Origin: a virus
IMG/VR virus record: IMGVR_UViG_3300025133_000066
Span: 1 to 64,000 of that record
DNA: 64,000 bases
Direction: 5' to 3' (one strand)
Each line of letters starts with the position of its first letter. Positions within the stretch are counted from its first letter, which is position 1. Both the position numbers and the translations under genes were made by a program. Under the pieces are notes generated by a model. That model was not told the DNA's origin. It ran no database searches and was given only the letters and a program-made list of their open reading frames with translations. Below, piece after piece: positions 1-64,000 of the stretch.

Positions 1-5
1 GACAT
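1..5 (-). CDS. Start codon of the next gene (cut by window edge)
   Basis: On the minus strand the window ends in ATG followed by TC. AAGGA lies 7 bases upstream, the same SD arrangement as at neighbouring genes. Only the start codon is visible, so no product can be named. By position it should be another tail hub or baseplate gene, which is inference. Confidence 0.5.
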
Positions 6-19
6 TTTATTTTCCTTTA

Positions 20-784
20 TTAATCGCTGGGGGGAATGGGTGCGAAGTAGTCGACCCCGGAGTTGGCGGTCGCGGCCGCCGTTTTGGCTTCTTTTTTCTT
101 CGTTGCATTTGCGCTTGTATCGTTAGAGTCATCCGCTCCGCGAGTCGCGGCAATTGTGAGATACCTTCTATCGGGGTAAAGAATCGCACCACTAAAAGTA
201 ACAAGAACCTTAGAGGGAACTATGCCCTTGGCCCCGAGCTTCATCGATGCTTTACTTGCCGCAACATTAGTACTCTGTGCGCCACCTCCTTGAGTAAAAG
301 CACTAATGGTTCTGGCTCTATCTCCGAAGTCTATGCTTAAGCTAGTGGGAGCTACTATATATGGCGCGCCGCCAAACTGAGCGGTAGTTTCAACACCAGT
401 CGAGTTTAAATAAGTTTCGTTTGCACCGACGACAACCAAGACAAGCGGAGACTGTTTTATAGCTCCCCCTTGATATATTGGCCGACACAATTTAGATATT
501 CTCTCAAGCCAGATATTTAAAGAGTCCAAAGCAGTGACTTTCTTGGTTCCTTGGTAGTCTTTCCCCTCCACCAAGGGAAAAGTTAAAGACATCGTTTCAC
601 CACTTGATTTATAGCTCTGAATAGGATCCTGGCGTCCATAAACGGAGACTCCCTCCCACTCTATACTGTATGATATGGAAAAACTATCAAGGCCGCTCAG
701 CCCTACAAGGAATGCCTGATCTCGGTCGCTCTGTTTTTTTATTATGGGATATTTTGCGATGTATACTCCTACGGAATCGGGCAT
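20..784 (-). CDS. Tail hub / baseplate tube-initiator-like structural protein
   Basis: A 254-residue protein directly after the tape measure gene; the TAA of that gene abuts this ATG, with AAGGAG about 10 bases upstream. The segment SIEWEGVSVYGRQDPIQSY, followed by a beta-rich stretch and LERISKLCRPIYQ, resembles the pattern of tube-adaptor or hub proteins in contractile phages (WExVxVxGRxDPI then an LCxPxY segment). The C-terminal 40 residues are Ala/Thr/Lys-rich and look disordered. In T4 the tube-initiator genes 48 and 54 follow the tape measure gene, which supports the role by position. No catalytic motif is visible. The structural assignment is moderately secure; the exact component is not. 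Confidence 0.65.
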   Translation of the reverse strand: MPDSVGVYIAKYPIIKKQSDRDQAFLVGLSGLDSFSISYSIEWEGVSVYGRQDPIQSYKSSGETMSLTFPLVEGKDYQGTKKVTALDSLNIWLERISKLCRPIYQGGAIKQSPLVLVVVGANETYLNSTGVETTAQFGGAPYIVAPTSLSIDFGDRARTISAFTQGGGAQSTNVAASKASMKLGAKGIVPSKVLVTFSGAILYPDRRYLTIAATRGADDSNDTSANATKKKEAKTAAATANSGVDYFAPIPPSD

Positions 785-3442
785 TTATTTCTTACTCCTT
801 GTTTTCTGGCCACTATTTGAACTAGTGGAAAGTCCCGAACTTGCTGCATCTGCTGCTGATCCGAAATTAGAGCTTTTGCCCGCTAATCTTCGTTCCATAC
901 CTTTGGCAAAGAAATCAAACATATTTGATAAACTTGTTTTGCTCTCAATCATAAGTTCTATTTGTTGTACTCGATCTTTGTCTCGTGCATTTAAGGCCAG
1001 TGTAACTTGTCGGCCGACTTCCTTCCCAATCGTCTCGGCGTTTTCTCGTTGTTGGTCTCTTCGAGCTTTGTCAGCACCTTGGACGCCGCCGCCACCTATC
1101 GTTTTTGTGGTTGCAGTCGCGCTTATTCCCACATCGCCTCCGCCGAAGAAAGAAGATAAATACCCGAAAGCCTTTCCAGCTATACCGCCGACCGAGAGGA
1201 GTTTTCCAAGTTGTTTTAGTTTTGTTATAAGGCTCCCTATGGCTTTCACTGGGGCCTTAAATACGGTGCCCATGGTTTTCATTAAGTCTATGACCCATTG
1301 GAGAGCCTCTCCAAGAGACAGGCTGTGTTTTGCAGTGATCGAGTCTTTTAGTGCTGTGAACCCGTCACTAAACGAATACAGCCAACTTACCAACTTCATC
1401 ACCCAAATCCCCAGTTTGATTATGAGTACAATAACTACTCCTATGGCGATGGGAATGATGTTCAACATCACGATGGCGGTGGCCAGTCCCGCCGTGATCC
1501 CGTATATTAGCGCCCGGAAGGCCTTCGATGTATTCCAGAGATGGTTTATCCGAAGGACAACGAGCGTAATGCTCTCAGCAAGTTCAATAAGAAAAGTTCC
1601 AACAGTAAGAATTGCGTCGGCTAACTGATTCATAAAAAATGCTCCTATTGCCTTCCATACTCCTGCGCCCTCGCCGGCACTCCATGTCATTTCATTCCAA
1701 GCCTCAGTGAGTTCCTCAAACCGGGGTTGTAAAGGTTCGAGGATCTTTCCGATATAAGCCATTATGTCATTCCAATATACAAATACTTGAATAAGGGCGT
1801 ATATGATGCCGATTAATGGCATCGCGGCGGAGACTATAAGCAGTAACCCCAATTTAAGCGCTGACATTGTTAAGTTAGTGCTATCAAAAATATCTCCCAA
1901 ATTTCCCAGATAAGAATACAACATCGCCATGGCTATGATGAATGCGGAGATAGCAGCAGTGGCTGCCTGGAAAGCGGCGAAGGTGCCGCCGGAGGCAATT
2001 GCGATGGAAACGGCGATGGCCGTCATCGCAATGGAGATCGCTACGGCCAGCGCGGCGAAGGCCACTTTAACAACGGGGAAATAATTAACTAATTGAATGA
2101 AGCCACCTAGCATTTTCTTTATACCCATAATAACTGGGCCCATTTGAACCGCAAACATACGCATCACCTGTCTTCCAACATCAGCGACAGTATTGAATTC
2201 TTGAGTTTGTAATGCCAGAGCTTCAATTTCTGATGAGGTTTTCGCCACATTATCTCCAACAAGATTAAATTTGCCAGCCATAACCAAGGCCAGTTCGTTG
2301 ACATCTGAAAGACCCATTGCATCTGCGGTTGCTTTTCTTTCATAATAACCCATTGTGTCAAATGATTTTCCCGCCTGTCTGGTGGCGTCTGAAAGCATTT
2401 TCATTCTATCTGTAGGATCGGTTTTTCTTAACATTTCCAATGAACTAAGATAAGGACCACCAAGAACCGCGTTCAACTTTCCAACCGAATCAGCGGCGGA
2501 TCCGAATTCGTCGAATTTCTCTGTGATTCTCAACATCGCGTCAACGGACATTCCTGCTGCCTTGGCGTTCCTTGCCATTTTATTAAAAACATCTGCGCTT
2601 TTATTTCCGAAAGCTGCAAGTCTTGGCAATGCTGCATTAAATTCTTTCGACATTTCCGATGGAGGCTTTCCCATGGCCTGAGCTAAAACAAACATTTCTC
2701 TTTGGGTCTTGGTGGCCTGATCCATACTCATTCCAAGGCCCATGGTTAAAGAATTAATATTTGATGTAGTAGTATCGGCATCTACACCCAGTTCTTGTAA
2801 GGTAGCCGTTGTGAGGGCTAGGGATTTTTGAGATTTTCCGGACATTGTATGCAAGTTGCCCACATTTCTAACCATTGATCCATATGATTCTGCCACATCT
2901 TCTATGGTAATATTATTTCTAAATTGCTCCTTTTCAAGATTTACCATCTGGTGTTGATACATTCTTAGGGCGCCAGTTGATTTATTAAAGTTTACCATGG
3001 CGCGGTCTGTAGAAATGGCCAAGTCCGCAGATGATTGTATCATTTTCTGCATGACATTGTTTATTAAATTCGCGGGATGAAAAGTTTTCTTCAACTGTTC
3101 TTTGAACTTTCCTTGTGCAACGGTACTGCTCATCATGTTGGATAGTTGACCAGCGAGAGTATCATTGAAATCTTTATTTATTCCAATAAGTTTGCCGAGG
3201 CCCTTGGCTAATTCTGTGCCCGAGGCGGTGGCAGCCTTAAGCGCTGCGGCCTCAGCATCTATTGCGGAGATGGTTCTCCCAGAAGAATCTACAAAATTCT
3301 CTCTTTCTTCATTTAGTCTTATCAGGGCCGCTGTCTCGGCCTCGGTGGCTTCTCCTGAGGCCAGTTTTTCTGCAATTAGGGATTTTAACGCATCTCTTTC
3401 CGCGTCAATGTGTTCTATTGTTCTGGTATCGTCTTCTGCCAT
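785..3442 (-). CDS. Tail tape measure protein
   Basis: An 885-residue protein, the longest in the tail operon, between the tube and chaperone genes and a hub-like gene, which is the classic tape measure position. Residues 1-330 are helical and Ala/Met/Lys-rich. Long hydrophobic stretches at about 452-512, 528-557 and 645-685 match the transmembrane-like segments of tape measure proteins, which take part in DNA passage through the host membrane. The C-terminal 60 residues are polar and basic. At the family rule of about 1.5 angstrom per residue the tail would be near 130 nm, longer than in T4 (gp29, 590 residues). The start is ATG with AGGAA about 11 bases upstream. The long opposite-strand frame over its 3' third is a shadow. 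Confidence 0.85.
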   Translation of the reverse strand: MAEDDTRTIEHIDAERDALKSLIAEKLASGEATEAETAALIRLNEERENFVDSSGRTISAIDAEAAALKAATASGTELAKGLGKLIGINKDFNDTLAGQLSNMMSSTVAQGKFKEQLKKTFHPANLINNVMQKMIQSSADLAISTDRAMVNFNKSTGALRMYQHQMVNLEKEQFRNNITIEDVAESYGSMVRNVGNLHTMSGKSQKSLALTTATLQELGVDADTTTSNINSLTMGLGMSMDQATKTQREMFVLAQAMGKPPSEMSKEFNAALPRLAAFGNKSADVFNKMARNAKAAGMSVDAMLRITEKFDEFGSAADSVGKLNAVLGGPYLSSLEMLRKTDPTDRMKMLSDATRQAGKSFDTMGYYERKATADAMGLSDVNELALVMAGKFNLVGDNVAKTSSEIEALALQTQEFNTVADVGRQVMRMFAVQMGPVIMGIKKMLGGFIQLVNYFPVVKVAFAALAVAISIAMTAIAVSIAIASGGTFAAFQAATAAISAFIIAMAMLYSYLGNLGDIFDSTNLTMSALKLGLLLIVSAAMPLIGIIYALIQVFVYWNDIMAYIGKILEPLQPRFEELTEAWNEMTWSAGEGAGVWKAIGAFFMNQLADAILTVGTFLIELAESITLVVLRINHLWNTSKAFRALIYGITAGLATAIVMLNIIPIAIGVVIVLIIKLGIWVMKLVSWLYSFSDGFTALKDSITAKHSLSLGEALQWVIDLMKTMGTVFKAPVKAIGSLITKLKQLGKLLSVGGIAGKAFGYLSSFFGGGDVGISATATTKTIGGGGVQGADKARRDQQRENAETIGKEVGRQVTLALNARDKDRVQQIELMIESKTSLSNMFDFFAKGMERRLAGKSSNFGSAADAASSGLSTSSNSGQKTRSKK

Positions 3443-3464
3443 TAATTAAAAATTCCTGTTCCCT

Positions 3465-3797
3465 CTATTTAAAGGGCCACTTAATCCCCGTTCTCTTCTC
3501 AAATCCTTGAATTGCCTTTTGTAACTTGCCTCTTTGCTTATAAGTTTTTGGATCATTTAATCCATATTCTTTTGCCATTTGGACATACTTCTTTTCATTT
3601 CCAACGGCTCTGGCAAAGTCACGAACATCTTGGGGTTTCCCCTTTATATAGCTTGAAGATCCAAAAATTGGCATCCCAAACATTTCTTTTAAGATCATTT
3701 CAATAACATTTCCATACATAGCCAACCAACTTTCATTAAGCTGGTTTTGGTTCTTTTTTAATTCTTCTAAATCTATTTCTAAAATTTGTTCTTCCAT
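3465..3797 (-). CDS. Small conserved protein between tube-like protein and tape measure
   Basis: A 110-residue protein with ATG start and TAGGA upstream. It is mostly helical by composition. The C-terminal half (DVRDFARAVGNEKKYVQM and then a Lys-rich segment ending TGIKWPFK) is compact and charged, with no signal peptide or membrane segment. It sits just before the tape measure gene and after the second tube-like gene, so a role in tail assembly or tape-measure chaperoning is plausible, but I do not recognise the family. A small internal virion protein is equally possible. Confidence 0.75.
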   Translation of the reverse strand: MEEQILEIDLEELKKNQNQLNESWLAMYGNVIEMILKEMFGMPIFGSSSYIKGKPQDVRDFARAVGNEKKYVQMAKEYGLNDPKTYKQRGKLQKAIQGFEKRTGIKWPFK

Positions 3798-3813
3798 AAT
3801 TTATTTTCCTACT

Positions 3814-4683
3814 TTATGAGTTATCTGTGCCGGTGGGTTGGACTACTGGAATTATTTCGTCTTCTTCGTTTTCGTCAGTTGCGGGGGTGTCGGGCTTATT
3901 CGAATCGGCTGCTGGGTCTGCTAGGAGATTTGTTTTTTCGTCTGGGCCGATTCCCAAAGCCCCGATATTGAATACCATTTTTGCTTCTACAATTTCAGAA
4001 TCTCCATATGCCAACTCGCCTAAATCTAAACTTATGGGAGTTATATTATAATAAGTAATCTGAGTTTTTTCTGAAGTAACCCCAGGCCGGAAGAAAGGTT
4101 TTGGCAGTTCATCTAGTTCCTTGGCGACAAGGGGATCGTAATGTCTCGCTGTCGTTGTCGAACTAACCAACGTTACGACTATTCTAGATTTTTTTCTGAA
4201 ATATTCTTGGACGGCTAGTGTGCCCGTTCCTCCGGTTTGAAAGATAACTGGCGCCGATTTACCGATCGGCATTCCATTACTGTCCTTTGATGTGAAATCT
4301 GCATAATAAGTAAAATAAGCTTGTCTCAAAGATAATGCCAGAGCCCTTGTTAAATAAAAGGTAATAGTAAGATCATCGATCTTCGCGTCCTGAGCCTGGA
4401 GAGAAACTGAATCGTTTGTGTTCATGGCACCCATTTTATTCTCAAAGGAACCCAATTGTGTAGTGGGGAGATCGATGGACTTAATCAGATGTTGGGCTGG
4501 TCGCCAAGGCCTGGGATTTGAAATAGTACCATCCCTATTGATGCGGCCCTTGTAAAGATGTAAATCAACAACAAATTTAAATTTTTGAACCGGTTCTTGG
4601 ATCTCAGAATTATAGTTATACGGATCAATATCTGTCCACAGCGCGATGTGTTGCTTTGTTCCCGATATACTCCTCTTGGTCAT
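3814..4683 (-). CDS. Tube-like tail/baseplate protein
   Basis: A 289-residue product from the ATG at 4681-4683, which has AAGGA nine bases upstream. An in-frame upstream start at 4722 would add 13 residues but lacks a good SD, so I prefer the shorter form. The middle (LIKSIDLPTTQLGSFENKMG and later AKIDDLTITFYLT) is beta-rich and similar in style to the gp19-like tube proteins of this window, and the segment SLDLGELAYGDSEIVEAKMVF resembles a tube-fold C-terminal strand. The last 35 residues are acidic and Pro/Asp/Glu-rich. Likely a tube terminator, tube initiator or baseplate tube protein of the T4 gp48/gp54 kind. The fold assignment is inference from pattern. Confidence 0.65.
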   Translation of the reverse strand: MTKRSISGTKQHIALWTDIDPYNYNSEIQEPVQKFKFVVDLHLYKGRINRDGTISNPRPWRPAQHLIKSIDLPTTQLGSFENKMGAMNTNDSVSLQAQDAKIDDLTITFYLTRALALSLRQAYFTYYADFTSKDSNGMPIGKSAPVIFQTGGTGTLAVQEYFRKKSRIVVTLVSSTTTARHYDPLVAKELDELPKPFFRPGVTSEKTQITYYNITPISLDLGELAYGDSEIVEAKMVFNIGALGIGPDEKTNLLADPAADSNKPDTPATDENEEDEIIPVVQPTGTDNS

Positions 4684-4702
4684 GATAAAATATTCCTTTA
4701 CT

Positions 4703-4711
4703 CTAAATAGT
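4703..4711 (-). promoter_or_regulatory. Late-promoter-like element, variant
   Basis: Minus-strand ACTATTTAG, a partial match to the ACTATTTATT element found before many genes here. It lies about 20 bases upstream of the preferred start of the tube-like gene. This is one of the weaker copies. Confidence 0.3.
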
Positions 4712-4732
4712 AAAAAATCCAAGAAATATAGT

Positions 4733-4912
4733 TTATCTCTGGGATTTTTTCATTTGGTCTGCTTCTTTTTGAATTTCTTCTGCAAGTCTCTTTAAAAACC
4801 ACCTGCGAATCAAGACGGGAAGGTTGTAGGCTTCCATAAAGCTCCACCCTCCGTAATATTTCATTGCAAAGAATTCTTCATAAACATTTTTTATGTATTC
4901 ATCACTTAGGCC
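4733..4912 (-). CDS. Frameshift extension of the tail assembly chaperone
   Basis: This frame encodes 59 well-formed residues from GLSDEYIKNV to the end, with YYGGWSFMEAYNLPVLIRRW in the middle. It begins exactly where the upstream gene ends, +1 (equivalently -2) relative to it, and has no plausible start of its own: the only in-frame starts are a TTG at 4991-4993 deep in the upstream coding sequence and an internal ATG at FFAMKYY. The junction is a run of seven T. A shifted ribosome would make a product of about 339-340 residues. This mirrors lambda G/GT and P2 E/E', in which a longer chaperone form is made by frameshifting just before the tape measure gene. The frameshift is inference; the frame and the slippery run are directly visible. 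Confidence 0.7.
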   Translation of the reverse strand, partial: GLSDEYIKNVYEEFFAMKYYGGWSFMEAYNLPVLIRRWFLKRLAEEIQKEADQMKKSQR

Positions 4913-5753
4913 AAAAAAAGTCCGTAGTAAACGGCACCTCCAGGACCGTTCGATAATTACAGTTATCACACTCAAAGTCGTGTGACATATCAATATTGGG
5001 AGTATTTCTTGCGTAAACCGCCCTCAGATAATGGAGATCTTTTGCTGGGACTCCGCCGATGAATTCATCCAATATACTTTTAGAAGAATCTTTATTAATA
5101 GAAACTATGATTGTCTTAAGTGTATCTGTTAAGATTGTTTCTAACAACTTCTTTTTTTGTTTAGACTGCTGAAGTCTGGCTAGGTGCATTTCTTCTTTAC
5201 CAGTTAATAGTTTTACTTCGACTTCTATTTTTGTCAAAGGCAAATTGATGAGCATTGTGTTTTCTTCTGTCCAGGTGACTTCTTCATCGTCCTGAATCGG
5301 CTCTGCCACCACTTCCGAAAGATCATACTCATAATCTCCAGTTTGCATGCACGAAGGACAGCTTATTTTTGTGTTATATTCTGGCCCGTAACCCGTTATT
5401 CGAGAAGCAATCAATATTGCATTTCTATCTCCGGTAAGCATATCGCCTGGCCTGATTCTCTTATCAACAATAATACTCTTAAGGAGTCTTTCTAGGGCGA
5501 CACCCTGCTTTATAAGTGTCTTAGAAGATAAAATGTCTTCTTCTTTTGCAGTCATATATTTAATTTCAATTGTTTCTTCACCACTCAAAGGATGATCGGG
5601 TGGATAAAACCTTCCTTGCGATGGTAATTCCACAAAATCCGTTGGTGTTGCAAAATTAAGTCCTCCCTCTGTCAGCGCTGCAACAGAGTCAGGAGTTGAA
5701 GGGGTTGAAGGCTCTAGGTCTTTGCCGAGCCTCCCCTTAGTATTTCTAGCCAA
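4902..5753 (-). CDS. Tail assembly chaperone / gp26-like baseplate protein (unshifted product)
   Basis: A 283-residue protein from a TTG start (MARNTKG...) with AGGTGA five bases upstream. The opening FVELPSQGRFYPPDHPL, the central KEEDILSS...LIKQGVALERLL and GDRNAILIASRITGYGPEY segments match the T4 gp26-like base plate family. Two Cys pairs (C132/C135 and C262/C265) suggest a zinc-binding site. The gene lies between the tube and the tape measure, the place of the tail assembly chaperone in many tailed phages, and it ends in a run of seven T followed by TGG CCT AAG TGA, where a shift opens a 59-residue extension. Roles proposed: holding the tape measure during tail assembly, or baseplate hub assembly. 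Confidence 0.75.
   Translation of the reverse strand: MARNTKGRLGKDLEPSTPSTPDSVAALTEGGLNFATPTDFVELPSQGRFYPPDHPLSGEETIEIKYMTAKEEDILSSKTLIKQGVALERLLKSIIVDKRIRPGDMLTGDRNAILIASRITGYGPEYNTKISCPSCMQTGDYEYDLSEVVAEPIQDDEEVTWTEENTMLINLPLTKIEVEVKLLTGKEEMHLARLQQSKQKKKLLETILTDTLKTIIVSINKDSSKSILDEFIGGVPAKDLHYLRAVYARNTPNIDMSHDFECDNCNYRTVLEVPFTTDFFWPK
4913..4919 (-). other. Slippery run of seven T (probable programmed frameshift site)
   Basis: In coding sense the codons are GAC TTT TTT TGG CCT AAG TGA. Slipping +1 or -2 on the T run gives TTT TTT GGC CTA AGT and enters the open 59-residue extension; the remaining frame stops at once at TAA. Mu uses a -2 shift and lambda a -1 shift at the equivalent gene. 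Confidence 0.65.
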
Positions 5754-5805
5754 TTTTCACCTCTATGTTTATATTGCTATATTTTAAAATTTTAAAACCC
5801 CGAAA

Positions 5806-6375
5806 TCACTCAGCTTGACTTCCGCCGAAGATACCCTTGCTTCCGCCGGCTTCCAATTCAGCCCAATCATATCTAAATGTCATAGAAATTTCCGTTAAGT
5901 CTTCAGAAGTATAATCCAAATCACCGAATCCCAATTTTGTCAAAAATGCGTTATTTAGTGTCCACTTTTCGATTTCACTTCCTACTGAATCAATTTGAGA
6001 AATTATAACTCGGAAAGCATGTATTTTGGAGGGAGAGGAGGGATTTACAGCGGCATTTTTAGGACCAAGATAGCCCATATTTTCAAGCAATTTGGTGGTT
6101 GCTCGTGCACCATCTGGCATAACGGGATCAACCAGTACTAGATTAACCTCATTCCACTCTACTGTACCAGGATAATAAAATTTATGGGCCATAAAGTTAA
6201 CTTCACCAGTATTAATGGTTATTTCAGGCTTATCGACAGTTTTCGCAAACCAAATTACACCAGCAGTCTCTAGGGCAGTTCCTGTTGCGGCCCCAGAAGC
6301 TAGCTCAACTTTAAATCTATATTTTCTTTTCGGATCGACTTCCGCGCTTGTCCAAAATTCTTTAGCACCTGCCAT
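5806..6375 (-). CDS. Tail tube protein (gp19-like)
   Basis: A 189-residue protein just downstream of the sheath gene, as in T4 (18 then 19). It starts KEFWTSAEVDPKRKYRFKVE, typical of tube proteins. The middle contains WFAKTVDKPEITINTGEVNF and WNEVNLVLVDPVMPDG, the beta-strand and loop pattern of the gp19 family. It is slightly longer than T4 gp19 (163 residues). It should form the hexameric rings of the inner tail tube. The start is ATG with GGGAG upstream. Confidence is high from both sequence style and position. Confidence 0.9.
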   Translation of the reverse strand: MAGAKEFWTSAEVDPKRKYRFKVELASGAATGTALETAGVIWFAKTVDKPEITINTGEVNFMAHKFYYPGTVEWNEVNLVLVDPVMPDGARATTKLLENMGYLGPKNAAVNPSSPSKIHAFRVIISQIDSVGSEIEKWTLNNAFLTKLGFGDLDYTSEDLTEISMTFRYDWAELEAGGSKGIFGGSQAE

Positions 6376-6392
6376 AATTAAAATCTCCCATT

Positions 6393-6406
6393 CTATTATA
6401 TATAGT
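6393..6406 (-). promoter_or_regulatory. Late-promoter-like element before tube gene
   Basis: Minus-strand ACTATATATAATAG, about 18 bases upstream of the tube ATG and inside the 44-base gap after the sheath gene. It is related to the ACTATTTATT and ACTATATAAATATAG elements elsewhere in the window. Confidence 0.35.
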
Positions 6407-6419
6407 TGTTTTTTCCATT

Positions 6420-9278
6420 TTAATCCTCAAAACCTGCACCCTGATTTGTAATTACAAAATCAAGTGCGATAAACTCGATTGCTTTGGCGGGCTTCAGGAA
6501 AATTTTGGCATACATAATATTACGATCAACCAAATCTGGTGTAGTTGTTGTATTATCCAAAACCAACCTGTAATCACTCAAGCCCAGTCTTGTTTCTACA
6601 CTTGCCAAGAACGGCTCTGCGATTGCCTTGAACCTATTCCAAGTAACTTCGACATTCTGGTCAAACAAGATAGTGTTGGCAAAAATGGATATTTGCTTCT
6701 TAACAAAAATCAACATTCTCCTAACATTAATTCTATCTAATGCAGACGGGGTTACTTGAAGAGTTTTCTGTCCGAAGATTACGATTCCCTCATTCGGGAA
6801 AGATGCAATCGGATTAATGTTCGCATCGTAAAGTGTGTCACGATTTTTTGAAGTCAATCTTTGACTAACATTCAAAACAGGCAAGCCTGACGAACCGCCA
6901 GATAGACCACCGCGATTAAACCCAGCCGGTGCAAACCAAACTTCTGAAACTGCATCAGAGGAAGCGAGTGTTCCCAGGACGACAACAGAAGGGGGTACCC
7001 ACAAACGATTGTTTGAGGTAACTGTATCTTGAATCTGAACCCATGGATAATAAGTACACCCGTAGGAACTATCAATCTGCCTTTGCTCTAAATTCAAAAC
7101 CGCCTGAGAAACGGTTCCCGCTCGACTAGCAGGATTGGAATATGCTGCGGCAGTTTCAGTAAATGGTGTATAAACTTCGGGAATGTCGATGAGTGCTAAT
7201 GCGTCGGCCCTGTCTTCGCAGGTTTCAATAAGATTTGTTGTAATGTTTGTATTAGTAATGCCTGGAATAGTTACCATATTACAATTAATTGTTTCGGGAT
7301 CCGCGATAACTTCTATAGCGGTCCTAAGTGTATTCATTGCGTAATTGGTATTTCTATTTGGGGTGTCATCTAACAATTTATTTCTAAACGGCTCGATTTC
7401 TACGATCTCCAATCCGTCAAACCCGCCGTATAGTGGCGCGGTGAAACGAGTCCATCCAGAGTCTATAACATCTCTCCAACTTCCTGTGGCGGAATACGAG
7501 GTACCCGCTGCTCTACTTGAAGCTGAGTAGTGAGCATAATTTTTACCAAGCGGCTGGACCACATCATCTAACGAAAATCTCCACATTGGCTCTACCATTG
7601 TGTCAGTAACGGCTGCTGGAAGAGGGTATACATAATCTGGATATCCGGTTCCAGGGACGGAACTGGCATACGCCAATGTTGAATTCTCTAAATAGGGTGT
7701 GGCTGTCATGCCGAAATAGGCATCCGTTTCGGCATATAAATTGCCGGCAGAAGATGAATTCCTGAGTATCATTTCTGGGAATTTTAATGATGCCGAATAG
7801 TCGGTAATAACCGATCCTGTGGCGATCATATATCCTGTGCCGGCTGCTAAATCATCTGGAGAGGTGGTGGTGTCTTCTACGATCGTCGCAGGATCGATAG
7901 ATGTGCTGACATCAACATCTACAAATTTGTCTGGGCCGTTTACTCCAAATGGTAGGAAATCCGCATTTGCGATACCATTTCTAACGGTATCGTTAACTTC
8001 TACTCTTACATATTTAGATGCATTCGGATATTCTCCATACTCTCTCATTAATTTTACTGATTGATCCCAGACACTATACCTATCACCAATTTTCTTTGCA
8101 ATGTAATTATCTGATAACGGATTTAAGTTAACATTTGAAAATCGCTCTACAATTTTAACAACCTTGTCAGTATCATCTACCTTACGAAGAACGACGGTAA
8201 ACGAACCATAATTGTTTGTGCCAGTTGTACTTCTTGAATAAGTGAGACCCTGAATGGAAACTTTTATATTATCTTGAACCCATTTTCCAGGTTCTGTTGC
8301 ATGAAGTCTAAATAGTTTCTGCATATTCTCTGGCTGATAGGATGCCGTTGCAGTTGATAGATCTTGTGAGAAGAACCAACCGGTTTTTGCCTTTGTAAAA
8401 TCTTGTGTGTAGTCTGCTTTAGCCGCCAAGTCGAATGGCATTATCAAACCATATGAACTATCATTAAGATTTCCTAAATCAAGTTGCTTTTGGATGAAGG
8501 ACTCATAAGTCTCTCCGAGCCAATAAACACTTTCCCCGAGGTTATAAGAGCCGGCCGGCAAAACACCGCCTAGTGTCTGGGGGTTTGTATTAAATACTTT
8601 TCTAATAAATGTTCTAGAAGAAGGATCAAAGTTGAAGGTTGTCTTATAAACTTCGGCGCCAGTGGTGTCTTTAATATAAGCCTGATAGTCGGGGCCCTTT
8701 GAAGAACCAATATCGCTAGATGGGTCGATTAGTCCACCGACACCACCAACCAGAGTGGCTCCTCCTGCAAGAGTTCCGGAAAGCCCTACGGCTCCCCCAT
8801 TATATATATACCAAATTGCAGCCAGATAGGCATTCTTGGTGCCCGAACCCGATTGGCACAGATACATCCCATATGCACCGGCATTTGATAATACCGAGCC
8901 GGATACATCACCTTGGACAGCCCAGCCGGCCTCCCCTCCTGTACCGACATCTTCACTAGCTAATCCAGCTAGTCTAACAATGCTCATAGAATCGGTACTA
9001 TTTCTTAAATAAGCCTGTGCGGCGTATGAGGCATAAGTTGGACCTTGATAGTTTCCGGTGCGCCACACATCTCCTGTTGCTTTTCCCGGAACAGGATTGC
9101 CAAACACTTCAACAAATTGAGAAAAAGAATCAATCTTTACTGGTTCCATTGCTGGGCCTTGTGGCAGTCTACCTATAACTATTGGGCCCGAGGGTGTCTC
9201 AACTGCTGGCAGTTGGGAATTGTCGATCTCTCGCGTAAATACGCCTGGGGACACAAATTTAAATTTTTTAACTGACAT
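6420..9278 (-). CDS. Contractile tail sheath protein (gp18-like)
   Basis: A 952-residue sheath protein. The N terminus (FKFVSPGVFTREIDNS...TPSGPIVIGRLPQGP) and the C terminus (VTWNRFKAIAEPFLAS, then LGLSDYRLVLDN and a final FIALDFVIT segment) are the conserved ends of phage sheath proteins that form the inner contractile layer. It is about 300 residues longer than T4 gp18 (659), and the extra length lies in the middle, which is Gly/Ser/Thr-rich and likely forms surface-exposed insertion domains. The ATG start has GAGGAG upstream, and a late-promoter-like element sits about 40 bases before it. It is followed by the tube gene. Confidence 0.95.
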   Translation of the reverse strand: MSVKKFKFVSPGVFTREIDNSQLPAVETPSGPIVIGRLPQGPAMEPVKIDSFSQFVEVFGNPVPGKATGDVWRTGNYQGPTYASYAAQAYLRNSTDSMSIVRLAGLASEDVGTGGEAGWAVQGDVSGSVLSNAGAYGMYLCQSGSGTKNAYLAAIWYIYNGGAVGLSGTLAGGATLVGGVGGLIDPSSDIGSSKGPDYQAYIKDTTGAEVYKTTFNFDPSSRTFIRKVFNTNPQTLGGVLPAGSYNLGESVYWLGETYESFIQKQLDLGNLNDSSYGLIMPFDLAAKADYTQDFTKAKTGWFFSQDLSTATASYQPENMQKLFRLHATEPGKWVQDNIKVSIQGLTYSRSTTGTNNYGSFTVVLRKVDDTDKVVKIVERFSNVNLNPLSDNYIAKKIGDRYSVWDQSVKLMREYGEYPNASKYVRVEVNDTVRNGIANADFLPFGVNGPDKFVDVDVSTSIDPATIVEDTTTSPDDLAAGTGYMIATGSVITDYSASLKFPEMILRNSSSAGNLYAETDAYFGMTATPYLENSTLAYASSVPGTGYPDYVYPLPAAVTDTMVEPMWRFSLDDVVQPLGKNYAHYSASSRAAGTSYSATGSWRDVIDSGWTRFTAPLYGGFDGLEIVEIEPFRNKLLDDTPNRNTNYAMNTLRTAIEVIADPETINCNMVTIPGITNTNITTNLIETCEDRADALALIDIPEVYTPFTETAAAYSNPASRAGTVSQAVLNLEQRQIDSSYGCTYYPWVQIQDTVTSNNRLWVPPSVVVLGTLASSDAVSEVWFAPAGFNRGGLSGGSSGLPVLNVSQRLTSKNRDTLYDANINPIASFPNEGIVIFGQKTLQVTPSALDRINVRRMLIFVKKQISIFANTILFDQNVEVTWNRFKAIAEPFLASVETRLGLSDYRLVLDNTTTTPDLVDRNIMYAKIFLKPAKAIEFIALDFVITNQGAGFED

Positions 9279-9318
9279 CTAAGGGATTCTCCTCTAAATC
9301 TAGATTACTTTATCACAT

Positions 9319-9328
9319 AATAAATAGT
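9319..9328 (-). promoter_or_regulatory. Late-promoter-like element before sheath gene
   Basis: Minus-strand ACTATTTATTATGTG in the 81-base gap ahead of the sheath gene, about 40 bases from its ATG. A clean copy of the repeated element; the rest of the gap holds only the SD GAGGAG. Confidence 0.5.
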
Positions 9329-9359
9329 TCATTGAATTGCGAAAGCCTCAATTAATATT

Positions 9360-9857
9360 TTAAGAAACTACTTTGAAATTCATTAATCCTTTTCGAGATT
9401 TAATGCATTTGGCACTTAGTTGAAATCTCGCCTCAACTTGTCCAAATATTTCCCTCTCTTCTGTGAGTGTGACAATCTCAAAGAAAGAGGAGCCATACTG
9501 TATATAGTCTCCTTCTCTCACATAAAGGTCCTGATCTTCAAATAATCTTCTTTCATGAAACCTAACGGTTAGAGAGTAGGTTTTATCCAGACCATAATTT
9601 TCTGTGGCTGTCCCTATCCCGTCAAATTCAATCAGAACATATACCCTGACGGGTGCAAGGAAACATTTTTCTATTGCCTCGCCATACAGGGGGTGAAAAT
9701 TTGTTCTCTCAACGGAAAGCGGAAAATAGGTTATAGCTTGGCCAATGACTCGCTCCATAAGCTCGTCATTAACTTGCTTTACAAGGTTTCTCTCCTTTTC
9801 TCCAAGAAAAAGAGGCGGCGGTGGATTTGATGGTTTTTCCCACTTGTTCTCAGCCAT
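9360..9857 (-). CDS. Neck protein (gp14-like)
   Basis: A 165-residue protein with the pattern seen in T4 gp14: a helical N-terminal part, NFHPLYGEAIEK, an APVRVYVLIEFDG strand, a GLDKTYSLTVRFHERRL segment and REGDYIQYGSSFFEIV, then IFGQVEARFQLSAKC. The GD-I-Y/FEI and GQ pairs are the most family-like features. It lies between the gp15-like protein and the sheath, where head-tail joining proteins are expected. T4 gp14 is longer (256), so this is a compact version. The start is ATG with AAGGAA about 12 bases upstream. The neck role is inference from pattern and order. Confidence 0.65.
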   Translation of the reverse strand: MAENKWEKPSNPPPPLFLGEKERNLVKQVNDELMERVIGQAITYFPLSVERTNFHPLYGEAIEKCFLAPVRVYVLIEFDGIGTATENYGLDKTYSLTVRFHERRLFEDQDLYVREGDYIQYGSSFFEIVTLTEEREIFGQVEARFQLSAKCIKSRKGLMNFKVVS

Positions 9858-9862
9858 AATTA

Positions 9863-10735
9863 TTAATATTCCTTCTTATCGCCCATTATTACTCTTTCTC
9901 TTACAAATTTAAATTCAGCGGCATTTTCTCTAATTGTGATTTTTGGTTGATCATCGTTCTTGTCGGCTCCCATTAAATATCCTAATATTTTTAAATCTAT
10001 CGTAGTTTGAAACTTTCTTTCTTCTTCTCCCAAATTGGAAATATTATTTTCTAAACCGAATTCGCCTTGTATAAAGCCCTCAAATCTATGACCGTCTTTA
10101 GTTATGAAAAAATTATTTATTTGCCCTGTACTAACGATAAAGGGTGTAAAAATTTCATTCATCTGTTGTTGATATTCCGTTGTTATCGTAACTTTATAAG
10201 TTGCCACAACATATGTGGGTAACGGGATGGTCATTATTTCATAAACGGTTTTTTCATTTTTGAAAGGATAGGTTTGCTGATTAAATTTTCTTCTTGCGTC
10301 TTTGTTGGCAAAATTTGCTGTCTTTTCCTGCTGGATTCTTCTTGCAACGGTAATTGTACCACCTTTCGCATCATTTCGGCGTGGAACATTGGCTTGGACA
10401 ACTCCCTTCATAGTTGGGTCTTTCGTTAATGAAGACCTTTCAACACTCATAACTGGGAATGTGAAAATATCATCCAGATTGCGCAACTCTTTATTTTCTT
10501 TTACCTGAAAGGCTCTTTCGGGCATTGACCATATAATAGGTACTTTCTTCCATCCATCATTTGTTGTGCAAAATATATTTAATTCTTCATTCAGCCACTC
10601 ATGAAGGGCATAATCAATTGTTTCGATGGTGGATGGCATAAAAGTAATTTCTTTTAGTGCAGGGACAGTGGCCTTTTTTTCCTCGGGAAAATAAGGTCTG
10701 AAATCGTCATCAAATTGGTCTTTTTTGCTGCTCAC
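9863..10735 (-). CDS. Tail sheath stabilizer / completion protein (gp15-like)
   Basis: A 290-residue protein from a GTG start with AAGGA about 11 bases upstream; it follows the upstream gene with an 8-base gap. KKVPIIWSMPERAF, DDIFTFPVMSVERSS and TYVVATYKVTITTEYQQQMNEIFTPFI follow the order of conserved segments in T4 gp15 (VPI, then a strand LPRI-L, then YELSIFTRYEDDMFQIVEQILPYF). The length is close to T4 gp15 (272). In T4 gp15 caps the tail tube and sheath and joins the tail to the neck. No catalytic residues are expected. Confidence is moderate to good. Confidence 0.7.
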   Translation of the reverse strand: MSSKKDQFDDDFRPYFPEEKKATVPALKEITFMPSTIETIDYALHEWLNEELNIFCTTNDGWKKVPIIWSMPERAFQVKENKELRNLDDIFTFPVMSVERSSLTKDPTMKGVVQANVPRRNDAKGGTITVARRIQQEKTANFANKDARRKFNQQTYPFKNEKTVYEIMTIPLPTYVVATYKVTITTEYQQQMNEIFTPFIVSTGQINNFFITKDGHRFEGFIQGEFGLENNISNLGEEERKFQTTIDLKILGYLMGADKNDDQPKITIRENAAEFKFVRERVIMGDKKEY

Positions 10736-10743
10736 TTATGTAT

Positions 10744-12009
10744 TTATCCTTGGAAAATCAACATTGGCACCTTTGTTTGTACCGTATTGACCGCCTCTGT
10801 TATTTCTGCGTCTCTCTTTGCTAGTTCTGCATAAGTTAATTCATCCAGAATTGTCTTTAATTCTTCTCGTAATTTTTCTTGTTCATTCTGGGCTTGACTT
10901 AAGAGATCGGATGCATTTAAGGTAATATCCGATCCTGGAATTGGAATGGGATTGAATTTTCCTCGAATTTGACCAAGAGTTTCTTTCGATAGGGCCAAAG
11001 CAAATCTTCGGATCCATTGTTTTCCTATCGCATTAATATTTTCATAGGGAAGATTATCGAAAGGAATAGTATTAATATTATTAACCCCACCTATTCCAGT
11101 ATCCACATCGGAAGCCTCATCCCAGCTATCAGGTATAACTGAAAATTCAACCCACATAAACCTATATATGCCTACCAGTTGTGGCTGAGGAAATATTCTT
11201 AATTTATTGTCCTTTAATTCATATGAATAGTGAGATAGGCGTGTGAACAAGTGGTCTTCGTAGGCCTTCGCCTGTAACTTATTCTGCCATACAGGGATTA
11301 CCTCGAAAGAGGAATCATCAGTATATTGTCCATAATATAGAAGGTTTCCGACAACATTCAATCCTCCGTAATATCCGAAGAACCTCCACATTGCAGCAGG
11401 TGTCTTAAAGAAGACTTTTTTGACTATAACCCTCTTATTTCCAACAATGCCTGCGAATGGGGCAGCTTCGCCGTTGGGCTGCAAGCCGCTAGCCGACGAT
11501 CCTGATATAATTGCTTGTAAATCATAATCTTGCTCTCCCTCTGTAATTTCGAAAGATGCCGAATAAATTGGAATTGTTCCTCCAACATCAGCATTGAAAG
11601 AAAAATTATCAGCCACCCTTCTTTCATATTCGAAAGTAACACGGGGGAATTTTAAATTAACATTAGTCGGTCCAGTTACAATATTTCCATCTTGATCAAA
11701 TGTTCCCGTTGTTTGTCCGAGAACATTGGAGAGAATATTCTTCGATTGATGCAAATTGACCAAATAACTATATTCTAAAACAGCCTCTTCATAGTTCGCA
11801 TATACATTTGATGCCAGCATTTCAATGTCTAAGACATCTCCACCCAATTTCTTATATGTATAAGCAACTTGATCAGCGGCACCAGAAAGAAAAGCATTAG
11901 ATGTATATATACCAAGCGGAAGTGTTGCAGCGACATCGGCGGCCGCCCCGGTTATGGGCAATATCGCCTTGCTCATTTGGCTGGCTGGTGTTAGTGTTGG
12001 CAATGCCAT
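10744..12009 (-). CDS. Neck / head-completion structural protein (gp13-like)
   Basis: A 421-residue protein, first gene after the capsid gene and its terminator. The C-terminal third contains INAIGKQWIRRFALALSKET and LGQIRGKF, resembling the ALAKExLGxIRxK segment of neck or connector proteins, followed by a coiled-coil-like LLSQAQNEQEKLREELKTIL. The N-terminal part is beta-rich (YERRVADNFSFNADVGG). Order (capsid, this gene, gp15-like, gp14-like, sheath) supports a head-tail joining role. T4 gp13 is about 310 residues, so this protein is longer. The start is ATG with GGAGG nine bases upstream. The gp13 call is tentative. Confidence 0.55.
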   Translation of the reverse strand: MALPTLTPASQMSKAILPITGAAADVAATLPLGIYTSNAFLSGAADQVAYTYKKLGGDVLDIEMLASNVYANYEEAVLEYSYLVNLHQSKNILSNVLGQTTGTFDQDGNIVTGPTNVNLKFPRVTFEYERRVADNFSFNADVGGTIPIYSASFEITEGEQDYDLQAIISGSSASGLQPNGEAAPFAGIVGNKRVIVKKVFFKTPAAMWRFFGYYGGLNVVGNLLYYGQYTDDSSFEVIPVWQNKLQAKAYEDHLFTRLSHYSYELKDNKLRIFPQPQLVGIYRFMWVEFSVIPDSWDEASDVDTGIGGVNNINTIPFDNLPYENINAIGKQWIRRFALALSKETLGQIRGKFNPIPIPGSDITLNASDLLSQAQNEQEKLREELKTILDELTYAELAKRDAEITEAVNTVQTKVPMLIFQG

Positions 12010-12024
12010 TTATGATCCCTCCGC

Positions 12025-12034
12025 ATTAATTAGT
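12025..12034 (-). promoter_or_regulatory. Late-promoter-like element after the capsid terminator
   Basis: Minus-strand ACTAATTAAT, between the capsid terminator and the gp13-like gene and about 16 bases before its ATG. It is close to the ACTAATTATAG elements at 15342 and 28197. A new promoter is expected here if the terminator works. Confidence 0.4.
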
Positions 12035-12049
12035 TTCCAAATAAACAAA

Positions 12050-12073
12050 CCCCCCTCCGAAAACGGAGGGGGG
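12050..12073 (-). terminator. Intrinsic terminator after major capsid gene
   Basis: A perfect 10-bp inverted repeat: CCCCCCTCCG on one arm, a four-base loop, and CGGAGGGGGG on the other. On the minus strand it is followed by GTTTGTTTATTT, an imperfect T-rich tail. It begins about 33 bases after the capsid stop codon. It should end or attenuate capsid transcription before the neck and tail operon, and may also protect the mRNA 3' end. Confidence 0.85.
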
Positions 12074-12105
12074 GCATTTTTTGTGTTAATGTGTCCTAGA
12101 TTATA

Positions 12106-13821
12106 CTATGACAAATCTTGAACGACGACCAAGCCGTACATATCCGGGCGGACCATCTTCTTGGCATATCGAGTCATGACGCCTTTGCGCGGCACGAAGT
12201 CCTCGGTACCGAAGATTGTTGGAGTCATCTGGAGAGGTACATACGGTGCGTACACATATCCGCTTTCGAGGAAAGAAGAACCTTTACGTCCTGCGAGAAC
12301 AACGTTCCGTGGGAAGTAAGGATCGACGTAAACGTCAAACTTCTTGCTCAAAGAGCCGACTTTAACAGCACCAACTTGACCACGATCATCATCGTGAGTC
12401 ACGGCACCACGGAATCCAGCGGTAAACTCAAGGAGGTTAGCAACTTCAGGTGAACACACGATGAAGTTAGCGCCGCCTCGAAGGGTCTTACGGTGAATTT
12501 GGGCCGAGACATCATTAATGGTCTCAATCAAGGTTTCATACCACTCGGATACATTACCCGTGAAGTCAGGAAACCCACTAGTTGGAATTAGTGGTGCACC
12601 AGTTGTCCGATTTACAAACTTACCAGGAAGTCGTGACCAGAACAAGGTTTCAGCAGTAGCACCCTTCACGAGATCTTCCAAGATTTCTTGGTCGATTTCA
12701 AGAGCGATGTGCTCGGACAGAATTGAGGTCAATTCGACTTCGGCATCCAAGTTATGGTATGCGTTCAAGTCTTGAGCCAATTCTGGTGTCCATTTCGCTT
12801 TGAGTTTCTTGGTCTTCGCAGTGACAGCCACAGAATCAACCTTGATGTCAATTTCTGGAATTGCCGCATTGTTTTCCAATCCCCATGTATCTAGACCAGA
12901 TACAGAACCAACCGCGCCAATGGCGGCGAAGTTGTCATCAATAACAAATGATGCTGAATTCTGTAAAACAAGGTCGGCTGCGCAGGCGTTGGCAGATGCG
13001 AGCCCTGCGTTAACCAGTAAGACAGAACCAGCAGTATCGGGGTCATCACGAGTCAGGCGTCTGACTTGATTAACATCGACAACACCGGCTGCATCGTTAA
13101 GAGTCACAGTGACGAGATCTTTAACGTTAAACTGACCGGCGGTGAGGGTTGCCAGAGGCAAAGTTGAAACACAAGCAAAAGAGCCTGATTCCAAGTCTGG
13201 ATCAAAGCGGACTAGGCGATCACCGTGCAATGCGAGAGCGATGCCGGCGGCTGTGTTGCCCGACCAGTCGCCTGGAACTCCAGAGCCGACTGTACCTGAT
13301 GCAAAATCGGCCAATGTGAAGTTGGCGGATCCTGTTGGACTTGAATACCCATTGTTCAAAGAATAATAGCTTTGTTCAGCGAGATCGCCAGCAAGTGAAA
13401 CACCGCCAGTGATTTGTGAAGCGACGACACCACCACCGTATATCGAAGTATTGGCAAGAGTATCAAGGCGTGCACGATCGTAGGTGAAATCCAGGAAGAA
13501 AATGAGTCCAGAAGGAAGGCTCATTGGTTGAACACTAACAAGATCGTTAGCGATTAGGCCGCCGAATACTCGACGGACAATAGGAAAGGCGACGGAAGCA
13601 AAACCTTCAACATCTCCAGAGGGTGAACCAGCCATAGTAGAAGCCTCACGAAGTAGTTCCTTCGCTTGGTTTTCTAGCAATGCTGCCATCCCATATTTAG
13701 CACGTTCGTTCCCGAGTCCCTCTAAAAGTCCAGTCTTTTCCCACTTGGAGAGAAGAGCAGATCCTTCTTTAGATAGATCGCGACGAACAATACCTTCAGT
13801 TAATTTTTTAAGTATAGACAT
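12106..13821 (-). CDS. Major capsid protein (gp23-like, HK97 fold)
   Basis: A 571-residue gp23-type capsid protein. The segments FPIVRRVFGGLIANDLVSVQ, PSGLIFFLDFTYDRA, KAKWTPELAQDLNAYHNLDA, TSILSEHIALEIDQEILEDL and GANFIVCSPEVANLLE follow T4 gp23 in order. The N-terminal 59 residues are charged and helical and end ELLRE/ASTMAG, matching the T4 gp23 prohead cleavage (LTE/A), so the mature protein likely starts at A60. It follows the scaffold gene and is followed by a strong terminator. The start is ATG with an AAGGAG upstream. T4 gp23 is 521 residues. Confidence 0.95.
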   Translation of the reverse strand: MSILKKLTEGIVRRDLSKEGSALLSKWEKTGLLEGLGNERAKYGMAALLENQAKELLREASTMAGSPSGDVEGFASVAFPIVRRVFGGLIANDLVSVQPMSLPSGLIFFLDFTYDRARLDTLANTSIYGGGVVASQITGGVSLAGDLAEQSYYSLNNGYSSPTGSANFTLADFASGTVGSGVPGDWSGNTAAGIALALHGDRLVRFDPDLESGSFACVSTLPLATLTAGQFNVKDLVTVTLNDAAGVVDVNQVRRLTRDDPDTAGSVLLVNAGLASANACAADLVLQNSASFVIDDNFAAIGAVGSVSGLDTWGLENNAAIPEIDIKVDSVAVTAKTKKLKAKWTPELAQDLNAYHNLDAEVELTSILSEHIALEIDQEILEDLVKGATAETLFWSRLPGKFVNRTTGAPLIPTSGFPDFTGNVSEWYETLIETINDVSAQIHRKTLRGGANFIVCSPEVANLLEFTAGFRGAVTHDDDRGQVGAVKVGSLSKKFDVYVDPYFPRNVVLAGRKGSSFLESGYVYAPYVPLQMTPTIFGTEDFVPRKGVMTRYAKKMVRPDMYGLVVVQDLS

Positions 13822-13838
13822 GATTTTAAAAATCTCCT

Positions 13839-14837
13839 TTATTTGTTTGTCTTTATTCCAGCCAGTATTTGCATCCTGTCCGCTTCCGGAGATTCAACAG
13901 TTCTGGCTGCTCTTCTAGGTAAAGTGGCAGAGGGTCTTTCGATGGTCTCGCGTAGTGATTGTGGACGTGCTTTACCTGATACACTTCCCACCGCGCTTTT
14001 TAGAGTTTCGAATATTACCTTTGCTTCTTCAATAGAATCTGATTTTGACAGAGCCTCGACAATTTTCTTTTTTTGCCGCTCATTCAAGGAGTTGTCTGTT
14101 AATACCTGATTCGTGTAAACTAATCTCGCATTTGAGAGATTAACTTTATTAAAACTTTCTTTTAAGATCTGGAGTGCTTTTATCATTTTTGTATTTTTTG
14201 ATTTGAGGTCTCTATTTGCCTCTCTAAGTCTTTCTCCAGCCTGTGTCAATGCTTTTGCCTGTGCTAGTGCCTCTGTTCCAGAGCGATGGGCCAAGGCCAA
14301 TTCTTCTTTGTAATCCATAATAGTTCCGGGGGTGCCAGCCCATCCGCTTTTTTCAGGAACGATATCGACGATGAGTTCTTCCAAGATCTCATCAAGATCT
14401 TCTAAATTTATTTCCTCTTCCAAGGTTACATCAACAGGGACAGATGAAGTCTCCGCTTCTTGGGACGAGGGTGGCTCGGCGCCCGGCACATCATCAACAA
14501 GATTTTCGTGTGGTGATGGTTCACCAATCAAATCTCCTTCTGCATCAGCAAGAGCTTCGGCCATATCTTTAAGCTCTTCCATACTTAATACAATTTCTTG
14601 CTCATCGATTGATTCTGGTGGTGCACCAGCAAGAGGAATACTATCTTCCAAGGAAGTAGATAATCCCATTCCATCCTCAACACCAAGGGCAAGCTCATCG
14701 TCTTGCTCTAACAAGTTTTCCACCGCCTCTTTAATGTCGGTTGAATATTTATTCAAAATTGCAGATTCAGCATTTTTAATGGCTGCCTCTTTTAAAGCTG
14801 CTGCATCAATTATCGCTTGTTCTAGTAATGAAGACAT
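13839..14837 (-). CDS. Prohead core scaffold protein (gp22-like)
   Basis: A 332-residue, very acidic and helical protein between the 135-residue structural gene and the capsid gene. Residues about 60-165 are Glu/Asp/Pro-rich. The C-terminal half is a long coiled coil, and SNARLVYTNQVLTDNSLNER followed by QKKKIVEALSKSDSIEEAK is the recognisable end of gp22-type scaffolds. The protein contains several [L/I]xE sites suited to digestion by the gp21-type protease. It should form the internal core of the prohead and be degraded on maturation. The start is ATG with AAGGGA upstream. Confidence 0.85.
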   Translation of the reverse strand: MSSLLEQAIIDAAALKEAAIKNAESAILNKYSTDIKEAVENLLEQDDELALGVEDGMGLSTSLEDSIPLAGAPPESIDEQEIVLSMEELKDMAEALADAEGDLIGEPSPHENLVDDVPGAEPPSSQEAETSSVPVDVTLEEEINLEDLDEILEELIVDIVPEKSGWAGTPGTIMDYKEELALAHRSGTEALAQAKALTQAGERLREANRDLKSKNTKMIKALQILKESFNKVNLSNARLVYTNQVLTDNSLNERQKKKIVEALSKSDSIEEAKVIFETLKSAVGSVSGKARPQSLRETIERPSATLPRRAARTVESPEADRMQILAGIKTNK

Positions 14838-14866
14838 AGATATATTCCCTTATAGATTTACTCACA

Positions 14867-14876
14867 AATAAATAGT
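14867..14876 (-). promoter_or_regulatory. Late-promoter-like element before scaffold-capsid genes
   Basis: Minus-strand ACTATTTATT, 29 bases upstream of the scaffold ATG in a 77-base gap. A clean copy of the repeated element, positioned to drive scaffold and capsid together. Confidence 0.5.
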
Positions 14877-14914
14877 CTTTCGAAATACAAAATGACCGTT
14901 TTTATTATAAGGAA

Positions 14915-15322
14915 TTAATCTGTAAGTCCGGACCCAGTTAAGGCGAACATCTCATTGTCTTTAATTCCAGTTAAGTCAGCAACCAATTCGAAGGATCCCG
15001 TTGAGGTGGTTGTTTCCAGTGAAATATAAATTTCTTTACACTTTTGATTAAAAGTTATACTGTCTTTTTTATCTTCCAACGTAAAATAGTGATGCCCCCC
15101 AATAACATTTCCATCTACAGCAGAATTAAAATGAACTCGGATTGGAACACTGGCACTCGTGTTTGTTACTAAAATATTTTTTGTTACATTCGGAAAAGAA
15201 ATTTTAACTTCACCCAAATTTGGGTTTGCAGGATCGACTAAAGTTCCAGTTAAATATGGTGTCCCGCCGACTTGATAGGATCCGACATTTTGTAATCCTG
15301 CTCTGTACTCATAAATTGGCAT
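14915..15322 (-). CDS. Small beta-rich virion protein, probable head decoration
   Basis: A 135-residue protein starting MPIYEYRAGLQNVGSY. It is strand-rich, with GEVKISFPNVTKNILVTNTS, IPIRVHFN-type and YFTLEDKKDSITFNQKCKEI segments that read like a jelly-roll or Ig-like decoration fold. No signal peptide, membrane segment or catalytic motif. It lies between bS21 and the scaffold gene, within the head cluster. ATG start with AGGAG about 10 bases upstream. I do not recognise a named family; the head decoration role is inference from location and composition. Confidence 0.7.
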   Translation of the reverse strand: MPIYEYRAGLQNVGSYQVGGTPYLTGTLVDPANPNLGEVKISFPNVTKNILVTNTSASVPIRVHFNSAVDGNVIGGHHYFTLEDKKDSITFNQKCKEIYISLETTTSTGSFELVADLTGIKDNEMFALTGSGLTD

Positions 15323-15341
15323 TTATTAAACTCCTAACATT

Positions 15342-15352
15342 CTATAATTAGT
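15342..15352 (-). promoter_or_regulatory. ACTAATTATAG element before the 135-residue gene
   Basis: Minus-strand ACTAATTATAG, about 20 bases upstream of the ATG. The same 11 bases occur at 28197-28207 before the holin-like gene. It may be a variant of the ACTATTTATT late element. Confidence 0.4.
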
Positions 15353-15372
15353 TTTGAAAACTTAATTATCTT

Positions 15373-15594
15373 TTATTTTATTTTATTTTCCTCAGCAAGT
15401 TTTTTAAGAACTTGCTTTCTTCTTTTCTTTTTTTCCCTTCTTTTCTCAGAAGGCTTTTCATATCGCAAAGTTTCACGATAAGTTTCTAAGATTTTTTCTT
15501 TTTTGACCTTCTTTATAAATCTTTTTATCATTCTCTGCGGAGTGTCATTCCGGCCTCTGGGCTTGACTGATATATTCACTGGTTTTTTTGACAT
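15373..15594 (-). CDS. rpsU: Phage-encoded ribosomal protein bS21
   Basis: A 73-residue, strongly basic protein. ISVKPRGRNDTPQRMIKRFI, KKVKKEKILETYRETLRY and YEKPSEKRREKKKRRKQVLK align along the whole length with bacterial bS21: an N-terminal VKVREN-like strand, a RRFKR helix, the EFYEKP motif and a Lys/Arg-rich C-terminal helix. bS21 binds the 30S platform near the anti-Shine-Dalgarno region and takes part in initiation, and phage-encoded copies are known from large aquatic phages. The gene has ATG with GGAG five bases upstream and lies 14 bases after the methyltransferase gene, between head genes, so it is probably expressed late. It could replace host bS21 on ribosomes during infection. 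Confidence 0.9.
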   Translation of the reverse strand: MSKKPVNISVKPRGRNDTPQRMIKRFIKKVKKEKILETYRETLRYEKPSEKRREKKKRRKQVLKKLAEENKIK

Positions 15595-15608
15595 TTTATC
15601 TCCATAAT

Positions 15609-16259
15609 TTATCCAACTTTTTTAATTATCGGAATAACAACCTTGTTGTTTCCTTTAAAATAATTACAATTTTTTGGGATTTCTATATCTATTATCTTTT
15701 CTTTATATAAAATTCTCGGGTTCTCTATAATTAGGTCCTTCCAGCGCGAATGATTGAATTTGCTTTCAGAAGAATTTAAATAACACGATAAGATCGATTC
15801 AGGCTTCATATGCCAATCTAAACAAATATCAATAAACAGATAGAGCCTTTCCTGATCTACTCTGAATTGTAATAAATTTTCTTTTGTAACCTCTTCAAAT
15901 GTTTCGAGAGGATAGTCATCAAAAAATATAAAATCAAACTCTCCCACAGAAGATAAAGCTTTTTGCCAAGTATTATGAATAATGTTAATATTCTTATATT
16001 TTTCTGACCAGTTTTTGCACCTCTGGATTACTGTAGTGTCACATTCAATTATTGTATGACTTTTGGGATTATAGTGCTGAATTTGTGTTGCCGAATACCC
16101 ACACCCAAATCCGATTTCAAGAACATCACCAGTAGGCTTTATTTCATCAATAATCGCCTCCATATAGGGCTTTTCCCATTCCATCATCACTTGGTATTTT
16201 GAACCTTTAAGTAAAAGCTCTTTTTGATTTTCATCTAAAATAAATTCTTGTTCTAACAT
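15609..16259 (-). CDS. GAMT/RMT2-type SAM-dependent methyltransferase
   Basis: A 216-residue class I methyltransferase. Its closest resemblance by eye is guanidinoacetate N-methyltransferase and the related RMT2 arginine methyltransferases. WEKPYM (27-33) matches WETPYM; VLEIGFGCGYSATQIQ (46-61) matches motif I VLEVGFG; HTIIECDTTVIQR (68-80) matches HWIIECNDGVFQR; FDFIFFDDYPLE (108-119) matches FDGILYDTYPL; and the C-terminal CNYFKGNNKVVIPIIKK matches CRYYAFPQMITPLVTK. The GAMT substrate-binding acids appear retained as E29 and D114. Yeast RMT2 methylates an arginine of a ribosomal protein, and the next gene here encodes bS21. The substrate is unknown: an arginine in bS21, another ribosomal or capsid protein, or a small guanidino compound. 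Confidence 0.85.
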   Translation of the reverse strand: MLEQEFILDENQKELLLKGSKYQVMMEWEKPYMEAIIDEIKPTGDVLEIGFGCGYSATQIQHYNPKSHTIIECDTTVIQRCKNWSEKYKNINIIHNTWQKALSSVGEFDFIFFDDYPLETFEEVTKENLLQFRVDQERLYLFIDICLDWHMKPESILSCYLNSSESKFNHSRWKDLIIENPRILYKEKIIDIEIPKNCNYFKGNNKVVIPIIKKVG

Positions 16260-16268
16260 TCGCGCCCC

Positions 16269-16781
16269 TTATGTCTTCTTTCTTATAAAGATTTTACCAC
16301 CAAACACCTCATCGCTGGAATTCGTCGGCTGGAAACTTATAATAACATAATTTGATCCGTCTCCGGGAACTACACTAGTAAAAGTATGTATTACATTTTG
16401 AGCGCCGAAGAAAAGCTGAAGATCCGTCACGGCCGTGCTATCAAGTGCGGAACTAAAAGCCCTGAGGCTATAAAGAGGGGTTACGGTCCCACGGATGATG
16501 AAGGCGTATGCCTCATAGGCTCTGGGAATAATCTTCATAGCATACGAAGCACCAGCGGAAGTGCCAGCAGGAATTCGGATAGCACCCGCGCCGACTGTAG
16601 CTGTATATTGACCTTCGATAGCTGTTGATTGAGGGCGACTAGTTGATGCATACTCGCGAACATTAAAATCAGTCCCCAATAACGGGATATACTCACTATT
16701 TCCCAAGTAACCAGCAGACCAGCCATCATCGACTGTGATGGGATCAGAAATATAATTTGGGCTTGGTCTAAATCTTGACAT
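16269..16781 (-). CDS. Beta-rich virion protein, tandem paralogue 3
   Basis: A 170-residue protein starting MSRFRPSPNY, third copy of a tandem set of three. All share SAGYLGN-EYIPL, FNVREY, an AIEGQYT-type segment, YAMKIIP-AYEA-AFII and the C-terminal FGGKIFIRKKT. Strand-rich with no catalytic motif; probably a surface protein of the head (decoration or head fibre). ATG start; the 17 bases before it (GGGGGATTAATTA region) are nearly the same as before copy 2, so the duplication carried its ribosome binding site. Lies 9 bases before the methyltransferase gene. Confidence 0.75.
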   Translation of the reverse strand: MSRFRPSPNYISDPITVDDGWSAGYLGNSEYIPLLGTDFNVREYASTSRPQSTAIEGQYTATVGAGAIRIPAGTSAGASYAMKIIPRAYEAYAFIIRGTVTPLYSLRAFSSALDSTAVTDLQLFFGAQNVIHTFTSVVPGDGSNYVIISFQPTNSSDEVFGGKIFIRKKT

Positions 16782-16794
16782 TAATTAATCCCCC

Positions 16795-17301
16795 TCATGT
16801 TTTCTTTCTTATAAAAATTTTACCACCATACACCTCAGACTTGATATTTGCTGGCTCGAAATATATAGCAACATAATTGGAACCATCTCCGGGAACTACA
16901 CTAGTAAAAGTATGTGTTGTATTTTGCGCGCCGGGGGCAGCTTGAAGATTCGTCACGGTGTTGCTATCGAGTGTAGAACTAAAAGCTCTGACATTGTAAG
17001 TAGGAAATATAGTACCATGCACAATAAAAGCAAAGGCTTCGTAAGCCTTAGGAATAATCTTCATAGCATATGAGGGCCCCATGGCGGCGCCAGCAGGAAT
17101 TCGGATAGCACCTCCTGTCCCATTTGTATATTGACCTTCGATAGCTGTTGATTGAGGGCGACCAGTTGTTGCATACTCGCGAACATTAAAATCAGAACCA
17201 AACACTGGAATATATTCATCATTTCCCAAGTAGCCGGCAGACCAAGAGCCATCGACCGTGAGGCCACCAAAAATCTTATTATTAGCTCTGAATCTTGACA
17301 T
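16795..17301 (-). CDS. Beta-rich virion protein, tandem paralogue 2
   Basis: A 168-residue protein, most similar to paralogue 3: RPQSTAIEGQYT, SYAMKIIPKAYEAFAFIVHG and HTFTSVVPGDGSNYVAIYF are nearly shared. It starts MSRFRANNKIFGG and ends GGKIFIRKKT. No enzyme motif. Upstream it has GGGGGATTAATTA before the ATG and a T4-type TATAAATA within ACTATATAAATATAG, so it may be the start of a separate late transcript. Likely head surface protein; function inferred from location only. Confidence 0.75.
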   Translation of the reverse strand: MSRFRANNKIFGGLTVDGSWSAGYLGNDEYIPVFGSDFNVREYATTGRPQSTAIEGQYTNGTGGAIRIPAGAAMGPSYAMKIIPKAYEAFAFIVHGTIFPTYNVRAFSSTLDSNTVTNLQAAPGAQNTTHTFTSVVPGDGSNYVAIYFEPANIKSEVYGGKIFIRKKT

Positions 17302-17315
17302 TAATTAATCCCCCC

Positions 17316-17330
17316 CTATATTTATATAGT
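17316..17330 (-). promoter_or_regulatory. T4-type late promoter candidate (TATAAATA)
   Basis: Minus-strand ACTATATAAATATAG containing the exact T4 late consensus TATAAATA, 14-28 bases upstream of the ATG of tandem paralogue 2. The best match to the classical T4 late promoter that I noticed in the window. Confidence 0.5.
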
Positions 17331-17365
17331 TCTCATTTTTGAAGAAGAGAACCAAAAAACACCTC

Positions 17366-17869
17366 TCAAGGTATTTTTCTTATGAAAATTTTACCACCAA
17401 ACATCTCATCGGTGGCGTTTACCGGATCGAATTCTATAATAACATAAGTTTGTCCGTCTCCGGAGCCAGCAGTAGTAAAAGTGTGTATTATATTTTGATT
17501 ACCCGAAGCAACAGACGGATTGGCACCGGTAGTGAGGCGCGATCCATATGCCGCAACATCAAAAAGAGGAGCAATTTGCCCGTGAATAATGAAAGCGAAT
17601 GCTTCATATCCAGGGGGAATGATTTTCATAGCAAATGATCCACCATCAGTGCACGGAAGAACAACAGAGCCCCCCGGTGGGGTCGTTGTAGTCTGTAAGC
17701 CTTCTATAACATTATTCTGTGTAGTAGTAGTGCGACTATACTCCCGCACATTAAAATCTGTTGGGAGCAATGGAATATATTCGTCATTCCCCAAGTAACC
17801 ATCATTCCACTCACCATTAACTGTGATACCACCATAAATATAATTTGGGCTTGGTCTAAATCTGGACAC
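17366..17869 (-). CDS. Beta-rich virion protein, tandem paralogue 1
   Basis: A 167-residue protein from a GTG start with GGAGG nine bases upstream. It shares MSRFRPSPNYI, GYLGNDEYIPLL, FNVREYSRT, SFAMKIIPPGYEAFAFIIHG and FGGKIFIRK with paralogues 2 and 3 but differs most in the middle, with a Gly/Pro/Thr-rich insert (TTTPPGGSVVLP). First of the set to be transcribed, after a late-promoter-like ACTATTTATAG. Likely a head decoration or fibre protein; no further function can be read. Confidence 0.75.
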   Translation of the reverse strand: MSRFRPSPNYIYGGITVNGEWNDGYLGNDEYIPLLPTDFNVREYSRTTTTQNNVIEGLQTTTTPPGGSVVLPCTDGGSFAMKIIPPGYEAFAFIIHGQIAPLFDVAAYGSRLTTGANPSVASGNQNIIHTFTTAGSGDGQTYVIIEFDPVNATDEMFGGKIFIRKIP

Positions 17870-17883
17870 TTATAACCTCCGCT

Positions 17884-17892
17884 ATAAATAGT
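17884..17892 (-). promoter_or_regulatory. Late-promoter-like element before tandem paralogues
   Basis: Minus-strand ACTATTTATAG (core 17884-17892) about 15 bases upstream of the GTG of paralogue 1, in the 35-base gap. It continues into the SD GCGGAGG. Confidence 0.45.
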
Positions 17893-17904
17893 CAGAAAGA
17901 CAAT

Positions 17905-18327
17905 CTAAATCATGTTTTTCCAGTTCTTTCCGCCACCAATTGCCATGATTCCACTTATATCGACACCCGGATCGTTTGCTGCATAAGTTGCTAAAGGGCC
18001 CTGGGCCGGAGATCCGCCAGGAGACCCCCCTTTGTGGAGGGGTTCAACATCTTCAAAAATTCCTTTAAATCCGCTGCCGAGGGATTCTTCAAGCTTTCTC
18101 TTTTTTTCCGTCATTGCAGCATGTGCTTCTTCTTGGAGTTCCACACGCTGTCTTGAGAAGTCGTGTTCTGGCTCTGATGCCTTGGATTCAACGATTGTTT
18201 GCTGAGAGCCAATACCCAGTGCGACTTCTTTAATTAAATTTGACAAAATACCCTCTTCAAAGATTACTTCCTTGATGCATTCTTTGATAAGAGGTTTTAA
18301 TATTTTCTTAAATTCATTCTTTTTCAT
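17905..18327 (-). CDS. Head-region protein with Lys-rich helical N terminus
   Basis: 140 residues from the ATG at 18325-18327, which overlaps the upstream stop as ATGA; a longer in-frame version from 18360 is less likely. The N terminus MKKNEFKKILKPLIKECIKE, followed by EVIFEEGILSNLIKEV, is a helical, Lys/Ile/Glu-rich segment similar in style to the MKLTxxQLRxxIKE tags of other proteins here. Then a charged coiled coil (RVELQEEAHAAMTEKKRK), a Gly/Pro-rich linker and a conserved-looking end (DPGVDISGIMAIGGGKNWK). No enzyme motif. Sits between the protease and head surface genes; probably a prohead core or internal head protein. Confidence 0.7.
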   Translation of the reverse strand: MKKNEFKKILKPLIKECIKEVIFEEGILSNLIKEVALGIGSQQTIVESKASEPEHDFSRQRVELQEEAHAAMTEKKRKLEESLGSGFKGIFEDVEPLHKGGSPGGSPAQGPLATYAANDPGVDISGIMAIGGGKNWKNMI

Positions 18328-18683
18328 TTTCTTCTCTTTTTTTCTATAAAATGGCGCCAATTTTCTGTTAGGGATTTTGTTTGTTTATGATCTGACCAGC
18401 CTTCATTGGCGGCGGCGGCCTTAGGAACGGCCGGGGGGGACGGGGATCTTTTGATATTCATTGGTGTTGGTGCCATCCTACCATATGTATTTTGCCCTAT
18501 TTGGAGACTAAGGGCATCTGTTCCGGCCACCAAAGCAGTAAGCTGATCGATGCTTATATCCATACCTTCTAGGGTATCTAATATTTTTTGTAAGATCTCA
18601 ACTTGTTTCGCACCTAATTTTTCCGCGCCCCTAGAGTCCAGAAACTCTTTTAAAAGAACCAAAGAAGATAGTTTAATTTCCAT
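18324..18683 (-). CDS. Small head-region protein with C-terminal ENWR motif
   Basis: A 119-residue protein located directly after the protease gene. The first 65 residues are helical (LSSLVLLKEFLDSRGAEKLG...). The middle is Pro/Ala-rich. The end, KSLTENWRHFIEKKRRK, resembles the MENWRNF start of the 195-residue protein at 33840, here placed at the C terminus. Weak SD (GGGA). The next gene starts in the ATGA overlap of its stop. Function unknown; a prohead core component is plausible because of its position. Confidence 0.7.
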   Translation of the reverse strand: MEIKLSSLVLLKEFLDSRGAEKLGAKQVEILQKILDTLEGMDISIDQLTALVAGTDALSLQIGQNTYGRMAPTPMNIKRSPSPPAVPKAAAANEGWSDHKQTKSLTENWRHFIEKKRRK

Positions 18684-18686
18684 TTT

Positions 18687-19298
18687 TTAATTTCCCAGTA
18701 TATTGTTTAAAGCTCTATTAATTCTATCTGCTTTTGTAAAAATATTTGGCTCTTTATATTGCTTGCCTTCCTGCAAATTCATGAAGGCGTTTGGTGTACT
18801 TGGCTCCGAAACAAAATCAAAACAAATAAGTTGAAAATCATCCTCGACCATTGTTCCTTGAGTGCTTTCACGAACAGAACCAAGGCCTCGTGACGAAATA
18901 CCAAGTTGGACTCCCGATTCAACGAGGGATCTTAGGATTCCGCCGGCTGGGGTGTTAAGAACCTTAACGGTTCCCATAACTTTTGGGCCGTCTGCCCAAA
19001 TATTGGTAACCATGTGGCTAGCATTTCTTAAATTAATGACAGAATCATCTGGATGATCAAGTTCGCCAAGGGCTCGCTTTTCTTTGACAAGCTTTTGGTA
19101 TGTCTTAACCTCCCTCATAAGGGTCTTTTGAGGATAAACCCTCCCATTGCCATTCTGGACATCGCAGTGCTGCATAAGGCCAGTTAAATACATGGCATTG
19201 TTTTCTCTTATATCTCTCTTCTCGGCCTCTGTCAGCAGATCTTGACAAACGCCCCCCTCACAAAGAGCATAATATTCTCTCAATAAAACTTTACTCAT
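18687..19298 (-). CDS. Prohead core protease (gp21-like serine protease)
   Basis: A 203-residue protease of the T4 gp21 type. GELDHPDD (78-85) carries the catalytic histidine (H82), and LGISSRGLGSV (132-142) the catalytic serine (S135 or S136); the same spacing is found in gp21 and herpesvirus-like assemblins. FEFVSEPS-like CFDFVSEPSTPNA follows. It should cleave capsid and core proteins after [L/I]xE and then degrade itself. Such sites are visible in the capsid protein (LRE/A) and in the N-terminal tags of several small proteins in this window. ATG start with GAGGG upstream. Confidence is high. Confidence 0.92.
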   Translation of the reverse strand: MSKVLLREYYALCEGGVCQDLLTEAEKRDIRENNAMYLTGLMQHCDVQNGNGRVYPQKTLMREVKTYQKLVKEKRALGELDHPDDSVINLRNASHMVTNIWADGPKVMGTVKVLNTPAGGILRSLVESGVQLGISSRGLGSVRESTQGTMVEDDFQLICFDFVSEPSTPNAFMNLQEGKQYKEPNIFTKADRINRALNNILGN

Positions 19299-19319
19299 TT
19301 TTTTCCCTCTTTAAAGTAG

Positions 19320-19373
19320 TCAACAACCGTTTTTACAACGACGGACTCCTCGAAGCATATATCTTATAAACAT
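19320..19373 (-). CDS. Possible 17-residue basic peptide with ideal ribosome binding site
   Basis: In the 76-base gap before the protease gene, AGGAGGTGA, the best SD I saw in the window, lies eight bases before an ATG that opens only 17 codons: MFIRYMLRGVRRCKNGC. The SD is inside the last codons of the preceding gene (LRGGD). The peptide is Arg-rich with two Cys. It could be a leader peptide affecting protease translation or a chance frame; the SD quality is the only support. Confidence 0.35.
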   Translation of the reverse strand: MFIRYMLRGVRRCKNGC

Positions 19374-19374
19374 G

Positions 19375-19662
19375 TTAATCACCTCCTCGTAGATTTATGC
19401 CGTTATCTCCAAATACCGTGCTTAAGATATAAGAAGTTCCAGAACTTAGGCAGCCACAAATAAAGAAATTCATAACATTAAGTTCGTATGTAAATAGTTC
19501 CGTAAAAGGGCTTATTCCACATAAAAAAATACCAACCCAAAAGCCAGTGCACATTGGACATCTCCAAAAGTAGCCACTTGGTCGGATTTTATTAAAAATT
19601 TTGGCATAACAGATTAATTGAGTTAATCCGTAGGCAGTTAGGATGAAATAGAGGAGGGACAA
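19375..19662 (-). CDS. Small membrane protein with CPMCTGFWVG motif
   Basis: A 95-residue membrane protein, probably from a TTG start, with only a weak SD; no ATG lies near the N terminus. Hydrophobic segments span about 2-20, 42-60 and 66-85. The motif CPMCTGFWVGI (about 35-45) is typical of small phage and bacterial membrane proteins of the DUF1360 kind with a Cys pair before an FW-G. It lies between a tagged protein and the protease gene. Function unknown; start choice is uncertain. Confidence 0.65.
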   Translation of the reverse strand: MSLLYFILTAYGLTQLICYAKIFNKIRPSGYFWRCPMCTGFWVGIFLCGISPFTELFTYELNVMNFFICGCLSSGTSYILSTVFGDNGINLRGGD

Positions 19663-19666
19663 CTGG

Positions 19667-20053
19667 TTACCGCAGAGCTTCTAAAAACTGCTCTTCGCCG
19701 TATTTGGTGAGAAATGCTTTTATGGCTTTTAAATAGTCTTCGATCGTGTAATCTCCACTGACCATCAAGTCGGACTCAAGATCGTCATATCCCGGAGCCT
19801 CACCATCTGCGGGCATGTCCTTAAGCCAATGATCTTCATCTTCTTCTTCAATCGCGGCCTCCAACTTGTCGAACAATTGTTGTTTTAAATTAAATAATTT
19901 ACTAGAATCAGCAGTAGATCTAGTATCCTGTGGTTCTGAGCCTCTTCCGATGCCCATCTCCCGGTTCATTCCGCCCATCATTTTAGTTTCTGACAGGACG
20001 TTTCTAACCTCTTCTTTAATAATCTTTCTCAATTGTTTTGATGTAAGTTTCAT
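19667..20053 (-). CDS. Tagged small protein (MKLT...IKEE N terminus), head region
   Basis: A 128-residue acidic protein starting MKLTSKQLRKIIKEEVRNVL, one of at least four proteins here with this tag. The rest is a helical segment (LFNLKQQLFDKLEAAIEEED) and a compact C-terminal part (DYTIEDYLKAIKAFLTKYGE). No catalytic motif. It sits between portal-region and protease genes. The tag contains I-K-E, a site type fitting gp21-like cleavage, so I suspect an internal head protein targeted to the prohead core. The targeting is inference. ATG start with AAGGA ten bases upstream. Confidence 0.7.
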   Translation of the reverse strand: MKLTSKQLRKIIKEEVRNVLSETKMMGGMNREMGIGRGSEPQDTRSTADSSKLFNLKQQLFDKLEAAIEEEDEDHWLKDMPADGEAPGYDDLESDLMVSGDYTIEDYLKAIKAFLTKYGEEQFLEALR

Positions 20054-20598
20054 TTTTCTTTTCCTTCAAGCATGTAGCTCATCCAATATGGCTGATAAGT
20101 ATATCCGGGCTTGATTGAACCCTTTTCAGAGGCTTGCGGCACTTCACCAAGTTCTGTAGAGTCTTGATCTGTCGGATGTGTATAATAATTGTCAAGCATT
20201 TGTTCATAATCATCGATGTAATCATAATATGGTTTTTCTTCTTTTAAGAACTTATAAATACCATAAATTGTATAATCTACTGGATTTATTTCTTTATTTT
20301 TAGAAGTCGGAATTAAACCCTCCAATGATCCATAAACGCTGCCTCCTCTGATTGACTCATATTCGACAACACCATTTCGTTTTAAAAATTCAAATAGTCT
20401 ATTTTGAGCCTCGTAAACGGTTTCAGAATAATCATTCTTGGCAAAAGTTACAACCTTGCTCTTAGTCGGCATAATTACGATATCCATCTCTTCGTGATCA
20501 AAGATCATAATATTTCCATCAAGAGATTTTCTAGCTTTTAATTCTAAAGTAATTTTCTCTTGGCGCGCTGCTTTTCCAATCTGGATTGTAATTGCCAT
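20050..20598 (-). CDS. Conserved head-region protein, unknown function
   Basis: A 182-residue protein whose ATG directly follows the stop of the upstream gene (TAA ATG), with AAGGA upstream, and whose own stop overlaps the next start as ATGA. The N-terminal half is beta-rich (KITLELKARKSLDGNIMIFD, MDIVIMPTKSKVVTFAK). A middle helix NRLFEFLKRNG and RGGSVYGSLEG follow. The C-terminal third is Tyr/Asp-rich (KPYYDYIDDYEQMLDNYY). I know no named domain. Its place between portal and protease genes suggests a prohead assembly role. Confidence 0.65.
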   Translation of the reverse strand: MAITIQIGKAARQEKITLELKARKSLDGNIMIFDHEEMDIVIMPTKSKVVTFAKNDYSETVYEAQNRLFEFLKRNGVVEYESIRGGSVYGSLEGLIPTSKNKEINPVDYTIYGIYKFLKEEKPYYDYIDDYEQMLDNYYTHPTDQDSTELGEVPQASEKGSIKPGYTYQPYWMSYMLEGKEK

Positions 20599-21417
20599 TT
20601 AAGCCAGTTCCTTAACGAGACCTTGAATTTTTAAAATATCATGAACAAATTTATTATCCAAGACTCTCTTTGATGTCGTTTCCAAAATTTTAATAACTTT
20701 TTTTGTCTTTTCCACCATATCTTGATCATTTTTGATTTCTTTCAAATTAAGAGAATTTTTGACGATATTTGTAAGTCTGGGGATTTCCTCATTCAAAAAC
20801 ATCTTCAATTCGATACCGTGATCAGCAAAGGAACCGATATATTTACTCAATAATTCTTTTTGTTCTTTTATTAGCTTATTAGAATACTTCTCATTAAACT
20901 TTTGAACAAATGTTTTATAAGTTAGGTTGTCAATTGGTTTTAAAAATTCTTTTTCGCGCTCTTCTTCGGTAATCATAATGTTGATCATATGATTTTCCAA
21001 CAATACTCTTTGTTTTGTTTTTACTTTTGGATTAAAAATTTGAAAAACTGTTGCCAAATCTCTATAATTTGGAATAAAATTGGAAAATGCCTCTGGAGAT
21101 ATAAATTTATTTATTTTGTCGATTATCGCCGTCTGTTCTTTGAAAAGCTCTCGATGATTGATAGTCTTTTTCTGCATTCTTGATTCGAAAATTAATCTTT
21201 CCGCTGTATGTCTCTCGACGTTTTTGGTGTCCAGAATTGATTTATAAATATCCATATCCTTAGCCAAAACAGTATTTCCCCTAAAGTGTTCCTTAATGAG
21301 CTTCATAATAATTTTTTTCTTATTATCATTTTTTTCCATAATGGTTTTGGCCAGTTCCCTGATTAGCACCTCGAAAATAAAAGCGCTATTGCGCTTCTTA
21401 TTGTGTTTCATTTTCAT
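20599..21417 (-). CDS. Helical Lys-rich protein next to portal, unknown function
   Basis: A 272-residue, Lys/Ile/Glu-rich, almost all helical protein (KRNSAFIFEVLIRELAKTIM and long charged helices throughout). It overlaps the end of the portal gene by 20 bases, with GGAG ten bases before the ATG. No membrane segment or Cys motif. Translational coupling to the portal gene suggests it works with the portal or in head initiation, for example as a core or chaperone protein, but this is inference from position. Not recognised. Confidence 0.65.
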   Translation of the reverse strand: MKMKHNKKRNSAFIFEVLIRELAKTIMEKNDNKKKIIMKLIKEHFRGNTVLAKDMDIYKSILDTKNVERHTAERLIFESRMQKKTINHRELFKEQTAIIDKINKFISPEAFSNFIPNYRDLATVFQIFNPKVKTKQRVLLENHMINIMITEEEREKEFLKPIDNLTYKTFVQKFNEKYSNKLIKEQKELLSKYIGSFADHGIELKMFLNEEIPRLTNIVKNSLNLKEIKNDQDMVEKTKKVIKILETTSKRVLDNKFVHDILKIQGLVKELA

Positions 21418-23380
21418 CTATTTGAATCTCCAAGTTTTCTAATTCTGCGACTAAATCTTTAACTCTTGAGCTTGCTTCAAACAAAAGAGCTTCTTCTTTA
21501 TTATAATTAGGTTGTTTAGTTTCGTAAATACCCCGAGAAAGACCCATTAAATTTTCCATTCCCGGTACTATCTCTTTTGACTTTGGGAATGCTATGGCTG
21601 TATAGTTTTGTTCTCTCCCATTTCGGCCGTCGTGTCCCCTTAATTCTTTGGGAACATATCTCTTTCCTTTGGCCTTTTTTCCTAAAGAATTTTTAGTATA
21701 TCGGCGGTTTCTATCGTCACGATCATCATTTCGCTTCGCTGGGGCTGCCAAAAGGGGGCCTCCCCCCTCTTCACCGCCAAGGTCTTCACCGCCGCCGAGA
21801 TCGCCAAGATCCCCGCCGCCAAGATCCCCAAGGTCTTCACCGCCGCCAAGATCCCCAAGATCACCGCCGCCAAGATCCCCAAGATCACCGCCGCCGAGAT
21901 CCCCAATCCCTCCAGCAGCGGCTTCGCCGGCAGATTCTGCTGCGGCATTAAGTTCTGCTTCATATTTTCTATCGTGGAACATTTCTCTTTGGTTTCTAAC
22001 AAACTCCTCTTCGGAAAGACTAAAAATGTTTTGAGCAATCCAACGACGGCTAAAAAAGTTTTCGGTGGCGCCGCTGGCAATATCAAATTTTGATTTCCAG
22101 TGCTCCAATTCTTGAAGTTCGGCAATTTTGGATGGATTATTTAACTTTAATCGGAAACTTACTAAATCATCGCCTCTAAATCCCAAAGTATATAAATGAA
22201 CGATTCCAATCTTTTCCAACTCGGCAATAACAGAGCGCTGTAGTCTTTGGATGGTTCTTGCGAAGCGAACATCTTTTTGTGCAAGTGTTGTCCTATCCTC
22301 CACACTTTCTGTATCACTTGACAAATATGCGGACGGTATCTTTATCGCAGAGAACATTTTGTCTCGAAGATATTTCACATCATCAATATCACCAGTAAAT
22401 TGACCGCCAGGAAGTGACTCAATTTTAGATGATTCTCCTCCTCTAATTGGAACAAAATAGTCTTCTTCAACCGAAAGAGGGTTATATCTCAAATCGACTC
22501 TTCCCGTATTCGCATCAACAACCTGATTTCGTTTCATAGATGTAATTGTCTTTTGAATGAAGGTTTCTACATCTTGCGGGGCAATATTTCCGACATCGAT
22601 ATAAAAAACTCTTCGTTCTGCTGAACGGACAATCCGATAAGCCATCATTGCATCTTCCATAAGAACCAACTGACGCCAAATACGTCGAGCAGATTCCATC
22701 ACGGAGGTACCATATGGGGAATATTTGTCATTTCCAAGTATTCGGAAATGAGCAATTTGCCAATTTTCAAAAGTCATACCAGCAGAGTTCCACTGGTATT
22801 GGACGTAGTTTGGATTAGTAGGATCTTCGCCTTCCATCCTTTCAATCTCTTTCAGTGGGATTGGGATGACAGATTTTACACCGATACGGTCATCAATATC
22901 CATATAAAGAATAAAATCTCCGAATTTGCACATTGAGCGACACCATCCAAACAAATTATGATTAATATTTAAAACATTTTCATAAAGAGAGCGAAGAACC
23001 GCTTTGATTTCTTCGTTTGGGCACTCAATATCCATCATAGGAGAAAGAGCAGAGTGTGTTGTCATTTCATCAGCATAAATATCCATTGCGGAGGCCAATT
23101 CTGGCATATATTCCATTTGTTCATAATCAATATATCTCTCGGCTCTATTTTGTTGAGCCATGATCTTCGAATGCATGACATCAAAGGGGCTATATTCTGA
23201 TTTTTTAAATTGTTGACCACTTGCTGATCTGAAATCTGTTGAATATTTGTCAAGCGCCGTTCTTCGAATCTTTCGATTCATCTGGGTACGCCAGTTTACG
23301 ATTGGACCCGAAAATAATCTCGTTAATCTCCTAAAAAGTTCTGATTGTGAGTTATTGGGGTTTTTCTTTTGGTCGGCCAT
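21398..23380 (-). CDS. Portal protein (gp20-like)
   Basis: A 660-residue portal vertex protein. Family segments include DFRSASGQQFKKSEYSPFDV, ASAMDIYADEMTTHS, GWCRSMCKFGDFILYMDID, SVMESARRIWRQLVLMEDAM with RSAERRVFYIDVGN, and DIDDVKYLRDKMFSAIKIP with LAQKDVRFARTIQRLQ, all typical of T4 gp20. It is longer than T4 gp20 (524), mainly because of a Gly/Asp/Leu repeat at residues 491-540 followed by a basic tail. It should form the 12-subunit ring for DNA entry, bind the terminase and initiate the head. ATG start with AAGGA upstream; it starts four bases after the terminase stop. Confidence 0.93.
   Translation of the reverse strand: MADQKKNPNNSQSELFRRLTRLFSGPIVNWRTQMNRKIRRTALDKYSTDFRSASGQQFKKSEYSPFDVMHSKIMAQQNRAERYIDYEQMEYMPELASAMDIYADEMTTHSALSPMMDIECPNEEIKAVLRSLYENVLNINHNLFGWCRSMCKFGDFILYMDIDDRIGVKSVIPIPLKEIERMEGEDPTNPNYVQYQWNSAGMTFENWQIAHFRILGNDKYSPYGTSVMESARRIWRQLVLMEDAMMAYRIVRSAERRVFYIDVGNIAPQDVETFIQKTITSMKRNQVVDANTGRVDLRYNPLSVEEDYFVPIRGGESSKIESLPGGQFTGDIDDVKYLRDKMFSAIKIPSAYLSSDTESVEDRTTLAQKDVRFARTIQRLQRSVIAELEKIGIVHLYTLGFRGDDLVSFRLKLNNPSKIAELQELEHWKSKFDIASGATENFFSRRWIAQNIFSLSEEEFVRNQREMFHDRKYEAELNAAAESAGEAAAGGIGDLGGGDLGDLGGGDLGDLGGGEDLGDLGGGDLGDLGGGEDLGGEEGGGPLLAAPAKRNDDRDDRNRRYTKNSLGKKAKGKRYVPKELRGHDGRNGREQNYTAIAFPKSKEIVPGMENLMGLSRGIYETKQPNYNKEEALLFEASSRVKDLVAELENLEIQIDENETQ
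21761..21910 (-). repeat. Gly-Asp-Leu repeat block in portal gene
   Basis: Residues 491-540 of the portal protein repeat DLGGG and GEDLGDLGGG units in tandem. At the DNA level this is a short-period repeat of about 12-30 bases. It separates the conserved portal fold from a basic C-terminal tail and is prone to length change by slippage. The opposite strand shows a Pro/Arg/Ser-rich open frame that is only the shadow of this repeat. Confidence 0.85.
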
Positions 23381-23383
23381 TCT

Positions 23384-24973
23384 TTATCCTTTTATTAACC
23401 AAGAATATTGTTCATAATCTTCTTTTGCTTTAAACATCTTCTCATCTAATGCTTCTTTTCTATTATATCCCTGCATTCCTGGGATTGTTGTATTAATTTT
23501 TGTATTAACTCTAATCATGGAATCCAAACACGCCTTTTTATATTCTAATTCTCTCTTATTAACACTCAATGCTGTATCCCTCACCCAACAACCAATTGCT
23601 AATGCCATAATAAGGTCATCATTATATCCCCTCATCGCCTGAGGTTTGCCATTGTGCCAAATAAAAGTTCGCAATTCGTTAGAAAAGCGAACCGAATATA
23701 CTTTAATTAGTTTGTTTCTAATGAATTCTTCTAATTTTGCAACGATAAGAGGTCGGGTTTTTAAAGATGTTGTAAATCCTGGGACAGCAGAGTTGTTCGT
23801 TGCTCCCTGGTGGCTATCTACATATTCATGGGTACCCTTTATCGAATAATATAAATTCGGATATTGCAACTCAATTAATTTTTCCAAAACGGAAATGCCA
23901 ATGCCAACATTTTCAACAACCAACAAACAATTACCATATTCTTTGCCAGCCTGCATTAAAATGCTGGAATACATATCTAAACTGGGTTTTCCTTGATACT
24001 CTGCTATAACTTCCATTGTATCTAATTTGATGATGTGAAAAACAGAATAATCTGCCCCATCTCCTCTTGCGACATCGGCAACAAGGAGGTAAGTGCATTC
24101 GGGATTATATTCTTCCCAAATCCACATATTTCTGTCAAAACTTGTTCTGTATTTAGGATCTTTAACGTTCGTTTCTACCCACGCGATATCATCCGGATGA
24201 ATAATTGTCTCGCCCGATGTATTGAAGTTACATTCAAGCTCCTGAGCGATCTCTCGTCTGGACATATTTCTTGTTTCTTTCTCAAACCATTCCTGATCTC
24301 GGTCAGGGTGAACGTCCCAATTCAGCACAACGGGGTGAAAGTCGTTTGACCCCTCCGCTGCCTCGCTATATGTCTTGTGAAACCAGTTTCCAACACCATT
24401 TGGAGTAGAAAGAGCGATCACTCGACCACCAGTTGAAATTGTAGGATACAGGCCGGCCCAAAGCTCGCTTAGGTTTTCAACGTGTGCGGCCTCATCAATC
24501 ACCAAAAGAGAAAGTGCTTCGGAACGACCAGCATCGCCGGAAGTTGAGGCTGCTTGAATTTGTGAACCGTTGGAAAGCTCGAAAGATGCCCTATTATCAA
24601 TTGATATATTGGCGATAAGAAGAAAGTCTGGGACATTTTTCATAATTGCCTTAACTTTTTTGACAAGATTGGCCGCTGTTTTGAATTTTGTGGCCATAAC
24701 AAGAATGTTCTTGTCTCTATGAAACAGCATCATCCAAACAATATAGCCAGCAGCAATAGTTGAGATGCCCAACTGGCGTGCTTTGAGGATTACATTAAAG
24801 CGGTAATCATTAAAATCTGTTAAAAGGTCAGCCTGATAGTCATAAGTCTTAAATGGAATAAGACCTTTGATCGGGTGTGAGATTCTTGCGTAATTATTTA
24901 CGAAGTAGATCGGATCTTTTCCACACTTTAGTATTTCAGCTACTATTTCCTTTTTGGAGAGTGTGTATGACAT
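23384..24973 (-). CDS. terL: Terminase large subunit (gp17-like)
   Basis: A 529-residue packaging motor protein. The ATPase part has KARQLGIST (64-72, Walker A variant), LLVIDEAAHVE (156-166, Walker B with D160, E161) and ALSTPNGVGN (187-196, motif III). The RNase H-fold nuclease has LLVADVARGDGADYS (D300), LVVENVGIG (E354) and MRGYNDDLIMALAI (D452/D453). The Walker A lacks the lysine at the usual GKT position and has I-S-T after G, a variant seen in several T4-like terminases. It cuts and translocates DNA through the portal. The next gene encodes the portal; the gene before it takes the small-terminase position. Confidence 0.95.
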   Translation of the reverse strand: MSYTLSKKEIVAEILKCGKDPIYFVNNYARISHPIKGLIPFKTYDYQADLLTDFNDYRFNVILKARQLGISTIAAGYIVWMMLFHRDKNILVMATKFKTAANLVKKVKAIMKNVPDFLLIANISIDNRASFELSNGSQIQAASTSGDAGRSEALSLLVIDEAAHVENLSELWAGLYPTISTGGRVIALSTPNGVGNWFHKTYSEAAEGSNDFHPVVLNWDVHPDRDQEWFEKETRNMSRREIAQELECNFNTSGETIIHPDDIAWVETNVKDPKYRTSFDRNMWIWEEYNPECTYLLVADVARGDGADYSVFHIIKLDTMEVIAEYQGKPSLDMYSSILMQAGKEYGNCLLVVENVGIGISVLEKLIELQYPNLYYSIKGTHEYVDSHQGATNNSAVPGFTTSLKTRPLIVAKLEEFIRNKLIKVYSVRFSNELRTFIWHNGKPQAMRGYNDDLIMALAIGCWVRDTALSVNKRELEYKKACLDSMIRVNTKINTTIPGMQGYNRKEALDEKMFKAKEDYEQYSWLIKG

Positions 24974-24976
24974 TGT

Positions 24977-25492
24977 TTATTCTTTGGCGAATCCGCCTTC
25001 TTTTAAGAATTTGTGGTAATTGACAGCCATCGTGTCGGTCACTGCCTCACCAAGGGTGGTAACCTGCTTCATTCCGCCAATCTTGTACATCTTGTGTGCT
25101 GTCACAAATGTTCTCACTCTTGATGTATTCTGGACAAGGCACTTTGCTTCGCCTTGTGGAGTGATTGAGAGTGATTTTCCAGTGATAGCCTTATATTCCT
25201 TCTTCAAAAAGTCTGCGATCTGTTGAATTTTGCGTTCGCATTCTTCCTCAAAGCCAACTGCATAAACAGAAGACAGGGCAACATTTGATTCATAGTTAAT
25301 TTGGAGCATGTCTCCGACAATTTTCACGCCGAAACCATCAGAAACCCGACTATCAATGATTGGGCAGCCCTCTTCCCGATTTAGACCAATCTTTTTGACA
25401 TCTCCGGTTACGAAGCGCTCGTCGTGGGATCCATCGTAGGCATTTGCTGCTGCCTGATTAATCCCTGTAATAATTTCTAATGTTGTAGCCAT
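24977..25492 (-). CDS. Conserved protein in the small-terminase position, unknown function
   Basis: A 171-residue protein starting MATTLEIITGINQAAANAYD. It has DSRVSDGFGVKIVGDMLQIN, a helix EEECERKIQQIADFLKKEY, GKSLSITPQGEAKCLVQNTS and RVRTFVTAHKMYKIGG. The set of segments looks like a conserved large-phage family, but I cannot attach a function, and no helix-turn-helix typical of gp16 is evident. It ends four bases before the terminase start, so it could be a small terminase replacement; that is inference from position alone. ATG start with AAGGA upstream; it starts immediately after the preceding stop. Confidence 0.7.
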   Translation of the reverse strand: MATTLEIITGINQAAANAYDGSHDERFVTGDVKKIGLNREEGCPIIDSRVSDGFGVKIVGDMLQINYESNVALSSVYAVGFEEECERKIQQIADFLKKEYKAITGKSLSITPQGEAKCLVQNTSRVRTFVTAHKMYKIGGMKQVTTLGEAVTDTMAVNYHKFLKEGGFAKE

Positions 25493-26179
25493 TTATTTAA
25501 TTCCTTTTTCTTTTTTATAAGAATTGTACTGAGCCAGGTGGGCGCCGGTAAGGCCCGGGTCCTCCGGGTTTACATATTTGTTTTTGATCATATCCTCGAT
25601 ATCACTCCTTTCGGAGCCGGGAGGCCTTAGGAGAATGTTCCTGATGTATTCTTCCACACTCTGACTGAACCACGCAACTTCATCTTCTTCGCGGTAGATC
25701 TGATTCAGGACTGGCAACGTTTTTGCCAGCCATGGCTCTTCTGTATATTGAGCGTCTCCTGCAAAAATCGCACGAAGGTGATTTACCATTTGTTTGGCCA
25801 ATTCTTCCCCGTGGGACTCCAGATATTTCTGGACACTACCCTTGCTGTCTTCCTCTTGCACATGTACAAAAGCGTGCTCCAACTCGGAATTGGGATCAAA
25901 AAGAGCCGGGAGTTCATCGATGATCTGGTCTTGGAAGTGTTTTTTGTCGTCGGCGAGCTTTGTGGCCACTTCGGCGTCAGCGTCGGCCTTCAATGTGCTA
26001 GCCGCAGACAAATAATCTCCCCACCCTTCTTTCATCAAATTATTAATTTCTTCTTTAACGATATTAGCTAATTGTGATTTTGTAAGCTTAATTTTACCAC
26101 GAAGGTGAGGGCGCCGAACGGAGACATTTTTGATTTCTTCCTTGATGAGTTTTCTCAACTGTGATTTCGTAAGTTTCAT
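25493..26179 (-). CDS. Tagged protein with two tandem N-terminal tags
   Basis: A 228-residue protein beginning MKLTKSQLRKLIKEEIKNV; after a basic linker the motif recurs as IKLTKSQLANIVKEEINNL (about 31-49). The rest is acidic and helical with SNSELEH-type segments and no catalytic motif (DKKHFQDQIIDELPALFDPN, EEDEVAWFSQSVEEYIRNIL). Each tag copy contains an I/V-K-E site. The double tag is unusual and supports a functional, portable targeting element. Likely an internal head protein by analogy to T4 internal proteins; inference. ATG with AAAGGAAAA upstream. Confidence 0.7.
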   Translation of the reverse strand: MKLTKSQLRKLIKEEIKNVSVRRPHLRGKIKLTKSQLANIVKEEINNLMKEGWGDYLSAASTLKADADAEVATKLADDKKHFQDQIIDELPALFDPNSELEHAFVHVQEEDSKGSVQKYLESHGEELAKQMVNHLRAIFAGDAQYTEEPWLAKTLPVLNQIYREEDEVAWFSQSVEEYIRNILLRPPGSERSDIEDMIKNKYVNPEDPGLTGAHLAQYNSYKKEKGIK

Positions 26180-26193
26180 AATTTTTTTCCTTT

Positions 26194-26463
26194 TTATAGA
26201 CTCTGAGTTAGGGCCTCTAGGACCTCTTCTTTTGTCATTCCAGATTGCAGTGCCAGAGCACCGATGGCAAGAAGAGCATCTCTAGCACTAGTCTTTGATG
26301 TCCCGAGATCTGGAAGCTCTCCAGATTCACCACCCAATTCAGCAGCCTTTCCCCAATATTTTTCTCCTTCCGTATCTCCGAAAGCGTCAGAGGGCGCGCC
26401 TTCGATAACCTTTCCAATCTCTTCTTTGATAATTTTTCTCAATTGAAATTTTGTAAGTTTCAT
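26194..26463 (-). CDS. Tagged small acidic protein
   Basis: 89 residues from the ATG at 26461-26463, with AAGGA upstream; an in-frame start at 26553 would overlap the preceding gene and lacks support. It starts MKLTKFQLRKIIKEEIGKVI and continues as a Gly/Ser/Asp/Glu-rich stretch ending in a helix ARDALLAIGALALQSGMTKE. No membrane segment or enzyme motif. One of the set of small proteins sharing the tag; probable internal head protein by inference. Confidence 0.7.
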   Translation of the reverse strand: MKLTKFQLRKIIKEEIGKVIEGAPSDAFGDTEGEKYWGKAAELGGESGELPDLGTSKTSARDALLAIGALALQSGMTKEEVLEALTQSL

Positions 26464-26467
26464 TATT

Positions 26468-26848
26468 TTATTCCTTTTCGGGGCGCCATCCAGACTTCCA
26501 CCTTTCCTCGCGACCTTCGACCCACTGAATGTAGCACTTAAAACAACAATCAAATTTTGTCATATAAACATCATCACGCGAATCAAAAGAATAAGAACGA
26601 CATGTTTGACAAATCCTATTATTGTCTTTATTAATTAGTTTTTTAGATATTAAAACTCCATCAACTTCTACTTTTTCATTATTTTCTCGATGTTTTATTT
26701 CTTTTTTGTGTAATTCGCGGATTTGCTGCTGATAATCTTTTTCTTTTTCATCATCCCAGTCGGCTTTTGGGTGCTGTATTGCTTCTTTCCCATATTTCTT
26801 AGAAATAGCATTTTCATATTTGGCAACTTCATTTAAGTCTTTTTTCAT
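26468..26848 (-). CDS. Small zinc-finger-like protein
   Basis: A 126-residue charged protein. The C-terminal third has C80-x2-C83 (ICQTC) and C101-C102-x2-C105 (DCCFKC) in a zinc-ribbon arrangement, followed by YIQWVEGREERWKSGWRP. The N-terminal part is a long charged helix (KDYQQQIRELHKKEIKHREN). Its ATG overlaps the upstream stop (ATGA), with GGTGA five bases upstream, so it is translationally coupled to the membrane protein before it. Such Cys4 proteins are common small phage proteins; nucleic acid or protein binding is possible. Function unknown. Confidence 0.7.
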   Translation of the reverse strand: MKKDLNEVAKYENAISKKYGKEAIQHPKADWDDEKEKDYQQQIRELHKKEIKHRENNEKVEVDGVLISKKLINKDNNRICQTCRSYSFDSRDDVYMTKFDCCFKCYIQWVEGREERWKSGWRPEKE

Positions 26849-27276
26849 TTATTCACCGCATATGTTATTCCAATAGTTGCCCCGACACCAATTGCAAAGC
26901 CTCCGATAACACCCCAAATAAGGGCGTTCTTTCCAGGCTTCTTTCGGATGATCTTGTTTAATTGCTCGATTTCTGTGTTTTTTAAAACTAATGTTGAATT
27001 GAATCTTTCTCTTTCTGTGTCAATTGTAATATTTAGTTGATCAATTTTAAGTTGGCATTGTGCTTTTTGCTTTTGCAGTTCGAATCCGAGTTTTAAATCA
27101 TATTCTTCTTTTAGAAACTTGTGATTTGCCAATAATCTGGCTGTTGCCTCGGGATCAAATAATGTTCCAGTAAAGGGTGCTGCCTTTCCTTCTTGAATAA
27201 AGGTAAATTTGCCATCGGCAGCTTGTGCTGAATTTAAAAAACCAAAAAGAAACAATAATGTGATTTTACTCCACAT
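26845..27276 (-). CDS. Exported coiled-coil protein with C-terminal membrane segment (spanin-like)
   Basis: 143 residues from the ATG at 27274-27276 (a TTG eight codons earlier is less likely). It begins with a signal peptide, MWSKITLLFLFGFLNSAQA, with probable cleavage before ADG, then a periplasmic part including PFTGTLFDPEATARLLANHK, a coiled coil (KAQCQLKIDQLNITIDTERE) and a C-terminal membrane segment (ALIWGVIGGFAIGVGATIGI). That is the topology of a unimolecular spanin, but no lipobox Cys is present. It overlaps the i-spanin-like gene by 11 bases. A role in outer-membrane disruption or another envelope function is inferred. Confidence 0.65.
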   Translation of the reverse strand: MWSKITLLFLFGFLNSAQAADGKFTFIQEGKAAPFTGTLFDPEATARLLANHKFLKEEYDLKLGFELQKQKAQCQLKIDQLNITIDTERERFNSTLVLKNTEIEQLNKIIRKKPGKNALIWGVIGGFAIGVGATIGITYAVNK

Positions 27277-27667
27277 ATTCAAATCCAAAAGCCTCCTCAA
27301 TTTCTCTGGCCAACTCCTCTGGCTGCTCGTCGAAATCTCTGATGAACTTTTTTATGTCTTTTTCTTTATTTTTGCTTAAATCGGCTACCGACTCATTATA
27401 TTTTTCTGTCAGATTTATCAGATCACGCTCAAATTTGGCTATAGCCTCTTCTCGGGCGGCCAACTCTTTTTGGTGGAGAGCTTCCAATGTTGCAATCTGC
27501 TCTTCATAGCTTGTACTCATTACATCCATCGACTTTTTGAGTGATGAATAATCATTTTTTGTTATAAAAAAGAGGATAATCATAATAACCAAGCCGACAC
27601 CTTGCCAGTTTTTAATTAAGAACATGCCGACCGACTTAAATAAATCTCCAATGTTGATATTAATCAA
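27266..27667 (-). CDS. Membrane-anchored coiled-coil protein (i-spanin/Rz-like)
   Basis: 133 residues from a probable TTG start with AAGGA about 12 bases upstream; an internal ATG at 27625 lacks an SD. One N-terminal membrane helix (about 20-36, GVGLVIMIILFFITKND) is followed by a long coiled coil (YEEQIATLEALHQKELAARE and on) and an acidic end (DEQPEELAREIEEAFGFEYV). This is the layout of Rz-type inner-membrane spanins. It lies two genes after a holin-like gene and overlaps a secreted coiled-coil protein. No endolysin lies in the window. The lysis role is inference from topology and neighbours. Confidence 0.65.
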   Translation of the reverse strand: MININIGDLFKSVGMFLIKNWQGVGLVIMIILFFITKNDYSSLKKSMDVMSTSYEEQIATLEALHQKELAAREEAIAKFERDLINLTEKYNESVADLSKNKEKDIKKFIRDFDEQPEELAREIEEAFGFEYVE

Positions 27668-27671
27668 TTTT

Positions 27672-27974
27672 TTATTTTATCCTTGGGTGCCATTGACGAA
27701 ATATATTTTCTACTTCGTCTTCTGTAGCAGAAGGGGAAGCCCAATCAAAATTAATATCTTGAAGGTGTGTCAAAAATATATTTTTGGTGGCTATATGACC
27801 AACACTATCAGATAGTGGATTTTCACGAGAGAGTTCTATAGCTCTTTTCATAATTCCATCAACCTTGAATTTGTGTTCAAGACTGTCTCTTTCCTCTTCC
27901 TTTTCTTGATCGCTGATCATTTCATTAAGCCCCTCTTTGATGAGCCTTCTTAACTGGGATTCTGTTAACTTCAC
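27672..27974 (-). CDS. Tagged small protein within lysis-like region
   Basis: A 100-residue charged protein from a GTG start with AAGGGAG nine bases upstream. It starts MKLTESQLRRLIKEGLNEMI, another copy of the tag. The rest is helical and polar (RDSLEHKFKVDGIMKRAIEL), ending SATEDEVENIFRQWHPRIK. No membrane segment or catalytic motif. The GTG start and different codon choices in the tag argue that it is conserved at the protein level rather than recently copied DNA. Confidence 0.7.
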   Translation of the reverse strand: MKLTESQLRRLIKEGLNEMISDQEKEEERDSLEHKFKVDGIMKRAIELSRENPLSDSVGHIATKNIFLTHLQDINFDWASPSATEDEVENIFRQWHPRIK

Positions 27975-27977
27975 CTT

Positions 27978-28178
27978 TTAAACTCCCTTTAATTTAACAA
28001 TCGCATCAATTACAGACTGGCCACCGATATATAGTGCACTCAGAATGAGCCAATCGCCACTATCGATATGAGAAGTAAACATAAGTCCAGTGGCGGCCGC
28101 CCAAACAAGCAATTTTCGGGAAACCATCTTTTCAAGTGCGATATCAATTACACCTTTTGCTGTTTCTACCATGATCAT
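27978..28178 (-). CDS. Holin-like small membrane protein
   Basis: A 66-residue protein with two hydrophobic segments (about 23-39, LLVWAAATGLMFTSHI, and 43-62, WLILSALYIGGQSVIDAIV) and a charged N terminus. The size and topology fit a class II holin. Two ATG codons (28178 and 28172) are possible; GGAGG lies 4 or 10 bases upstream respectively, and the second spacing is more like the neighbours. It is followed by spanin-like genes. Function inferred from topology and neighbours only. Confidence 0.55.
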   Translation of the reverse strand: MIMVETAKGVIDIALEKMVSRKLLVWAAATGLMFTSHIDSGDWLILSALYIGGQSVIDAIVKLKGV

Positions 28179-28196
28179 AAACCCTCCTTTTATACT

Positions 28197-28207
28197 CTAT
28201 AATTAGT
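28197..28207 (-). promoter_or_regulatory. ACTAATTATAG element before holin-like gene
   Basis: Minus-strand ACTAATTATAG in the 30-base gap before the holin-like gene, identical to the 11 bases at 15342-15352. It overlaps GAGTATAAAAGG. A likely phage promoter element that would start lysis and head transcription. Confidence 0.4.
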
Positions 28208-28208
28208 C

Positions 28209-31200
28209 TCACTGTTCAATAAAGGCATAACCATTTTTCTTGTCAATTACAATTTGCATATCAACACAATCTTTAAGACTGTCCAGATGGGAGATAAGAA
28301 GGACTGTTTTGAAATAAGATCTAATCAAATCCAGGATATCAACAAATCCTTGCATATTTTCTTCATCTAGGGCAGTTCCTGGCTCATCAAGGATGAAGAA
28401 ATCCGACTTTGGAAGAGAAGAAACACTCAACAGAGCCAAGCGAATTGCCATGGCGGCAATTGTTTTCTCGGCTCCAGACCCCATTTCTAGCGGACGAGGT
28501 TCGTGGCGTGGATGTTTGATGAAAATATCAAGTCTTTTACCGTCATCCTCGAAGAAAACCTCAAAATCAACGATATTTGCCAGGATTTTGGCAACCTCAT
28601 CATTGATTACGGGTAATTTGCGCTTAATAACATCATAGGCTATCCCATTTGGGTGCATGCAGCGCAGGTAAAGATCATAAGAAGAGAATTCTTCCTGTAA
28701 ATCAAGGTATTCGTTTCTCTGAGTTATCAGATTATTAACTTTTTGTTCTAAAGATCCGACAGACTTATATATATCCAGAATAGATGATGTACACTTTTCA
28801 TGATTGCTTTGAAAATTTTGTGATTTGATTTTTAAGCCTCTTAACTTTTGTGACAAATTCCCCAGATTTTCAATAATTTCCTTATTTAGTTCATATTCTG
28901 AGACCTTTTCTTCTGATATTTCTATTTCAGACATCAAGTTTTTAATGATACTAACATTTTTCTCTATTTTAAGGTCATAATTTGTTATTTTATTGGACAG
29001 TGCATTCTTTTTATTAACAATTTCATTGTATTTTCCTATATGATCTTCAACTTCATCGGGGTTAATCTCCTCAATATCGTCGTTCAGGTCATCAATTTGC
29101 CCCGAGAGGTTCTCGGCCTCTTTTTCGTTGAGCGGAATGGTTGCTTTAGAAACATATGCATCCTTAATAAATTTACATTTGGGATGTGCGGTACCACAGG
29201 GAATTCCCTGAAGCAACTGAAGCTTGTTTTTATTTCTTTTAAGCTCTTCCTCTTCTACACTCAATGAATTTTCTAAGATTACTAGTTGATTTAATAATTC
29301 ATGAACCCTTTCCTGTTTCTCAAAGAGGGCTTTCTTATCAAATTCTCCCAAAAAAAGAAGAATCTTTCGATATTTCTCCTTATCTGCATCTCTTTCTATA
29401 TAAAACTCACTATTTTGGTCTGAAACGGAGATTAATTGGTTCTTTTTGTCATTTAATTCTTGTTGAACTTTCATAACATCTATAATTTCGGCAGGAATTG
29501 ACTTTATCTTTTCATTTATTTCTCCTATTTCTTTATTACATTGAGAAATGTTGAATTTGATAGTCTCGCAGTGGTGTTTTTTCCTTTCAAGATCGTTGTT
29601 GGCATTCTCAAGCTCTTCTTGTGCAAATAAAATATCGTTATTAAAGTCTCTTCCCTCTGATTTTTTTAGAGCGCCCCTAGTATCGGATGCATCTTCTTTG
29701 GCTAATCGAAATTTATGTTCAAAAAATTCCAAATCAAGAAACTTGGCAAGAATCTCCTTTCTCTTTGTTGAACCTTCTTTAATAAAGGTAAGAGAATCGA
29801 GTTGAGAGGCCATTGATGAATAAAGAAAGTCCTCCAATGTTCCAAAAACCTTTCTAATGTTCTTGTCAGTTTGATTTCTCGTCAAACCATTGAGGCTCTC
29901 CATATCTCCAAGTGCAGGATCATAAACTGTGAATTCTACATTTGTTTTTGCTTCCTGAGTTACAGATCCTTTTAATTTTCTAGTATATTTTTCTGAATTT
30001 CTCTCAATATAATAATCCTTATCTCCGATAGAGATCTTAACTTTACCGGATCCGACTTTTTTATTTTGATTTATAATATTTAGGTTTTTTCTGTCGTTTT
30101 TTGATGTTGAATTGAACACTGTATACAAGATTGAATCAATAATACTCGACTTTCCAGAAAAGTTCTTTCCGAAAATGCCGACGATACCCTCTAGGCTATC
30201 AAAATTAATGCTATTCCCCTCTGCATAATTAAATAAATTGCTCCATTCAATAGATCGAAGCCTCCAATTGATGTTTCGAGAGACCTCTTCGTTCTCCTCG
30301 GCAATCTTATTGTATTTTAAATTTAAATTAATGACCCTTTGCATCAATTCATCGTCAACCTCAAAATCTTTCAAGTATTCTTTAATGAGTTCCTCTTGAA
30401 TTTGAATATTTCTAAGGTCTTCAGTCTCTAAACCATCTGTAATATTCTGGATATCTCCTTTTTCTCCGGTTGCTCGGTTCAAAAAGGTAATGCTCTCTGG
30501 TTTAAACCTTCGTTTTGCCACCTCTGTTGCCTTCCTCATTACATCGAGGGGTAAATTGTTGTTTGAGACCAATCGAAGTCTAGCAGATTGCGGAATATTT
30601 TTGGCTGCACTTCTCGGCATCTTACCTTTTGGTGTCAATTCGATGGTCATGAAGGGTCTTGGGTTCTTAATATTAAAATGTTGGCAAGTAAAGTCTTCCT
30701 TACTTTGAATATCCCATAGTAAAAATCCCTTGTCGTTTGTTTCGCCGTGATTTTGTTGGATTGTGGATCCAGGATAGCGAATTTTACCTTCGGCATCAAG
30801 TCTTTGGTCAGTTTTGTGAATATCTCCCAATAAGCCGTAATCATGTCCTTCAAAAATCTCAATAGGGTGCTCTCCATGAGTCATAACCCAGCCTGTATCA
30901 GTGACAACACCGGAAACGGATCCGTGATAAAGAGCAATATTAATTTTGCTCGGATCCGAAGGTTTAACCCACCCCTCCTCATCAAAAACAGACAAAATAT
31001 TTAGTGTTACATTCGCCGATAGAGGTGTTTCGCCCGATTTCTTAAGCAAATATAGGTTTGGGTGAGCTAAGGCCTCCACGATAGGTGTGAGGGCATCCTG
31101 ACGGCTACTATTGCGCAGATTTCCGTCGTGATTTCCCAGAATGACGTAAGTTGGTGCGATATGAGCGAGATTACTCAAAAAATCAGAGCACATTTCGACA

Positions 31201-31367
31201 AATTCTGGACTAATTTGTGTTTTTGTGTGAGCAATATCACCACAATGAACGATATAATCTGGCTTTTCCCTTCTTAAAATATCATATAGCTCGTTGAAAA
31301 TAATTCTGTATTCATAATGATACTTTAAATTCTTAATATGTGTGTCTGCAATGTGGGCAATTCTCAA
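28209..31367 (-). CDS. Mre11-Rad50 (SbcD-SbcC, gp47-gp46) fusion nuclease
   Basis: A 1052-residue single chain from a TTG start with AGGAG seven bases upstream. Residues 1-220 are an Mre11/SbcD metallophosphoesterase: IADTH (D8, H10), CGD (D44), GNHD (78-81), YHG (H148) and GLLGDIH (178-184). From about 368 a Rad50/SbcC part begins (WRLRSIEWSNLFNY): Walker A GIFGKNFSGKSS (397-408), two long coiled coils, a hook at C724-x6-C731 (PCGTAHPKC), the signature MGSGAEKT, Walker B FFILDEPG (990-997), D-loop ALDEEN and H-loop LLISH. In T4 gp47 and gp46 are separate and act in end resection and recombination-dependent replication. The fusion and the CX6C hook are notable. Confidence 0.93.
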   Translation of the reverse strand: MRIAHIADTHIKNLKYHYEYRIIFNELYDILRREKPDYIVHCGDIAHTKTQISPEFVEMCSDFLSNLAHIAPTYVILGNHDGNLRNSSRQDALTPIVEALAHPNLYLLKKSGETPLSANVTLNILSVFDEEGWVKPSDPSKINIALYHGSVSGVVTDTGWVMTHGEHPIEIFEGHDYGLLGDIHKTDQRLDAEGKIRYPGSTIQQNHGETNDKGFLLWDIQSKEDFTCQHFNIKNPRPFMTIELTPKGKMPRSAAKNIPQSARLRLVSNNNLPLDVMRKATEVAKRRFKPESITFLNRATGEKGDIQNITDGLETEDLRNIQIQEELIKEYLKDFEVDDELMQRVINLNLKYNKIAEENEEVSRNINWRLRSIEWSNLFNYAEGNSINFDSLEGIVGIFGKNFSGKSSIIDSILYTVFNSTSKNDRKNLNIINQNKKVGSGKVKISIGDKDYYIERNSEKYTRKLKGSVTQEAKTNVEFTVYDPALGDMESLNGLTRNQTDKNIRKVFGTLEDFLYSSMASQLDSLTFIKEGSTKRKEILAKFLDLEFFEHKFRLAKEDASDTRGALKKSEGRDFNNDILFAQEELENANNDLERKKHHCETIKFNISQCNKEIGEINEKIKSIPAEIIDVMKVQQELNDKKNQLISVSDQNSEFYIERDADKEKYRKILLFLGEFDKKALFEKQERVHELLNQLVILENSLSVEEEELKRNKNKLQLLQGIPCGTAHPKCKFIKDAYVSKATIPLNEKEAENLSGQIDDLNDDIEEINPDEVEDHIGKYNEIVNKKNALSNKITNYDLKIEKNVSIIKNLMSEIEISEEKVSEYELNKEIIENLGNLSQKLRGLKIKSQNFQSNHEKCTSSILDIYKSVGSLEQKVNNLITQRNEYLDLQEEFSSYDLYLRCMHPNGIAYDVIKRKLPVINDEVAKILANIVDFEVFFEDDGKRLDIFIKHPRHEPRPLEMGSGAEKTIAAMAIRLALLSVSSLPKSDFFILDEPGTALDEENMQGFVDILDLIRSYFKTVLLISHLDSLKDCVDMQIVIDKKNGYAFIEQ

Positions 31368-31376
31368 ACTTCTCTC

Positions 31377-32300
31377 CTATAAATTAGAAATTGCCGAAAC
31401 CAAGGAATCCTCTTCCTTAATAAGCGGTGCATTCTGACTTAAATTCTTAACTTCTTCTTTGGACATATCACCTATGTCCCTCTCGTCATCATATTGTATT
31501 TCACGGATCTCAATTCCGTATTTCAAAAACAATCTTTTGATGTTTTCGGCTTTGTATTTTGCATCTGGGTCTAGTGCCAACAAAATTGGTGTGTCGTTTT
31601 GAACTATTCTTCTGAATATTCTCGATGTTTCTCTAATCGTTGATCCCAAAATAGGAATCGCGTTCTCGGCTTTAATGGCATCGAATGCACCTTCAACAAT
31701 TGTTACCTCCTTATCAAAATCAACGTATAATTCATTGAATATGATATCTCGACTAACTGGGGGATTTAAATATCTTTTGTAGTTGTCGGTAAATGTTCTC
31801 GCAATAAAATAGTTAAGGTCACCGTTTTCGTTAAAAGACGGGATAATAATTCTTCCCCTATACGGACCATCGGAACAAAAGCCCATCTTCCACTTTAAGA
31901 TGTCTTTTTTATCAATTCCGCGATCTTTAAGATATTTTAGGGGTGTCTGGAACCTCTTATTGCCGCACAAACTCTTAAAACTTGGTGGCATTTGTAATAT
32001 CTGTTCAAAATTTTCTTTCTCGTCTTCTTCGAAGAGGTTATCAAACCCATTTAAGTCTGTTTTTTCTCCCGAAAGAGCTTTCCAAGTTTCTCGTTGCTTA
32101 AAAGATCCAAATCGACGTATTAATCGATAGAGACTTCGACCTTTTGCATCACAAATCCAACATTTATAAACTCCGCGCTTAATGTTGACAGAAAATTTTC
32201 TTTTATGATGTTTACAGTAGGGGCATTGAAAAAGATGTTCATCATTTGACTCATAATAAGATCCAAGAATGTCTGATAATAGAGAGATTTTTTCTTTCAT
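31377..32300 (-). CDS. DnaG-type DNA primase (zinc finger plus TOPRIM)
   Basis: A 307-residue primase. A Cys4 zinc site (C26, C29; C47, C50, in CPYCK and CWICD) is followed by a linker and a catalytic region: LKYLKDRGI, GPYRGRIIIPSFNENGDLNY and FIARTF, then TOPRIM with IVEGAFDAIKAEN (E203, D207) and LALDPDAK (D244, D246). It is shorter than host DnaG and lacks a helicase domain, like T4 gp61 type primases. It makes RNA primers for lagging-strand synthesis. Its ATG overlaps the stop of a 46-residue gene (ATGA); the module is led by a sigma70-type promoter. The SbcCD fusion follows nine bases later. Confidence 0.9.
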   Translation of the reverse strand: MKEKISLLSDILGSYYESNDEHLFQCPYCKHHKRKFSVNIKRGVYKCWICDAKGRSLYRLIRRFGSFKQRETWKALSGEKTDLNGFDNLFEEDEKENFEQILQMPPSFKSLCGNKRFQTPLKYLKDRGIDKKDILKWKMGFCSDGPYRGRIIIPSFNENGDLNYFIARTFTDNYKRYLNPPVSRDIIFNELYVDFDKEVTIVEGAFDAIKAENAIPILGSTIRETSRIFRRIVQNDTPILLALDPDAKYKAENIKRLFLKYGIEIREIQYDDERDIGDMSKEEVKNLSQNAPLIKEEDSLVSAISNL

Positions 32301-32437
32301 TCAATTTCAACATTACAGAATGGTAATATACGGCTATATTGGTACATGGTATATTTTTGACCAAGATAAAATCCCCAAACCAAACCGTTTAAGAGTATTA
32401 AACCTATCCAAAAAGCTAAATAACATTTTTTTTTCAT
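32297..32437 (-). CDS. 46-residue membrane peptide
   Basis: A short gene with GGAG eight bases before its ATG. The product starts MKKKCYLAFWIGLILLNGLV, giving one membrane segment, then WGFYLGQKYTMYQYSRILPF and CNVEIE. Its stop overlaps the primase ATG as ATGA, so the two are translationally coupled. It is the first gene after the TTGACT-17-TATAAT promoter. Function unknown; as an early membrane peptide it could target a host envelope or membrane process. Confidence 0.75.
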   Translation of the reverse strand: MKKKCYLAFWIGLILLNGLVWGFYLGQKYTMYQYSRILPFCNVEIE

Positions 32438-32457
32438 AAGATTTCTCCATTACTTAT

Positions 32458-32486
32458 ATTATAATAGATTTAGCATCAAAAGTCAA
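32458..32486 (-). promoter_or_regulatory. Near-consensus sigma70 promoter (early)
   Basis: Minus-strand TTGACT (32481-32486), a 17-base spacer, then TATAAT (32458-32463): five of six and six of six consensus bases with ideal spacing. It lies in the 54-base gap after the 421-residue gene, about 20 bases before the 46-residue gene. It should let the host polymerase transcribe the primase and Mre11-Rad50 genes early, independent of the late genes around them. Confidence 0.85.
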
Positions 32487-32491
32487 GCTTT

Positions 32492-33757
32492 TTATTTATT
32501 TATTTTTGCATCGCGGTTGTCGTCTGCGGCGCCCATGGCGTCAATCATCATGTCTACCACTTCACTTTGGCTTTCTCCGGTAGCATCCTGATATTTTTTG
32601 GCCAGCGCTATCTGGAACTCTTCAAGATTATCAAATCCATTTTCGCTTGTTATGGCTAGGCGCTCTTCAGGGGTGCCGTTTATCATTCCAGTCATTACTC
32701 TTTTTATTGTAGTTTCATAAATATCATGGGCTATTGACCATTCAAGAGGCAACATTTGTGCTCTTAGGTCGGGGTGTGATGCCAAGCCAGAGCCATATCG
32801 TCCTTGCGTCTTATATCCATGTTGGCCAATATCGCCGTGAATATATGCTTCAAGTTGTTCAAGTTCTCTTAAATTGTAAGATGGCCCTGTACACACTCTT
32901 GTTTCCTCCCCTGTTTCCGGGTCTTTCTCTTCCCTACAACCAGTAGGAGCCATTCCCCCTCGGAGCCTCTTTGTGGTGTCCATAAAATAGCCCGGACCTG
33001 CCCCTTCGCGGGATTCGGAATAAAATTGCTCTCGTGGCATCGGATCGGTTCCGCTAATTTTCGCCCTAAAGTCGGCCACAGTCATTTGTGATCCAGGAAG
33101 CAGGAAATCATCAGATAGGGATTTCGCTGGTATATAAGCATATTGGCCGCTTTGTCCTGCGGGTGCCATTTCCCACCCTTCGGCTGGGAGGTCCTCAGGG
33201 GATTTTATGGATTTCTCATTATTATAAAAGCTTTTATAGCGCTGCAATTCGGCTTTTCTTTCTTTTTCGTAAACTTCATTTGCGATGCGGATTTGGTGCA
33301 TCTCATTCATAGCTTTAATCACATATCCGCCGCCTACAGTCGCTGAGGCGACCAGAGCTAGGCCGGCCAGTATTGGCATAATTTTCATTAATTTTCGTTT
33401 TCGCGCCATGGATTTCTCATAGTCTAATATATCTGTGCCCTCTTGTCCAAAAAGCTCTTCAACATCACCATGACGGTCAAAAGGATTCCAACGACCTTCT
33501 TGCATTGAGGCCGATGTTGATCCTTGTGCCAACTTCTTCAATGTAGATATGGCAGATTCAGCGATCTCTTCTGGAGATTTTCCTTCTCCTTGAAGTTTAG
33601 CAAGCATCTCGTGGGCGCGTTCGAGGTCTTCTTTGGTCACTCCAAATTTGTTCACTAGATCTTTTATTTTTTGCGGAGATGGTGGCTCTTCTTCTTCTTC
33701 TTCTTCTTCTTTCATATATTTCTGCCACTTTTCCATCAAAAGGCGCATTTCGGACAT
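32492..33757 (-). CDS. Tagged membrane-anchored protein, unknown function
   Basis: A 421-residue protein starting MSEMRLLMEKWQKYMKEEEE, a variant of the MENWRxF tag, followed by a Glu run coded by eight GAA-type repeats. Residues about 128-150 form one membrane segment (MKIMPILAGLALVASATVGG) after a basic patch (MARKRKLMK). The C-terminal 250 residues are soluble, with a Cys pair (GCREEKDPETGEETRVC) and no known catalytic motif. SD AGGAG about 10 bases upstream. It may be a virion protein ejected with DNA; inference from the tag. Confidence 0.65.
   Translation of the reverse strand: MSEMRLLMEKWQKYMKEEEEEEEEPPSPQKIKDLVNKFGVTKEDLERAHEMLAKLQGEGKSPEEIAESAISTLKKLAQGSTSASMQEGRWNPFDRHGDVEELFGQEGTDILDYEKSMARKRKLMKIMPILAGLALVASATVGGGYVIKAMNEMHQIRIANEVYEKERKAELQRYKSFYNNEKSIKSPEDLPAEGWEMAPAGQSGQYAYIPAKSLSDDFLLPGSQMTVADFRAKISGTDPMPREQFYSESREGAGPGYFMDTTKRLRGGMAPTGCREEKDPETGEETRVCTGPSYNLRELEQLEAYIHGDIGQHGYKTQGRYGSGLASHPDLRAQMLPLEWSIAHDIYETTIKRVMTGMINGTPEERLAITSENGFDNLEEFQIALAKKYQDATGESQSEVVDMMIDAMGAADDNRDAKINK
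33688..33711 (-). repeat. Trinucleotide (GAA)8 tract in tagged gene
   Basis: Eight consecutive CTT units on the plus strand, read as GAA codons (Glu) right after the N-terminal tag of the 421-residue protein. Slippage would change the Glu run without breaking the frame. Confidence 0.8.
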
Positions 33758-33774
33758 TTTTTAGATTCTCCTGT

Positions 33775-33784
33775 AATAAGTAGT
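33775..33784 (-). promoter_or_regulatory. Late-promoter-like element before 421-residue gene
   Basis: Minus-strand ACTACTTATT, one base different from the ACTATTTATT element, 17 bases upstream of the ATG in an 82-base gap and followed by the SD CAGGAG. The rest of the gap contains TTGACA without a matching TATAAT. Confidence 0.4.
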
Positions 33785-33839
33785 GCCATGCGCGAGGAAC
33801 GACGATCGTGCTTTTTTGTCAAGAACTATTTTAGTTTTT

Positions 33840-34427
33840 TTACTCTGGCTCTTCGACAGCATATCCGGTTTTTCCAAATAAGTTTTTATTATTGACAAAC
33901 TTCTTTATCATAATATCAATATCTGGTATGGGGGCATCAGGATTGGTTTTTATTTGTGTTTCGACATCTTTGAACATTTTTTCCATAAATTCTTTTTCTA
34001 AACCATCATCAACTAATTTTTGAAGACCGTCATCGAGATTGAATGCGTCTAAAACTGGATTTGCTTTTGTAACCTCGTCTTCCTCCTGCCCATAAGTTTT
34101 ATAAATCCCCCTTACTCTATTTACGATGTTTTTTGCGGCGACGAGGCCGCCGATGACTGGCACAAATGAGGCCACGATGTCCATTACATCGCTGCCCAAA
34201 TCTTTTGCCAACTGCTTTTGTCTTTCTCGACTAAGTTCGCCAGCTTTTACTGCTTGTGCGATTTTCAGCGCCTGATCCAACTGTCTCCAAGTTAATTTTC
34301 CGGACTTCATTTGTTCTCTTGACTGGCTGGCCTTTTCTTCTTTATCTTGGCTTGCTGCTTCCTCTCTCCATCCTTCATTTATTTCAAAATTTCTCCAATT
34401 TTCCATAATAAGCTTCATTTTAGACAT
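33840..34427 (-). CDS. Tagged protein (MENWRNF N terminus), unknown function
   Basis: A 195-residue protein starting MSKMKLIMENWRNFEINEGW, the second type of N-terminal tag. After a charged segment (REEAASQDKEEKASQSREQM) comes a helical region with a hydrophobic stretch (DIVASFVPVIGGLVAAKNIV, about 92-112) and an amphipathic C-terminal part. I-N-E before G-W is a possible gp21-type cleavage site. The next tagged gene follows after 82 bases. No catalytic motif; role inferred as an internal or ejected virion protein. Confidence 0.65.
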   Translation of the reverse strand: MSKMKLIMENWRNFEINEGWREEAASQDKEEKASQSREQMKSGKLTWRQLDQALKIAQAVKAGELSRERQKQLAKDLGSDVMDIVASFVPVIGGLVAAKNIVNRVRGIYKTYGQEEDEVTKANPVLDAFNLDDGLQKLVDDGLEKEFMEKMFKDVETQIKTNPDAPIPDIDIMIKKFVNNKNLFGKTGYAVEEPE

Positions 34428-34433
34428 TTTAGA

Positions 34434-34946
34434 CTATTTCCCTTGTAATAAATAGTGTCCAGCGCGGGCAACAACAATTGCATCTGCAATATCATAGCAA
34501 TATTTTTGAACATTCCCAAATCTGGTATAAATAATCTCAAATTCTTTACTTTCAATGAAGTGTTCCATAACAACTTCTTTTGCCTTCTTGCCTCGGGCTA
34601 TTTTTATGCCACATTTAGAGCGAGCACTGATCGGACTTATATAGTTCGGTTCCATATCATATATATTATAACACATCCAAGATATAATGCCATTAAATCG
34701 TTGAAGAATTGACATAGTTTTGGCAGTCGAGCCGCCTCTTCGGAAAAACATGAGAGCTTGTTCTATAAAAATGTGTTTTACATCGTACTTTTCTTTAACC
34801 TCTTTTAAAGTTGTTTCTACTTTTCTGGCTTTTTCAAAGAATGAACCAGTCTTGCGTAAATCAACATAGTCTGTATAAATTATTTTGTCATTTTCGAGGA
34901 TACAGACGCCTATAATACTTGTACTTATATCAAGTCCTAAAATCAT
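34434..34946 (-). CDS. RuvC-fold Holliday junction resolvase-like nuclease
   Basis: A 170-residue RNase H-fold nuclease: LGLDISTSIIGV (D6), HIFIEQAL (E62) and YDIADAIVVA (D152, D155) give the acidic active site of RuvC-type resolvases. The middle QRFNGIISWMCYNIY and a Lys-rich segment (IKIARGKKAKE) suit DNA binding. Length close to RuvC (173). It could resolve branched DNA before packaging, replacing T4 gp49, which has a different fold. The ATG overlaps the preceding stop (TAATG), so it is coupled to the fibre-type gene upstream. Confidence 0.85.
   Translation of the reverse strand: MILGLDISTSIIGVCILENDKIIYTDYVDLRKTGSFFEKARKVETTLKEVKEKYDVKHIFIEQALMFFRRGGSTAKTMSILQRFNGIISWMCYNIYDMEPNYISPISARSKCGIKIARGKKAKEVVMEHFIESKEFEIIYTRFGNVQKYCYDIADAIVVARAGHYLLQGK
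34447..34456 (-). promoter_or_regulatory. Late-promoter-like element at end of RuvC-like gene
   Basis: Minus-strand ACTATTTATT inside the last codons of the RuvC-like gene, 19 bases before the ATG of the 195-residue tagged gene and just before AAGGGA. A clean copy, placed to drive the two tagged genes. Confidence 0.45.
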
Positions 34947-36115
34947 TAAATATCCAATTTGAGTTTAAAGGTAAGATCCCTGTCTTGTGTTTTTTTGACA
35001 GGATTTGCAACCGTTGCGATTCCAATCAAATTTTTATCCTCGTCATATATGCCTACTTTTGATATATAAGTTACTTTTTCAAAAGATCCTGCTGGATCTG
35101 TATAAGAAGAGCTAACTATGTTTTTAATAGAAAGATTAGTGTTTTCTTTATAAATGTCGGATGCAGTTAAAGGTGCCTCAACCTGTCCATATTCAATATA
35201 TGTTGGATTATTGGAGTGATTCATCTCTATTTTATTTGCATGAGCAAACATAGTTAATGTAGGGATACTATTAACACCCTTCATATTAAATGAATAACTA
35301 GAAGATGGAATAATTCCCGATGGAATTCCATCGTTCGCGCCAACTCCAAAGAAAAGCCACGAAGATGTCATAAGATTGGTTCCATCATTCAAATAATTTC
35401 TGGCAATTCCTGTTTCAAGATACCAAGATCCAGTTAAGAGAACAAACCCCTCATTATACAGGGCTACACCAGCTACGGATCCCGATCCGGTGCTTCCTGC
35501 GGGACCAGTTTGAACCATTTCTCCATTTTGCCTCTCATCTTTTAGAGTTCCGATGAGGGTTCCTGAAATATAAAAACTTAATTCTAATCCTCCTTTCTTT
35601 ACTGAGCTTCCATAAAGAATTGATGGAATAGAAATTAGATTAAGCGGCTGTGTTCCCTTGTTCCCAAAAGAAGAGCTATATTGATATTGTCGGCTTAGGC
35701 TTGTATAAAAATTTAAAGTATTTTTAAGGGCGTCCACTTCTGGGCGCGACTGGCCTAGCTGATAAAAATTCCTTTTAATGCTCGATGAAAGAGGATAGCT
35801 ACCGGTTATTGTATCTCCATATAAAAAATCACTATTAAAAGTGGTAGTGGAAATTGTTTTTGTTCCAATGCGACTTCCACCCTTTGTGACAAACGGATAA
35901 ATTAATCCTGTATCGGTCTCGTTTCTGTCGACATTGATCTCGAATAAAGAAACAAACCCTGTTTCCACACACGGAACAGGGGCAGTAAATTGCCCACTTA
36001 TTTGTTTTTGATTATTCCAGTATACATTTGAATCATATATTTCAAATGTTTGCTCTGGATTTGTTTCCAGAACATTATAAAGTATATCTTTGTCCTCAAA
36101 CTTTTTAAATGTCAT
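34946..36115 (-). CDS. Tail fibre/baseplate structural protein
   Basis: A 389-residue beta-rich protein. The middle is Gly/Ser/Thr-rich with many Tyr (RNFYQLGQSRPEVDALKNTL, SGTLIGTLKDERQNGEMVQ). The C-terminal part SNNPTYIEYGQ, then VTYISKVGIYDEDKNLIGIA and ANPVKKTQDRDLTFKLKLDI, is shared with the next protein upstream (36142-37182). No catalytic motif. No clear SD is seen before the ATG, unusual here; an ACTATTTATT element lies only seven bases upstream. Likely part of a fibre or its baseplate attachment. Confidence 0.65.
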   Translation of the reverse strand: MTFKKFEDKDILYNVLETNPEQTFEIYDSNVYWNNQKQISGQFTAPVPCVETGFVSLFEINVDRNETDTGLIYPFVTKGGSRIGTKTISTTTFNSDFLYGDTITGSYPLSSSIKRNFYQLGQSRPEVDALKNTLNFYTSLSRQYQYSSSFGNKGTQPLNLISIPSILYGSSVKKGGLELSFYISGTLIGTLKDERQNGEMVQTGPAGSTGSGSVAGVALYNEGFVLLTGSWYLETGIARNYLNDGTNLMTSSWLFFGVGANDGIPSGIIPSSSYSFNMKGVNSIPTLTMFAHANKIEMNHSNNPTYIEYGQVEAPLTASDIYKENTNLSIKNIVSSSYTDPAGSFEKVTYISKVGIYDEDKNLIGIATVANPVKKTQDRDLTFKLKLDI

Positions 36116-36121
36116 ATCATT

Positions 36122-36131
36122 AATAAATAGT
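36122..36131 (-). promoter_or_regulatory. Late-promoter-like element before fibre-type gene
   Basis: Minus-strand ACTATTTATTAATG in the 26-base gap between two fibre-type genes. It is so close to the next ATG that a transcript from it would be nearly leaderless, so its promoter role here is uncertain. Confidence 0.35.
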
Positions 36132-36141
36132 CAACTGACTA

Positions 36142-37182
36142 TTAATAATCTAATCTTACACGAAGAGTTAATTCATTCGTGGGATCTTTTTTCAGAGGTT
36201 CTGAAACTTTTGCAACAGCAAGAAGTTCATTATCATCAGAATAAAGCCCAATTGTGGTAATATAAGCCGCAGGATTGTCTGTGGAAATATTTTTTACTCT
36301 TATTTTGCTTCCATTAAGATATGTTGGGTTTGCGCTGTAATTAAATTCATTTGTACTTGCACGACAGAAGTAAATGGTACTGTTCAATTCCGTGGTGTTA
36401 TTAAAATCAAGATCATCCCATCTGTTTCTAACACCATCGCATGCAGAAGAAATTTCTGTTCCGGTCAAAACTGCATCAATTGAAGCGGTATCATAAGTTG
36501 CACCTGGAGCACCAAACTCGCCATCAAATATAGATGCGGTCAAAACGGCGATTCCAGCCTGATAATAAAGCAAGCCGACGCCAGAACCGGAATTTGGGGG
36601 GGCTGAACTTGTATATAGAATTCCATAATCTCCTGCTGGAGAATTTGTTCTATAATCGCTACCTGCTCCATAATCAGAAATTGTCTTTAGGGAAGAAAAA
36701 TCGGGTGCGCTCGGGGCCCCGCCTGTGGCAAAAGAAAGAAAGAACGATTGTTTTTTGATTTCGTCCTTTGTCAAAAGGCGTGAAAAATTAATAAACACGC
36801 ATTCATTCAAATTATCACCAGCAGTAGAATAGCTTCCATCTCTATCAAATCTACGAATGTCACCATTAGTATCATATCCAGCCAAAACTTGCGCCATTTG
36901 ATTATAAATATTGATCTTTTTGGCATTTTGAACGGAAAGTGAACTGGATAATCCAGACTCCGATGAATAGCCGACTGTCAAATCAAAAATGTGATTTGCA
37001 GATGAGCTTAAATAAGGATAATCATAAACACTCTGGAACATCCCGTGTGCATAATTCTTAATGTTTTCGTCTTCATATGTACCAGAAATTATTGTTCCCG
37101 TAATCGGAATTGCTTCGTGAAGTAATGTCCGAGTATTTGCAATGTCTTTATCTAATACTAATGTTTTAAAGGTGGTAGCCAT
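36142..37182 (-). CDS. Tail fibre/baseplate structural protein, paralogue
   Basis: A 346-residue beta-rich protein. Its end (SANPTYLNGSKIRVKNISTD, YITTIGLYSDDNELLAVAKV and EPLKKDPTNELTLRVRLDY) matches that of the following 389-residue gene, so the two share a C-terminal domain. The N-terminal part (FKTLVLDKDIANTRTLLHEA, GMFQSVYDYPYLSSSANHIF) is different in detail. No enzyme motif. ATG with AAGGA seven bases upstream. By position between the 309-residue protein and fibre genes, it is likely a baseplate-attached structural protein. Confidence 0.65.
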   Translation of the reverse strand: MATTFKTLVLDKDIANTRTLLHEAIPITGTIISGTYEDENIKNYAHGMFQSVYDYPYLSSSANHIFDLTVGYSSESGLSSSLSVQNAKKINIYNQMAQVLAGYDTNGDIRRFDRDGSYSTAGDNLNECVFINFSRLLTKDEIKKQSFFLSFATGGAPSAPDFSSLKTISDYGAGSDYRTNSPAGDYGILYTSSAPPNSGSGVGLLYYQAGIAVLTASIFDGEFGAPGATYDTASIDAVLTGTEISSACDGVRNRWDDLDFNNTTELNSTIYFCRASTNEFNYSANPTYLNGSKIRVKNISTDNPAAYITTIGLYSDDNELLAVAKVSEPLKKDPTNELTLRVRLDY

Positions 37183-37192
37183 ATTTTAGTCC

Positions 37193-38122
37193 TTATAATT
37201 TCAATAATCTTATCGGAATATCTATTCTATATCCCGTTGTGAGTCCAATAATTCTGAGATTTGTATCAATATAATTAAAAGTAGTATTTAGTCCCCCTCC
37301 CTCTGGCTGTACAAGCGTGGTACTGCCCAGTGTTGTAAACAAATATGTACTATCTCGCAAATCTATACTAGATTGAAGTCCTATTTTTAATCTTGTTCCT
37401 CTTGGGCCCTCTATCGAGCTTTGTTCCGCGCCGCCGGTAAAAGTACTAATATCTTGGATAGGATCAGTTGCGGAGGTTGTATAAGCCACCGAATATGTAG
37501 CAATAGAATCATCATCTATAAAAGAAACAGCAATGGGCGTTCCGGTGCCATCTGTTAGGCTAATTAAGCGATTATCCATTTGAATAGAATATTGCGTCTC
37601 AAACAAATCTGTTGGAAGTCCCGATTCAGTAGGGGGAATTCTGTCGGTGTCTAATCCCTGATCGGTTATGACTGCTGGCTTAACGGGCTGTTCTGCATTG
37701 TAAAAAAGAAACTTTGACGTAGTAGTACCATTGAGTGAGTCATTGGTTGTTGTATCAACTGACACGGGAATTGTTCCGGCCAAACCGGTAACAGTACTTA
37801 AACCCAATCCCGCGCCTTGGGTGAAAAGCTTTAAAACGGGCAAATATAAAACATTTGTTCTGGTAATTGTGATTAACTTTGACTTCATAGAGGAAGTATT
37901 GTTCGTAAATGCCTCCAAGACTGGGGTTTGTAAAATCTCCAAATCATAAAATGCAGATCCCCTTAGATCATTGGGATCGTAAAGTTCATAGTTGATTTCA
38001 TCATCGCCCAAGGCAAATTTAGTAATCTTGAAGCTTCCATCACCTCTTGCCAATCTTTCTCTACCAGCATCTGTCAAAACGGCATCTAATATGATGTCTC
38101 CGCTATTATCTAAAAATGACAT
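37193..38122 (-). CDS. Structural protein with D-ILDAVLT-GRE-LA-GDG motif
   Basis: A 309-residue protein starting MSFLDNSGDIILDAVLTDAG, followed by RERLARGDGSFKITKFALGD and DEINYELYDPND. This start is a recurrent module in large-phage virion proteins and also appears in altered form in the 345-residue protein at 43963 (VLDIELTPYGKYLLSKGKF). The rest is strand-rich with Thr/Ser repeats. ATG with GAGGA seven bases upstream and a clean late-promoter-like element about 40 bases upstream. Likely a baseplate or fibre-adaptor protein. Confidence 0.65.
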   Translation of the reverse strand: MSFLDNSGDIILDAVLTDAGRERLARGDGSFKITKFALGDDEINYELYDPNDLRGSAFYDLEILQTPVLEAFTNNTSSMKSKLITITRTNVLYLPVLKLFTQGAGLGLSTVTGLAGTIPVSVDTTTNDSLNGTTTSKFLFYNAEQPVKPAVITDQGLDTDRIPPTESGLPTDLFETQYSIQMDNRLISLTDGTGTPIAVSFIDDDSIATYSVAYTTSATDPIQDISTFTGGAEQSSIEGPRGTRLKIGLQSSIDLRDSTYLFTTLGSTTLVQPEGGGLNTTFNYIDTNLRIIGLTTGYRIDIPIRLLKL

Positions 38123-38160
38123 TAATAAATCCTCTTTTTCATTTAAAATGTTTTTCCTAT

Positions 38161-38170
38161 AATAAATAGT
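38161..38170 (-). promoter_or_regulatory. Late-promoter-like element before fibre-type operon
   Basis: Minus-strand ACTATTTATTATAGG in the 84-base gap after the 986-residue gene, about 38 bases upstream of the next ATG. A clean copy; the rest of the gap is A+T-rich with no hairpin seen. Confidence 0.5.
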
Positions 38171-38206
38171 TTAATTTTATCAATTTTTCCAAAACATTTT
38201 CTTTTA

Positions 38207-41167
38207 TTATTCGCGCTCAACAGTTGAATCAAAACTTACATTCAAATCTACTGCTTTTCCTGTTTTTTTAGAAGTTAATCTAATCTTAAATGTCTTACCA
38301 AAAAGGGGCTCCTCTTTAAGCCCAAGTTTGATATCTCCCCCTTCGGTAAAACTACCTGCTGAAACATCCGGTAAAACTTGTGTAAGTCTGGGAAGTATAT
38401 TAAATAGTCTCTTGAAACTTTTTAATGTTTGTTTCGAATCCTTCACGACTTCATAAGATTCTATAAGTGGATATATGGCTCCGCTATTTTCAACTAATTC
38501 AACCTGATAAATCGCTGTTGGGTTTGAAGCGGTTCCCCTTCTGTCAACGGCTCTGAACATATAATAATATTTCTTATTTGGCTCTATATTATCCAAAAAG
38601 GCGGCGGCAGAAGCGAAATGATTTATACCATATGGCGTCGTTATTATAGAAGTATTCGCATCTTTAAAATCTTCATAACTTTTTGGGGGAGTTGATAACC
38701 TTCTTACTTCAAAAATGGCAGCAAGATTTTCAAACTCATCAGATTTAAATAATATTTTTTGAAAATCGTTCATTTTTCTTGCTTCTCGGAATAATGTATA
38801 ATATTTTTCCTCTTTTTCACTAAAAGTAATCGGTTCTTCTTCGAGACTTCCTTGGCTAGAATTTAAAAATAAAGATAGTTTGCTATCTCTCCCCTTATAA
38901 GTAATAAAATTAATATTCGGAAATAAGGGGGGATTGTCTAATATTGTTCCACGGCTTTCATAATAAGGAATTTGTACAAACTTGAGAGAAGGCTTGGTTA
39001 AAACATTTAATTTATATTCTTTGGGATCTTCCGGATCTATTTTGAGGACGGCCTGGAGGCCTTGAAGCGCCACGAGTGCGTCGTGAAATTCTTTTATGAT
39101 TTCCAAAAAAGCTGTTCCGGCTTCACCGAGTATGGACATATTTTGTTCTGTCCAGTCACTCTTCTCCCCCGATACGTCTACTCTTGCAATTTCATCCATA
39201 GCATCTGCATAACTGTCAAATTTTGTCATAAACCTCGTTTTGTCGGCACCATCGAGGCTTTGATATATCTCGGTGCCGGCGAGGGCCAGGATGCCCCCGT
39301 ATTCAGATGTAGATGCCGGATTAAACAAAGTCCTCAAATTATAATAAGCTTGAAAATAAAGATCCCAACCTGGAGTCACGTCGTGTGAAACAGTTGTGAC
39401 ACCTCCCGTTGCTGTTGATCCACCAGCAACCTCTGTTGCTTTAGTTCGGACGAACTCTGGATCTAAATCATAAACATATCCCGGAGATTCAAATGCATCC
39501 TCAGAGCTAATTCCTCGCAGGCTTCTTAATACTCGCTCAAATTTAAATACCTCAGCAATCAGCGGGCCGACTTGATCTCCAAAAGTGTCTAAAATAGACG
39601 GCGGAATGGGTTTTTGTAATCGATATTGGTATTCGGATCCGATCGTCATTTTGTAGGCATAAATTTTGTATTCGTATTTCTTTCCATATTTTACTTGTGT
39701 ATCAACATAGTCCAGCCCAAGATAAATGCTTTCTGCTGGAATCCAGAAATTTTGGATTGGTGTTGTAGACCCAAATTCAAATTTAGCTATTCTGTAGAAC
39801 ATAACATTTGAAAGATATGGTTTTTTACCGGAGAGGATCTGTGTAAAAGATCGTGTTTCGCTATCTAAAAGATCTTGAATCTCTTTTTTGATGTCCGAAA
39901 GTCCCACCCTATAAGCTAAGGCGACCGATGTTCCTCTTTTATGAATTTGGCTGACTCTATATTTAAGCTCCGTTGAGCGTCCTCCAGTCATATCTAGATA
40001 TCCCGATTTATCTTCTAAAATATATTTATTTGCATCTTCCTCGGAAATGTCAGGCGCTGCGGATAGGGCTAGAAGCAATATATCTACATCTATCAGTTTG
40101 ATATTTTCATCTTTTAGTGCGTAAACTTCCTTGAATTCCTGTTGAGTTTCGTCTAAATATGATGATGCAAGATAAGAATTGGTAAAGGATCTTTCCAGAG
40201 CCGCATAAGATAACTGAGTTATTGGTGCGTCTTCTGAGAGGCCGATATTTATTGCATCGCAGAAAGCCGTGGTAAAATCATTTTCAAATATTGCATCCCG
40301 TGCGCGATCAGACTCCGAAGTTCCCGGTGGATTTGAAAACGATATCATATTATAAAATGGAAATACATCCTGATACTGAAATAGGGCTGTACTTTCTTTG
40401 TAGGATTTTTGAGTTATGAAAAAATCTTTATAATCAGTGGTTCTAGCCTTGGATGGATCTGAAACACTTTTTATTAGGTAATCTCCTATGGAATATTCAG
40501 ATTTTAAGGGAGCCGCCTCGGAAGGTCTTTTATAATATTTTGTAACGTCAGTTTCTTGACTTACAACTTGAAAAAAGTTATAAAAATTATCAATCTCGGT
40601 TTCTTTAACCTCGGCTGAATTTATTGCTCTTTCATATTTTTCTAATCCGTAGTTATAGCGATAATCAACGGTTCCCTCTATGAGACTTATATTATCAACA
40701 TCTGAAACATATTCTATGGGAGCCGCTATATCGAAATAATAATCATAAAAGACTGTCTTCTCTGCGGGAATTATACTATTTTCTATGAAATTTTTAAAAA
40801 GAATATCTGGGTTTGGATCATCGGCTGTGGTCTCACTATCGTCTGCGTGATCGCCCGGTAATTTAGCTCTTATTTCGATCGTCTCGATATAGGTGGTAAG
40901 AAATAATCTGGAAAGACCACCAGGGCCGTGTATATTTTGGCGCGATGGAAGAATTGATTTATATTCGTAATTAACTTGACTCGTAGGTAATCCGAACTTG
41001 TCACCTATATCCAGACTATATTTTTGTAAAATCCGGAAGGTCTCTTCGCCACTAAATTGAGTGCTCCAATAGTTTTTTAAATCATTTCGAATAGGTTCCG
41101 TTGAGGAATTGAAATTATCAGTTAAAACAAATGTTTTATTATTAGCAATTGCACCTTCGTCAGCCAT
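38207..41167 (-). CDS. Large virion structural protein with FnIII-like C-terminal part
   Basis: A 986-residue protein. The N-terminal 550 residues are mixed helix and strand, with Glu/Asp/Tyr-rich segments. Near 845-885, DNIEPNKKYYYMFRAVDRRG and ASNPTAIYQVELVE reads like a fibronectin type III domain. An earlier part, VMFYRIAKFEFGSTTPIQNF with YVDTQVKYGKKYEYKIYAYK, looks like another FnIII-type unit. The end is basic (KIRLTSKKTGKAVDLNVSFD). The ATG directly follows the preceding stop, with GGGGAGGA upstream. Probably a baseplate-fibre component; not further identified. Confidence 0.7.
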   Translation of the reverse strand: MADEGAIANNKTFVLTDNFNSSTEPIRNDLKNYWSTQFSGEETFRILQKYSLDIGDKFGLPTSQVNYEYKSILPSRQNIHGPGGLSRLFLTTYIETIEIRAKLPGDHADDSETTADDPNPDILFKNFIENSIIPAEKTVFYDYYFDIAAPIEYVSDVDNISLIEGTVDYRYNYGLEKYERAINSAEVKETEIDNFYNFFQVVSQETDVTKYYKRPSEAAPLKSEYSIGDYLIKSVSDPSKARTTDYKDFFITQKSYKESTALFQYQDVFPFYNMISFSNPPGTSESDRARDAIFENDFTTAFCDAINIGLSEDAPITQLSYAALERSFTNSYLASSYLDETQQEFKEVYALKDENIKLIDVDILLLALSAAPDISEEDANKYILEDKSGYLDMTGGRSTELKYRVSQIHKRGTSVALAYRVGLSDIKKEIQDLLDSETRSFTQILSGKKPYLSNVMFYRIAKFEFGSTTPIQNFWIPAESIYLGLDYVDTQVKYGKKYEYKIYAYKMTIGSEYQYRLQKPIPPSILDTFGDQVGPLIAEVFKFERVLRSLRGISSEDAFESPGYVYDLDPEFVRTKATEVAGGSTATGGVTTVSHDVTPGWDLYFQAYYNLRTLFNPASTSEYGGILALAGTEIYQSLDGADKTRFMTKFDSYADAMDEIARVDVSGEKSDWTEQNMSILGEAGTAFLEIIKEFHDALVALQGLQAVLKIDPEDPKEYKLNVLTKPSLKFVQIPYYESRGTILDNPPLFPNINFITYKGRDSKLSLFLNSSQGSLEEEPITFSEKEEKYYTLFREARKMNDFQKILFKSDEFENLAAIFEVRRLSTPPKSYEDFKDANTSIITTPYGINHFASAAAFLDNIEPNKKYYYMFRAVDRRGTASNPTAIYQVELVENSGAIYPLIESYEVVKDSKQTLKSFKRLFNILPRLTQVLPDVSAGSFTEGGDIKLGLKEEPLFGKTFKIRLTSKKTGKAVDLNVSFDSTVERE

Positions 41168-43963
41168 TTAATTTCCTCCCCTTCGATTGGTAAATCCATC
41201 AATTATAAACTGTGGTACATCTATGATACTAAATTCTTCTTCTGGGGTTATATCTCCGGTGGGGTCGGAAATTCCAAGATCGAGACCAGAGATCTCTGCG
41301 GCGCCTGCGAGATTTAAGAGAAAATATCTATCGGGATAATTTCTCTCTTCAAATCCAATGCCAACTTTGAAAGCCTGATCATCGTACAGCGATAGTTTGC
41401 AGAGAAACTTTCCTGCCTGATTTATGTCATTCGTCTTAAACCTTCTAAATAGTGGCATTTTTAAACTTGGTATTCCATTTACATCGTTTCCAAAGCTATG
41501 TAAAATTTCTATTTTAACTAAATTCATATAATTTTCTTTCATCATATAGTAAGTATCTGGATTATCAAAATAATCACCTTCTGTTGCCAACCATTTGTTG
41601 GTACACTTGTCGGATTTACCGGCAAATAAAGCGCGGATTTGATTTGGCATATTTTTTACTTTTTTTAGTTCTTGAGAGCCGACAGATAAGGATGTGGCCA
41701 ATTTGATGTTGAATAAGTTTGCTATAGTAGATTCTATATTATTAAAAAATTCCTTGCTCAAATTCCAATCTTCTTCTTGCTTTAAGATGGCGTTTATAAA
41801 TAATCTATATCTATCTCTCGTATCTGTTGGTCCTTCGAATTCACCTTTTATCAACTCCACAGGTTCTGATTCGTAGGAAGTCATTTCAACCCCATCTAGA
41901 CTTGTTGCGTTAGTATAGGTTTCTTCTTTTTTTGGATCCGCTTTAGATTCTAGTTCATAAAAAGATCTTGCTTGAAGTGATATTCCAAGTTGTTGCATAA
42001 AATAAGAAACAGACAAGTCGGGGTCCATAAGCGTACTATGTTTATTTTGATAATGTATATTGTTTAATACTTCATTATTAAATATATTAAACTTTGTAAG
42101 CTCGACACCACTTATTATTTTGGGAGCCAAATAGGAATAGCGAGTTTGATCAAAATTAAAATATGAATTTCCCAACTCATTGGATGGACCCGGTGAGGAG
42201 AAGAATGTATCCCCATATATTTCAATTGATAAGTCGCGAAATGATTCTGGGCGGTTTTTTATTAATTTTCCAAACTCAAAACCACACCTATCGACAAAAT
42301 CTATCTCGGACATTGAAGAAATTCCAAGGTCATCGTTCGCCGTAATATTAATATAATCATAATTTAAATTTCTTAATTCATCAAAGTTCACAATTGTATT
42401 AAACTTTGTTTGAAATTCCAAAAAGAATAAATGTGCATTATCTTTTGCATAACCAGTAGATAATGAAAAATTTATTTGAGAAGTTAGAGCCGATGAACCA
42501 ATGAAGACAGAGATTTTATTTACAAAATTATCCACATATCTCATTAGTTCTAGGGTGGTTTTTTCATAAACTAAAAGATTTAGGAACTCATATCGTAATT
42601 CAGGTGTTACATCAATATTAGAATTTAGTGTACTTAAGATATCCACCAGAGTATTGATGGCGGCGATGTTTTGGCTGATCAGGGCAACTTCGGCGGCGGG
42701 TGTGTCAATAAAGGTGAAGTCGGTGGAACCACTCTTTGCACTTAAATTTATATATTTTACTAGATAATAATTTTTAAAGGTATTTTGTGCATCGACAAGT
42801 TTTTCTAATGAGTTCAATAACCACAATAAAATACCATCTTCCATCTTTAACCCGACAAAATATGCATATTTACCATCGTTGGCTGTATCATAATCATTAA
42901 AAGCGATCACCTTGTAATATTTTTCAGGAAATCCCAGACTTATTTCTCCAATTCTTGACATTGGAAGATTTGAAGTGCTAAAGGTCCTCGTGGCATCTTG
43001 TATTTTGTTGTTATTCTCGAACGTTTCAATGAGAAGCTCTTTTATCTCGTTTTTAGAGGCTGCTATCGTGTTGTTTTTAAAATCTCTTGTGTTCTTTTGT
43101 TTTTGCCTATAGATTCGAATACTATTTAAGCATGAACTTGACATAATTTCATCTTTGATTTTTGGCTTTATTTTAGGATTACTTAATATCTTGCCAAATG
43201 TGCTGTTATCTCTCAAAAAATTTAATTTATCAAAAACAAACATCGACTTAATTTCATTTTTCTTGCCATAAGAGGGCATAAGGTCAGAAATATTAGCCTT
43301 TTTAATAGGCTTTTCACGAAACAAGTTGAAATTGAACAAATTATTGTAATAATTTTGCCTCAAATCTTCAATGCTTGATTTTTTTGGCGCCAGAGATCCC
43401 TTTTCTATGACTGTCTGGGAGATCGCAATATCATATTCTCTGCTTGAGAATGTTGCTGCCGATGCTTGGTCAAATCCACGCCTCTCTACCTCTCCCTGCT
43501 CTCCTAAAATTGATTCCAAATACGGCAAAACAATAATTTGTAAATTTTCACTCTTATTTAATGTTGTTTTAAATAAGAAAGGATATTTTATTACTGTACC
43601 CGACCTTAAGTCTTCTTTTTTAATGGTATATAGGCTTGGATTTAGTTTATTAGCACCTATAAATGTTTGATATTCTAATTTTCTTGTCTGAATTATAAAA
43701 TGGTCTGGTGGTTTTTCGACCGACGAGATAAAATCGGCGGCGCTCGTGGATATTGGGTCTCCATAATTATATATCACCTTAACATACAGCGGGAGGCCCA
43801 AAGATAGATCCAAATCTGGTATCAATTTATTTTCCTCTGCTATGAGTCTGGTGTTGATGGAAATATTCACGCCTATGGCATATTCTTCTTCGGTAGAATC
43901 AGAAGATGTTACATTGGTAATGGATGTTTTATCAATTTTTAATGCACCGTTAAGAAACCCCAT
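41168..43963 (-). CDS. Large virion structural protein, unknown type
   Basis: A 931-residue protein, Asn/Ser/Phe-rich, with no motif that I recognise. Long mixed segments include YLESILGEQGEVERRGFDQA and ASAATFSSREYDIAISQTVI near the N terminus, and FNDYDTANDGKYAYFVGLKM in the middle. The C terminus runs through KVGIGFEERNYPDRYFLLNL to FIIDGFTNRRGGN. The start overlaps the previous stop (TGATG), with GGAGG ten bases upstream, so it is coupled to the 345-residue gene. Similar in size to and probably a partner of the 986-residue protein that follows directly. Confidence 0.65.
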   Translation of the reverse strand: MGFLNGALKIDKTSITNVTSSDSTEEEYAIGVNISINTRLIAEENKLIPDLDLSLGLPLYVKVIYNYGDPISTSAADFISSVEKPPDHFIIQTRKLEYQTFIGANKLNPSLYTIKKEDLRSGTVIKYPFLFKTTLNKSENLQIIVLPYLESILGEQGEVERRGFDQASAATFSSREYDIAISQTVIEKGSLAPKKSSIEDLRQNYYNNLFNFNLFREKPIKKANISDLMPSYGKKNEIKSMFVFDKLNFLRDNSTFGKILSNPKIKPKIKDEIMSSSCLNSIRIYRQKQKNTRDFKNNTIAASKNEIKELLIETFENNNKIQDATRTFSTSNLPMSRIGEISLGFPEKYYKVIAFNDYDTANDGKYAYFVGLKMEDGILLWLLNSLEKLVDAQNTFKNYYLVKYINLSAKSGSTDFTFIDTPAAEVALISQNIAAINTLVDILSTLNSNIDVTPELRYEFLNLLVYEKTTLELMRYVDNFVNKISVFIGSSALTSQINFSLSTGYAKDNAHLFFLEFQTKFNTIVNFDELRNLNYDYINITANDDLGISSMSEIDFVDRCGFEFGKLIKNRPESFRDLSIEIYGDTFFSSPGPSNELGNSYFNFDQTRYSYLAPKIISGVELTKFNIFNNEVLNNIHYQNKHSTLMDPDLSVSYFMQQLGISLQARSFYELESKADPKKEETYTNATSLDGVEMTSYESEPVELIKGEFEGPTDTRDRYRLFINAILKQEEDWNLSKEFFNNIESTIANLFNIKLATSLSVGSQELKKVKNMPNQIRALFAGKSDKCTNKWLATEGDYFDNPDTYYMMKENYMNLVKIEILHSFGNDVNGIPSLKMPLFRRFKTNDINQAGKFLCKLSLYDDQAFKVGIGFEERNYPDRYFLLNLAGAAEISGLDLGISDPTGDITPEEEFSIIDVPQFIIDGFTNRRGGN

Positions 43964-45000
43964 CAGCTACAGTCCTCCACATCAGCAGAAGTTACATTTG
44001 TGCCGTAAATATCTGCAACTGCCTTTATTACATTAGGTGCGCGATCAGATGAGTAGCCGTTATCAGTATAAAATCCTTTTGATTTGATTTCGCTGATAGA
44101 ATTTGCTATTATTTCTTTATCGATGTTAGAGTCGCAATATATATCGAAGTAATATTCAACATTTGTCGTCTCTAAGATAATTTCTTCGTCATCCTCCGCG
44201 TCATCCTCGTCAAGCAAAATATTATTGACAATTTTCTGCTTTTTCTGTTTTTTAGCAAAAGTCAAAGGAATCAACTCTTCTTCTCCGCTGTCGCTAGAAT
44301 CTATTTTAAAAACTTCAATATCAAAGTTCTCCATTTTAAAATTAGTATTTTCTTCTAAAATATCAGCTAAAATATAATCATTTTTTATGAATAAAAAACT
44401 ACCATCATCTGCAAGTTGTGATGTGATATAGGAATCGGCTAATTCAGCTACCTGATTCTCATCGGTGGGGCTCAAATTATCATCAAAATCCATAGGCAAA
44501 CCATCTCCAGACGTAAAAAGAGATTCTTGAACATATATTTTATAATTTACCGATGCACTCAATTGAGGAATTATTTTTTTACCAAATTTAGTCTCATAAG
44601 TCAAATCATAAGAATCTACGCCCCCCTTCAAGAACTTCATCACAATTGCTGGATATTTATCATTGGATATCTGAGATGTTCCCAAGTCTCGACTTAAAGA
44701 ATCCCTCTTAGATGGAGCGGTGGGAACTATTTTATCTCCTCCTCCAAAATCAACTTCAATTCCTTCTTGAAATTTTCCTGTAAACTTGTATTGAGTTTGT
44801 AATTGGGGAGTTGTGCTCCTTATTCTATTGTCAATTTCATTTTGATTTTCGGTTGTGCCGCCATATTGAGAGTCATAAAGCATATTATCATCAAAAAATG
44901 CATAGTAAGCTGGTCTAAATTTACCCTTCGAAAGTAAATATTTACCATATGGAGTTAATTCGATGTCCAAGACTTCTTCTTTTTTATTCATAAAAAGCAT
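43963..45000 (-). CDS. Structural protein with VLDIELT-YGK-LL module
   Basis: A 345-residue acidic protein. The N terminus MLFMNKKEEVLDIELTPYGK, then YLLSKGKFRPAYYAFFDDNM, resembles the ILDAVLTDAGRERLARGDG module of the 309-residue protein. The middle has a very acidic stretch (LDEDDAEDDEEIILE). The end contains NSISEIKSKGFYTDNGYSSD. GGAGGAGG lies 10 bases before the first ATG; a second ATG three codons later has no SD. Adaptor or baseplate protein by context; not otherwise identified. Confidence 0.65.
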   Translation of the reverse strand: MLFMNKKEEVLDIELTPYGKYLLSKGKFRPAYYAFFDDNMLYDSQYGGTTENQNEIDNRIRSTTPQLQTQYKFTGKFQEGIEVDFGGGDKIVPTAPSKRDSLSRDLGTSQISNDKYPAIVMKFLKGGVDSYDLTYETKFGKKIIPQLSASVNYKIYVQESLFTSGDGLPMDFDDNLSPTDENQVAELADSYITSQLADDGSFLFIKNDYILADILEENTNFKMENFDIEVFKIDSSDSGEEELIPLTFAKKQKKQKIVNNILLDEDDAEDDEEIILETTNVEYYFDIYCDSNIDKEIIANSISEIKSKGFYTDNGYSSDRAPNVIKAVADIYGTNVTSADVEDCS

Positions 45001-45005
45001 TTATT

Positions 45006-48000
45006 TTAATCCTCCTCCGATGGTGGTATTGTCGGAGTGAAGCCCGAACTAGGACCAATGTCTCTTTTCTGTATATCTATATTTGCTACCACTCCCGCTT
45101 GTACGGCAGCGGCGGAGTTCTTATTCTGCGCGGCGGATGAGGCATTTGCTTGGCCAACATCTGTGTTTAAGTCTGGTGGGAGGCCAGTGGTGGAAACCGG
45201 TGCTGTTTTTGCGAGTGCTGCCAAACCATCATCTCCATAAGAAACAGTTGCATCTATTTTGGCAAATTCAACCATTGAGAAATAATCATAAGGCCAGTTG
45301 TAGCCGAATACCAATTGATCTTCCGCAGATAACGCCGATGTTTTTTTGGTAGATTCGGCAAGATTATCATAATAATTAGTTTCCGCTCTCTGTTTTACTT
45401 TGAATACCATCCACCGTACTTCATCTTGTAAATCCTTCAACATTTGTTTATTTTTTAAAAGAGGATGAGATATTGTTGCAGTTGATTCTTTAAATTGAGT
45501 TCCAAATTTCGGAGCAATGTTTTGCCATATATAAGATAGATCATTTTTATCGAATGTGTGTTCAAATTCAAAAATATACATTGCGACAGGCTTTGCGCTT
45601 AAGTTTCTAATAAAATCAAATTCAGGCGGGAAAACATATTTATTTTTAATTTTATCTGCCATTTGAAGAACATCTTCATCCACCAGCATTTTATCAGAAA
45701 GATCTTGAGAAATCCCCGAAACATATTCTGCCCAACTTATATTTGCAAAAGGAAGAGAGGGAAAACGATCTTCGATGGGCGCTGACGACCATGCTATTGA
45801 ATAAACATCATTTGTTGGAAGTTCGAAAAACGACCTCCTAGCAAGATTTCCAATTTTAATTTTTTTAGCTGTCTTTTTGATGTTTACCACAAAAGGAACA
45901 GCCACAATAGCTTCGTAAACCGTTCTTGAATCTGAGAGTTGCCCAAGTTTCTTGGTGTTTTTTGCCTGTCTTACCGGACGTCCTGGATTTTGTTTTGGAA
46001 TAAATCCGAGGTTCTGCGCCAAAGACTTTACATCGCCGCCATTATAAAAGGCCGTTATATCGGAATCGTCGGCGCGAGTCTCTAACCAACTTCGGTCGAT
46101 ATCGGCAACTTCAAGAAAAATTCCCTTATTTTCTTCCGGAATTAATCCAAATTGATGCCACATACCAATGGGAGTTGTAGTAATTCCTCCATATCCTTCC
46201 CACGGCTCTTCTGCACCTGTACCCGTTGTCGGAGTTGCAATAACATCAAAGTTTAATGGTCTCTCTGTGGTGTCTCCGAAATTCATTATTGGTGTTTCAA
46301 ATTTAGTTTGAATTGTCCACCTGAGAACATTTGTTGACGGATCCGCATCTGATGGGACATACTCTTTTTGAAATATGTTTAAAGAGGAGCTTAATTGCAT
46401 CGCAAAGCCGTTGACATTATCTTTGTACATTGGATATCCAGTTCCCGAGCCCGTGCTTGGCCAAGATTCAATGCTTGGGATGACCATCGAATCGAGATTC
46501 TTTTTATCGATTCTCCAATATTTTAAAGCGGCATCATTAAATATTTGATCTAGAGTGGGGGTGCCATCGGCAGACGCTTCATATATAATATCTAGCCAAG
46601 CTTCTCCATTATAATAGGGGGGAGTGTGAGAGGGGTAATATCCTTGTGTTGCATCAGCAAGAGAATAATTATTGGGGCCCGTATTTACAGTGGCTCCTGT
46701 ATTCCTGTCTACATTTGGGGCGCCGGCTACCGGTGGCCCAAAAGCAGATGGTCTGGAATACATAGTCATAGTCTCAAAGTTATCGTTGTTAAAAAATAAG
46801 TCCTGAGGATATGGATGTTGATTCCCGGCACCGCCACCGAAACCGCGATTACCTACCGTCGATCTATACATTTTAATTCTCATCCCGTAAAACGAGCCAG
46901 ATTTCAATGGAATAAAATTATCTTCTGATACAGATGAGATAGAACTTAGGGATTCATTTTTTAAGAAGAATTTAGGTACCTCACCCAAGAAATTGTTTAT
47001 CATTAGTTTGTAAGGGTTTCTTGGATCTGTTGGGGCGTTCCTTATTTCTGTCCAAAACTTGCCAGTATTGGCGGAGGAACTAGCACTCGCAGATGGGTGG
47101 GGCTCCATATCATATATCTTAATATCAAAATCATCAAACGATTCTGGCTCCAACAGTGCCTCAAACGGCACCCTATAATCCCACGCATCGCCTCCTCCGG
47201 GCCCAGAGCCGACACCAACTAAATAATAGTCACTATCATCAGTTGTGGAGCCGACTCCTCCCGAGTTTGCAATTCTGACCGGCGTCCAATCATCTGTATA
47301 AATTGGATAATCAACTGCCACCCCGGATTTGATGGTATTAAACATCACTCCTGGTGCAAACATTGTTGCCAGAATGGGCCTATATTTTAAAATATCCACA
47401 TCTGCGGGTAGGCCATACTTGTCATCGGGAACAATTGCGGACTCGTCTAAAAATGAAGTTTTAAATTCTTTAGCGATTTCCAAAGTTCTTTCGACAGGAT
47501 AAAAGCCGTCATAAGGAATAAATTTCATTAATGCTTTGCAAGAAAGAGTTAGATTCTTTGGCAAGCCCGTAAATTGATCGTGCTCATCGGAAATAACTTC
47601 AAAATATTCCATAAAATCTGAGAAAGAATAAATTTTGTAAAAATCGGGTTCGGAGCTATTCTGTGGGGTGTTATCTGATGTTTGGATAGCATATGAGGCG
47701 CCATTTCCATCTATGGTGGTATATAAGACTGTTTGAATATTGTCCTCATTGACTCCAAAAATTGAAAATGACGCGGAGTTATTTGAATTAAAACCGTCTG
47801 ATATATATTTTTGAATATGATCGCTTATTCTAAATTCTGGGATTAAGGACATATCTTTGTTTTTTAATCTCATATTAAGATTGTATAATTCATATTTATC
47901 ATAAAATGGTGTTGATGGAGAAGAAACAAAAGATCCGTCTTCAACATAACCAGCCAATGTGTGGGCTTCAAATTTAGCATTTCCCCCAAAGATAGAAAGA

Positions 48001-51000
48001 TGACCCAAGGAATTAAATAATGAAACACTTGGCCAGTTATTTCCCGTTATTTCATTAGCCATCAAATAATTAGAAGATGTTGCAACAGCCCTCAAAGATG
48101 CTGGGCCCGAGCGATTCAACGAGGAGTGTATGCTTCCCAGCGTATGTTTTCTAGCATAAGTCGGAGAAGGCTTTAGATCTGCTTGAAGCCCGGTAACGGC
48201 CTGATTGAATAACCTAAAAGCAAATGTATAGTCATTTTGAAGCTCTCCTGCGGCGCCAATAGATGCACTTTCGGCTATATATGTCGAAAGGCCTGTTCCA
48301 AATTGCTCGGCAGTGTCAATGGACCAAGCGCTTTGGGAAACCACAAATCCTTGTGAATTTTCTCCTCCTCCGAATTTAGATTCGCCAAGAGTTGTTCTAT
48401 CTAATCTGGAATCTCTCCAAAAAGTATTTTGATATCCAACCCTTGCTCTATTTCTGGTGCTGTAACAATTAATGGCTGCTGGGTATATTTGTTCTCCATA
48501 GGCAAAATAATCAATTCCCTGTATAGGATTATTTATATTAAGCAGGGCGCCATTTGTATACAAAGATAGAATGCGTTCATAGGAGGTCGTAACATTGTCA
48601 TTTGTTATGTTTAGATCTGTCGAAATCGCGCGATTAGCAAAAAATGTTTTTTCACTTCCGTAGGAACTATTGATTTTTATGGTTGCTAAAGAAGGGGTAT
48701 AGGGCCCCGAGGTTAAGTTTGGAGTTGCCGTTGTTAATATATGTCTTAGTGGCTTGTATTTGGAAATAATAGGAGGATCTTCTCTCAATTTAAAGCTGTC
48801 ATTTTCCAAATTATATGCAGTTATATTCGAGCTATTCCACTTTTTAACCAACGGATTTTCGTTTCCTCGAATTTGTTTCCACGAAGGATGTTGATAGGGG
48901 CCATTGCGCTTTAATAATATAGCATTTAATAGTGCAGCAGGGCCGGCATCATAATCAAATGCATCTTGATTAGTAAACCCATCTGGAATTAGAGCGGAAT
49001 TCACATAATCTGAAATATTTGCAGCCGAGGGCCCATATCCTATGAAAGAATTTGAATATTCCAAAGGCTCGTAAACATTATAATTAAGCCAATTATAAAC
49101 CGTTGGAATATAGTAGCTCGAAGTAAAAGAATAAGAGCCGCCTGTACCCAATACGGGCAACGAATTTTTATCAAAGCCAAAGACATAAAAATTCTGTGCT
49201 GGTGGACCTGCAAAGGGGTTTTTTTGATAATGTATTGATACATAATCACTCGCAGAAGAGAATGTCACCAAATCCCCCTCTCCGCTATAAGGAAGATACC
49301 CAAATGTATCATAGGAAATAGCCGAAGCTGTTATCCAAGCATACTGTAAATCTGTTCTTGGGATTGGATGTTGGACATAAAAGTTGTCATAGACCGATGC
49401 TGTAACCGTTGTTGCTCCAGAATCCTTCATTTGTTTGATCGGGTTGCGATTAACCTGATATATACTGCCGGTTCCGTCATAATTTAATGAATTAACTGAA
49501 GAAGAGCCAACACCGATGTTAAATGTATCGGCATAATACCCAAATTGGTTTACATGCGATGCCAGCAAAAGCCTATAAGGATCTCTTACGGCGAAATTTC
49601 TGTAATTAATATCATTATACACCGAAAATTCAGCAGCCTCTGGGTCCAAACCAGGACCGCCATCAGAATCGCCTGCTGTGGACGCGTCTCCCGGACAAGA
49701 AAACCGATTCACAAAGACCCATGCTGATCTTCCTCTTTGTAGTTTTACATAATCATCCAATCCGGCGACAAAAGGAGATGGAATTTCTGAAGCTTCGAAG
49801 CCTCCCGCTTTTACAAAGGCAGAATTGTTCTCGGTTCTTCCACAAGTTTGGACAATTTGATAATCTTGACTATAGTTTCCAAGCTCTCCTGTGGTCATGT
49901 TATCTTTGATATTCTTAATATTGAGAGATCTTTTTGCTACCAAATCTCGATAAAACACGGCTCGGGGCGAATTCACAGGCTGATGTACAAATTTCATCGC
50001 TGTTGGGCCGGTCTGAAATTCTAATGCCCATGCTTCTGGTCGGTCTGTGACAGTATCCGTACCCTGATTAAGAGGAATATGTCTGTGTTGGTTTCCGCCA
50101 ACCCACTTCTCAGTAAATGGGCCCTGTAACGGCACCTCATAATCTTCATATGAATCAATATGCAGGTTATTTACTCCAAATCCTGGTTTGAAGTCTGTAT
50201 TTATCTTGCTATTGTACCCCGTCGTAACGGATGAACTAACTGGGACGAATGGGGCTAGGAAATCACCTTCACCAGTCGCATAGCCAGATTCATCAGCCGT
50301 ATTTGTAGCCTCAAAAGAAAATTTCTTCTTTAAATGAGGATCTAAAACATCGTTACAGTCTTTAAGTCCCTTTACCTGAGATTCTCGGATGATGACTCCG
50401 GAAGAATTTCCAAATTGGATAGCACTTTTTACATTCGTTCTGATATTATTATTATTCGAAGTTAGGCCGCCGTGGATATCATTAGATCTTATAATATTTA
50501 ATTTAAGGGGTGTAGAAAGTTTTCTATTCAAAGCTGAAAGTGTGACTGATAGGATTTGTTCTTTATCGGCATCAACTCCTGCATCGCCAGTAGCTAATGG
50601 TGCTTTATTTCTCTCTGCTTTTTCTTTCCACCAAAAACATGACTCATTTTGAGCATCAGAAACTGGGTGGTGTCCATATTCCCAGTTATATAACATCTCG
50701 TTGATTCCGCGCGCGGCGGCTTCAGGATCATCTTGCTTTAAATCAACAGTTGGATATTTATTCCAATATTTATTTCGCTCTAAAATGTGACTTTCGACAA
50801 CGGTTCTTATTCCATCCTGCTTAACAACACTGGCAGGGAACAAATCCATTATCATTTGGCCCAAAGAGCTATCAATCCACTTATAATACTCGATATATCT
50901 CTCTATATCGGGCTCATTTTGAACTTTTTCAAAAAATAAATGTCTTAATTTTTGGAGATCTTTATATTCTTGACGATATCTGTTAACCGGGTTGCCGATT

Positions 51001-54000
51001 AAATTATTAAAATCTAAAATTGTTGCGAAATAATTGATAATTTGTTGAGTTATCGCGCGATACATGCTTTTTTCTACCATAAAGTAGAAACTAGATGGCC
51101 TTGTCTGCTTTGTAAAAAGTTGATCATCCTCAATATTAAAAACTTTGACCGTATCGTAAGAATTAACAATTTCCGGAGTTGTTTGCTGGGCAACTGGAAC
51201 AAATTCCATGTTTATAATACTCGTATCATTGGGATAAAAGAGATCTCCTCGCCCAGTATGTTGAGATCCTAAAACATTTCCCAACCAATCATATCTTTGG
51301 CGTGTAATCGCAGATCCAGAGGAGAAATCAACTATATTAAAGCCAGCATCTGGCACAGTTGACACTCCTCCGCCGGCATCAGTAGTTGTTATTTGATCGA
51401 AGCTCCAGTGGAGAGCCAACGTCTCCATTTGTGGTATTTCTACATTTCCAATTGATGTAACAAAATTATATGTATTTTGATAAGGAGAATATACTCCAAA
51501 ATTATCATTGTCGCGGGCATGCGACTTAATGACAGAATTATTAAGGTAACTCATCCAATATCTCGTGGATGAAAACTTAAGATCTGAACTCTGGATAAGA
51601 GAGCCCGTGAAATTTTGCCTATGTGCCCCCATATACACCCTTTTGGGTGTCGTCAACAGCTTGTCACCGTCGACTGCGATTGAAGAAGTTAATATTCTTT
51701 CTTCTTGGACAACATCAACTATGGTATTAAGTGCATATAACTCTACAAGATAGTTTGTTATTGTAGAACCAGACACAAGATCCGCGTCTGTTTTCTCTGG
51801 AGATACTCTTAGGGCCAGATTCCACTTCTTATTATCATAAAGATCCTTTATGATCGAGCTTCTTTCTTCAATTCCGAAAAAAGAACTCGTAATCATAAGG
51901 TGGCCGTCCTTAATATTGCTATTTGTGGCGGGCCTTATGGCATATACTTGCAAATCATAATCGGTTGCTGGCCAAGTAAAGTCAGTTGGGGCTGTAGAGT
52001 CTGCCGAATGGAATCCAAAGATTGAAGATGTGATAAACGGAGTGGGATAATATACATTATTGCTAATAATCTTCTTTTTGGGAAATATAACTTCTGTTTC
52101 ATAGGTAAAAGAAGTATAAGTTTCTAAAGTTCCTCCAGATGCTGATATAAAAGATACCGAATCTGGGTTTCCAGAAGCAGTCTGTTGATAAATCGTGCCT
52201 GCGAAGTTGTCAGGCTTATAAAAGTCTATGAATTTTTTCTTTGTCGACGAAAAATCATAATTTTCATTTAGATTATAAACAAGATTGTTGGCATATGCGT
52301 TAATTTTTATTAAATTTTCATCTACGCCATAACAACGGATTAGTTGCTTAAAAGATCTTGAAGTGCCCTTCGATTTATAAATATCAACTATATTATTATA
52401 GATATTTTTATAAATCATATTCTTTGTATCAAACAAGCTGTCCGCGAACTCTTTTTTCTCATCTCTATTGAAGATCTGATTTATCACAGATGAATCTACG
52501 AATATTTCTGGTGCGACGAGACCAACGCCTTCCAACAACTCTCCAGCGAAAGGTATTGGCTTATCACCGGAACTTACATAAGAAATGTTCTTAATTTTAT
52601 TTATTTGTTCTATCTGCAAATGAAGAGTGTCAAAATAGCTGGACATAATTTGAGTTAGGCGCTTTAATTCTCCATCGCTGTCGTTGTCACCATCTATAAT
52701 CCAATTTGGGAAACCATTATATAGAGATGTTGTATTATTATAATCATGATATGAGCCAGATGCCAACATTTCTGTCAAAACGGTTTGAACTGCTGGATTT
52801 TCGGGATAGATAATCGGATCTTTGAATTCGGATGCTGCCGCGTTTGCCTCTACCATCGCTGAATCTGTTGTTCTGGAATTTGTGGTATAACCTGTCCATG
52901 ATCCATTTGAAACGCGGCCAGAATAATCGAGGACGCTAGAATCGATTGAATTAATTCCGGAGATTCCTTCATTAAATTTGTAATAAACACCAAGAGTTGT
53001 ATTTGCTATATCTGTATTGGTTCCTCCGTAAACTTGTGTGAACCAATATCGACTAATGTCTTCCGAAGTTCTCTGGGTTTTCCAATAGCGGAATTCATCA
53101 AGGGAGCCGGTTAATTTACCATCGCCAAGAATTGTGTCCGAGCCAGGATAATTAGCAACCAATGCCCCAATGTTGGCTTGCAGGGATCCCGTTATCTCAA
53201 CGGGCTGGGATCCAACAATAAGATCTGTTTCTACTAAATTTCCGTTTAAATATAGCCTCCACAGGGCATCAGAGCCAGTATTTGCATAAGATACTGCAAA
53301 ATGATTCCACGATCCACTTGTCGTGGCAAAATAAGAAGTTATGTCTTCAAAGAAGATGTTATCAACGCCGTCTCCCCTAAATAGGCAGTCAAGATAAGTT
53401 GTTGTGCCATCCCGGTCGCGGGCCAACGATATATTAAATCTTCCGTCATTTGAGCCGCTTAAATCAAAAATCGTCTCATAAGTGTGATATGTTGGAAGTG
53501 CAGACGCAGGAGGGGCCCATGTCGGCTTCTTTAACCAAAATTCTACTGTTACACCATTGTCCGGATCACATTTGAGATTACTCTCTCTCGTTCCTTTCCC
53601 CGTAAATCCAACATTATCATAAATATCTGTGTCGTAAATGTTTGAATCATCGAAGGTTTCATGAATCGGCTTTCCAATCATTCCTTGGGAAGCAGTGTGG
53701 GGGCCCGCGTATAAATGAATGTATTCTAGGGGTACTGATGTTGGCCAGAATTTGATGCCGCCGTCGTCGTTGTAGTCAATTCCTGCATAACCACCCTCTC
53801 CGTGGTTTATATATCCATTTCTTCTTGGATATTTATTATCCAATAACCATAGGTCGATATATGTTGACTCATTTAGGAATTCTTGTTTTTCTTTTGAGGA
53901 TCCGTCATAAGGATATTCTTCATAAATTCTTGTTATGGCATCTTGATAATATTGTTCAGCAGATCCATATCTGGCGAAGTTTTCTGGATTTGAAAAGTCT

Positions 54001-54140
54001 ACTTGGGGAATAAATCGATTTTTATTTTTCCAAGTCTCTGTAATATTTTCTAGAGATTCTCCATCCTTTCGTATATTTTCGGGTGTTTCTGAAAATATTT
54101 GGGATGGGTTGTCGCCATCAAAAAGGTTTCTTATACTCAT
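45006..54140 (-). CDS. Giant baseplate/fibre protein with LamG domain (3044 residues)
   Basis: The largest gene in the window. I use the ATG at 54138-54140, overlapping the preceding stop (ATGA); an upstream in-frame start at 54164 adds eight residues. A LamG/concanavalin-like domain lies at about 190-370 (GVTVEFWLKKP, SGSWNHFAVSY, LYLNGNLVET, LTGSLDEFRYWKTQRTSED), a fold that often binds sugars. The rest is long, beta-rich and Tyr/Asn/Ser-rich, with many short segments of virion type. By gene order (after gp6) it occupies the position of T4 gp7 and neighbours, but is three times as long as gp7. Likely baseplate wedge or fibre with possible receptor-binding regions. Confidence 0.75.
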   Translation of the reverse strand: MSIRNLFDGDNPSQIFSETPENIRKDGESLENITETWKNKNRFIPQVDFSNPENFARYGSAEQYYQDAITRIYEEYPYDGSSKEKQEFLNESTYIDLWLLDNKYPRRNGYINHGEGGYAGIDYNDDGGIKFWPTSVPLEYIHLYAGPHTASQGMIGKPIHETFDDSNIYDTDIYDNVGFTGKGTRESNLKCDPDNGVTVEFWLKKPTWAPPASALPTYHTYETIFDLSGSNDGRFNISLARDRDGTTTYLDCLFRGDGVDNIFFEDITSYFATTSGSWNHFAVSYANTGSDALWRLYLNGNLVETDLIVGSQPVEITGSLQANIGALVANYPGSDTILGDGKLTGSLDEFRYWKTQRTSEDISRYWFTQVYGGTNTDIANTTLGVYYKFNEGISGINSIDSSVLDYSGRVSNGSWTGYTTNSRTTDSAMVEANAAASEFKDPIIYPENPAVQTVLTEMLASGSYHDYNNTTSLYNGFPNWIIDGDNDSDGELKRLTQIMSSYFDTLHLQIEQINKIKNISYVSSGDKPIPFAGELLEGVGLVAPEIFVDSSVINQIFNRDEKKEFADSLFDTKNMIYKNIYNNIVDIYKSKGTSRSFKQLIRCYGVDENLIKINAYANNLVYNLNENYDFSSTKKKFIDFYKPDNFAGTIYQQTASGNPDSVSFISASGGTLETYTSFTYETEVIFPKKKIISNNVYYPTPFITSSIFGFHSADSTAPTDFTWPATDYDLQVYAIRPATNSNIKDGHLMITSSFFGIEERSSIIKDLYDNKKWNLALRVSPEKTDADLVSGSTITNYLVELYALNTIVDVVQEERILTSSIAVDGDKLLTTPKRVYMGAHRQNFTGSLIQSSDLKFSSTRYWMSYLNNSVIKSHARDNDNFGVYSPYQNTYNFVTSIGNVEIPQMETLALHWSFDQITTTDAGGGVSTVPDAGFNIVDFSSGSAITRQRYDWLGNVLGSQHTGRGDLFYPNDTSIINMEFVPVAQQTTPEIVNSYDTVKVFNIEDDQLFTKQTRPSSFYFMVEKSMYRAITQQIINYFATILDFNNLIGNPVNRYRQEYKDLQKLRHLFFEKVQNEPDIERYIEYYKWIDSSLGQMIMDLFPASVVKQDGIRTVVESHILERNKYWNKYPTVDLKQDDPEAAARGINEMLYNWEYGHHPVSDAQNESCFWWKEKAERNKAPLATGDAGVDADKEQILSVTLSALNRKLSTPLKLNIIRSNDIHGGLTSNNNNIRTNVKSAIQFGNSSGVIIRESQVKGLKDCNDVLDPHLKKKFSFEATNTADESGYATGEGDFLAPFVPVSSSVTTGYNSKINTDFKPGFGVNNLHIDSYEDYEVPLQGPFTEKWVGGNQHRHIPLNQGTDTVTDRPEAWALEFQTGPTAMKFVHQPVNSPRAVFYRDLVAKRSLNIKNIKDNMTTGELGNYSQDYQIVQTCGRTENNSAFVKAGGFEASEIPSPFVAGLDDYVKLQRGRSAWVFVNRFSCPGDASTAGDSDGGPGLDPEAAEFSVYNDINYRNFAVRDPYRLLLASHVNQFGYYADTFNIGVGSSSVNSLNYDGTGSIYQVNRNPIKQMKDSGATTVTASVYDNFYVQHPIPRTDLQYAWITASAISYDTFGYLPYSGEGDLVTFSSASDYVSIHYQKNPFAGPPAQNFYVFGFDKNSLPVLGTGGSYSFTSSYYIPTVYNWLNYNVYEPLEYSNSFIGYGPSAANISDYVNSALIPDGFTNQDAFDYDAGPAALLNAILLKRNGPYQHPSWKQIRGNENPLVKKWNSSNITAYNLENDSFKLREDPPIISKYKPLRHILTTATPNLTSGPYTPSLATIKINSSYGSEKTFFANRAISTDLNITNDNVTTSYERILSLYTNGALLNINNPIQGIDYFAYGEQIYPAAINCYSTRNRARVGYQNTFWRDSRLDRTTLGESKFGGGENSQGFVVSQSAWSIDTAEQFGTGLSTYIAESASIGAAGELQNDYTFAFRLFNQAVTGLQADLKPSPTYARKHTLGSIHSSLNRSGPASLRAVATSSNYLMANEITGNNWPSVSLFNSLGHLSIFGGNAKFEAHTLAGYVEDGSFVSSPSTPFYDKYELYNLNMRLKNKDMSLIPEFRISDHIQKYISDGFNSNNSASFSIFGVNEDNIQTVLYTTIDGNGASYAIQTSDNTPQNSSEPDFYKIYSFSDFMEYFEVISDEHDQFTGLPKNLTLSCKALMKFIPYDGFYPVERTLEIAKEFKTSFLDESAIVPDDKYGLPADVDILKYRPILATMFAPGVMFNTIKSGVAVDYPIYTDDWTPVRIANSGGVGSTTDDSDYYLVGVGSGPGGGDAWDYRVPFEALLEPESFDDFDIKIYDMEPHPSASASSSANTGKFWTEIRNAPTDPRNPYKLMINNFLGEVPKFFLKNESLSSISSVSEDNFIPLKSGSFYGMRIKMYRSTVGNRGFGGGAGNQHPYPQDLFFNNDNFETMTMYSRPSAFGPPVAGAPNVDRNTGATVNTGPNNYSLADATQGYYPSHTPPYYNGEAWLDIIYEASADGTPTLDQIFNDAALKYWRIDKKNLDSMVIPSIESWPSTGSGTGYPMYKDNVNGFAMQLSSSLNIFQKEYVPSDADPSTNVLRWTIQTKFETPIMNFGDTTERPLNFDVIATPTTGTGAEEPWEGYGGITTTPIGMWHQFGLIPEENKGIFLEVADIDRSWLETRADDSDITAFYNGGDVKSLAQNLGFIPKQNPGRPVRQAKNTKKLGQLSDSRTVYEAIVAVPFVVNIKKTAKKIKIGNLARRSFFELPTNDVYSIAWSSAPIEDRFPSLPFANISWAEYVSGISQDLSDKMLVDEDVLQMADKIKNKYVFPPEFDFIRNLSAKPVAMYIFEFEHTFDKNDLSYIWQNIAPKFGTQFKESTATISHPLLKNKQMLKDLQDEVRWMVFKVKQRAETNYYDNLAESTKKTSALSAEDQLVFGYNWPYDYFSMVEFAKIDATVSYGDDGLAALAKTAPVSTTGLPPDLNTDVGQANASSAAQNKNSAAAVQAGVVANIDIQKRDIGPSSGFTPTIPPSEED

Positions 54141-56338
54141 ACTTCTTCTACCCTGAATTTCCACTCATAAGGCTGCCCAACATAACTATCAACTGTTTCG
54201 TTGTAATAAGCTATCTTAATCCCATAAGAATACCCAGGTTCTAGAAGATCCATTTCCAAATCAAAATAATTTCCACTCATATCAAAAGACATTTGCGTCC
54301 CTCTATCACTTCCCGTATTATATGGAATTACGATTAAATCATCGATTACCCTATGAACTTGATAAGATGCACTTTCATTAACAAGTGTGTCTGTTATTGT
54401 AGTAGCTACTGTATAAATAGTCGGGCTCCAATCTTTTTGTCGTTCATAAAATCTGAATCTTGCCGTTTCAGAAGTGGTGTAAACCGACCTGAGATTTGTA
54501 AGTGTTGTCACTAAATTTCCATAGGGATTGTGTGTGCTTGCTGCATATTGTTTTACATCAAAAGTTCCGGTGTGATAAACATCTGACAATCCAGAGCTAT
54601 ACCACCTATCATATACTGTGCTGACGGTCGTGTCTAGAGCAAAAGATGCCGAATAAATACCAAGTGAAACATAGCCCCCTGTTATGGGAGTCGGGGTTAA
54701 ATCTGTTCCTGCCGATACTGATGTATACACTTTAACATAAATTTCACCGGTTCCAACTGCTGGAATGTTTCTTAATCTTCCCCCTATCACATTATAAAGA
54801 TAGAGTGTTCTCATATTATCCGCTGCGGGGACTAGAGAGCTACTTGCATAGAAGTTTCCCCTGTCGTCTTTTATTGAGGAATCCCACCGGGCCTGAATTG
54901 CTGGTCTTGAGAAGAAGAACTCTGTTCCTCTTCCAAAAAATTTCTTTGTGTAATATGTTTCCTTTGCTCCGCCGGCATTAATTAATTGGCCATCTGACTC
55001 TCGGCCCACGGTTCCGTTTTGGCCGGAGCATGAGCCAGTTACGATAGCCATGCCTCCCGAACCGGTGGCATAAAGATTCGCGGTACCAACCCTGTCATAA
55101 ATACTTATTTCTGTTGGGGGAGTTCCAAGATTAATTTCATCTCTAGGATCATCGCCGTGAACCCACCAATTTGAGAGATTTTCATAAATAGAAAGCTCTT
55201 TAATTGGGGCCGGACATGCGCCGTTATAAAGCTCAGTTATTTCTCCGGGACTTAAAATTTTGTTAAAAGATGCTACATCGTCTATAAATCCATTAAAATT
55301 ATAGGAAACTCCCGATCTTGAGCCTCCAATAGCAAACATATCGACATCAGTTAATGCAGAACCTGCGCCCTGTATGACCGTTGCAGAAGCGGAGATTGAG
55401 TTTATATAAATTGAGGGAATATCTGCTGAGTCTTGAGTGTCAGTCACTACTATGTGGGTCCAGGTGTTCGGGGGGAGGGAATCATCAGTTGTTATTGTGG
55501 TGGTACCTCCGGAGTACATCTTTCTATAAGTAATTGCGGTGCCGGCAGGGTCTATTTGCAAAACCCTCCGGAGGTGGTGATCGACCTCTCTCTCCCAAAA
55601 AAGTACATATCTCGTGCCCGTGTTGTTAGATTGCTTAATCCAGGCGGATATTGTAGAATCGTTTTCCTGATCGGTATCTGATGTTCCTGAAAGGAACGCT
55701 AAACCGTCAAAATGTACGGCTTCTCTTGGGTAATATTCTGCGAAATAAGCTTCCTGGCTCGATGTTAGATGAACACCGATGCCATAATTTGTAATTGTCC
55801 CAGCAATCCAGTCCTCAACAAGTGGAGTTATATCAATTTCTAAATCTTCGTTTCCAATTGGAAAGGTTTGAGAATAAACCGGAGAAGTTAAATAATCTCC
55901 ACCTTCCCTTGTCCAAGGATCGCCTTGTCCTGCATTAATCCAGTTGGATCCGACATTTCCTTTTGTTACATCTTTATATTCTTCCATATCCAGACCAGTA
56001 CCCTCTTGCCAAGATTGGGATATGGGAAGAACTACCAATTTAAGCTCTCGCGGCAATGTTTGATTGCTGCACGCATTGTACATATTGAGATAGAAACTAA
56101 CACTGCCAGAAGCAGGAATAATATTGCTCGCCCTGTCTGCTGTTATTTGATTAATTGGAAACTCAATTAATATTCTCTCAAGCTCGGTTGATCCCGATGA
56201 TTGTTGTGCATAAATAGAAAATGTTTCAAGGACATCCGAAAGTCCCATATTTGCACCAGTGCCACGAGTTCGCAAATTGGCCCTAAATGCATTGGTTATG
56301 GTGTTGTCTTTATCAGCATAATATTTTTTTATAGCCAT
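54137..56338 (-). CDS. Baseplate-associated protein: DNRLRE with inserted LamG domain
   Basis: A 733-residue protein starting in a TAATG overlap after gp6. Residues about 30-200 form a DNRLRE-type beta domain (LERILIEFPI, VVLPISQSWQEGTGLD, DITPLVEDWIAGTITNYGIG). A LamG domain follows (about 208-375: STISAWIKQS, NTWTHIVVTD, YINSISASATV, GFIDDVASFNKILSPGEI). The original protein then resumes (YYTKKFFGRGTEFFFSRPAI, WDSSIKDDRGNFYASSSLVP), a segment that reads as the direct continuation of the first. The LamG unit thus seems inserted. It may help baseplate-surface contact. Confidence 0.75.
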   Translation of the reverse strand: MAIKKYYADKDNTITNAFRANLRTRGTGANMGLSDVLETFSIYAQQSSGSTELERILIEFPINQITADRASNIIPASGSVSFYLNMYNACSNQTLPRELKLVVLPISQSWQEGTGLDMEEYKDVTKGNVGSNWINAGQGDPWTREGGDYLTSPVYSQTFPIGNEDLEIDITPLVEDWIAGTITNYGIGVHLTSSQEAYFAEYYPREAVHFDGLAFLSGTSDTDQENDSTISAWIKQSNNTGTRYVLFWEREVDHHLRRVLQIDPAGTAITYRKMYSGGTTTITTDDSLPPNTWTHIVVTDTQDSADIPSIYINSISASATVIQGAGSALTDVDMFAIGGSRSGVSYNFNGFIDDVASFNKILSPGEITELYNGACPAPIKELSIYENLSNWWVHGDDPRDEINLGTPPTEISIYDRVGTANLYATGSGGMAIVTGSCSGQNGTVGRESDGQLINAGGAKETYYTKKFFGRGTEFFFSRPAIQARWDSSIKDDRGNFYASSSLVPAADNMRTLYLYNVIGGRLRNIPAVGTGEIYVKVYTSVSAGTDLTPTPITGGYVSLGIYSASFALDTTVSTVYDRWYSSGLSDVYHTGTFDVKQYAASTHNPYGNLVTTLTNLRSVYTTSETARFRFYERQKDWSPTIYTVATTITDTLVNESASYQVHRVIDDLIVIPYNTGSDRGTQMSFDMSGNYFDLEMDLLEPGYSYGIKIAYYNETVDSYVGQPYEWKFRVEEV

Positions 56339-58131
56339 TACCTAACGACTCCTCGGATATCTACCGTTGGAAATTTGATTTCGAAACAAACATTAGATGG
56401 GCACGACAAGTATCTACCATCTGCTGACATATTTTCTTCTATGGAAAAAGACAAATCAGAGTATCTCATGCCATTTTTATTTACCAGAAAAACATTTTGT
56501 GTATCAACGACGCCTCGAACACGATTAAGTTCATAATAAATATCTGTTAAATAAAGCGGTTCTCCCATTTGTAGTGCTCTATTGTATCTTTCTGCTAAAA
56601 TATTTATACATTTAGCATATACGTCAGATGCATTATAATCTGGATCTCCAATGATCTCAAAATTAATTTCAATATTAACAATTTTTCCGTTTATAATATC
56701 AACTGTATCATTGATCATTTTATAATCAGATATCCAAAACCTAAGATTTTCTTTTTGTGTATTATTGGATGAGATAAGTTTTCCATTTTGATCAGAAGAT
56801 AGGACGTATAAATTTAAATTTCTTTTAAAAGAATCCTGATCTAAAATAACATTGCATCGCGCGATGGCGCCATACTGTGCAGGCATCGAGTATACCATTG
56901 ATTCATAATCATTACTTGTAACTGCTCTTTTTTGTGTTGCAAAATGTGATAAAGCTCGTTGTTTTATTTCTTCACCAGATGGCGAAACAGAGCTTCCTAC
57001 AATAGGGTTCTCGTTAGTACACTCCAAAGATCTTCTTACTGATAGAATTTTTGAAGAATTTAGAGTTGTTATGTCATCAAAGGCGGATATTATATTTGTT
57101 ATGTTTCTAACTGTTCCTGTTTTTGCATTTGAATTAGCATTTGAGTTTTTTCTATAAGTTATTGTCAGCGTTGTATTTGAGGGAGAAACTCCTAATTTAT
57201 CACTGGTCAACAATTTAGATGGATCCAAATTTACATCTGAAACATAGTCACGACCATATAATTGTATAGCAACCGAAGAAGGGTCTGCAATCGGATTTAT
57301 TTTTATTTCATCCTCGGAGCCATAACCAAATTGCAAGAAATAATTATCACCATCATAATCAAAAGTGAATCTCCTGGGAACAATTACTGGTCTTAAATAT
57401 TCTTTTACTGTATCTGTATTTTGACCCAAATTTGAAAAAGATTTATATATTATATTTTGTGTTAAATTGTCTACTTGAAAATATTCATTTCCGTCTGAAT
57501 CTTCTACTGACATAATTTCGACAACATCTGTATCATCTAAGTCAATTTTTCTAAATCTAATATAATCCCCAACTGTGTATAAGCGTTGCTTGATCTCTCC
57601 AGATATTACCGCCCCCTTTGCTTTTACTGCGTAAGAGGTTGGAAGACCTGTTGTACCGTCTACTCGACCTACAACAATTTCATTAGCGGGATTATCAAAT
57701 CTAATATCTTCTACAGTTGTGAAGCTATTACCATTTGTTGTAGAAAATGTGGATCCTTGTTTTATTATAAGATAATAATTAGAATCAGGGCCAACGCCTA
57801 GTTCATTGGTTGGGATTAGTGCATACAGGGATATTTCTCCTAGCGACGAGGCCACGTTCTGATATTTATATCCAAGCTGCCTAGATAGCTTAATTATGTT
57901 AGATGTTTCAAACGCCGTATCCAAGAAAGATTCATTGACCTGATAATCAATAAAGTAAGACATTATATCGCCAACATATGAAACTGTATCTATCATCAAG
58001 GAACCAAACGAAGCGTCATTAAAATCTTGATAAACTTGGGGATAATATCTTTGTGCATAATCAACTAAAGATCTTTTAATAGAATTAAAATCCCTAGCAG
58101 TATAATCTATTGAAACTTTTTTCTTGGCCAT
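56338..58131 (-). CDS. Baseplate wedge protein (gp6-like, Baseplate_J)
   Basis: A 597-residue protein of the gp6/baseplate J family. The N terminus is characteristic: IDYTARDFNSIKRSLVDYAQ, YQDFNDASFGSLMIDTVSYV and DIMSYFIDYQVNESFLDTAF. Later VPRRFTFDYDGDNYFLQFGY and EIKQRALSHFATQKRAVTSN with DYESMVYSMPAQYGAIARC match the family. T4 gp6 is 660 residues. It forms the inner baseplate ring that changes shape when the sheath contracts. The gp25-like gene lies just upstream, as in many contractile injection systems. ATG with AAGGA about 12 bases upstream. Confidence 0.93.
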   Translation of the reverse strand: MAKKKVSIDYTARDFNSIKRSLVDYAQRYYPQVYQDFNDASFGSLMIDTVSYVGDIMSYFIDYQVNESFLDTAFETSNIIKLSRQLGYKYQNVASSLGEISLYALIPTNELGVGPDSNYYLIIKQGSTFSTTNGNSFTTVEDIRFDNPANEIVVGRVDGTTGLPTSYAVKAKGAVISGEIKQRLYTVGDYIRFRKIDLDDTDVVEIMSVEDSDGNEYFQVDNLTQNIIYKSFSNLGQNTDTVKEYLRPVIVPRRFTFDYDGDNYFLQFGYGSEDEIKINPIADPSSVAIQLYGRDYVSDVNLDPSKLLTSDKLGVSPSNTTLTITYRKNSNANSNAKTGTVRNITNIISAFDDITTLNSSKILSVRRSLECTNENPIVGSSVSPSGEEIKQRALSHFATQKRAVTSNDYESMVYSMPAQYGAIARCNVILDQDSFKRNLNLYVLSSDQNGKLISSNNTQKENLRFWISDYKMINDTVDIINGKIVNIEINFEIIGDPDYNASDVYAKCINILAERYNRALQMGEPLYLTDIYYELNRVRGVVDTQNVFLVNKNGMRYSDLSFSIEENMSADGRYLSCPSNVCFEIKFPTVDIRGVVR

Positions 58132-58144
58132 TTAATGTTTTTCC

Positions 58145-58546
58145 TTAAATAAAATCTGTATCGTTTGAGTCAATATCTAAATAAAGTACCTCTTTCAATG
58201 CGAATGATGGAATAAAATATGATATTTTTAGGCGCTTAGTATTATTATTAAGCTCGTCAGACTCAATTTGTATATTTGTTATGTTCACATATGGAATATA
58301 TTTAGCTACTTGAGATAAGATATTTTGTTCAATAATCCCCGCATCAAAAAATCCCTCCTGATTAAAGAGATATCTGCTTATACCAACTCCAAAAGTCGGA
58401 TCCATTACTCTTTCTCCAGGATTGGTTAATATTATCATTTTTAAATTCTGCTTTCCCACATCCTTAATAGTTTTTAACGACAAATACGGCCCATCTGTAT
58501 CATCGTATTTTAATGGTAGCTTTGGAGAAAATCCATAAGACGACAT
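58145..58546 (-). CDS. Baseplate wedge protein (gp25-like)
   Basis: A 133-residue gp25 homologue, almost the same length as T4 gp25 (132). GPYLSLKTIKDVGKQNLKMI with LTNPGERVMDPTFGVGISRY and LFNQEG is the conserved core (GER-x-M-x-P-x-FG and LF). It links the sheath to the baseplate wedge and helps start sheath polymerisation. It precedes the gp6-like gene. ATG with AAGGA nine bases upstream. An ACTATTTATAA match lies about 100 bases upstream within the previous gene. Confidence 0.93.
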   Translation of the reverse strand: MSSYGFSPKLPLKYDDTDGPYLSLKTIKDVGKQNLKMIILTNPGERVMDPTFGVGISRYLFNQEGFFDAGIIEQNILSQVAKYIPYVNITNIQIESDELNNNTKRLKISYFIPSFALKEVLYLDIDSNDTDFI

Positions 58547-58547
58547 A

Positions 58548-61500
58548 TTAGCTTTCCTTTATCAATTGCATTGCAAAATTTTGTGAGTCTTCGAACAATT
58601 TTTTACTCCAATTCGGAGGCGGTGCGATATTTCCCAACGATTCATAGTTATAAATAGTTACCAAAGTCAATAAATTTTCTATATTCATGCCGGCATAATA
58701 AAAATCAACAAATTTTTCTGAATTTATTAAATTGTTTATCATCTCATTATCATCATATGAACCTATTATTAATTTATCAATTGTTTGATCGGGGATCTCC
58801 TCTTCAAAAGATATAATTGGCAATAAAAAAGAGGACCCCATTGTGCCACCCTTTAATAAAAAGGCTTTATTTTTATATCTTTCTGAATTTAAATCAGGAT
58901 GATCTGTGGGATCAAAATCAGACTCTTCCACTCCTGATATATCAAGTGGGTACACCGAAGATATTCTAATTCCATATTTCCAACCATCTGGCCACGAGTC
59001 TGATATTTTATTGTGAACGGCTGTTGTCGAACTAATATAGGATTCCAAATCCGCAAGTCGTTGAATCCCACTTGGAATGCTCTCGGCGGTTGAAGGGCCT
59101 ACATTAATATATTTCTCCACTCTTAGATAAGGGATCTCTGTAGTACGATCAAAAGAATCAACATTTCCCCACACATTCTTGACCTCTCCATTGTTGAGAG
59201 TAGCGCCAAGTGATAGTGTTTTGATATTATATAGACCTCCAATCTGAATTAAACCTTTGATTATCGTGTAGCTGGTACTATTAAAATATTCCGATATTCT
59301 TTCGGTCACAAACAATGAAACTATATAATCGATGTCATCTTTATTGTCGTTCAAAACATCGCTCCTATTAGATATTTCTCCCCTTATCCAACTTCTTATG
59401 ACTTCATTAAAATTTTCCGTTATCTCTTCCAGATTATCATCTGTATTTTCAACAATTCCAGTCTCGACCAATTTTAAATAAATTTGACAAATTGTTTCAT
59501 AAAAATTCAGTTTTTCACTGCCAAATATTTGTGATAAATTATTTTTCACCAATTCGGATAACATTTTTTTAGTTTCAAGTGTTTCGGGATTAAAACCAGC
59601 AAAAATTGAAGTACCCCTTAAAATAATCTCAGAAATTATTATATTGGTCAATAAAATCAAACCGGCATAGTTGGTGGTCAATTCTTCGGACGATGTTGCC
59701 ATATTAAATGGCACATATAAAGAGCCTTCTAAATTTAAATTTGCTTTTTTATATAAATCTCCCACTTGTTTCTCTATATCAGGGCTTCCCACCAAAACAC
59801 TAGAATTATCCTCAAGTTTATCATATAAATTTGTCCAATAAGACTTATCATATGCTGTTTTGCCCGAAGTGGGCAATATTTTATCTTTTATTACATTCTG
59901 GTATCGAAATACATGAGTTTGCAAGGGAGAAGGCCGCTCTCCGAACGGAGTTGAAACTAAAAATCCAGTTTTTATTTTATTTCTCAGGCTTGCGACTGGA
60001 GAGAGAGAACCTTCTAACAATTCAGAAATTTTATGGGCCCCAGATTCCAAATTAGTTGTCGGAGGCACTTTATAACTTAAAATATTTTCCTTGTTAAAAG
60101 AGACACTCATATTTCCACTTGATTTCTGTGAAGATGCTATCTTAGGCTGATATAATGACATTTGAAAATTATCACCGTTAATTTCTGAGTCATATCCCAC
60201 ATCTTTTAAGCGGTTGGCGCGGGTTTTGAAAGCTTCCAATACAGTCAATGACGGCGCCGGTGACAAAAGTGCGGTTGGATCGAAAGGCAGGAGGGCCAAA
60301 AACTTTTGATTATTATAGCCCACAAAGGGAACACCATTGTTTCCCAGTATAACATCAAAAAATCCCTTGTTTTTATATAAATCATTATGATAACTTTTAT
60401 AAAATATTTCCAACTGCTTATTTATTCCTTCTACAAAATATTCAGCTTGTTTTTCTTTGATTTTTCCGTATACTGGTCCGTCTGGATCCAATATACTTTC
60501 CATAGCTTGACCAAAAATGGGCGCCTGAGCATTCCCCATAGTGCTTGCTGAAAAACATAGTTTATCTTTCTGGATATTCTTTAAGACATCCTCCATTCTG
60601 GAAATTTGTTCTTCTGTTATGCCAGGTTTATTTTGAAGATATGCCCTGTCCAGCATATCTGTTTCTATTATACAAAATTCTACGGGAAGAGACGCATTAT
60701 ATAGATTATTAAAATAGTCTGCTTCCATCTTTGAAACATCCAGAAGTTTTCCAATTTCCAAGAATATTTGCTCTATATCAGAATAATTTTTTAAATAAAC
60801 TTCGAGGGGGGTATCAGCAACCAACTGTCTTACTTTTTCGTAGGTTGTTCCTCCGGCTTCACCTTTAAATAATTTTATCTTTTCATATTCACCCAAAGAC
60901 ACTGAAATTATTTTTAAAAAAGAATCAACTTCTTCAAGACTCAATTCCTGTGTTATATTTGCGGGTTCTCTAGCATCATATATTATTTGTCTGACACACT
61001 CATTAACTTCGGAACTCTCTTCTTTCTTATTATTTGCAACTTTATAAAAGGCATCGTGCATAAAATTTTCATTTTGAAATAAATCTGGAATGTATCCGCC
61101 TCTCTTAAAATAATCGGTATCTCCCGAAACGCCGGCCGATATAATTTGAAATAATTGAGACATAGTAGATGTTATCAATCGGACAATGAGTCCAATAATT
61201 ATATTTTTTATTTCTTCCACTACAATTGTTGCAAGAGAGGAAAATACTGAAGAACCACCACCAGAGGCCTCTGGTAATTTTGGCATATTTATTCTTTTGC
61301 ACGGATTTAAAGCTATTTTAGTTTTAATAATGCCTGAATGGCCGGTGGTGCACTTGCTTAAAACCCCAGTAGTTAAATCTGTAAAAAAACCAATCCATCC
61401 CATCTCATCTGGGAATATATCTAACAGTGTGCTCAATAAGTCGTTAGGATTAATATATAAATTTACCGATTCTTTATATGCTCGGAACCTAACATCAATA

Positions 61501-63050
61501 TCAGCAGCTTCCTCATCTGATGTTGGAACTTTTAATGTGTATTTTTCATACAGTGCATCGTCTGTTTTTAAATTTTTATTATAATCAGGAGGATTATAAC
61601 CTTTTGCTTTCCACGGAAGGATAGTGTCGCCCACTAGTTGTCTGTATTTTTCCACTATTTCTGTAGATTTACCAAATTTCCCTATATTTTTAGATAAGGC
61701 ATATAGCTTATCATTATCTAAATTTTCTAAAGCACATTTAGAAATTTCCTCAGAATATTCATCTGCGTTTAGGTAGGACATGGCAGTATTTGCCACCAAC
61801 GATATTAAATCTCCCAAACCACAAAAACCAAGTCGGTTTAAAACATCTTTTCCTAGTGATTGGAGAGCTTCTTTGCCTTGTTTTTTGGATACCTTTTGTA
61901 AAATATCAGGAAGACTATTTAAAAAGGCATCTCCAATTTGATTTTTAACATCCTCGGCAAATGTTAGCTTTTCTTCTTCGGATTCTTCTAATTCTTTATC
62001 TTTTTTTGCTTTTAATTCTGGAGTCAAGCATGGTTTATCGTAAATGGAATCCAAAACTGCATTTTGAAACAATTTTACTGATCTTTTAGAGATTTCTTTA
62101 AAAGCCGCAGTTCCTTTATCTATATCTTTATTCGAAATTCCATAAGAAGTGCTATTTTTGTCTGTTCTTTTTATTATATTGCTATTTGAGGCACTATTTT
62201 TAGACGGAGTATTGAGAAACCTTGTTTCAATAATATTTTGATATGTTATAGATGCAGATTTGCACAACGCATATAGCTCGTCCAAAGAATAAATGAAATA
62301 ATTTGTTTGTGGTCTATTTTGAGGATTTGTATTTATGAAATCACTAAAAGAAACCGCCAAGGTCGTTCTTGTTAAGAAGCCAAATAAAGAAATATATACT
62401 ATTTCGTATGAATTGTTGAAATGAATTTCTACGTTTTCATAAATTGAAGAATCTATATCGTTTGAGGTTATTAAATTATTTAAATTTGAAGAAAAAGAAT
62501 AAAGATTGTCAGCTTCCAAGATAAAATCCAGACCTTTATAGCCAGAATTTTTCATTTTAGAAATATCTTCAATATAATCTGCCTGAAACTGTTGAAATTT
62601 CTCTGCGACCAGATCAATCTTGTCATAAAATGAATCTAAACTATAAGAAGACTTTAAAGAATCTTCTAAATCAGGTGGAGGAGCATCAGATAATCTATCT
62701 ATTTGATCTTTTGGGATTCCCAATAAGATTTTTTGTTTTATATTGGGAAATGGACTAATAAAATCCTGAATTACTTCAATCTTTTTAATTAAATCTGCTC
62801 TATATTTTCCATATGTAATGGCTGATGCTTCTGTGCCGTCTGCGGTCTCTTTTGCTAGGGCGGCCAATATATTATCTAAAAATAAAGAATAATAACTTGA
62901 AAATACACCACTTTTTGCGTCTTCTGCGACAACTTCTTGGTTCAATAAAATTGTAGAAACATATTGATCAGTTGAGCTATCGTAATATGTTTTATTGGCA
63001 GGTATTATTGTCCAATCTTTGGGTATCTCTGATAATGCAGAAGTTGTCAT
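58548..63050 (-). CDS. Very large virion/baseplate protein (1500 residues), unknown type
   Basis: A 1500-residue protein between the spike-associated gene and gp25. It is Lys/Asn/Ile/Leu-rich and mostly helical in the first half. A Cys-containing segment, GKDVLNRLGFCGLGDLISLV with CALENLDNDKLYALSKNIG, and a hydrophobic stretch, VVEEIKNIIIGLIVRLITST, near residues 590-610 may insert in a membrane or pack as a core helix. The C-terminal part includes YYAGMNIENLLTLVTIYNYE. I recognise no enzyme motif. The ATG overlaps the preceding stop (TAATG). By order it belongs to the hub, spike or wedge. Confidence 0.7.
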   Translation of the reverse strand: MTTSALSEIPKDWTIIPANKTYYDSSTDQYVSTILLNQEVVAEDAKSGVFSSYYSLFLDNILAALAKETADGTEASAITYGKYRADLIKKIEVIQDFISPFPNIKQKILLGIPKDQIDRLSDAPPPDLEDSLKSSYSLDSFYDKIDLVAEKFQQFQADYIEDISKMKNSGYKGLDFILEADNLYSFSSNLNNLITSNDIDSSIYENVEIHFNNSYEIVYISLFGFLTRTTLAVSFSDFINTNPQNRPQTNYFIYSLDELYALCKSASITYQNIIETRFLNTPSKNSASNSNIIKRTDKNSTSYGISNKDIDKGTAAFKEISKRSVKLFQNAVLDSIYDKPCLTPELKAKKDKELEESEEEKLTFAEDVKNQIGDAFLNSLPDILQKVSKKQGKEALQSLGKDVLNRLGFCGLGDLISLVANTAMSYLNADEYSEEISKCALENLDNDKLYALSKNIGKFGKSTEIVEKYRQLVGDTILPWKAKGYNPPDYNKNLKTDDALYEKYTLKVPTSDEEAADIDVRFRAYKESVNLYINPNDLLSTLLDIFPDEMGWIGFFTDLTTGVLSKCTTGHSGIIKTKIALNPCKRINMPKLPEASGGGSSVFSSLATIVVEEIKNIIIGLIVRLITSTMSQLFQIISAGVSGDTDYFKRGGYIPDLFQNENFMHDAFYKVANNKKEESSEVNECVRQIIYDAREPANITQELSLEEVDSFLKIISVSLGEYEKIKLFKGEAGGTTYEKVRQLVADTPLEVYLKNYSDIEQIFLEIGKLLDVSKMEADYFNNLYNASLPVEFCIIETDMLDRAYLQNKPGITEEQISRMEDVLKNIQKDKLCFSASTMGNAQAPIFGQAMESILDPDGPVYGKIKEKQAEYFVEGINKQLEIFYKSYHNDLYKNKGFFDVILGNNGVPFVGYNNQKFLALLPFDPTALLSPAPSLTVLEAFKTRANRLKDVGYDSEINGDNFQMSLYQPKIASSQKSSGNMSVSFNKENILSYKVPPTTNLESGAHKISELLEGSLSPVASLRNKIKTGFLVSTPFGERPSPLQTHVFRYQNVIKDKILPTSGKTAYDKSYWTNLYDKLEDNSSVLVGSPDIEKQVGDLYKKANLNLEGSLYVPFNMATSSEELTTNYAGLILLTNIIISEIILRGTSIFAGFNPETLETKKMLSELVKNNLSQIFGSEKLNFYETICQIYLKLVETGIVENTDDNLEEITENFNEVIRSWIRGEISNRSDVLNDNKDDIDYIVSLFVTERISEYFNSTSYTIIKGLIQIGGLYNIKTLSLGATLNNGEVKNVWGNVDSFDRTTEIPYLRVEKYINVGPSTAESIPSGIQRLADLESYISSTTAVHNKISDSWPDGWKYGIRISSVYPLDISGVEESDFDPTDHPDLNSERYKNKAFLLKGGTMGSSFLLPIISFEEEIPDQTIDKLIIGSYDDNEMINNLINSEKFVDFYYAGMNIENLLTLVTIYNYESLGNIAPPPNWSKKLFEDSQNFAMQLIKES

Positions 63051-64000
63051 TAATTTGTCCTATTAAAATCACTATTGATATAGGAATTACCAAGCGAATA
63101 GGTATAATTAAACTCATCGAAAAATAAATTTGTTTTGATGCCCAGTCCTCCAACTAAACCAATATTTATATTTGTAGCAACAAATTTTCCAGCACTCGGG
63201 GCTAAATCTGGAGAGGGGGCTGCGGTCATGATGGGTAGAGCCACAGGATGAGTGTGAAGACCCAGAGCTTGACCAAGCATTGCATTTTCTCCAGCTATAT
63301 CCATTACCATATCTGCCAGCTTATCTATTCTTTTATATAGTGTATATATACAATCTATAAGATTATCACCTTTTACTAGTGGTTGTAAGTCACTGTCATT
63401 ATTGTTGGCTATAAGTTCAACTCCTGTTCCAGAACTTATCTTACCACTCTTTGAATTATGATCTCCACTTGGGGAAGTCACAATCTTGACGCCCAGCCTT
63501 CCTTTGATGGCAACATTATCAGCTATAATAGCAACACCTGAACGATTTTCAAATTTTGGATTATCACCTTCTGCTAATTTACAAGCTTTATCTAAATCAG
63601 TAGTTTGAGATATATATACTCTAGCAGCATCGTGATCAAAATCATCATTGACGAATAAATTAGAGTTTTTTGCAGCTTCGGCTACGGCTGATACTCTTCC
63701 ACAAACGAGGTCTATGGATGCGGCTGGTGCTCCAGTGGCGCTGTAACCGGTTCCTGGACCTCTGGGTGCGTCCTGTGCCATCGTGATATAACTTCCGTTG
63801 TGTTCGTTGGTTTTTGCAGCGTCGATGGCATTATAAGTCGGTAAGGATACAATTCTGTTTTTTCCATTGATACCTCGACCTGAAACATTCTTCTTGGGGC
63901 TAAGTGAATTATTTAAAGAAAGAAAATTTTGTTGTGTTTGGTTGAACTGATTATCGGCTAAATTAGTATAGTATGGAGAATTTAACCATGGTGGTAATAA
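63050..64000 (-). CDS. Spike/hub-associated protein, N terminus beyond window
   Basis: The frame stays open from the stop at 63050 to the window edge, so the gene continues beyond 64000. A Met at 63781 would give 243 residues but has only a weak upstream signal, and the 73 residues before it (for example LADNQFNQTQQNFLSLNNSL and NRIVSLPTYNAIDAAKTNEH) look like real protein. The visible part has SGVAIIADNVAIKGRLGVKI and GVELIANNNDSDLQPLVKGD, a repeating strand pattern like a spike beta-prism, then a helix and LGLHTHPVALP. Position ahead of gp25 and gp6 fits a central spike or hub protein. Identification is tentative. Confidence 0.65.
   Translation of the reverse strand, partial: LLPPWLNSPYYTNLADNQFNQTQQNFLSLNNSLSPKKNVSGRGINGKNRIVSLPTYNAIDAAKTNEHNGSYITMAQDAPRGPGTGYSATGAPAASIDLVCGRVSAVAEAAKNSNLFVNDDFDHDAARVYISQTTDLDKACKLAEGDNPKFENRSGVAIIADNVAIKGRLGVKIVTSPSGDHNSKSGKISSGTGVELIANNNDSDLQPLVKGDNLIDCIYTLYKRIDKLADMVMDIAGENAMLGQALGLHTHPVALPIMTAAPSPDLAPSAGKFVATNINIGLVGGLGIKTNLFFDEFNYTYSLGNSYINSDFNRTN

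Follow-up and report, generated by a model that had tools for sequence, protein, structure and literature searches.

A gp26-like gene and an open +1 frame at its 3′ end

The window analyzed here, a stretch of 64,000 nucleotides, comes from a virus record of 78,290 bases, in which T4-type genes for portal, capsid, terminase and baseplate wedge are also found. On the minus strand, a tail sheath gene (6420..9278; phrog_23 tail sheath, E=5e-64) and a tail tube protein gene (5806..6375; phrog_4542 tail tube, E=1e-23) lie upstream of a gp26-like gene for a short tail assembly chaperone (TAC-N / G-like), the zero frame of which spans 4902..5753 on the same strand and encodes 283 aa from a TTG start as listed. 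Two other genes lie between the chaperone gene and a putative tape measure gene of 885 aa (785..3442, minus strand), and the ORF list gives in this interval a gene of 302 aa, from TTG as listed (3814..4722, minus strand). The putative tape measure protein had no family match and no phage relative by tblastn, and the 302-aa protein had no family or phage match. The original prediction had placed the chaperone gene between tube and tape measure; its upstream neighbor is indeed a tube gene by phrog_4542, whereas only position and length point to the tape measure. At 952 aa the tail sheath protein is long, with sheath Pfam domains matching its C-terminal third only, and an ORF of 3052 aa is found near a baseplate wedge gene (window 45006-54164, minus strand).

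The gp26-like identity was borne out by profile search, as the core protein belongs to PF12322 (T4_baseplate), the family of T4 gp26 and gp51 (E=3.7e-14, 53.4 bits against a cut-off of 24.5), and also matches phrog_150 baseplate hub (E=1.1e-18). PF12322 was matched by 60/60 aligned relatives. An AF2 model of the core protein reached a pLDDT of 90, and Foldseek against BFVD retrieved phage hub assembly chaperone and baseplate hub proteins with E down to 8e-21, including the SP-15 hub subunit (E=8e-19), the ACP17 hub assembly chaperone (E=2e-9) and Aeromonas gp26 (E=1e-5), so that by these models the protein shares its predicted fold with other PF12322 members. Nothing significant was returned by a PDB fold search with the core and T4-type gp51 models, which were predicted separately; the HK97 tail assembly chaperone 2OB9 appeared there with E=5.3, probability 0.14 and an rmsd of 4.2 over 68 columns.

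Read on the minus strand, the gene ends in GAC (4922-4920) TTT (4919-4917) TTT (4916-4914) TGG (4913-4911) CCT AAG TGA (4904-4902), exactly as first described. The proposed frameshift site, TTT TTT TGG CCT in zero-frame codons (4908..4919, minus strand), has its only copy in the window here. The 59-residue open stretch past the seven-T run is also present as claimed: the +1 frame is open from GGC (4912) to 4736 and closes with a stop at 4735-4733, giving a TAC-C / gp51 C-terminus-like extension (4733..4912, minus strand) that begins GLSDEYIKNV, passes through LIRRWF and runs on to LKRLAEEIQKEADQMKKSQR. The −1 frame stays open for two codons only, as read in L002 and L003, which are near-identical to the window.

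Conservation of the junction and the −1 relatives

A scan of IMG/VR yielded 80 loci with 35-99% identity, and the junction was readable in 78 of them. A homologous extension in the +1 frame, a YTT codon before the slip and CCT as the fourth codon were all kept in 77 of the 78. The window's own junction 12-mer, TTTTTTTGGCCT, was found in 65 loci; TTTCTTTGGCCT occurred in 6, TTCTTTTGGCCT in 3 and TTTTTTTACCCT in 2, and TTTTTTTTTCCT and TTCTTCTGGCCT in 1 each. In all 77, the codon before the shift is TTT or CTT and the next base is T, and the preceding phenylalanine codon may be TTC; the site reads TTT CTT TGG in 6 loci and TTC TTT TGG in 3 (L031, L060, L061). The T run is broken to three or four T in 9/78 loci, which retain both the frame and the extension. 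Conservation, which the original prediction had proposed as a check, therefore held for the extension frame, but the conserved unit is YTT followed by T and not the run of seven T.

Codon choice at the site is also constrained. All 78/78 loci use CCT for the proline there, as compared with 30% of the other prolines of the same genes, and a proline codon five codons upstream uses all four forms; phenylalanine codons elsewhere in these genes are TTT in 77% of cases. The invariance of CCT is at least partly due to double coding, as CTN is needed for leucine in the +1 frame. Judged on sequence, conservation of the junction is far beyond chance. The extension measures 59-83 aa across relatives, apart from a few loci in which it is short or truncated, and evolves as a protein in the +1 frame, under purifying selection with a pN/pS of 0.35 (223 pairs). 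Protein conservation in this frame starts at the slip site itself.

The arrangement is not limited to IMG/VR. Microcystis phage Mel-JY01 and Flavobacterium phage immuto share it without a frameshift annotation, and it was found in 7/7 informative MAG contigs, six with TTT TTT TGG CCT and one with TTT TTT TTC CCT. Those MAG contigs that are named to a group belong to Bacteroidota, and they are probably phage sequence binned with hosts. SP-15, LIS04, GXN1 and LR756508 also have +1 extensions, at other sites. In SP-15, GXN1 and LIS04 (L084, L086, L087), which have Gram-positive hosts, the junction differs, with a CC-CGA-TT element coming after FF; slippage there possibly uses UUU-C or CCC-CGA, and the LIS04 site, UUU-A, allows poor +1 re-pairing, which counts against a +1 reading. 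Scans with PA5oct-type and SP-15-type queries returned few relatives.

A second group of relatives carries the extension in the −1 frame. In S-PM2 (L102:10472-11364), the annotated gp26 ends TCT TTT TTC GCA TAA, and gp51, annotated as a separate 57-aa gene, continues in the −1 frame. Cyanophage-type relatives from IMG/VR (L103-L182) have the heptamer TTTTTTC (T TTT TTC) in 80/80 loci, with the −1 frame open for about 59-66 codons. Structure 3′ of this heptamer was assessed by per-locus z-scores: the 50 nt downstream fold much better than shuffles (z −2.91 ± 0.26), 71% of the 48 unique loci scoring below −2, whereas windows elsewhere do not, and S-PM2 has a 14-bp stem (z −4.2). An RNAalifold consensus of the cyanophage 3′ region gave no common structure, probably because the stems differ between subclades. 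The S-PM2-type (Kyanoviridae) gp26/gp51 resembles the window's gene in its homologous core and extension, its junction at FF and its place beside the tape measure position, but differs in that T TTT TTC, with a 3′ stem, leads into an extension in the −1 frame and that the two parts are annotated as separate genes. The −1 arrangement was also seen in HTVC008M, ACP17, jumbo phages of PA5oct, XacN1 and Atu_ph07 types (PA5oct-type stem, z −2.7) and Vibrio phage VH7D (L223), a KVP40-like member of Straboviridae that, unlike T4, retains one gene carrying a −1 site, GAT TTT TTC GTA TAA.

The sole exception among the 78 loci, L070 (2523-2560), reads TTC TTC TGG CCT and has no YTT-T site. The −1 frame holds its extension, a heptamer of canonical form, A AAU UUC, lies one codon upstream, and there is no 3′ stem. 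A switch of direction within the +1 clade is plausible here, and an indel error may also account for the change of frame.

Direction of the proposed shift and alternative readings

We propose that this T4-type tail assembly chaperone gene uses a programmed +1 frameshift, a reading to which we give a probability of about 0.88 on the comparative evidence, and that one gene very probably provides both a short and a long chaperone for tail building. Most ribosomes would read ...D-F-F-W-P-K and stop, yielding the short protein (TAC-N). A minority would pause with the phenylalanine tRNA on UUU in the P site (4914..4916, minus strand) and UGG in the A site; the tRNA would then move one base forward, re-pairing from UUU to UUU, and reading would resume at GGC CUA to give D-F-F-G-L-S-D-E-Y..., a TAC-NC product with the 59-residue C-terminal domain. 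We infer that ribosomes really shift here, and likewise the shift rate and the pause at UGG. By analogy, the two products would divide the work as lambda gpG and gpGT do, forming a short/long pair of tail assembly chaperones, with many short and few long copies coating the tape measure and the extension recruiting tube subunits.

The closest mechanistic parallel is prfB (RF2, CUU-UGA), in which a P-site YUU slips one base forward to UUU; this slip and the slipperiness of UUU are summarized in PMC10274946. The corresponding YTT-T is present in 77/78 loci, CUU is a natural variant, and UGG is the presumed slow A-site codon. The two systems differ in that prfB has a stop in the A site where the window has UGG, and in that the purpose is autoregulation in prfB and would be a protein ratio here. 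There is also no SD element just upstream of the window's site: across the +1 clade, no anti-SD pairing peak was seen beside the slip codon, at −13 to −4. Weak SD-like peaks occur at about −16 to −19 and at −37 nt upstream of the slip codon; they are too distant for a prfB-like stimulator and may have a coding origin (E-V-P).

The canonical −1 signature (an X XXY YYZ heptamer, 3′ structure and an extension in the −1 frame) is lacking at the window's site. No conserved RNA structure was found 3′ of the site in the +1 clade (z −0.32, n=74), and the difference from the strongly folded −1 relatives (z −2.91) is as expected for +1 versus −1 sites. The original prediction, "+1 or −2, not −1", was right about the frame reached, and of its two directions +1 is favored. 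Slippage by −2 on the T run, which would add one more phenylalanine, reaches the same frame, would be permitted by the window's seven T and is used by Mu (PMC5009743). We nevertheless consider it very unlikely, as TTC TTT TGG (L031, L060, L061) and the GXN1 site TTC TTT CGT would each give a second-position mismatch with the frame relation unchanged, and L085 (AAC TTT CTA) fits +1 only. The natural occurrence of TTC TTT TGG and TTT CTT TGG, with the P-site UUU exchanged for CUU, the prfB codon, argues for +1, and the proposed likeness to Mu is thus one of frame only, since Mu shifts −2 (PMC5009743) and the window's site would shift +1.

Slightly less probable than −2 slippage is a slip of RNA polymerase on the T run that leaves some mRNAs one U short, to be read straight through. 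Most loci do have a seven-T homopolymer, yet the loci in which it is interrupted keep the same organization, and seven-base runs are short for efficient bacterial polymerase slippage. The extension could also be a small gene with its own start, like gp51, and not part of a fusion. The open stretch of the window's +1 frame that holds the extension does contain TTG and GTG codons 19-27 codons before the site, and the program-listed TTG ORF starts there at 4993, so that the claim of an extension with no start of its own holds for ATG but not for these codons; the cyanophage gp51 is annotated in just this way. However, in 34/78 relatives the interval from the previous +1 stop to the site contains no ATG, GTG or TTG, meaning that independent initiation is not the general explanation; conservation of the protein begins at the slip site, and in T4 gp51 both parts are truly fused, so we rate a separate gene a little lower still. 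An error in sequencing or assembly of the T run, which would make this one continuous gene, is hardly credible: homopolymers are error-prone in principle, but seven T recur in the independent contigs L002 and L003, across the 65 loci and in genomes of isolated phages, and the frame break persists where a C interrupts the run. Comparison with relatives has refuted the error, which the original prediction had named as one thing that would overturn it.

One junction in T4, cyanophage-type and Bacteroidota-type phages

Among known systems, T4 has the same core domain as the window's gene in a short and a long form, but as two paralogous genes on opposite strands and with no frameshift. T4 gp26 (208 aa) spans all of PF12322 and ends at the position that corresponds to FF in the window (...KEFFELL); T4 gp51 (249 aa) likewise spans it and continues, being core plus C-terminal domain. 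Both are listed as hub assembly chaperones, with gp51 essential and absent from virions (PMC3004832). By hhalign, the cyanophage −1 extension matches the gp51 C terminus (E=2e-14) and the window-clade +1 extension (E=6e-7), and a direct comparison of the window-clade extension with the gp51 C terminus was not significant (score 13.4, decoys up to 14.0). From these profile comparisons, the +1 extension corresponds to the gp51-unique C terminus, with homology running through the cyanophage homologues. The extension (window 4736-4888) also weakly matches Pfam DUF6760, with 3/60 relatives as fusions, and DUF6760 may be the long-form chaperone domain; neither PF12322 nor DUF6760 had a match in the control genomes.

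In a tree of the core domain, built without VH7D, Straboviridae gp26 and gp51 fall in one clade (96/92) adjoining the cyanophage genes, suggesting that a duplication probably took the place of the frameshift there. Jumbo phages with the −1 arrangement branch within the +1 group, which implies that the direction has changed at least once. Campylobacter phage CP220 apparently has two genes. Taken at the sequence level, three solutions exist at one junction: +1 in Bacteroidota-type phages, −1 at U UUU UUC in cyanophage-type phages, and two paralogous genes in T4.

Similar logic is known from other tails. In lambda (G/GT) and P2 (E/E′), as is proposed for the window's gene, a single gene located after that of the tube and close to the tape measure yields a short and a long product; lambda does this by a −1 shift, unlike the +1 proposed here, and no sequence relation between either and the window's gene was detected. 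Vandenendeviridae and Andersonviridae share the TAC-N/TAC-NC logic, a poly-T signal and a short downstream ORF misannotated as a gene, but their shift is −1 at a GTTTTT motif (PMC12846349). The G-T frameshift has been called conserved except in T4, with −1, −2 and +1 directions across phages and a very likely +1 in the haloarchaeal myovirus HSTV-2 (PMC5009743), and a two-gene solution is described for phage 0305phi8-36 (PMC2147016).

As far as we found, the conserved +1 version has no earlier description. Tail assembly chaperone genes of T4-like phages were reportedly identified by Vladimirov, Gautam and Davidson (Virology 2022, 566:9-15). PMC12846349 refers to that work for −1 signals of the poly-T kind in T4-like TAC-N genes, which makes the T4 side of our argument at least partly known.

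In conclusion, it is rather likely that a T4-type clade, mostly of Bacteroidota phages, has a conserved +1 signal, YUU-UGG-CCU, with no need for a nearby SD or 3′ RNA structure, and that the junction has moved among +1, −1 and gene duplication, even inside the clade (L070). The site would be a widely conserved natural case of +1 shifting in bacteria, a process that, according to PMC10274946, lacks a general motif. Our findings also suggest that the cyanophage "gp51" genes are misannotated extensions. Finally, one junction with three solutions predicts that gp26 acts as the short and gp51 as the long chaperone, a testable role for both proteins.
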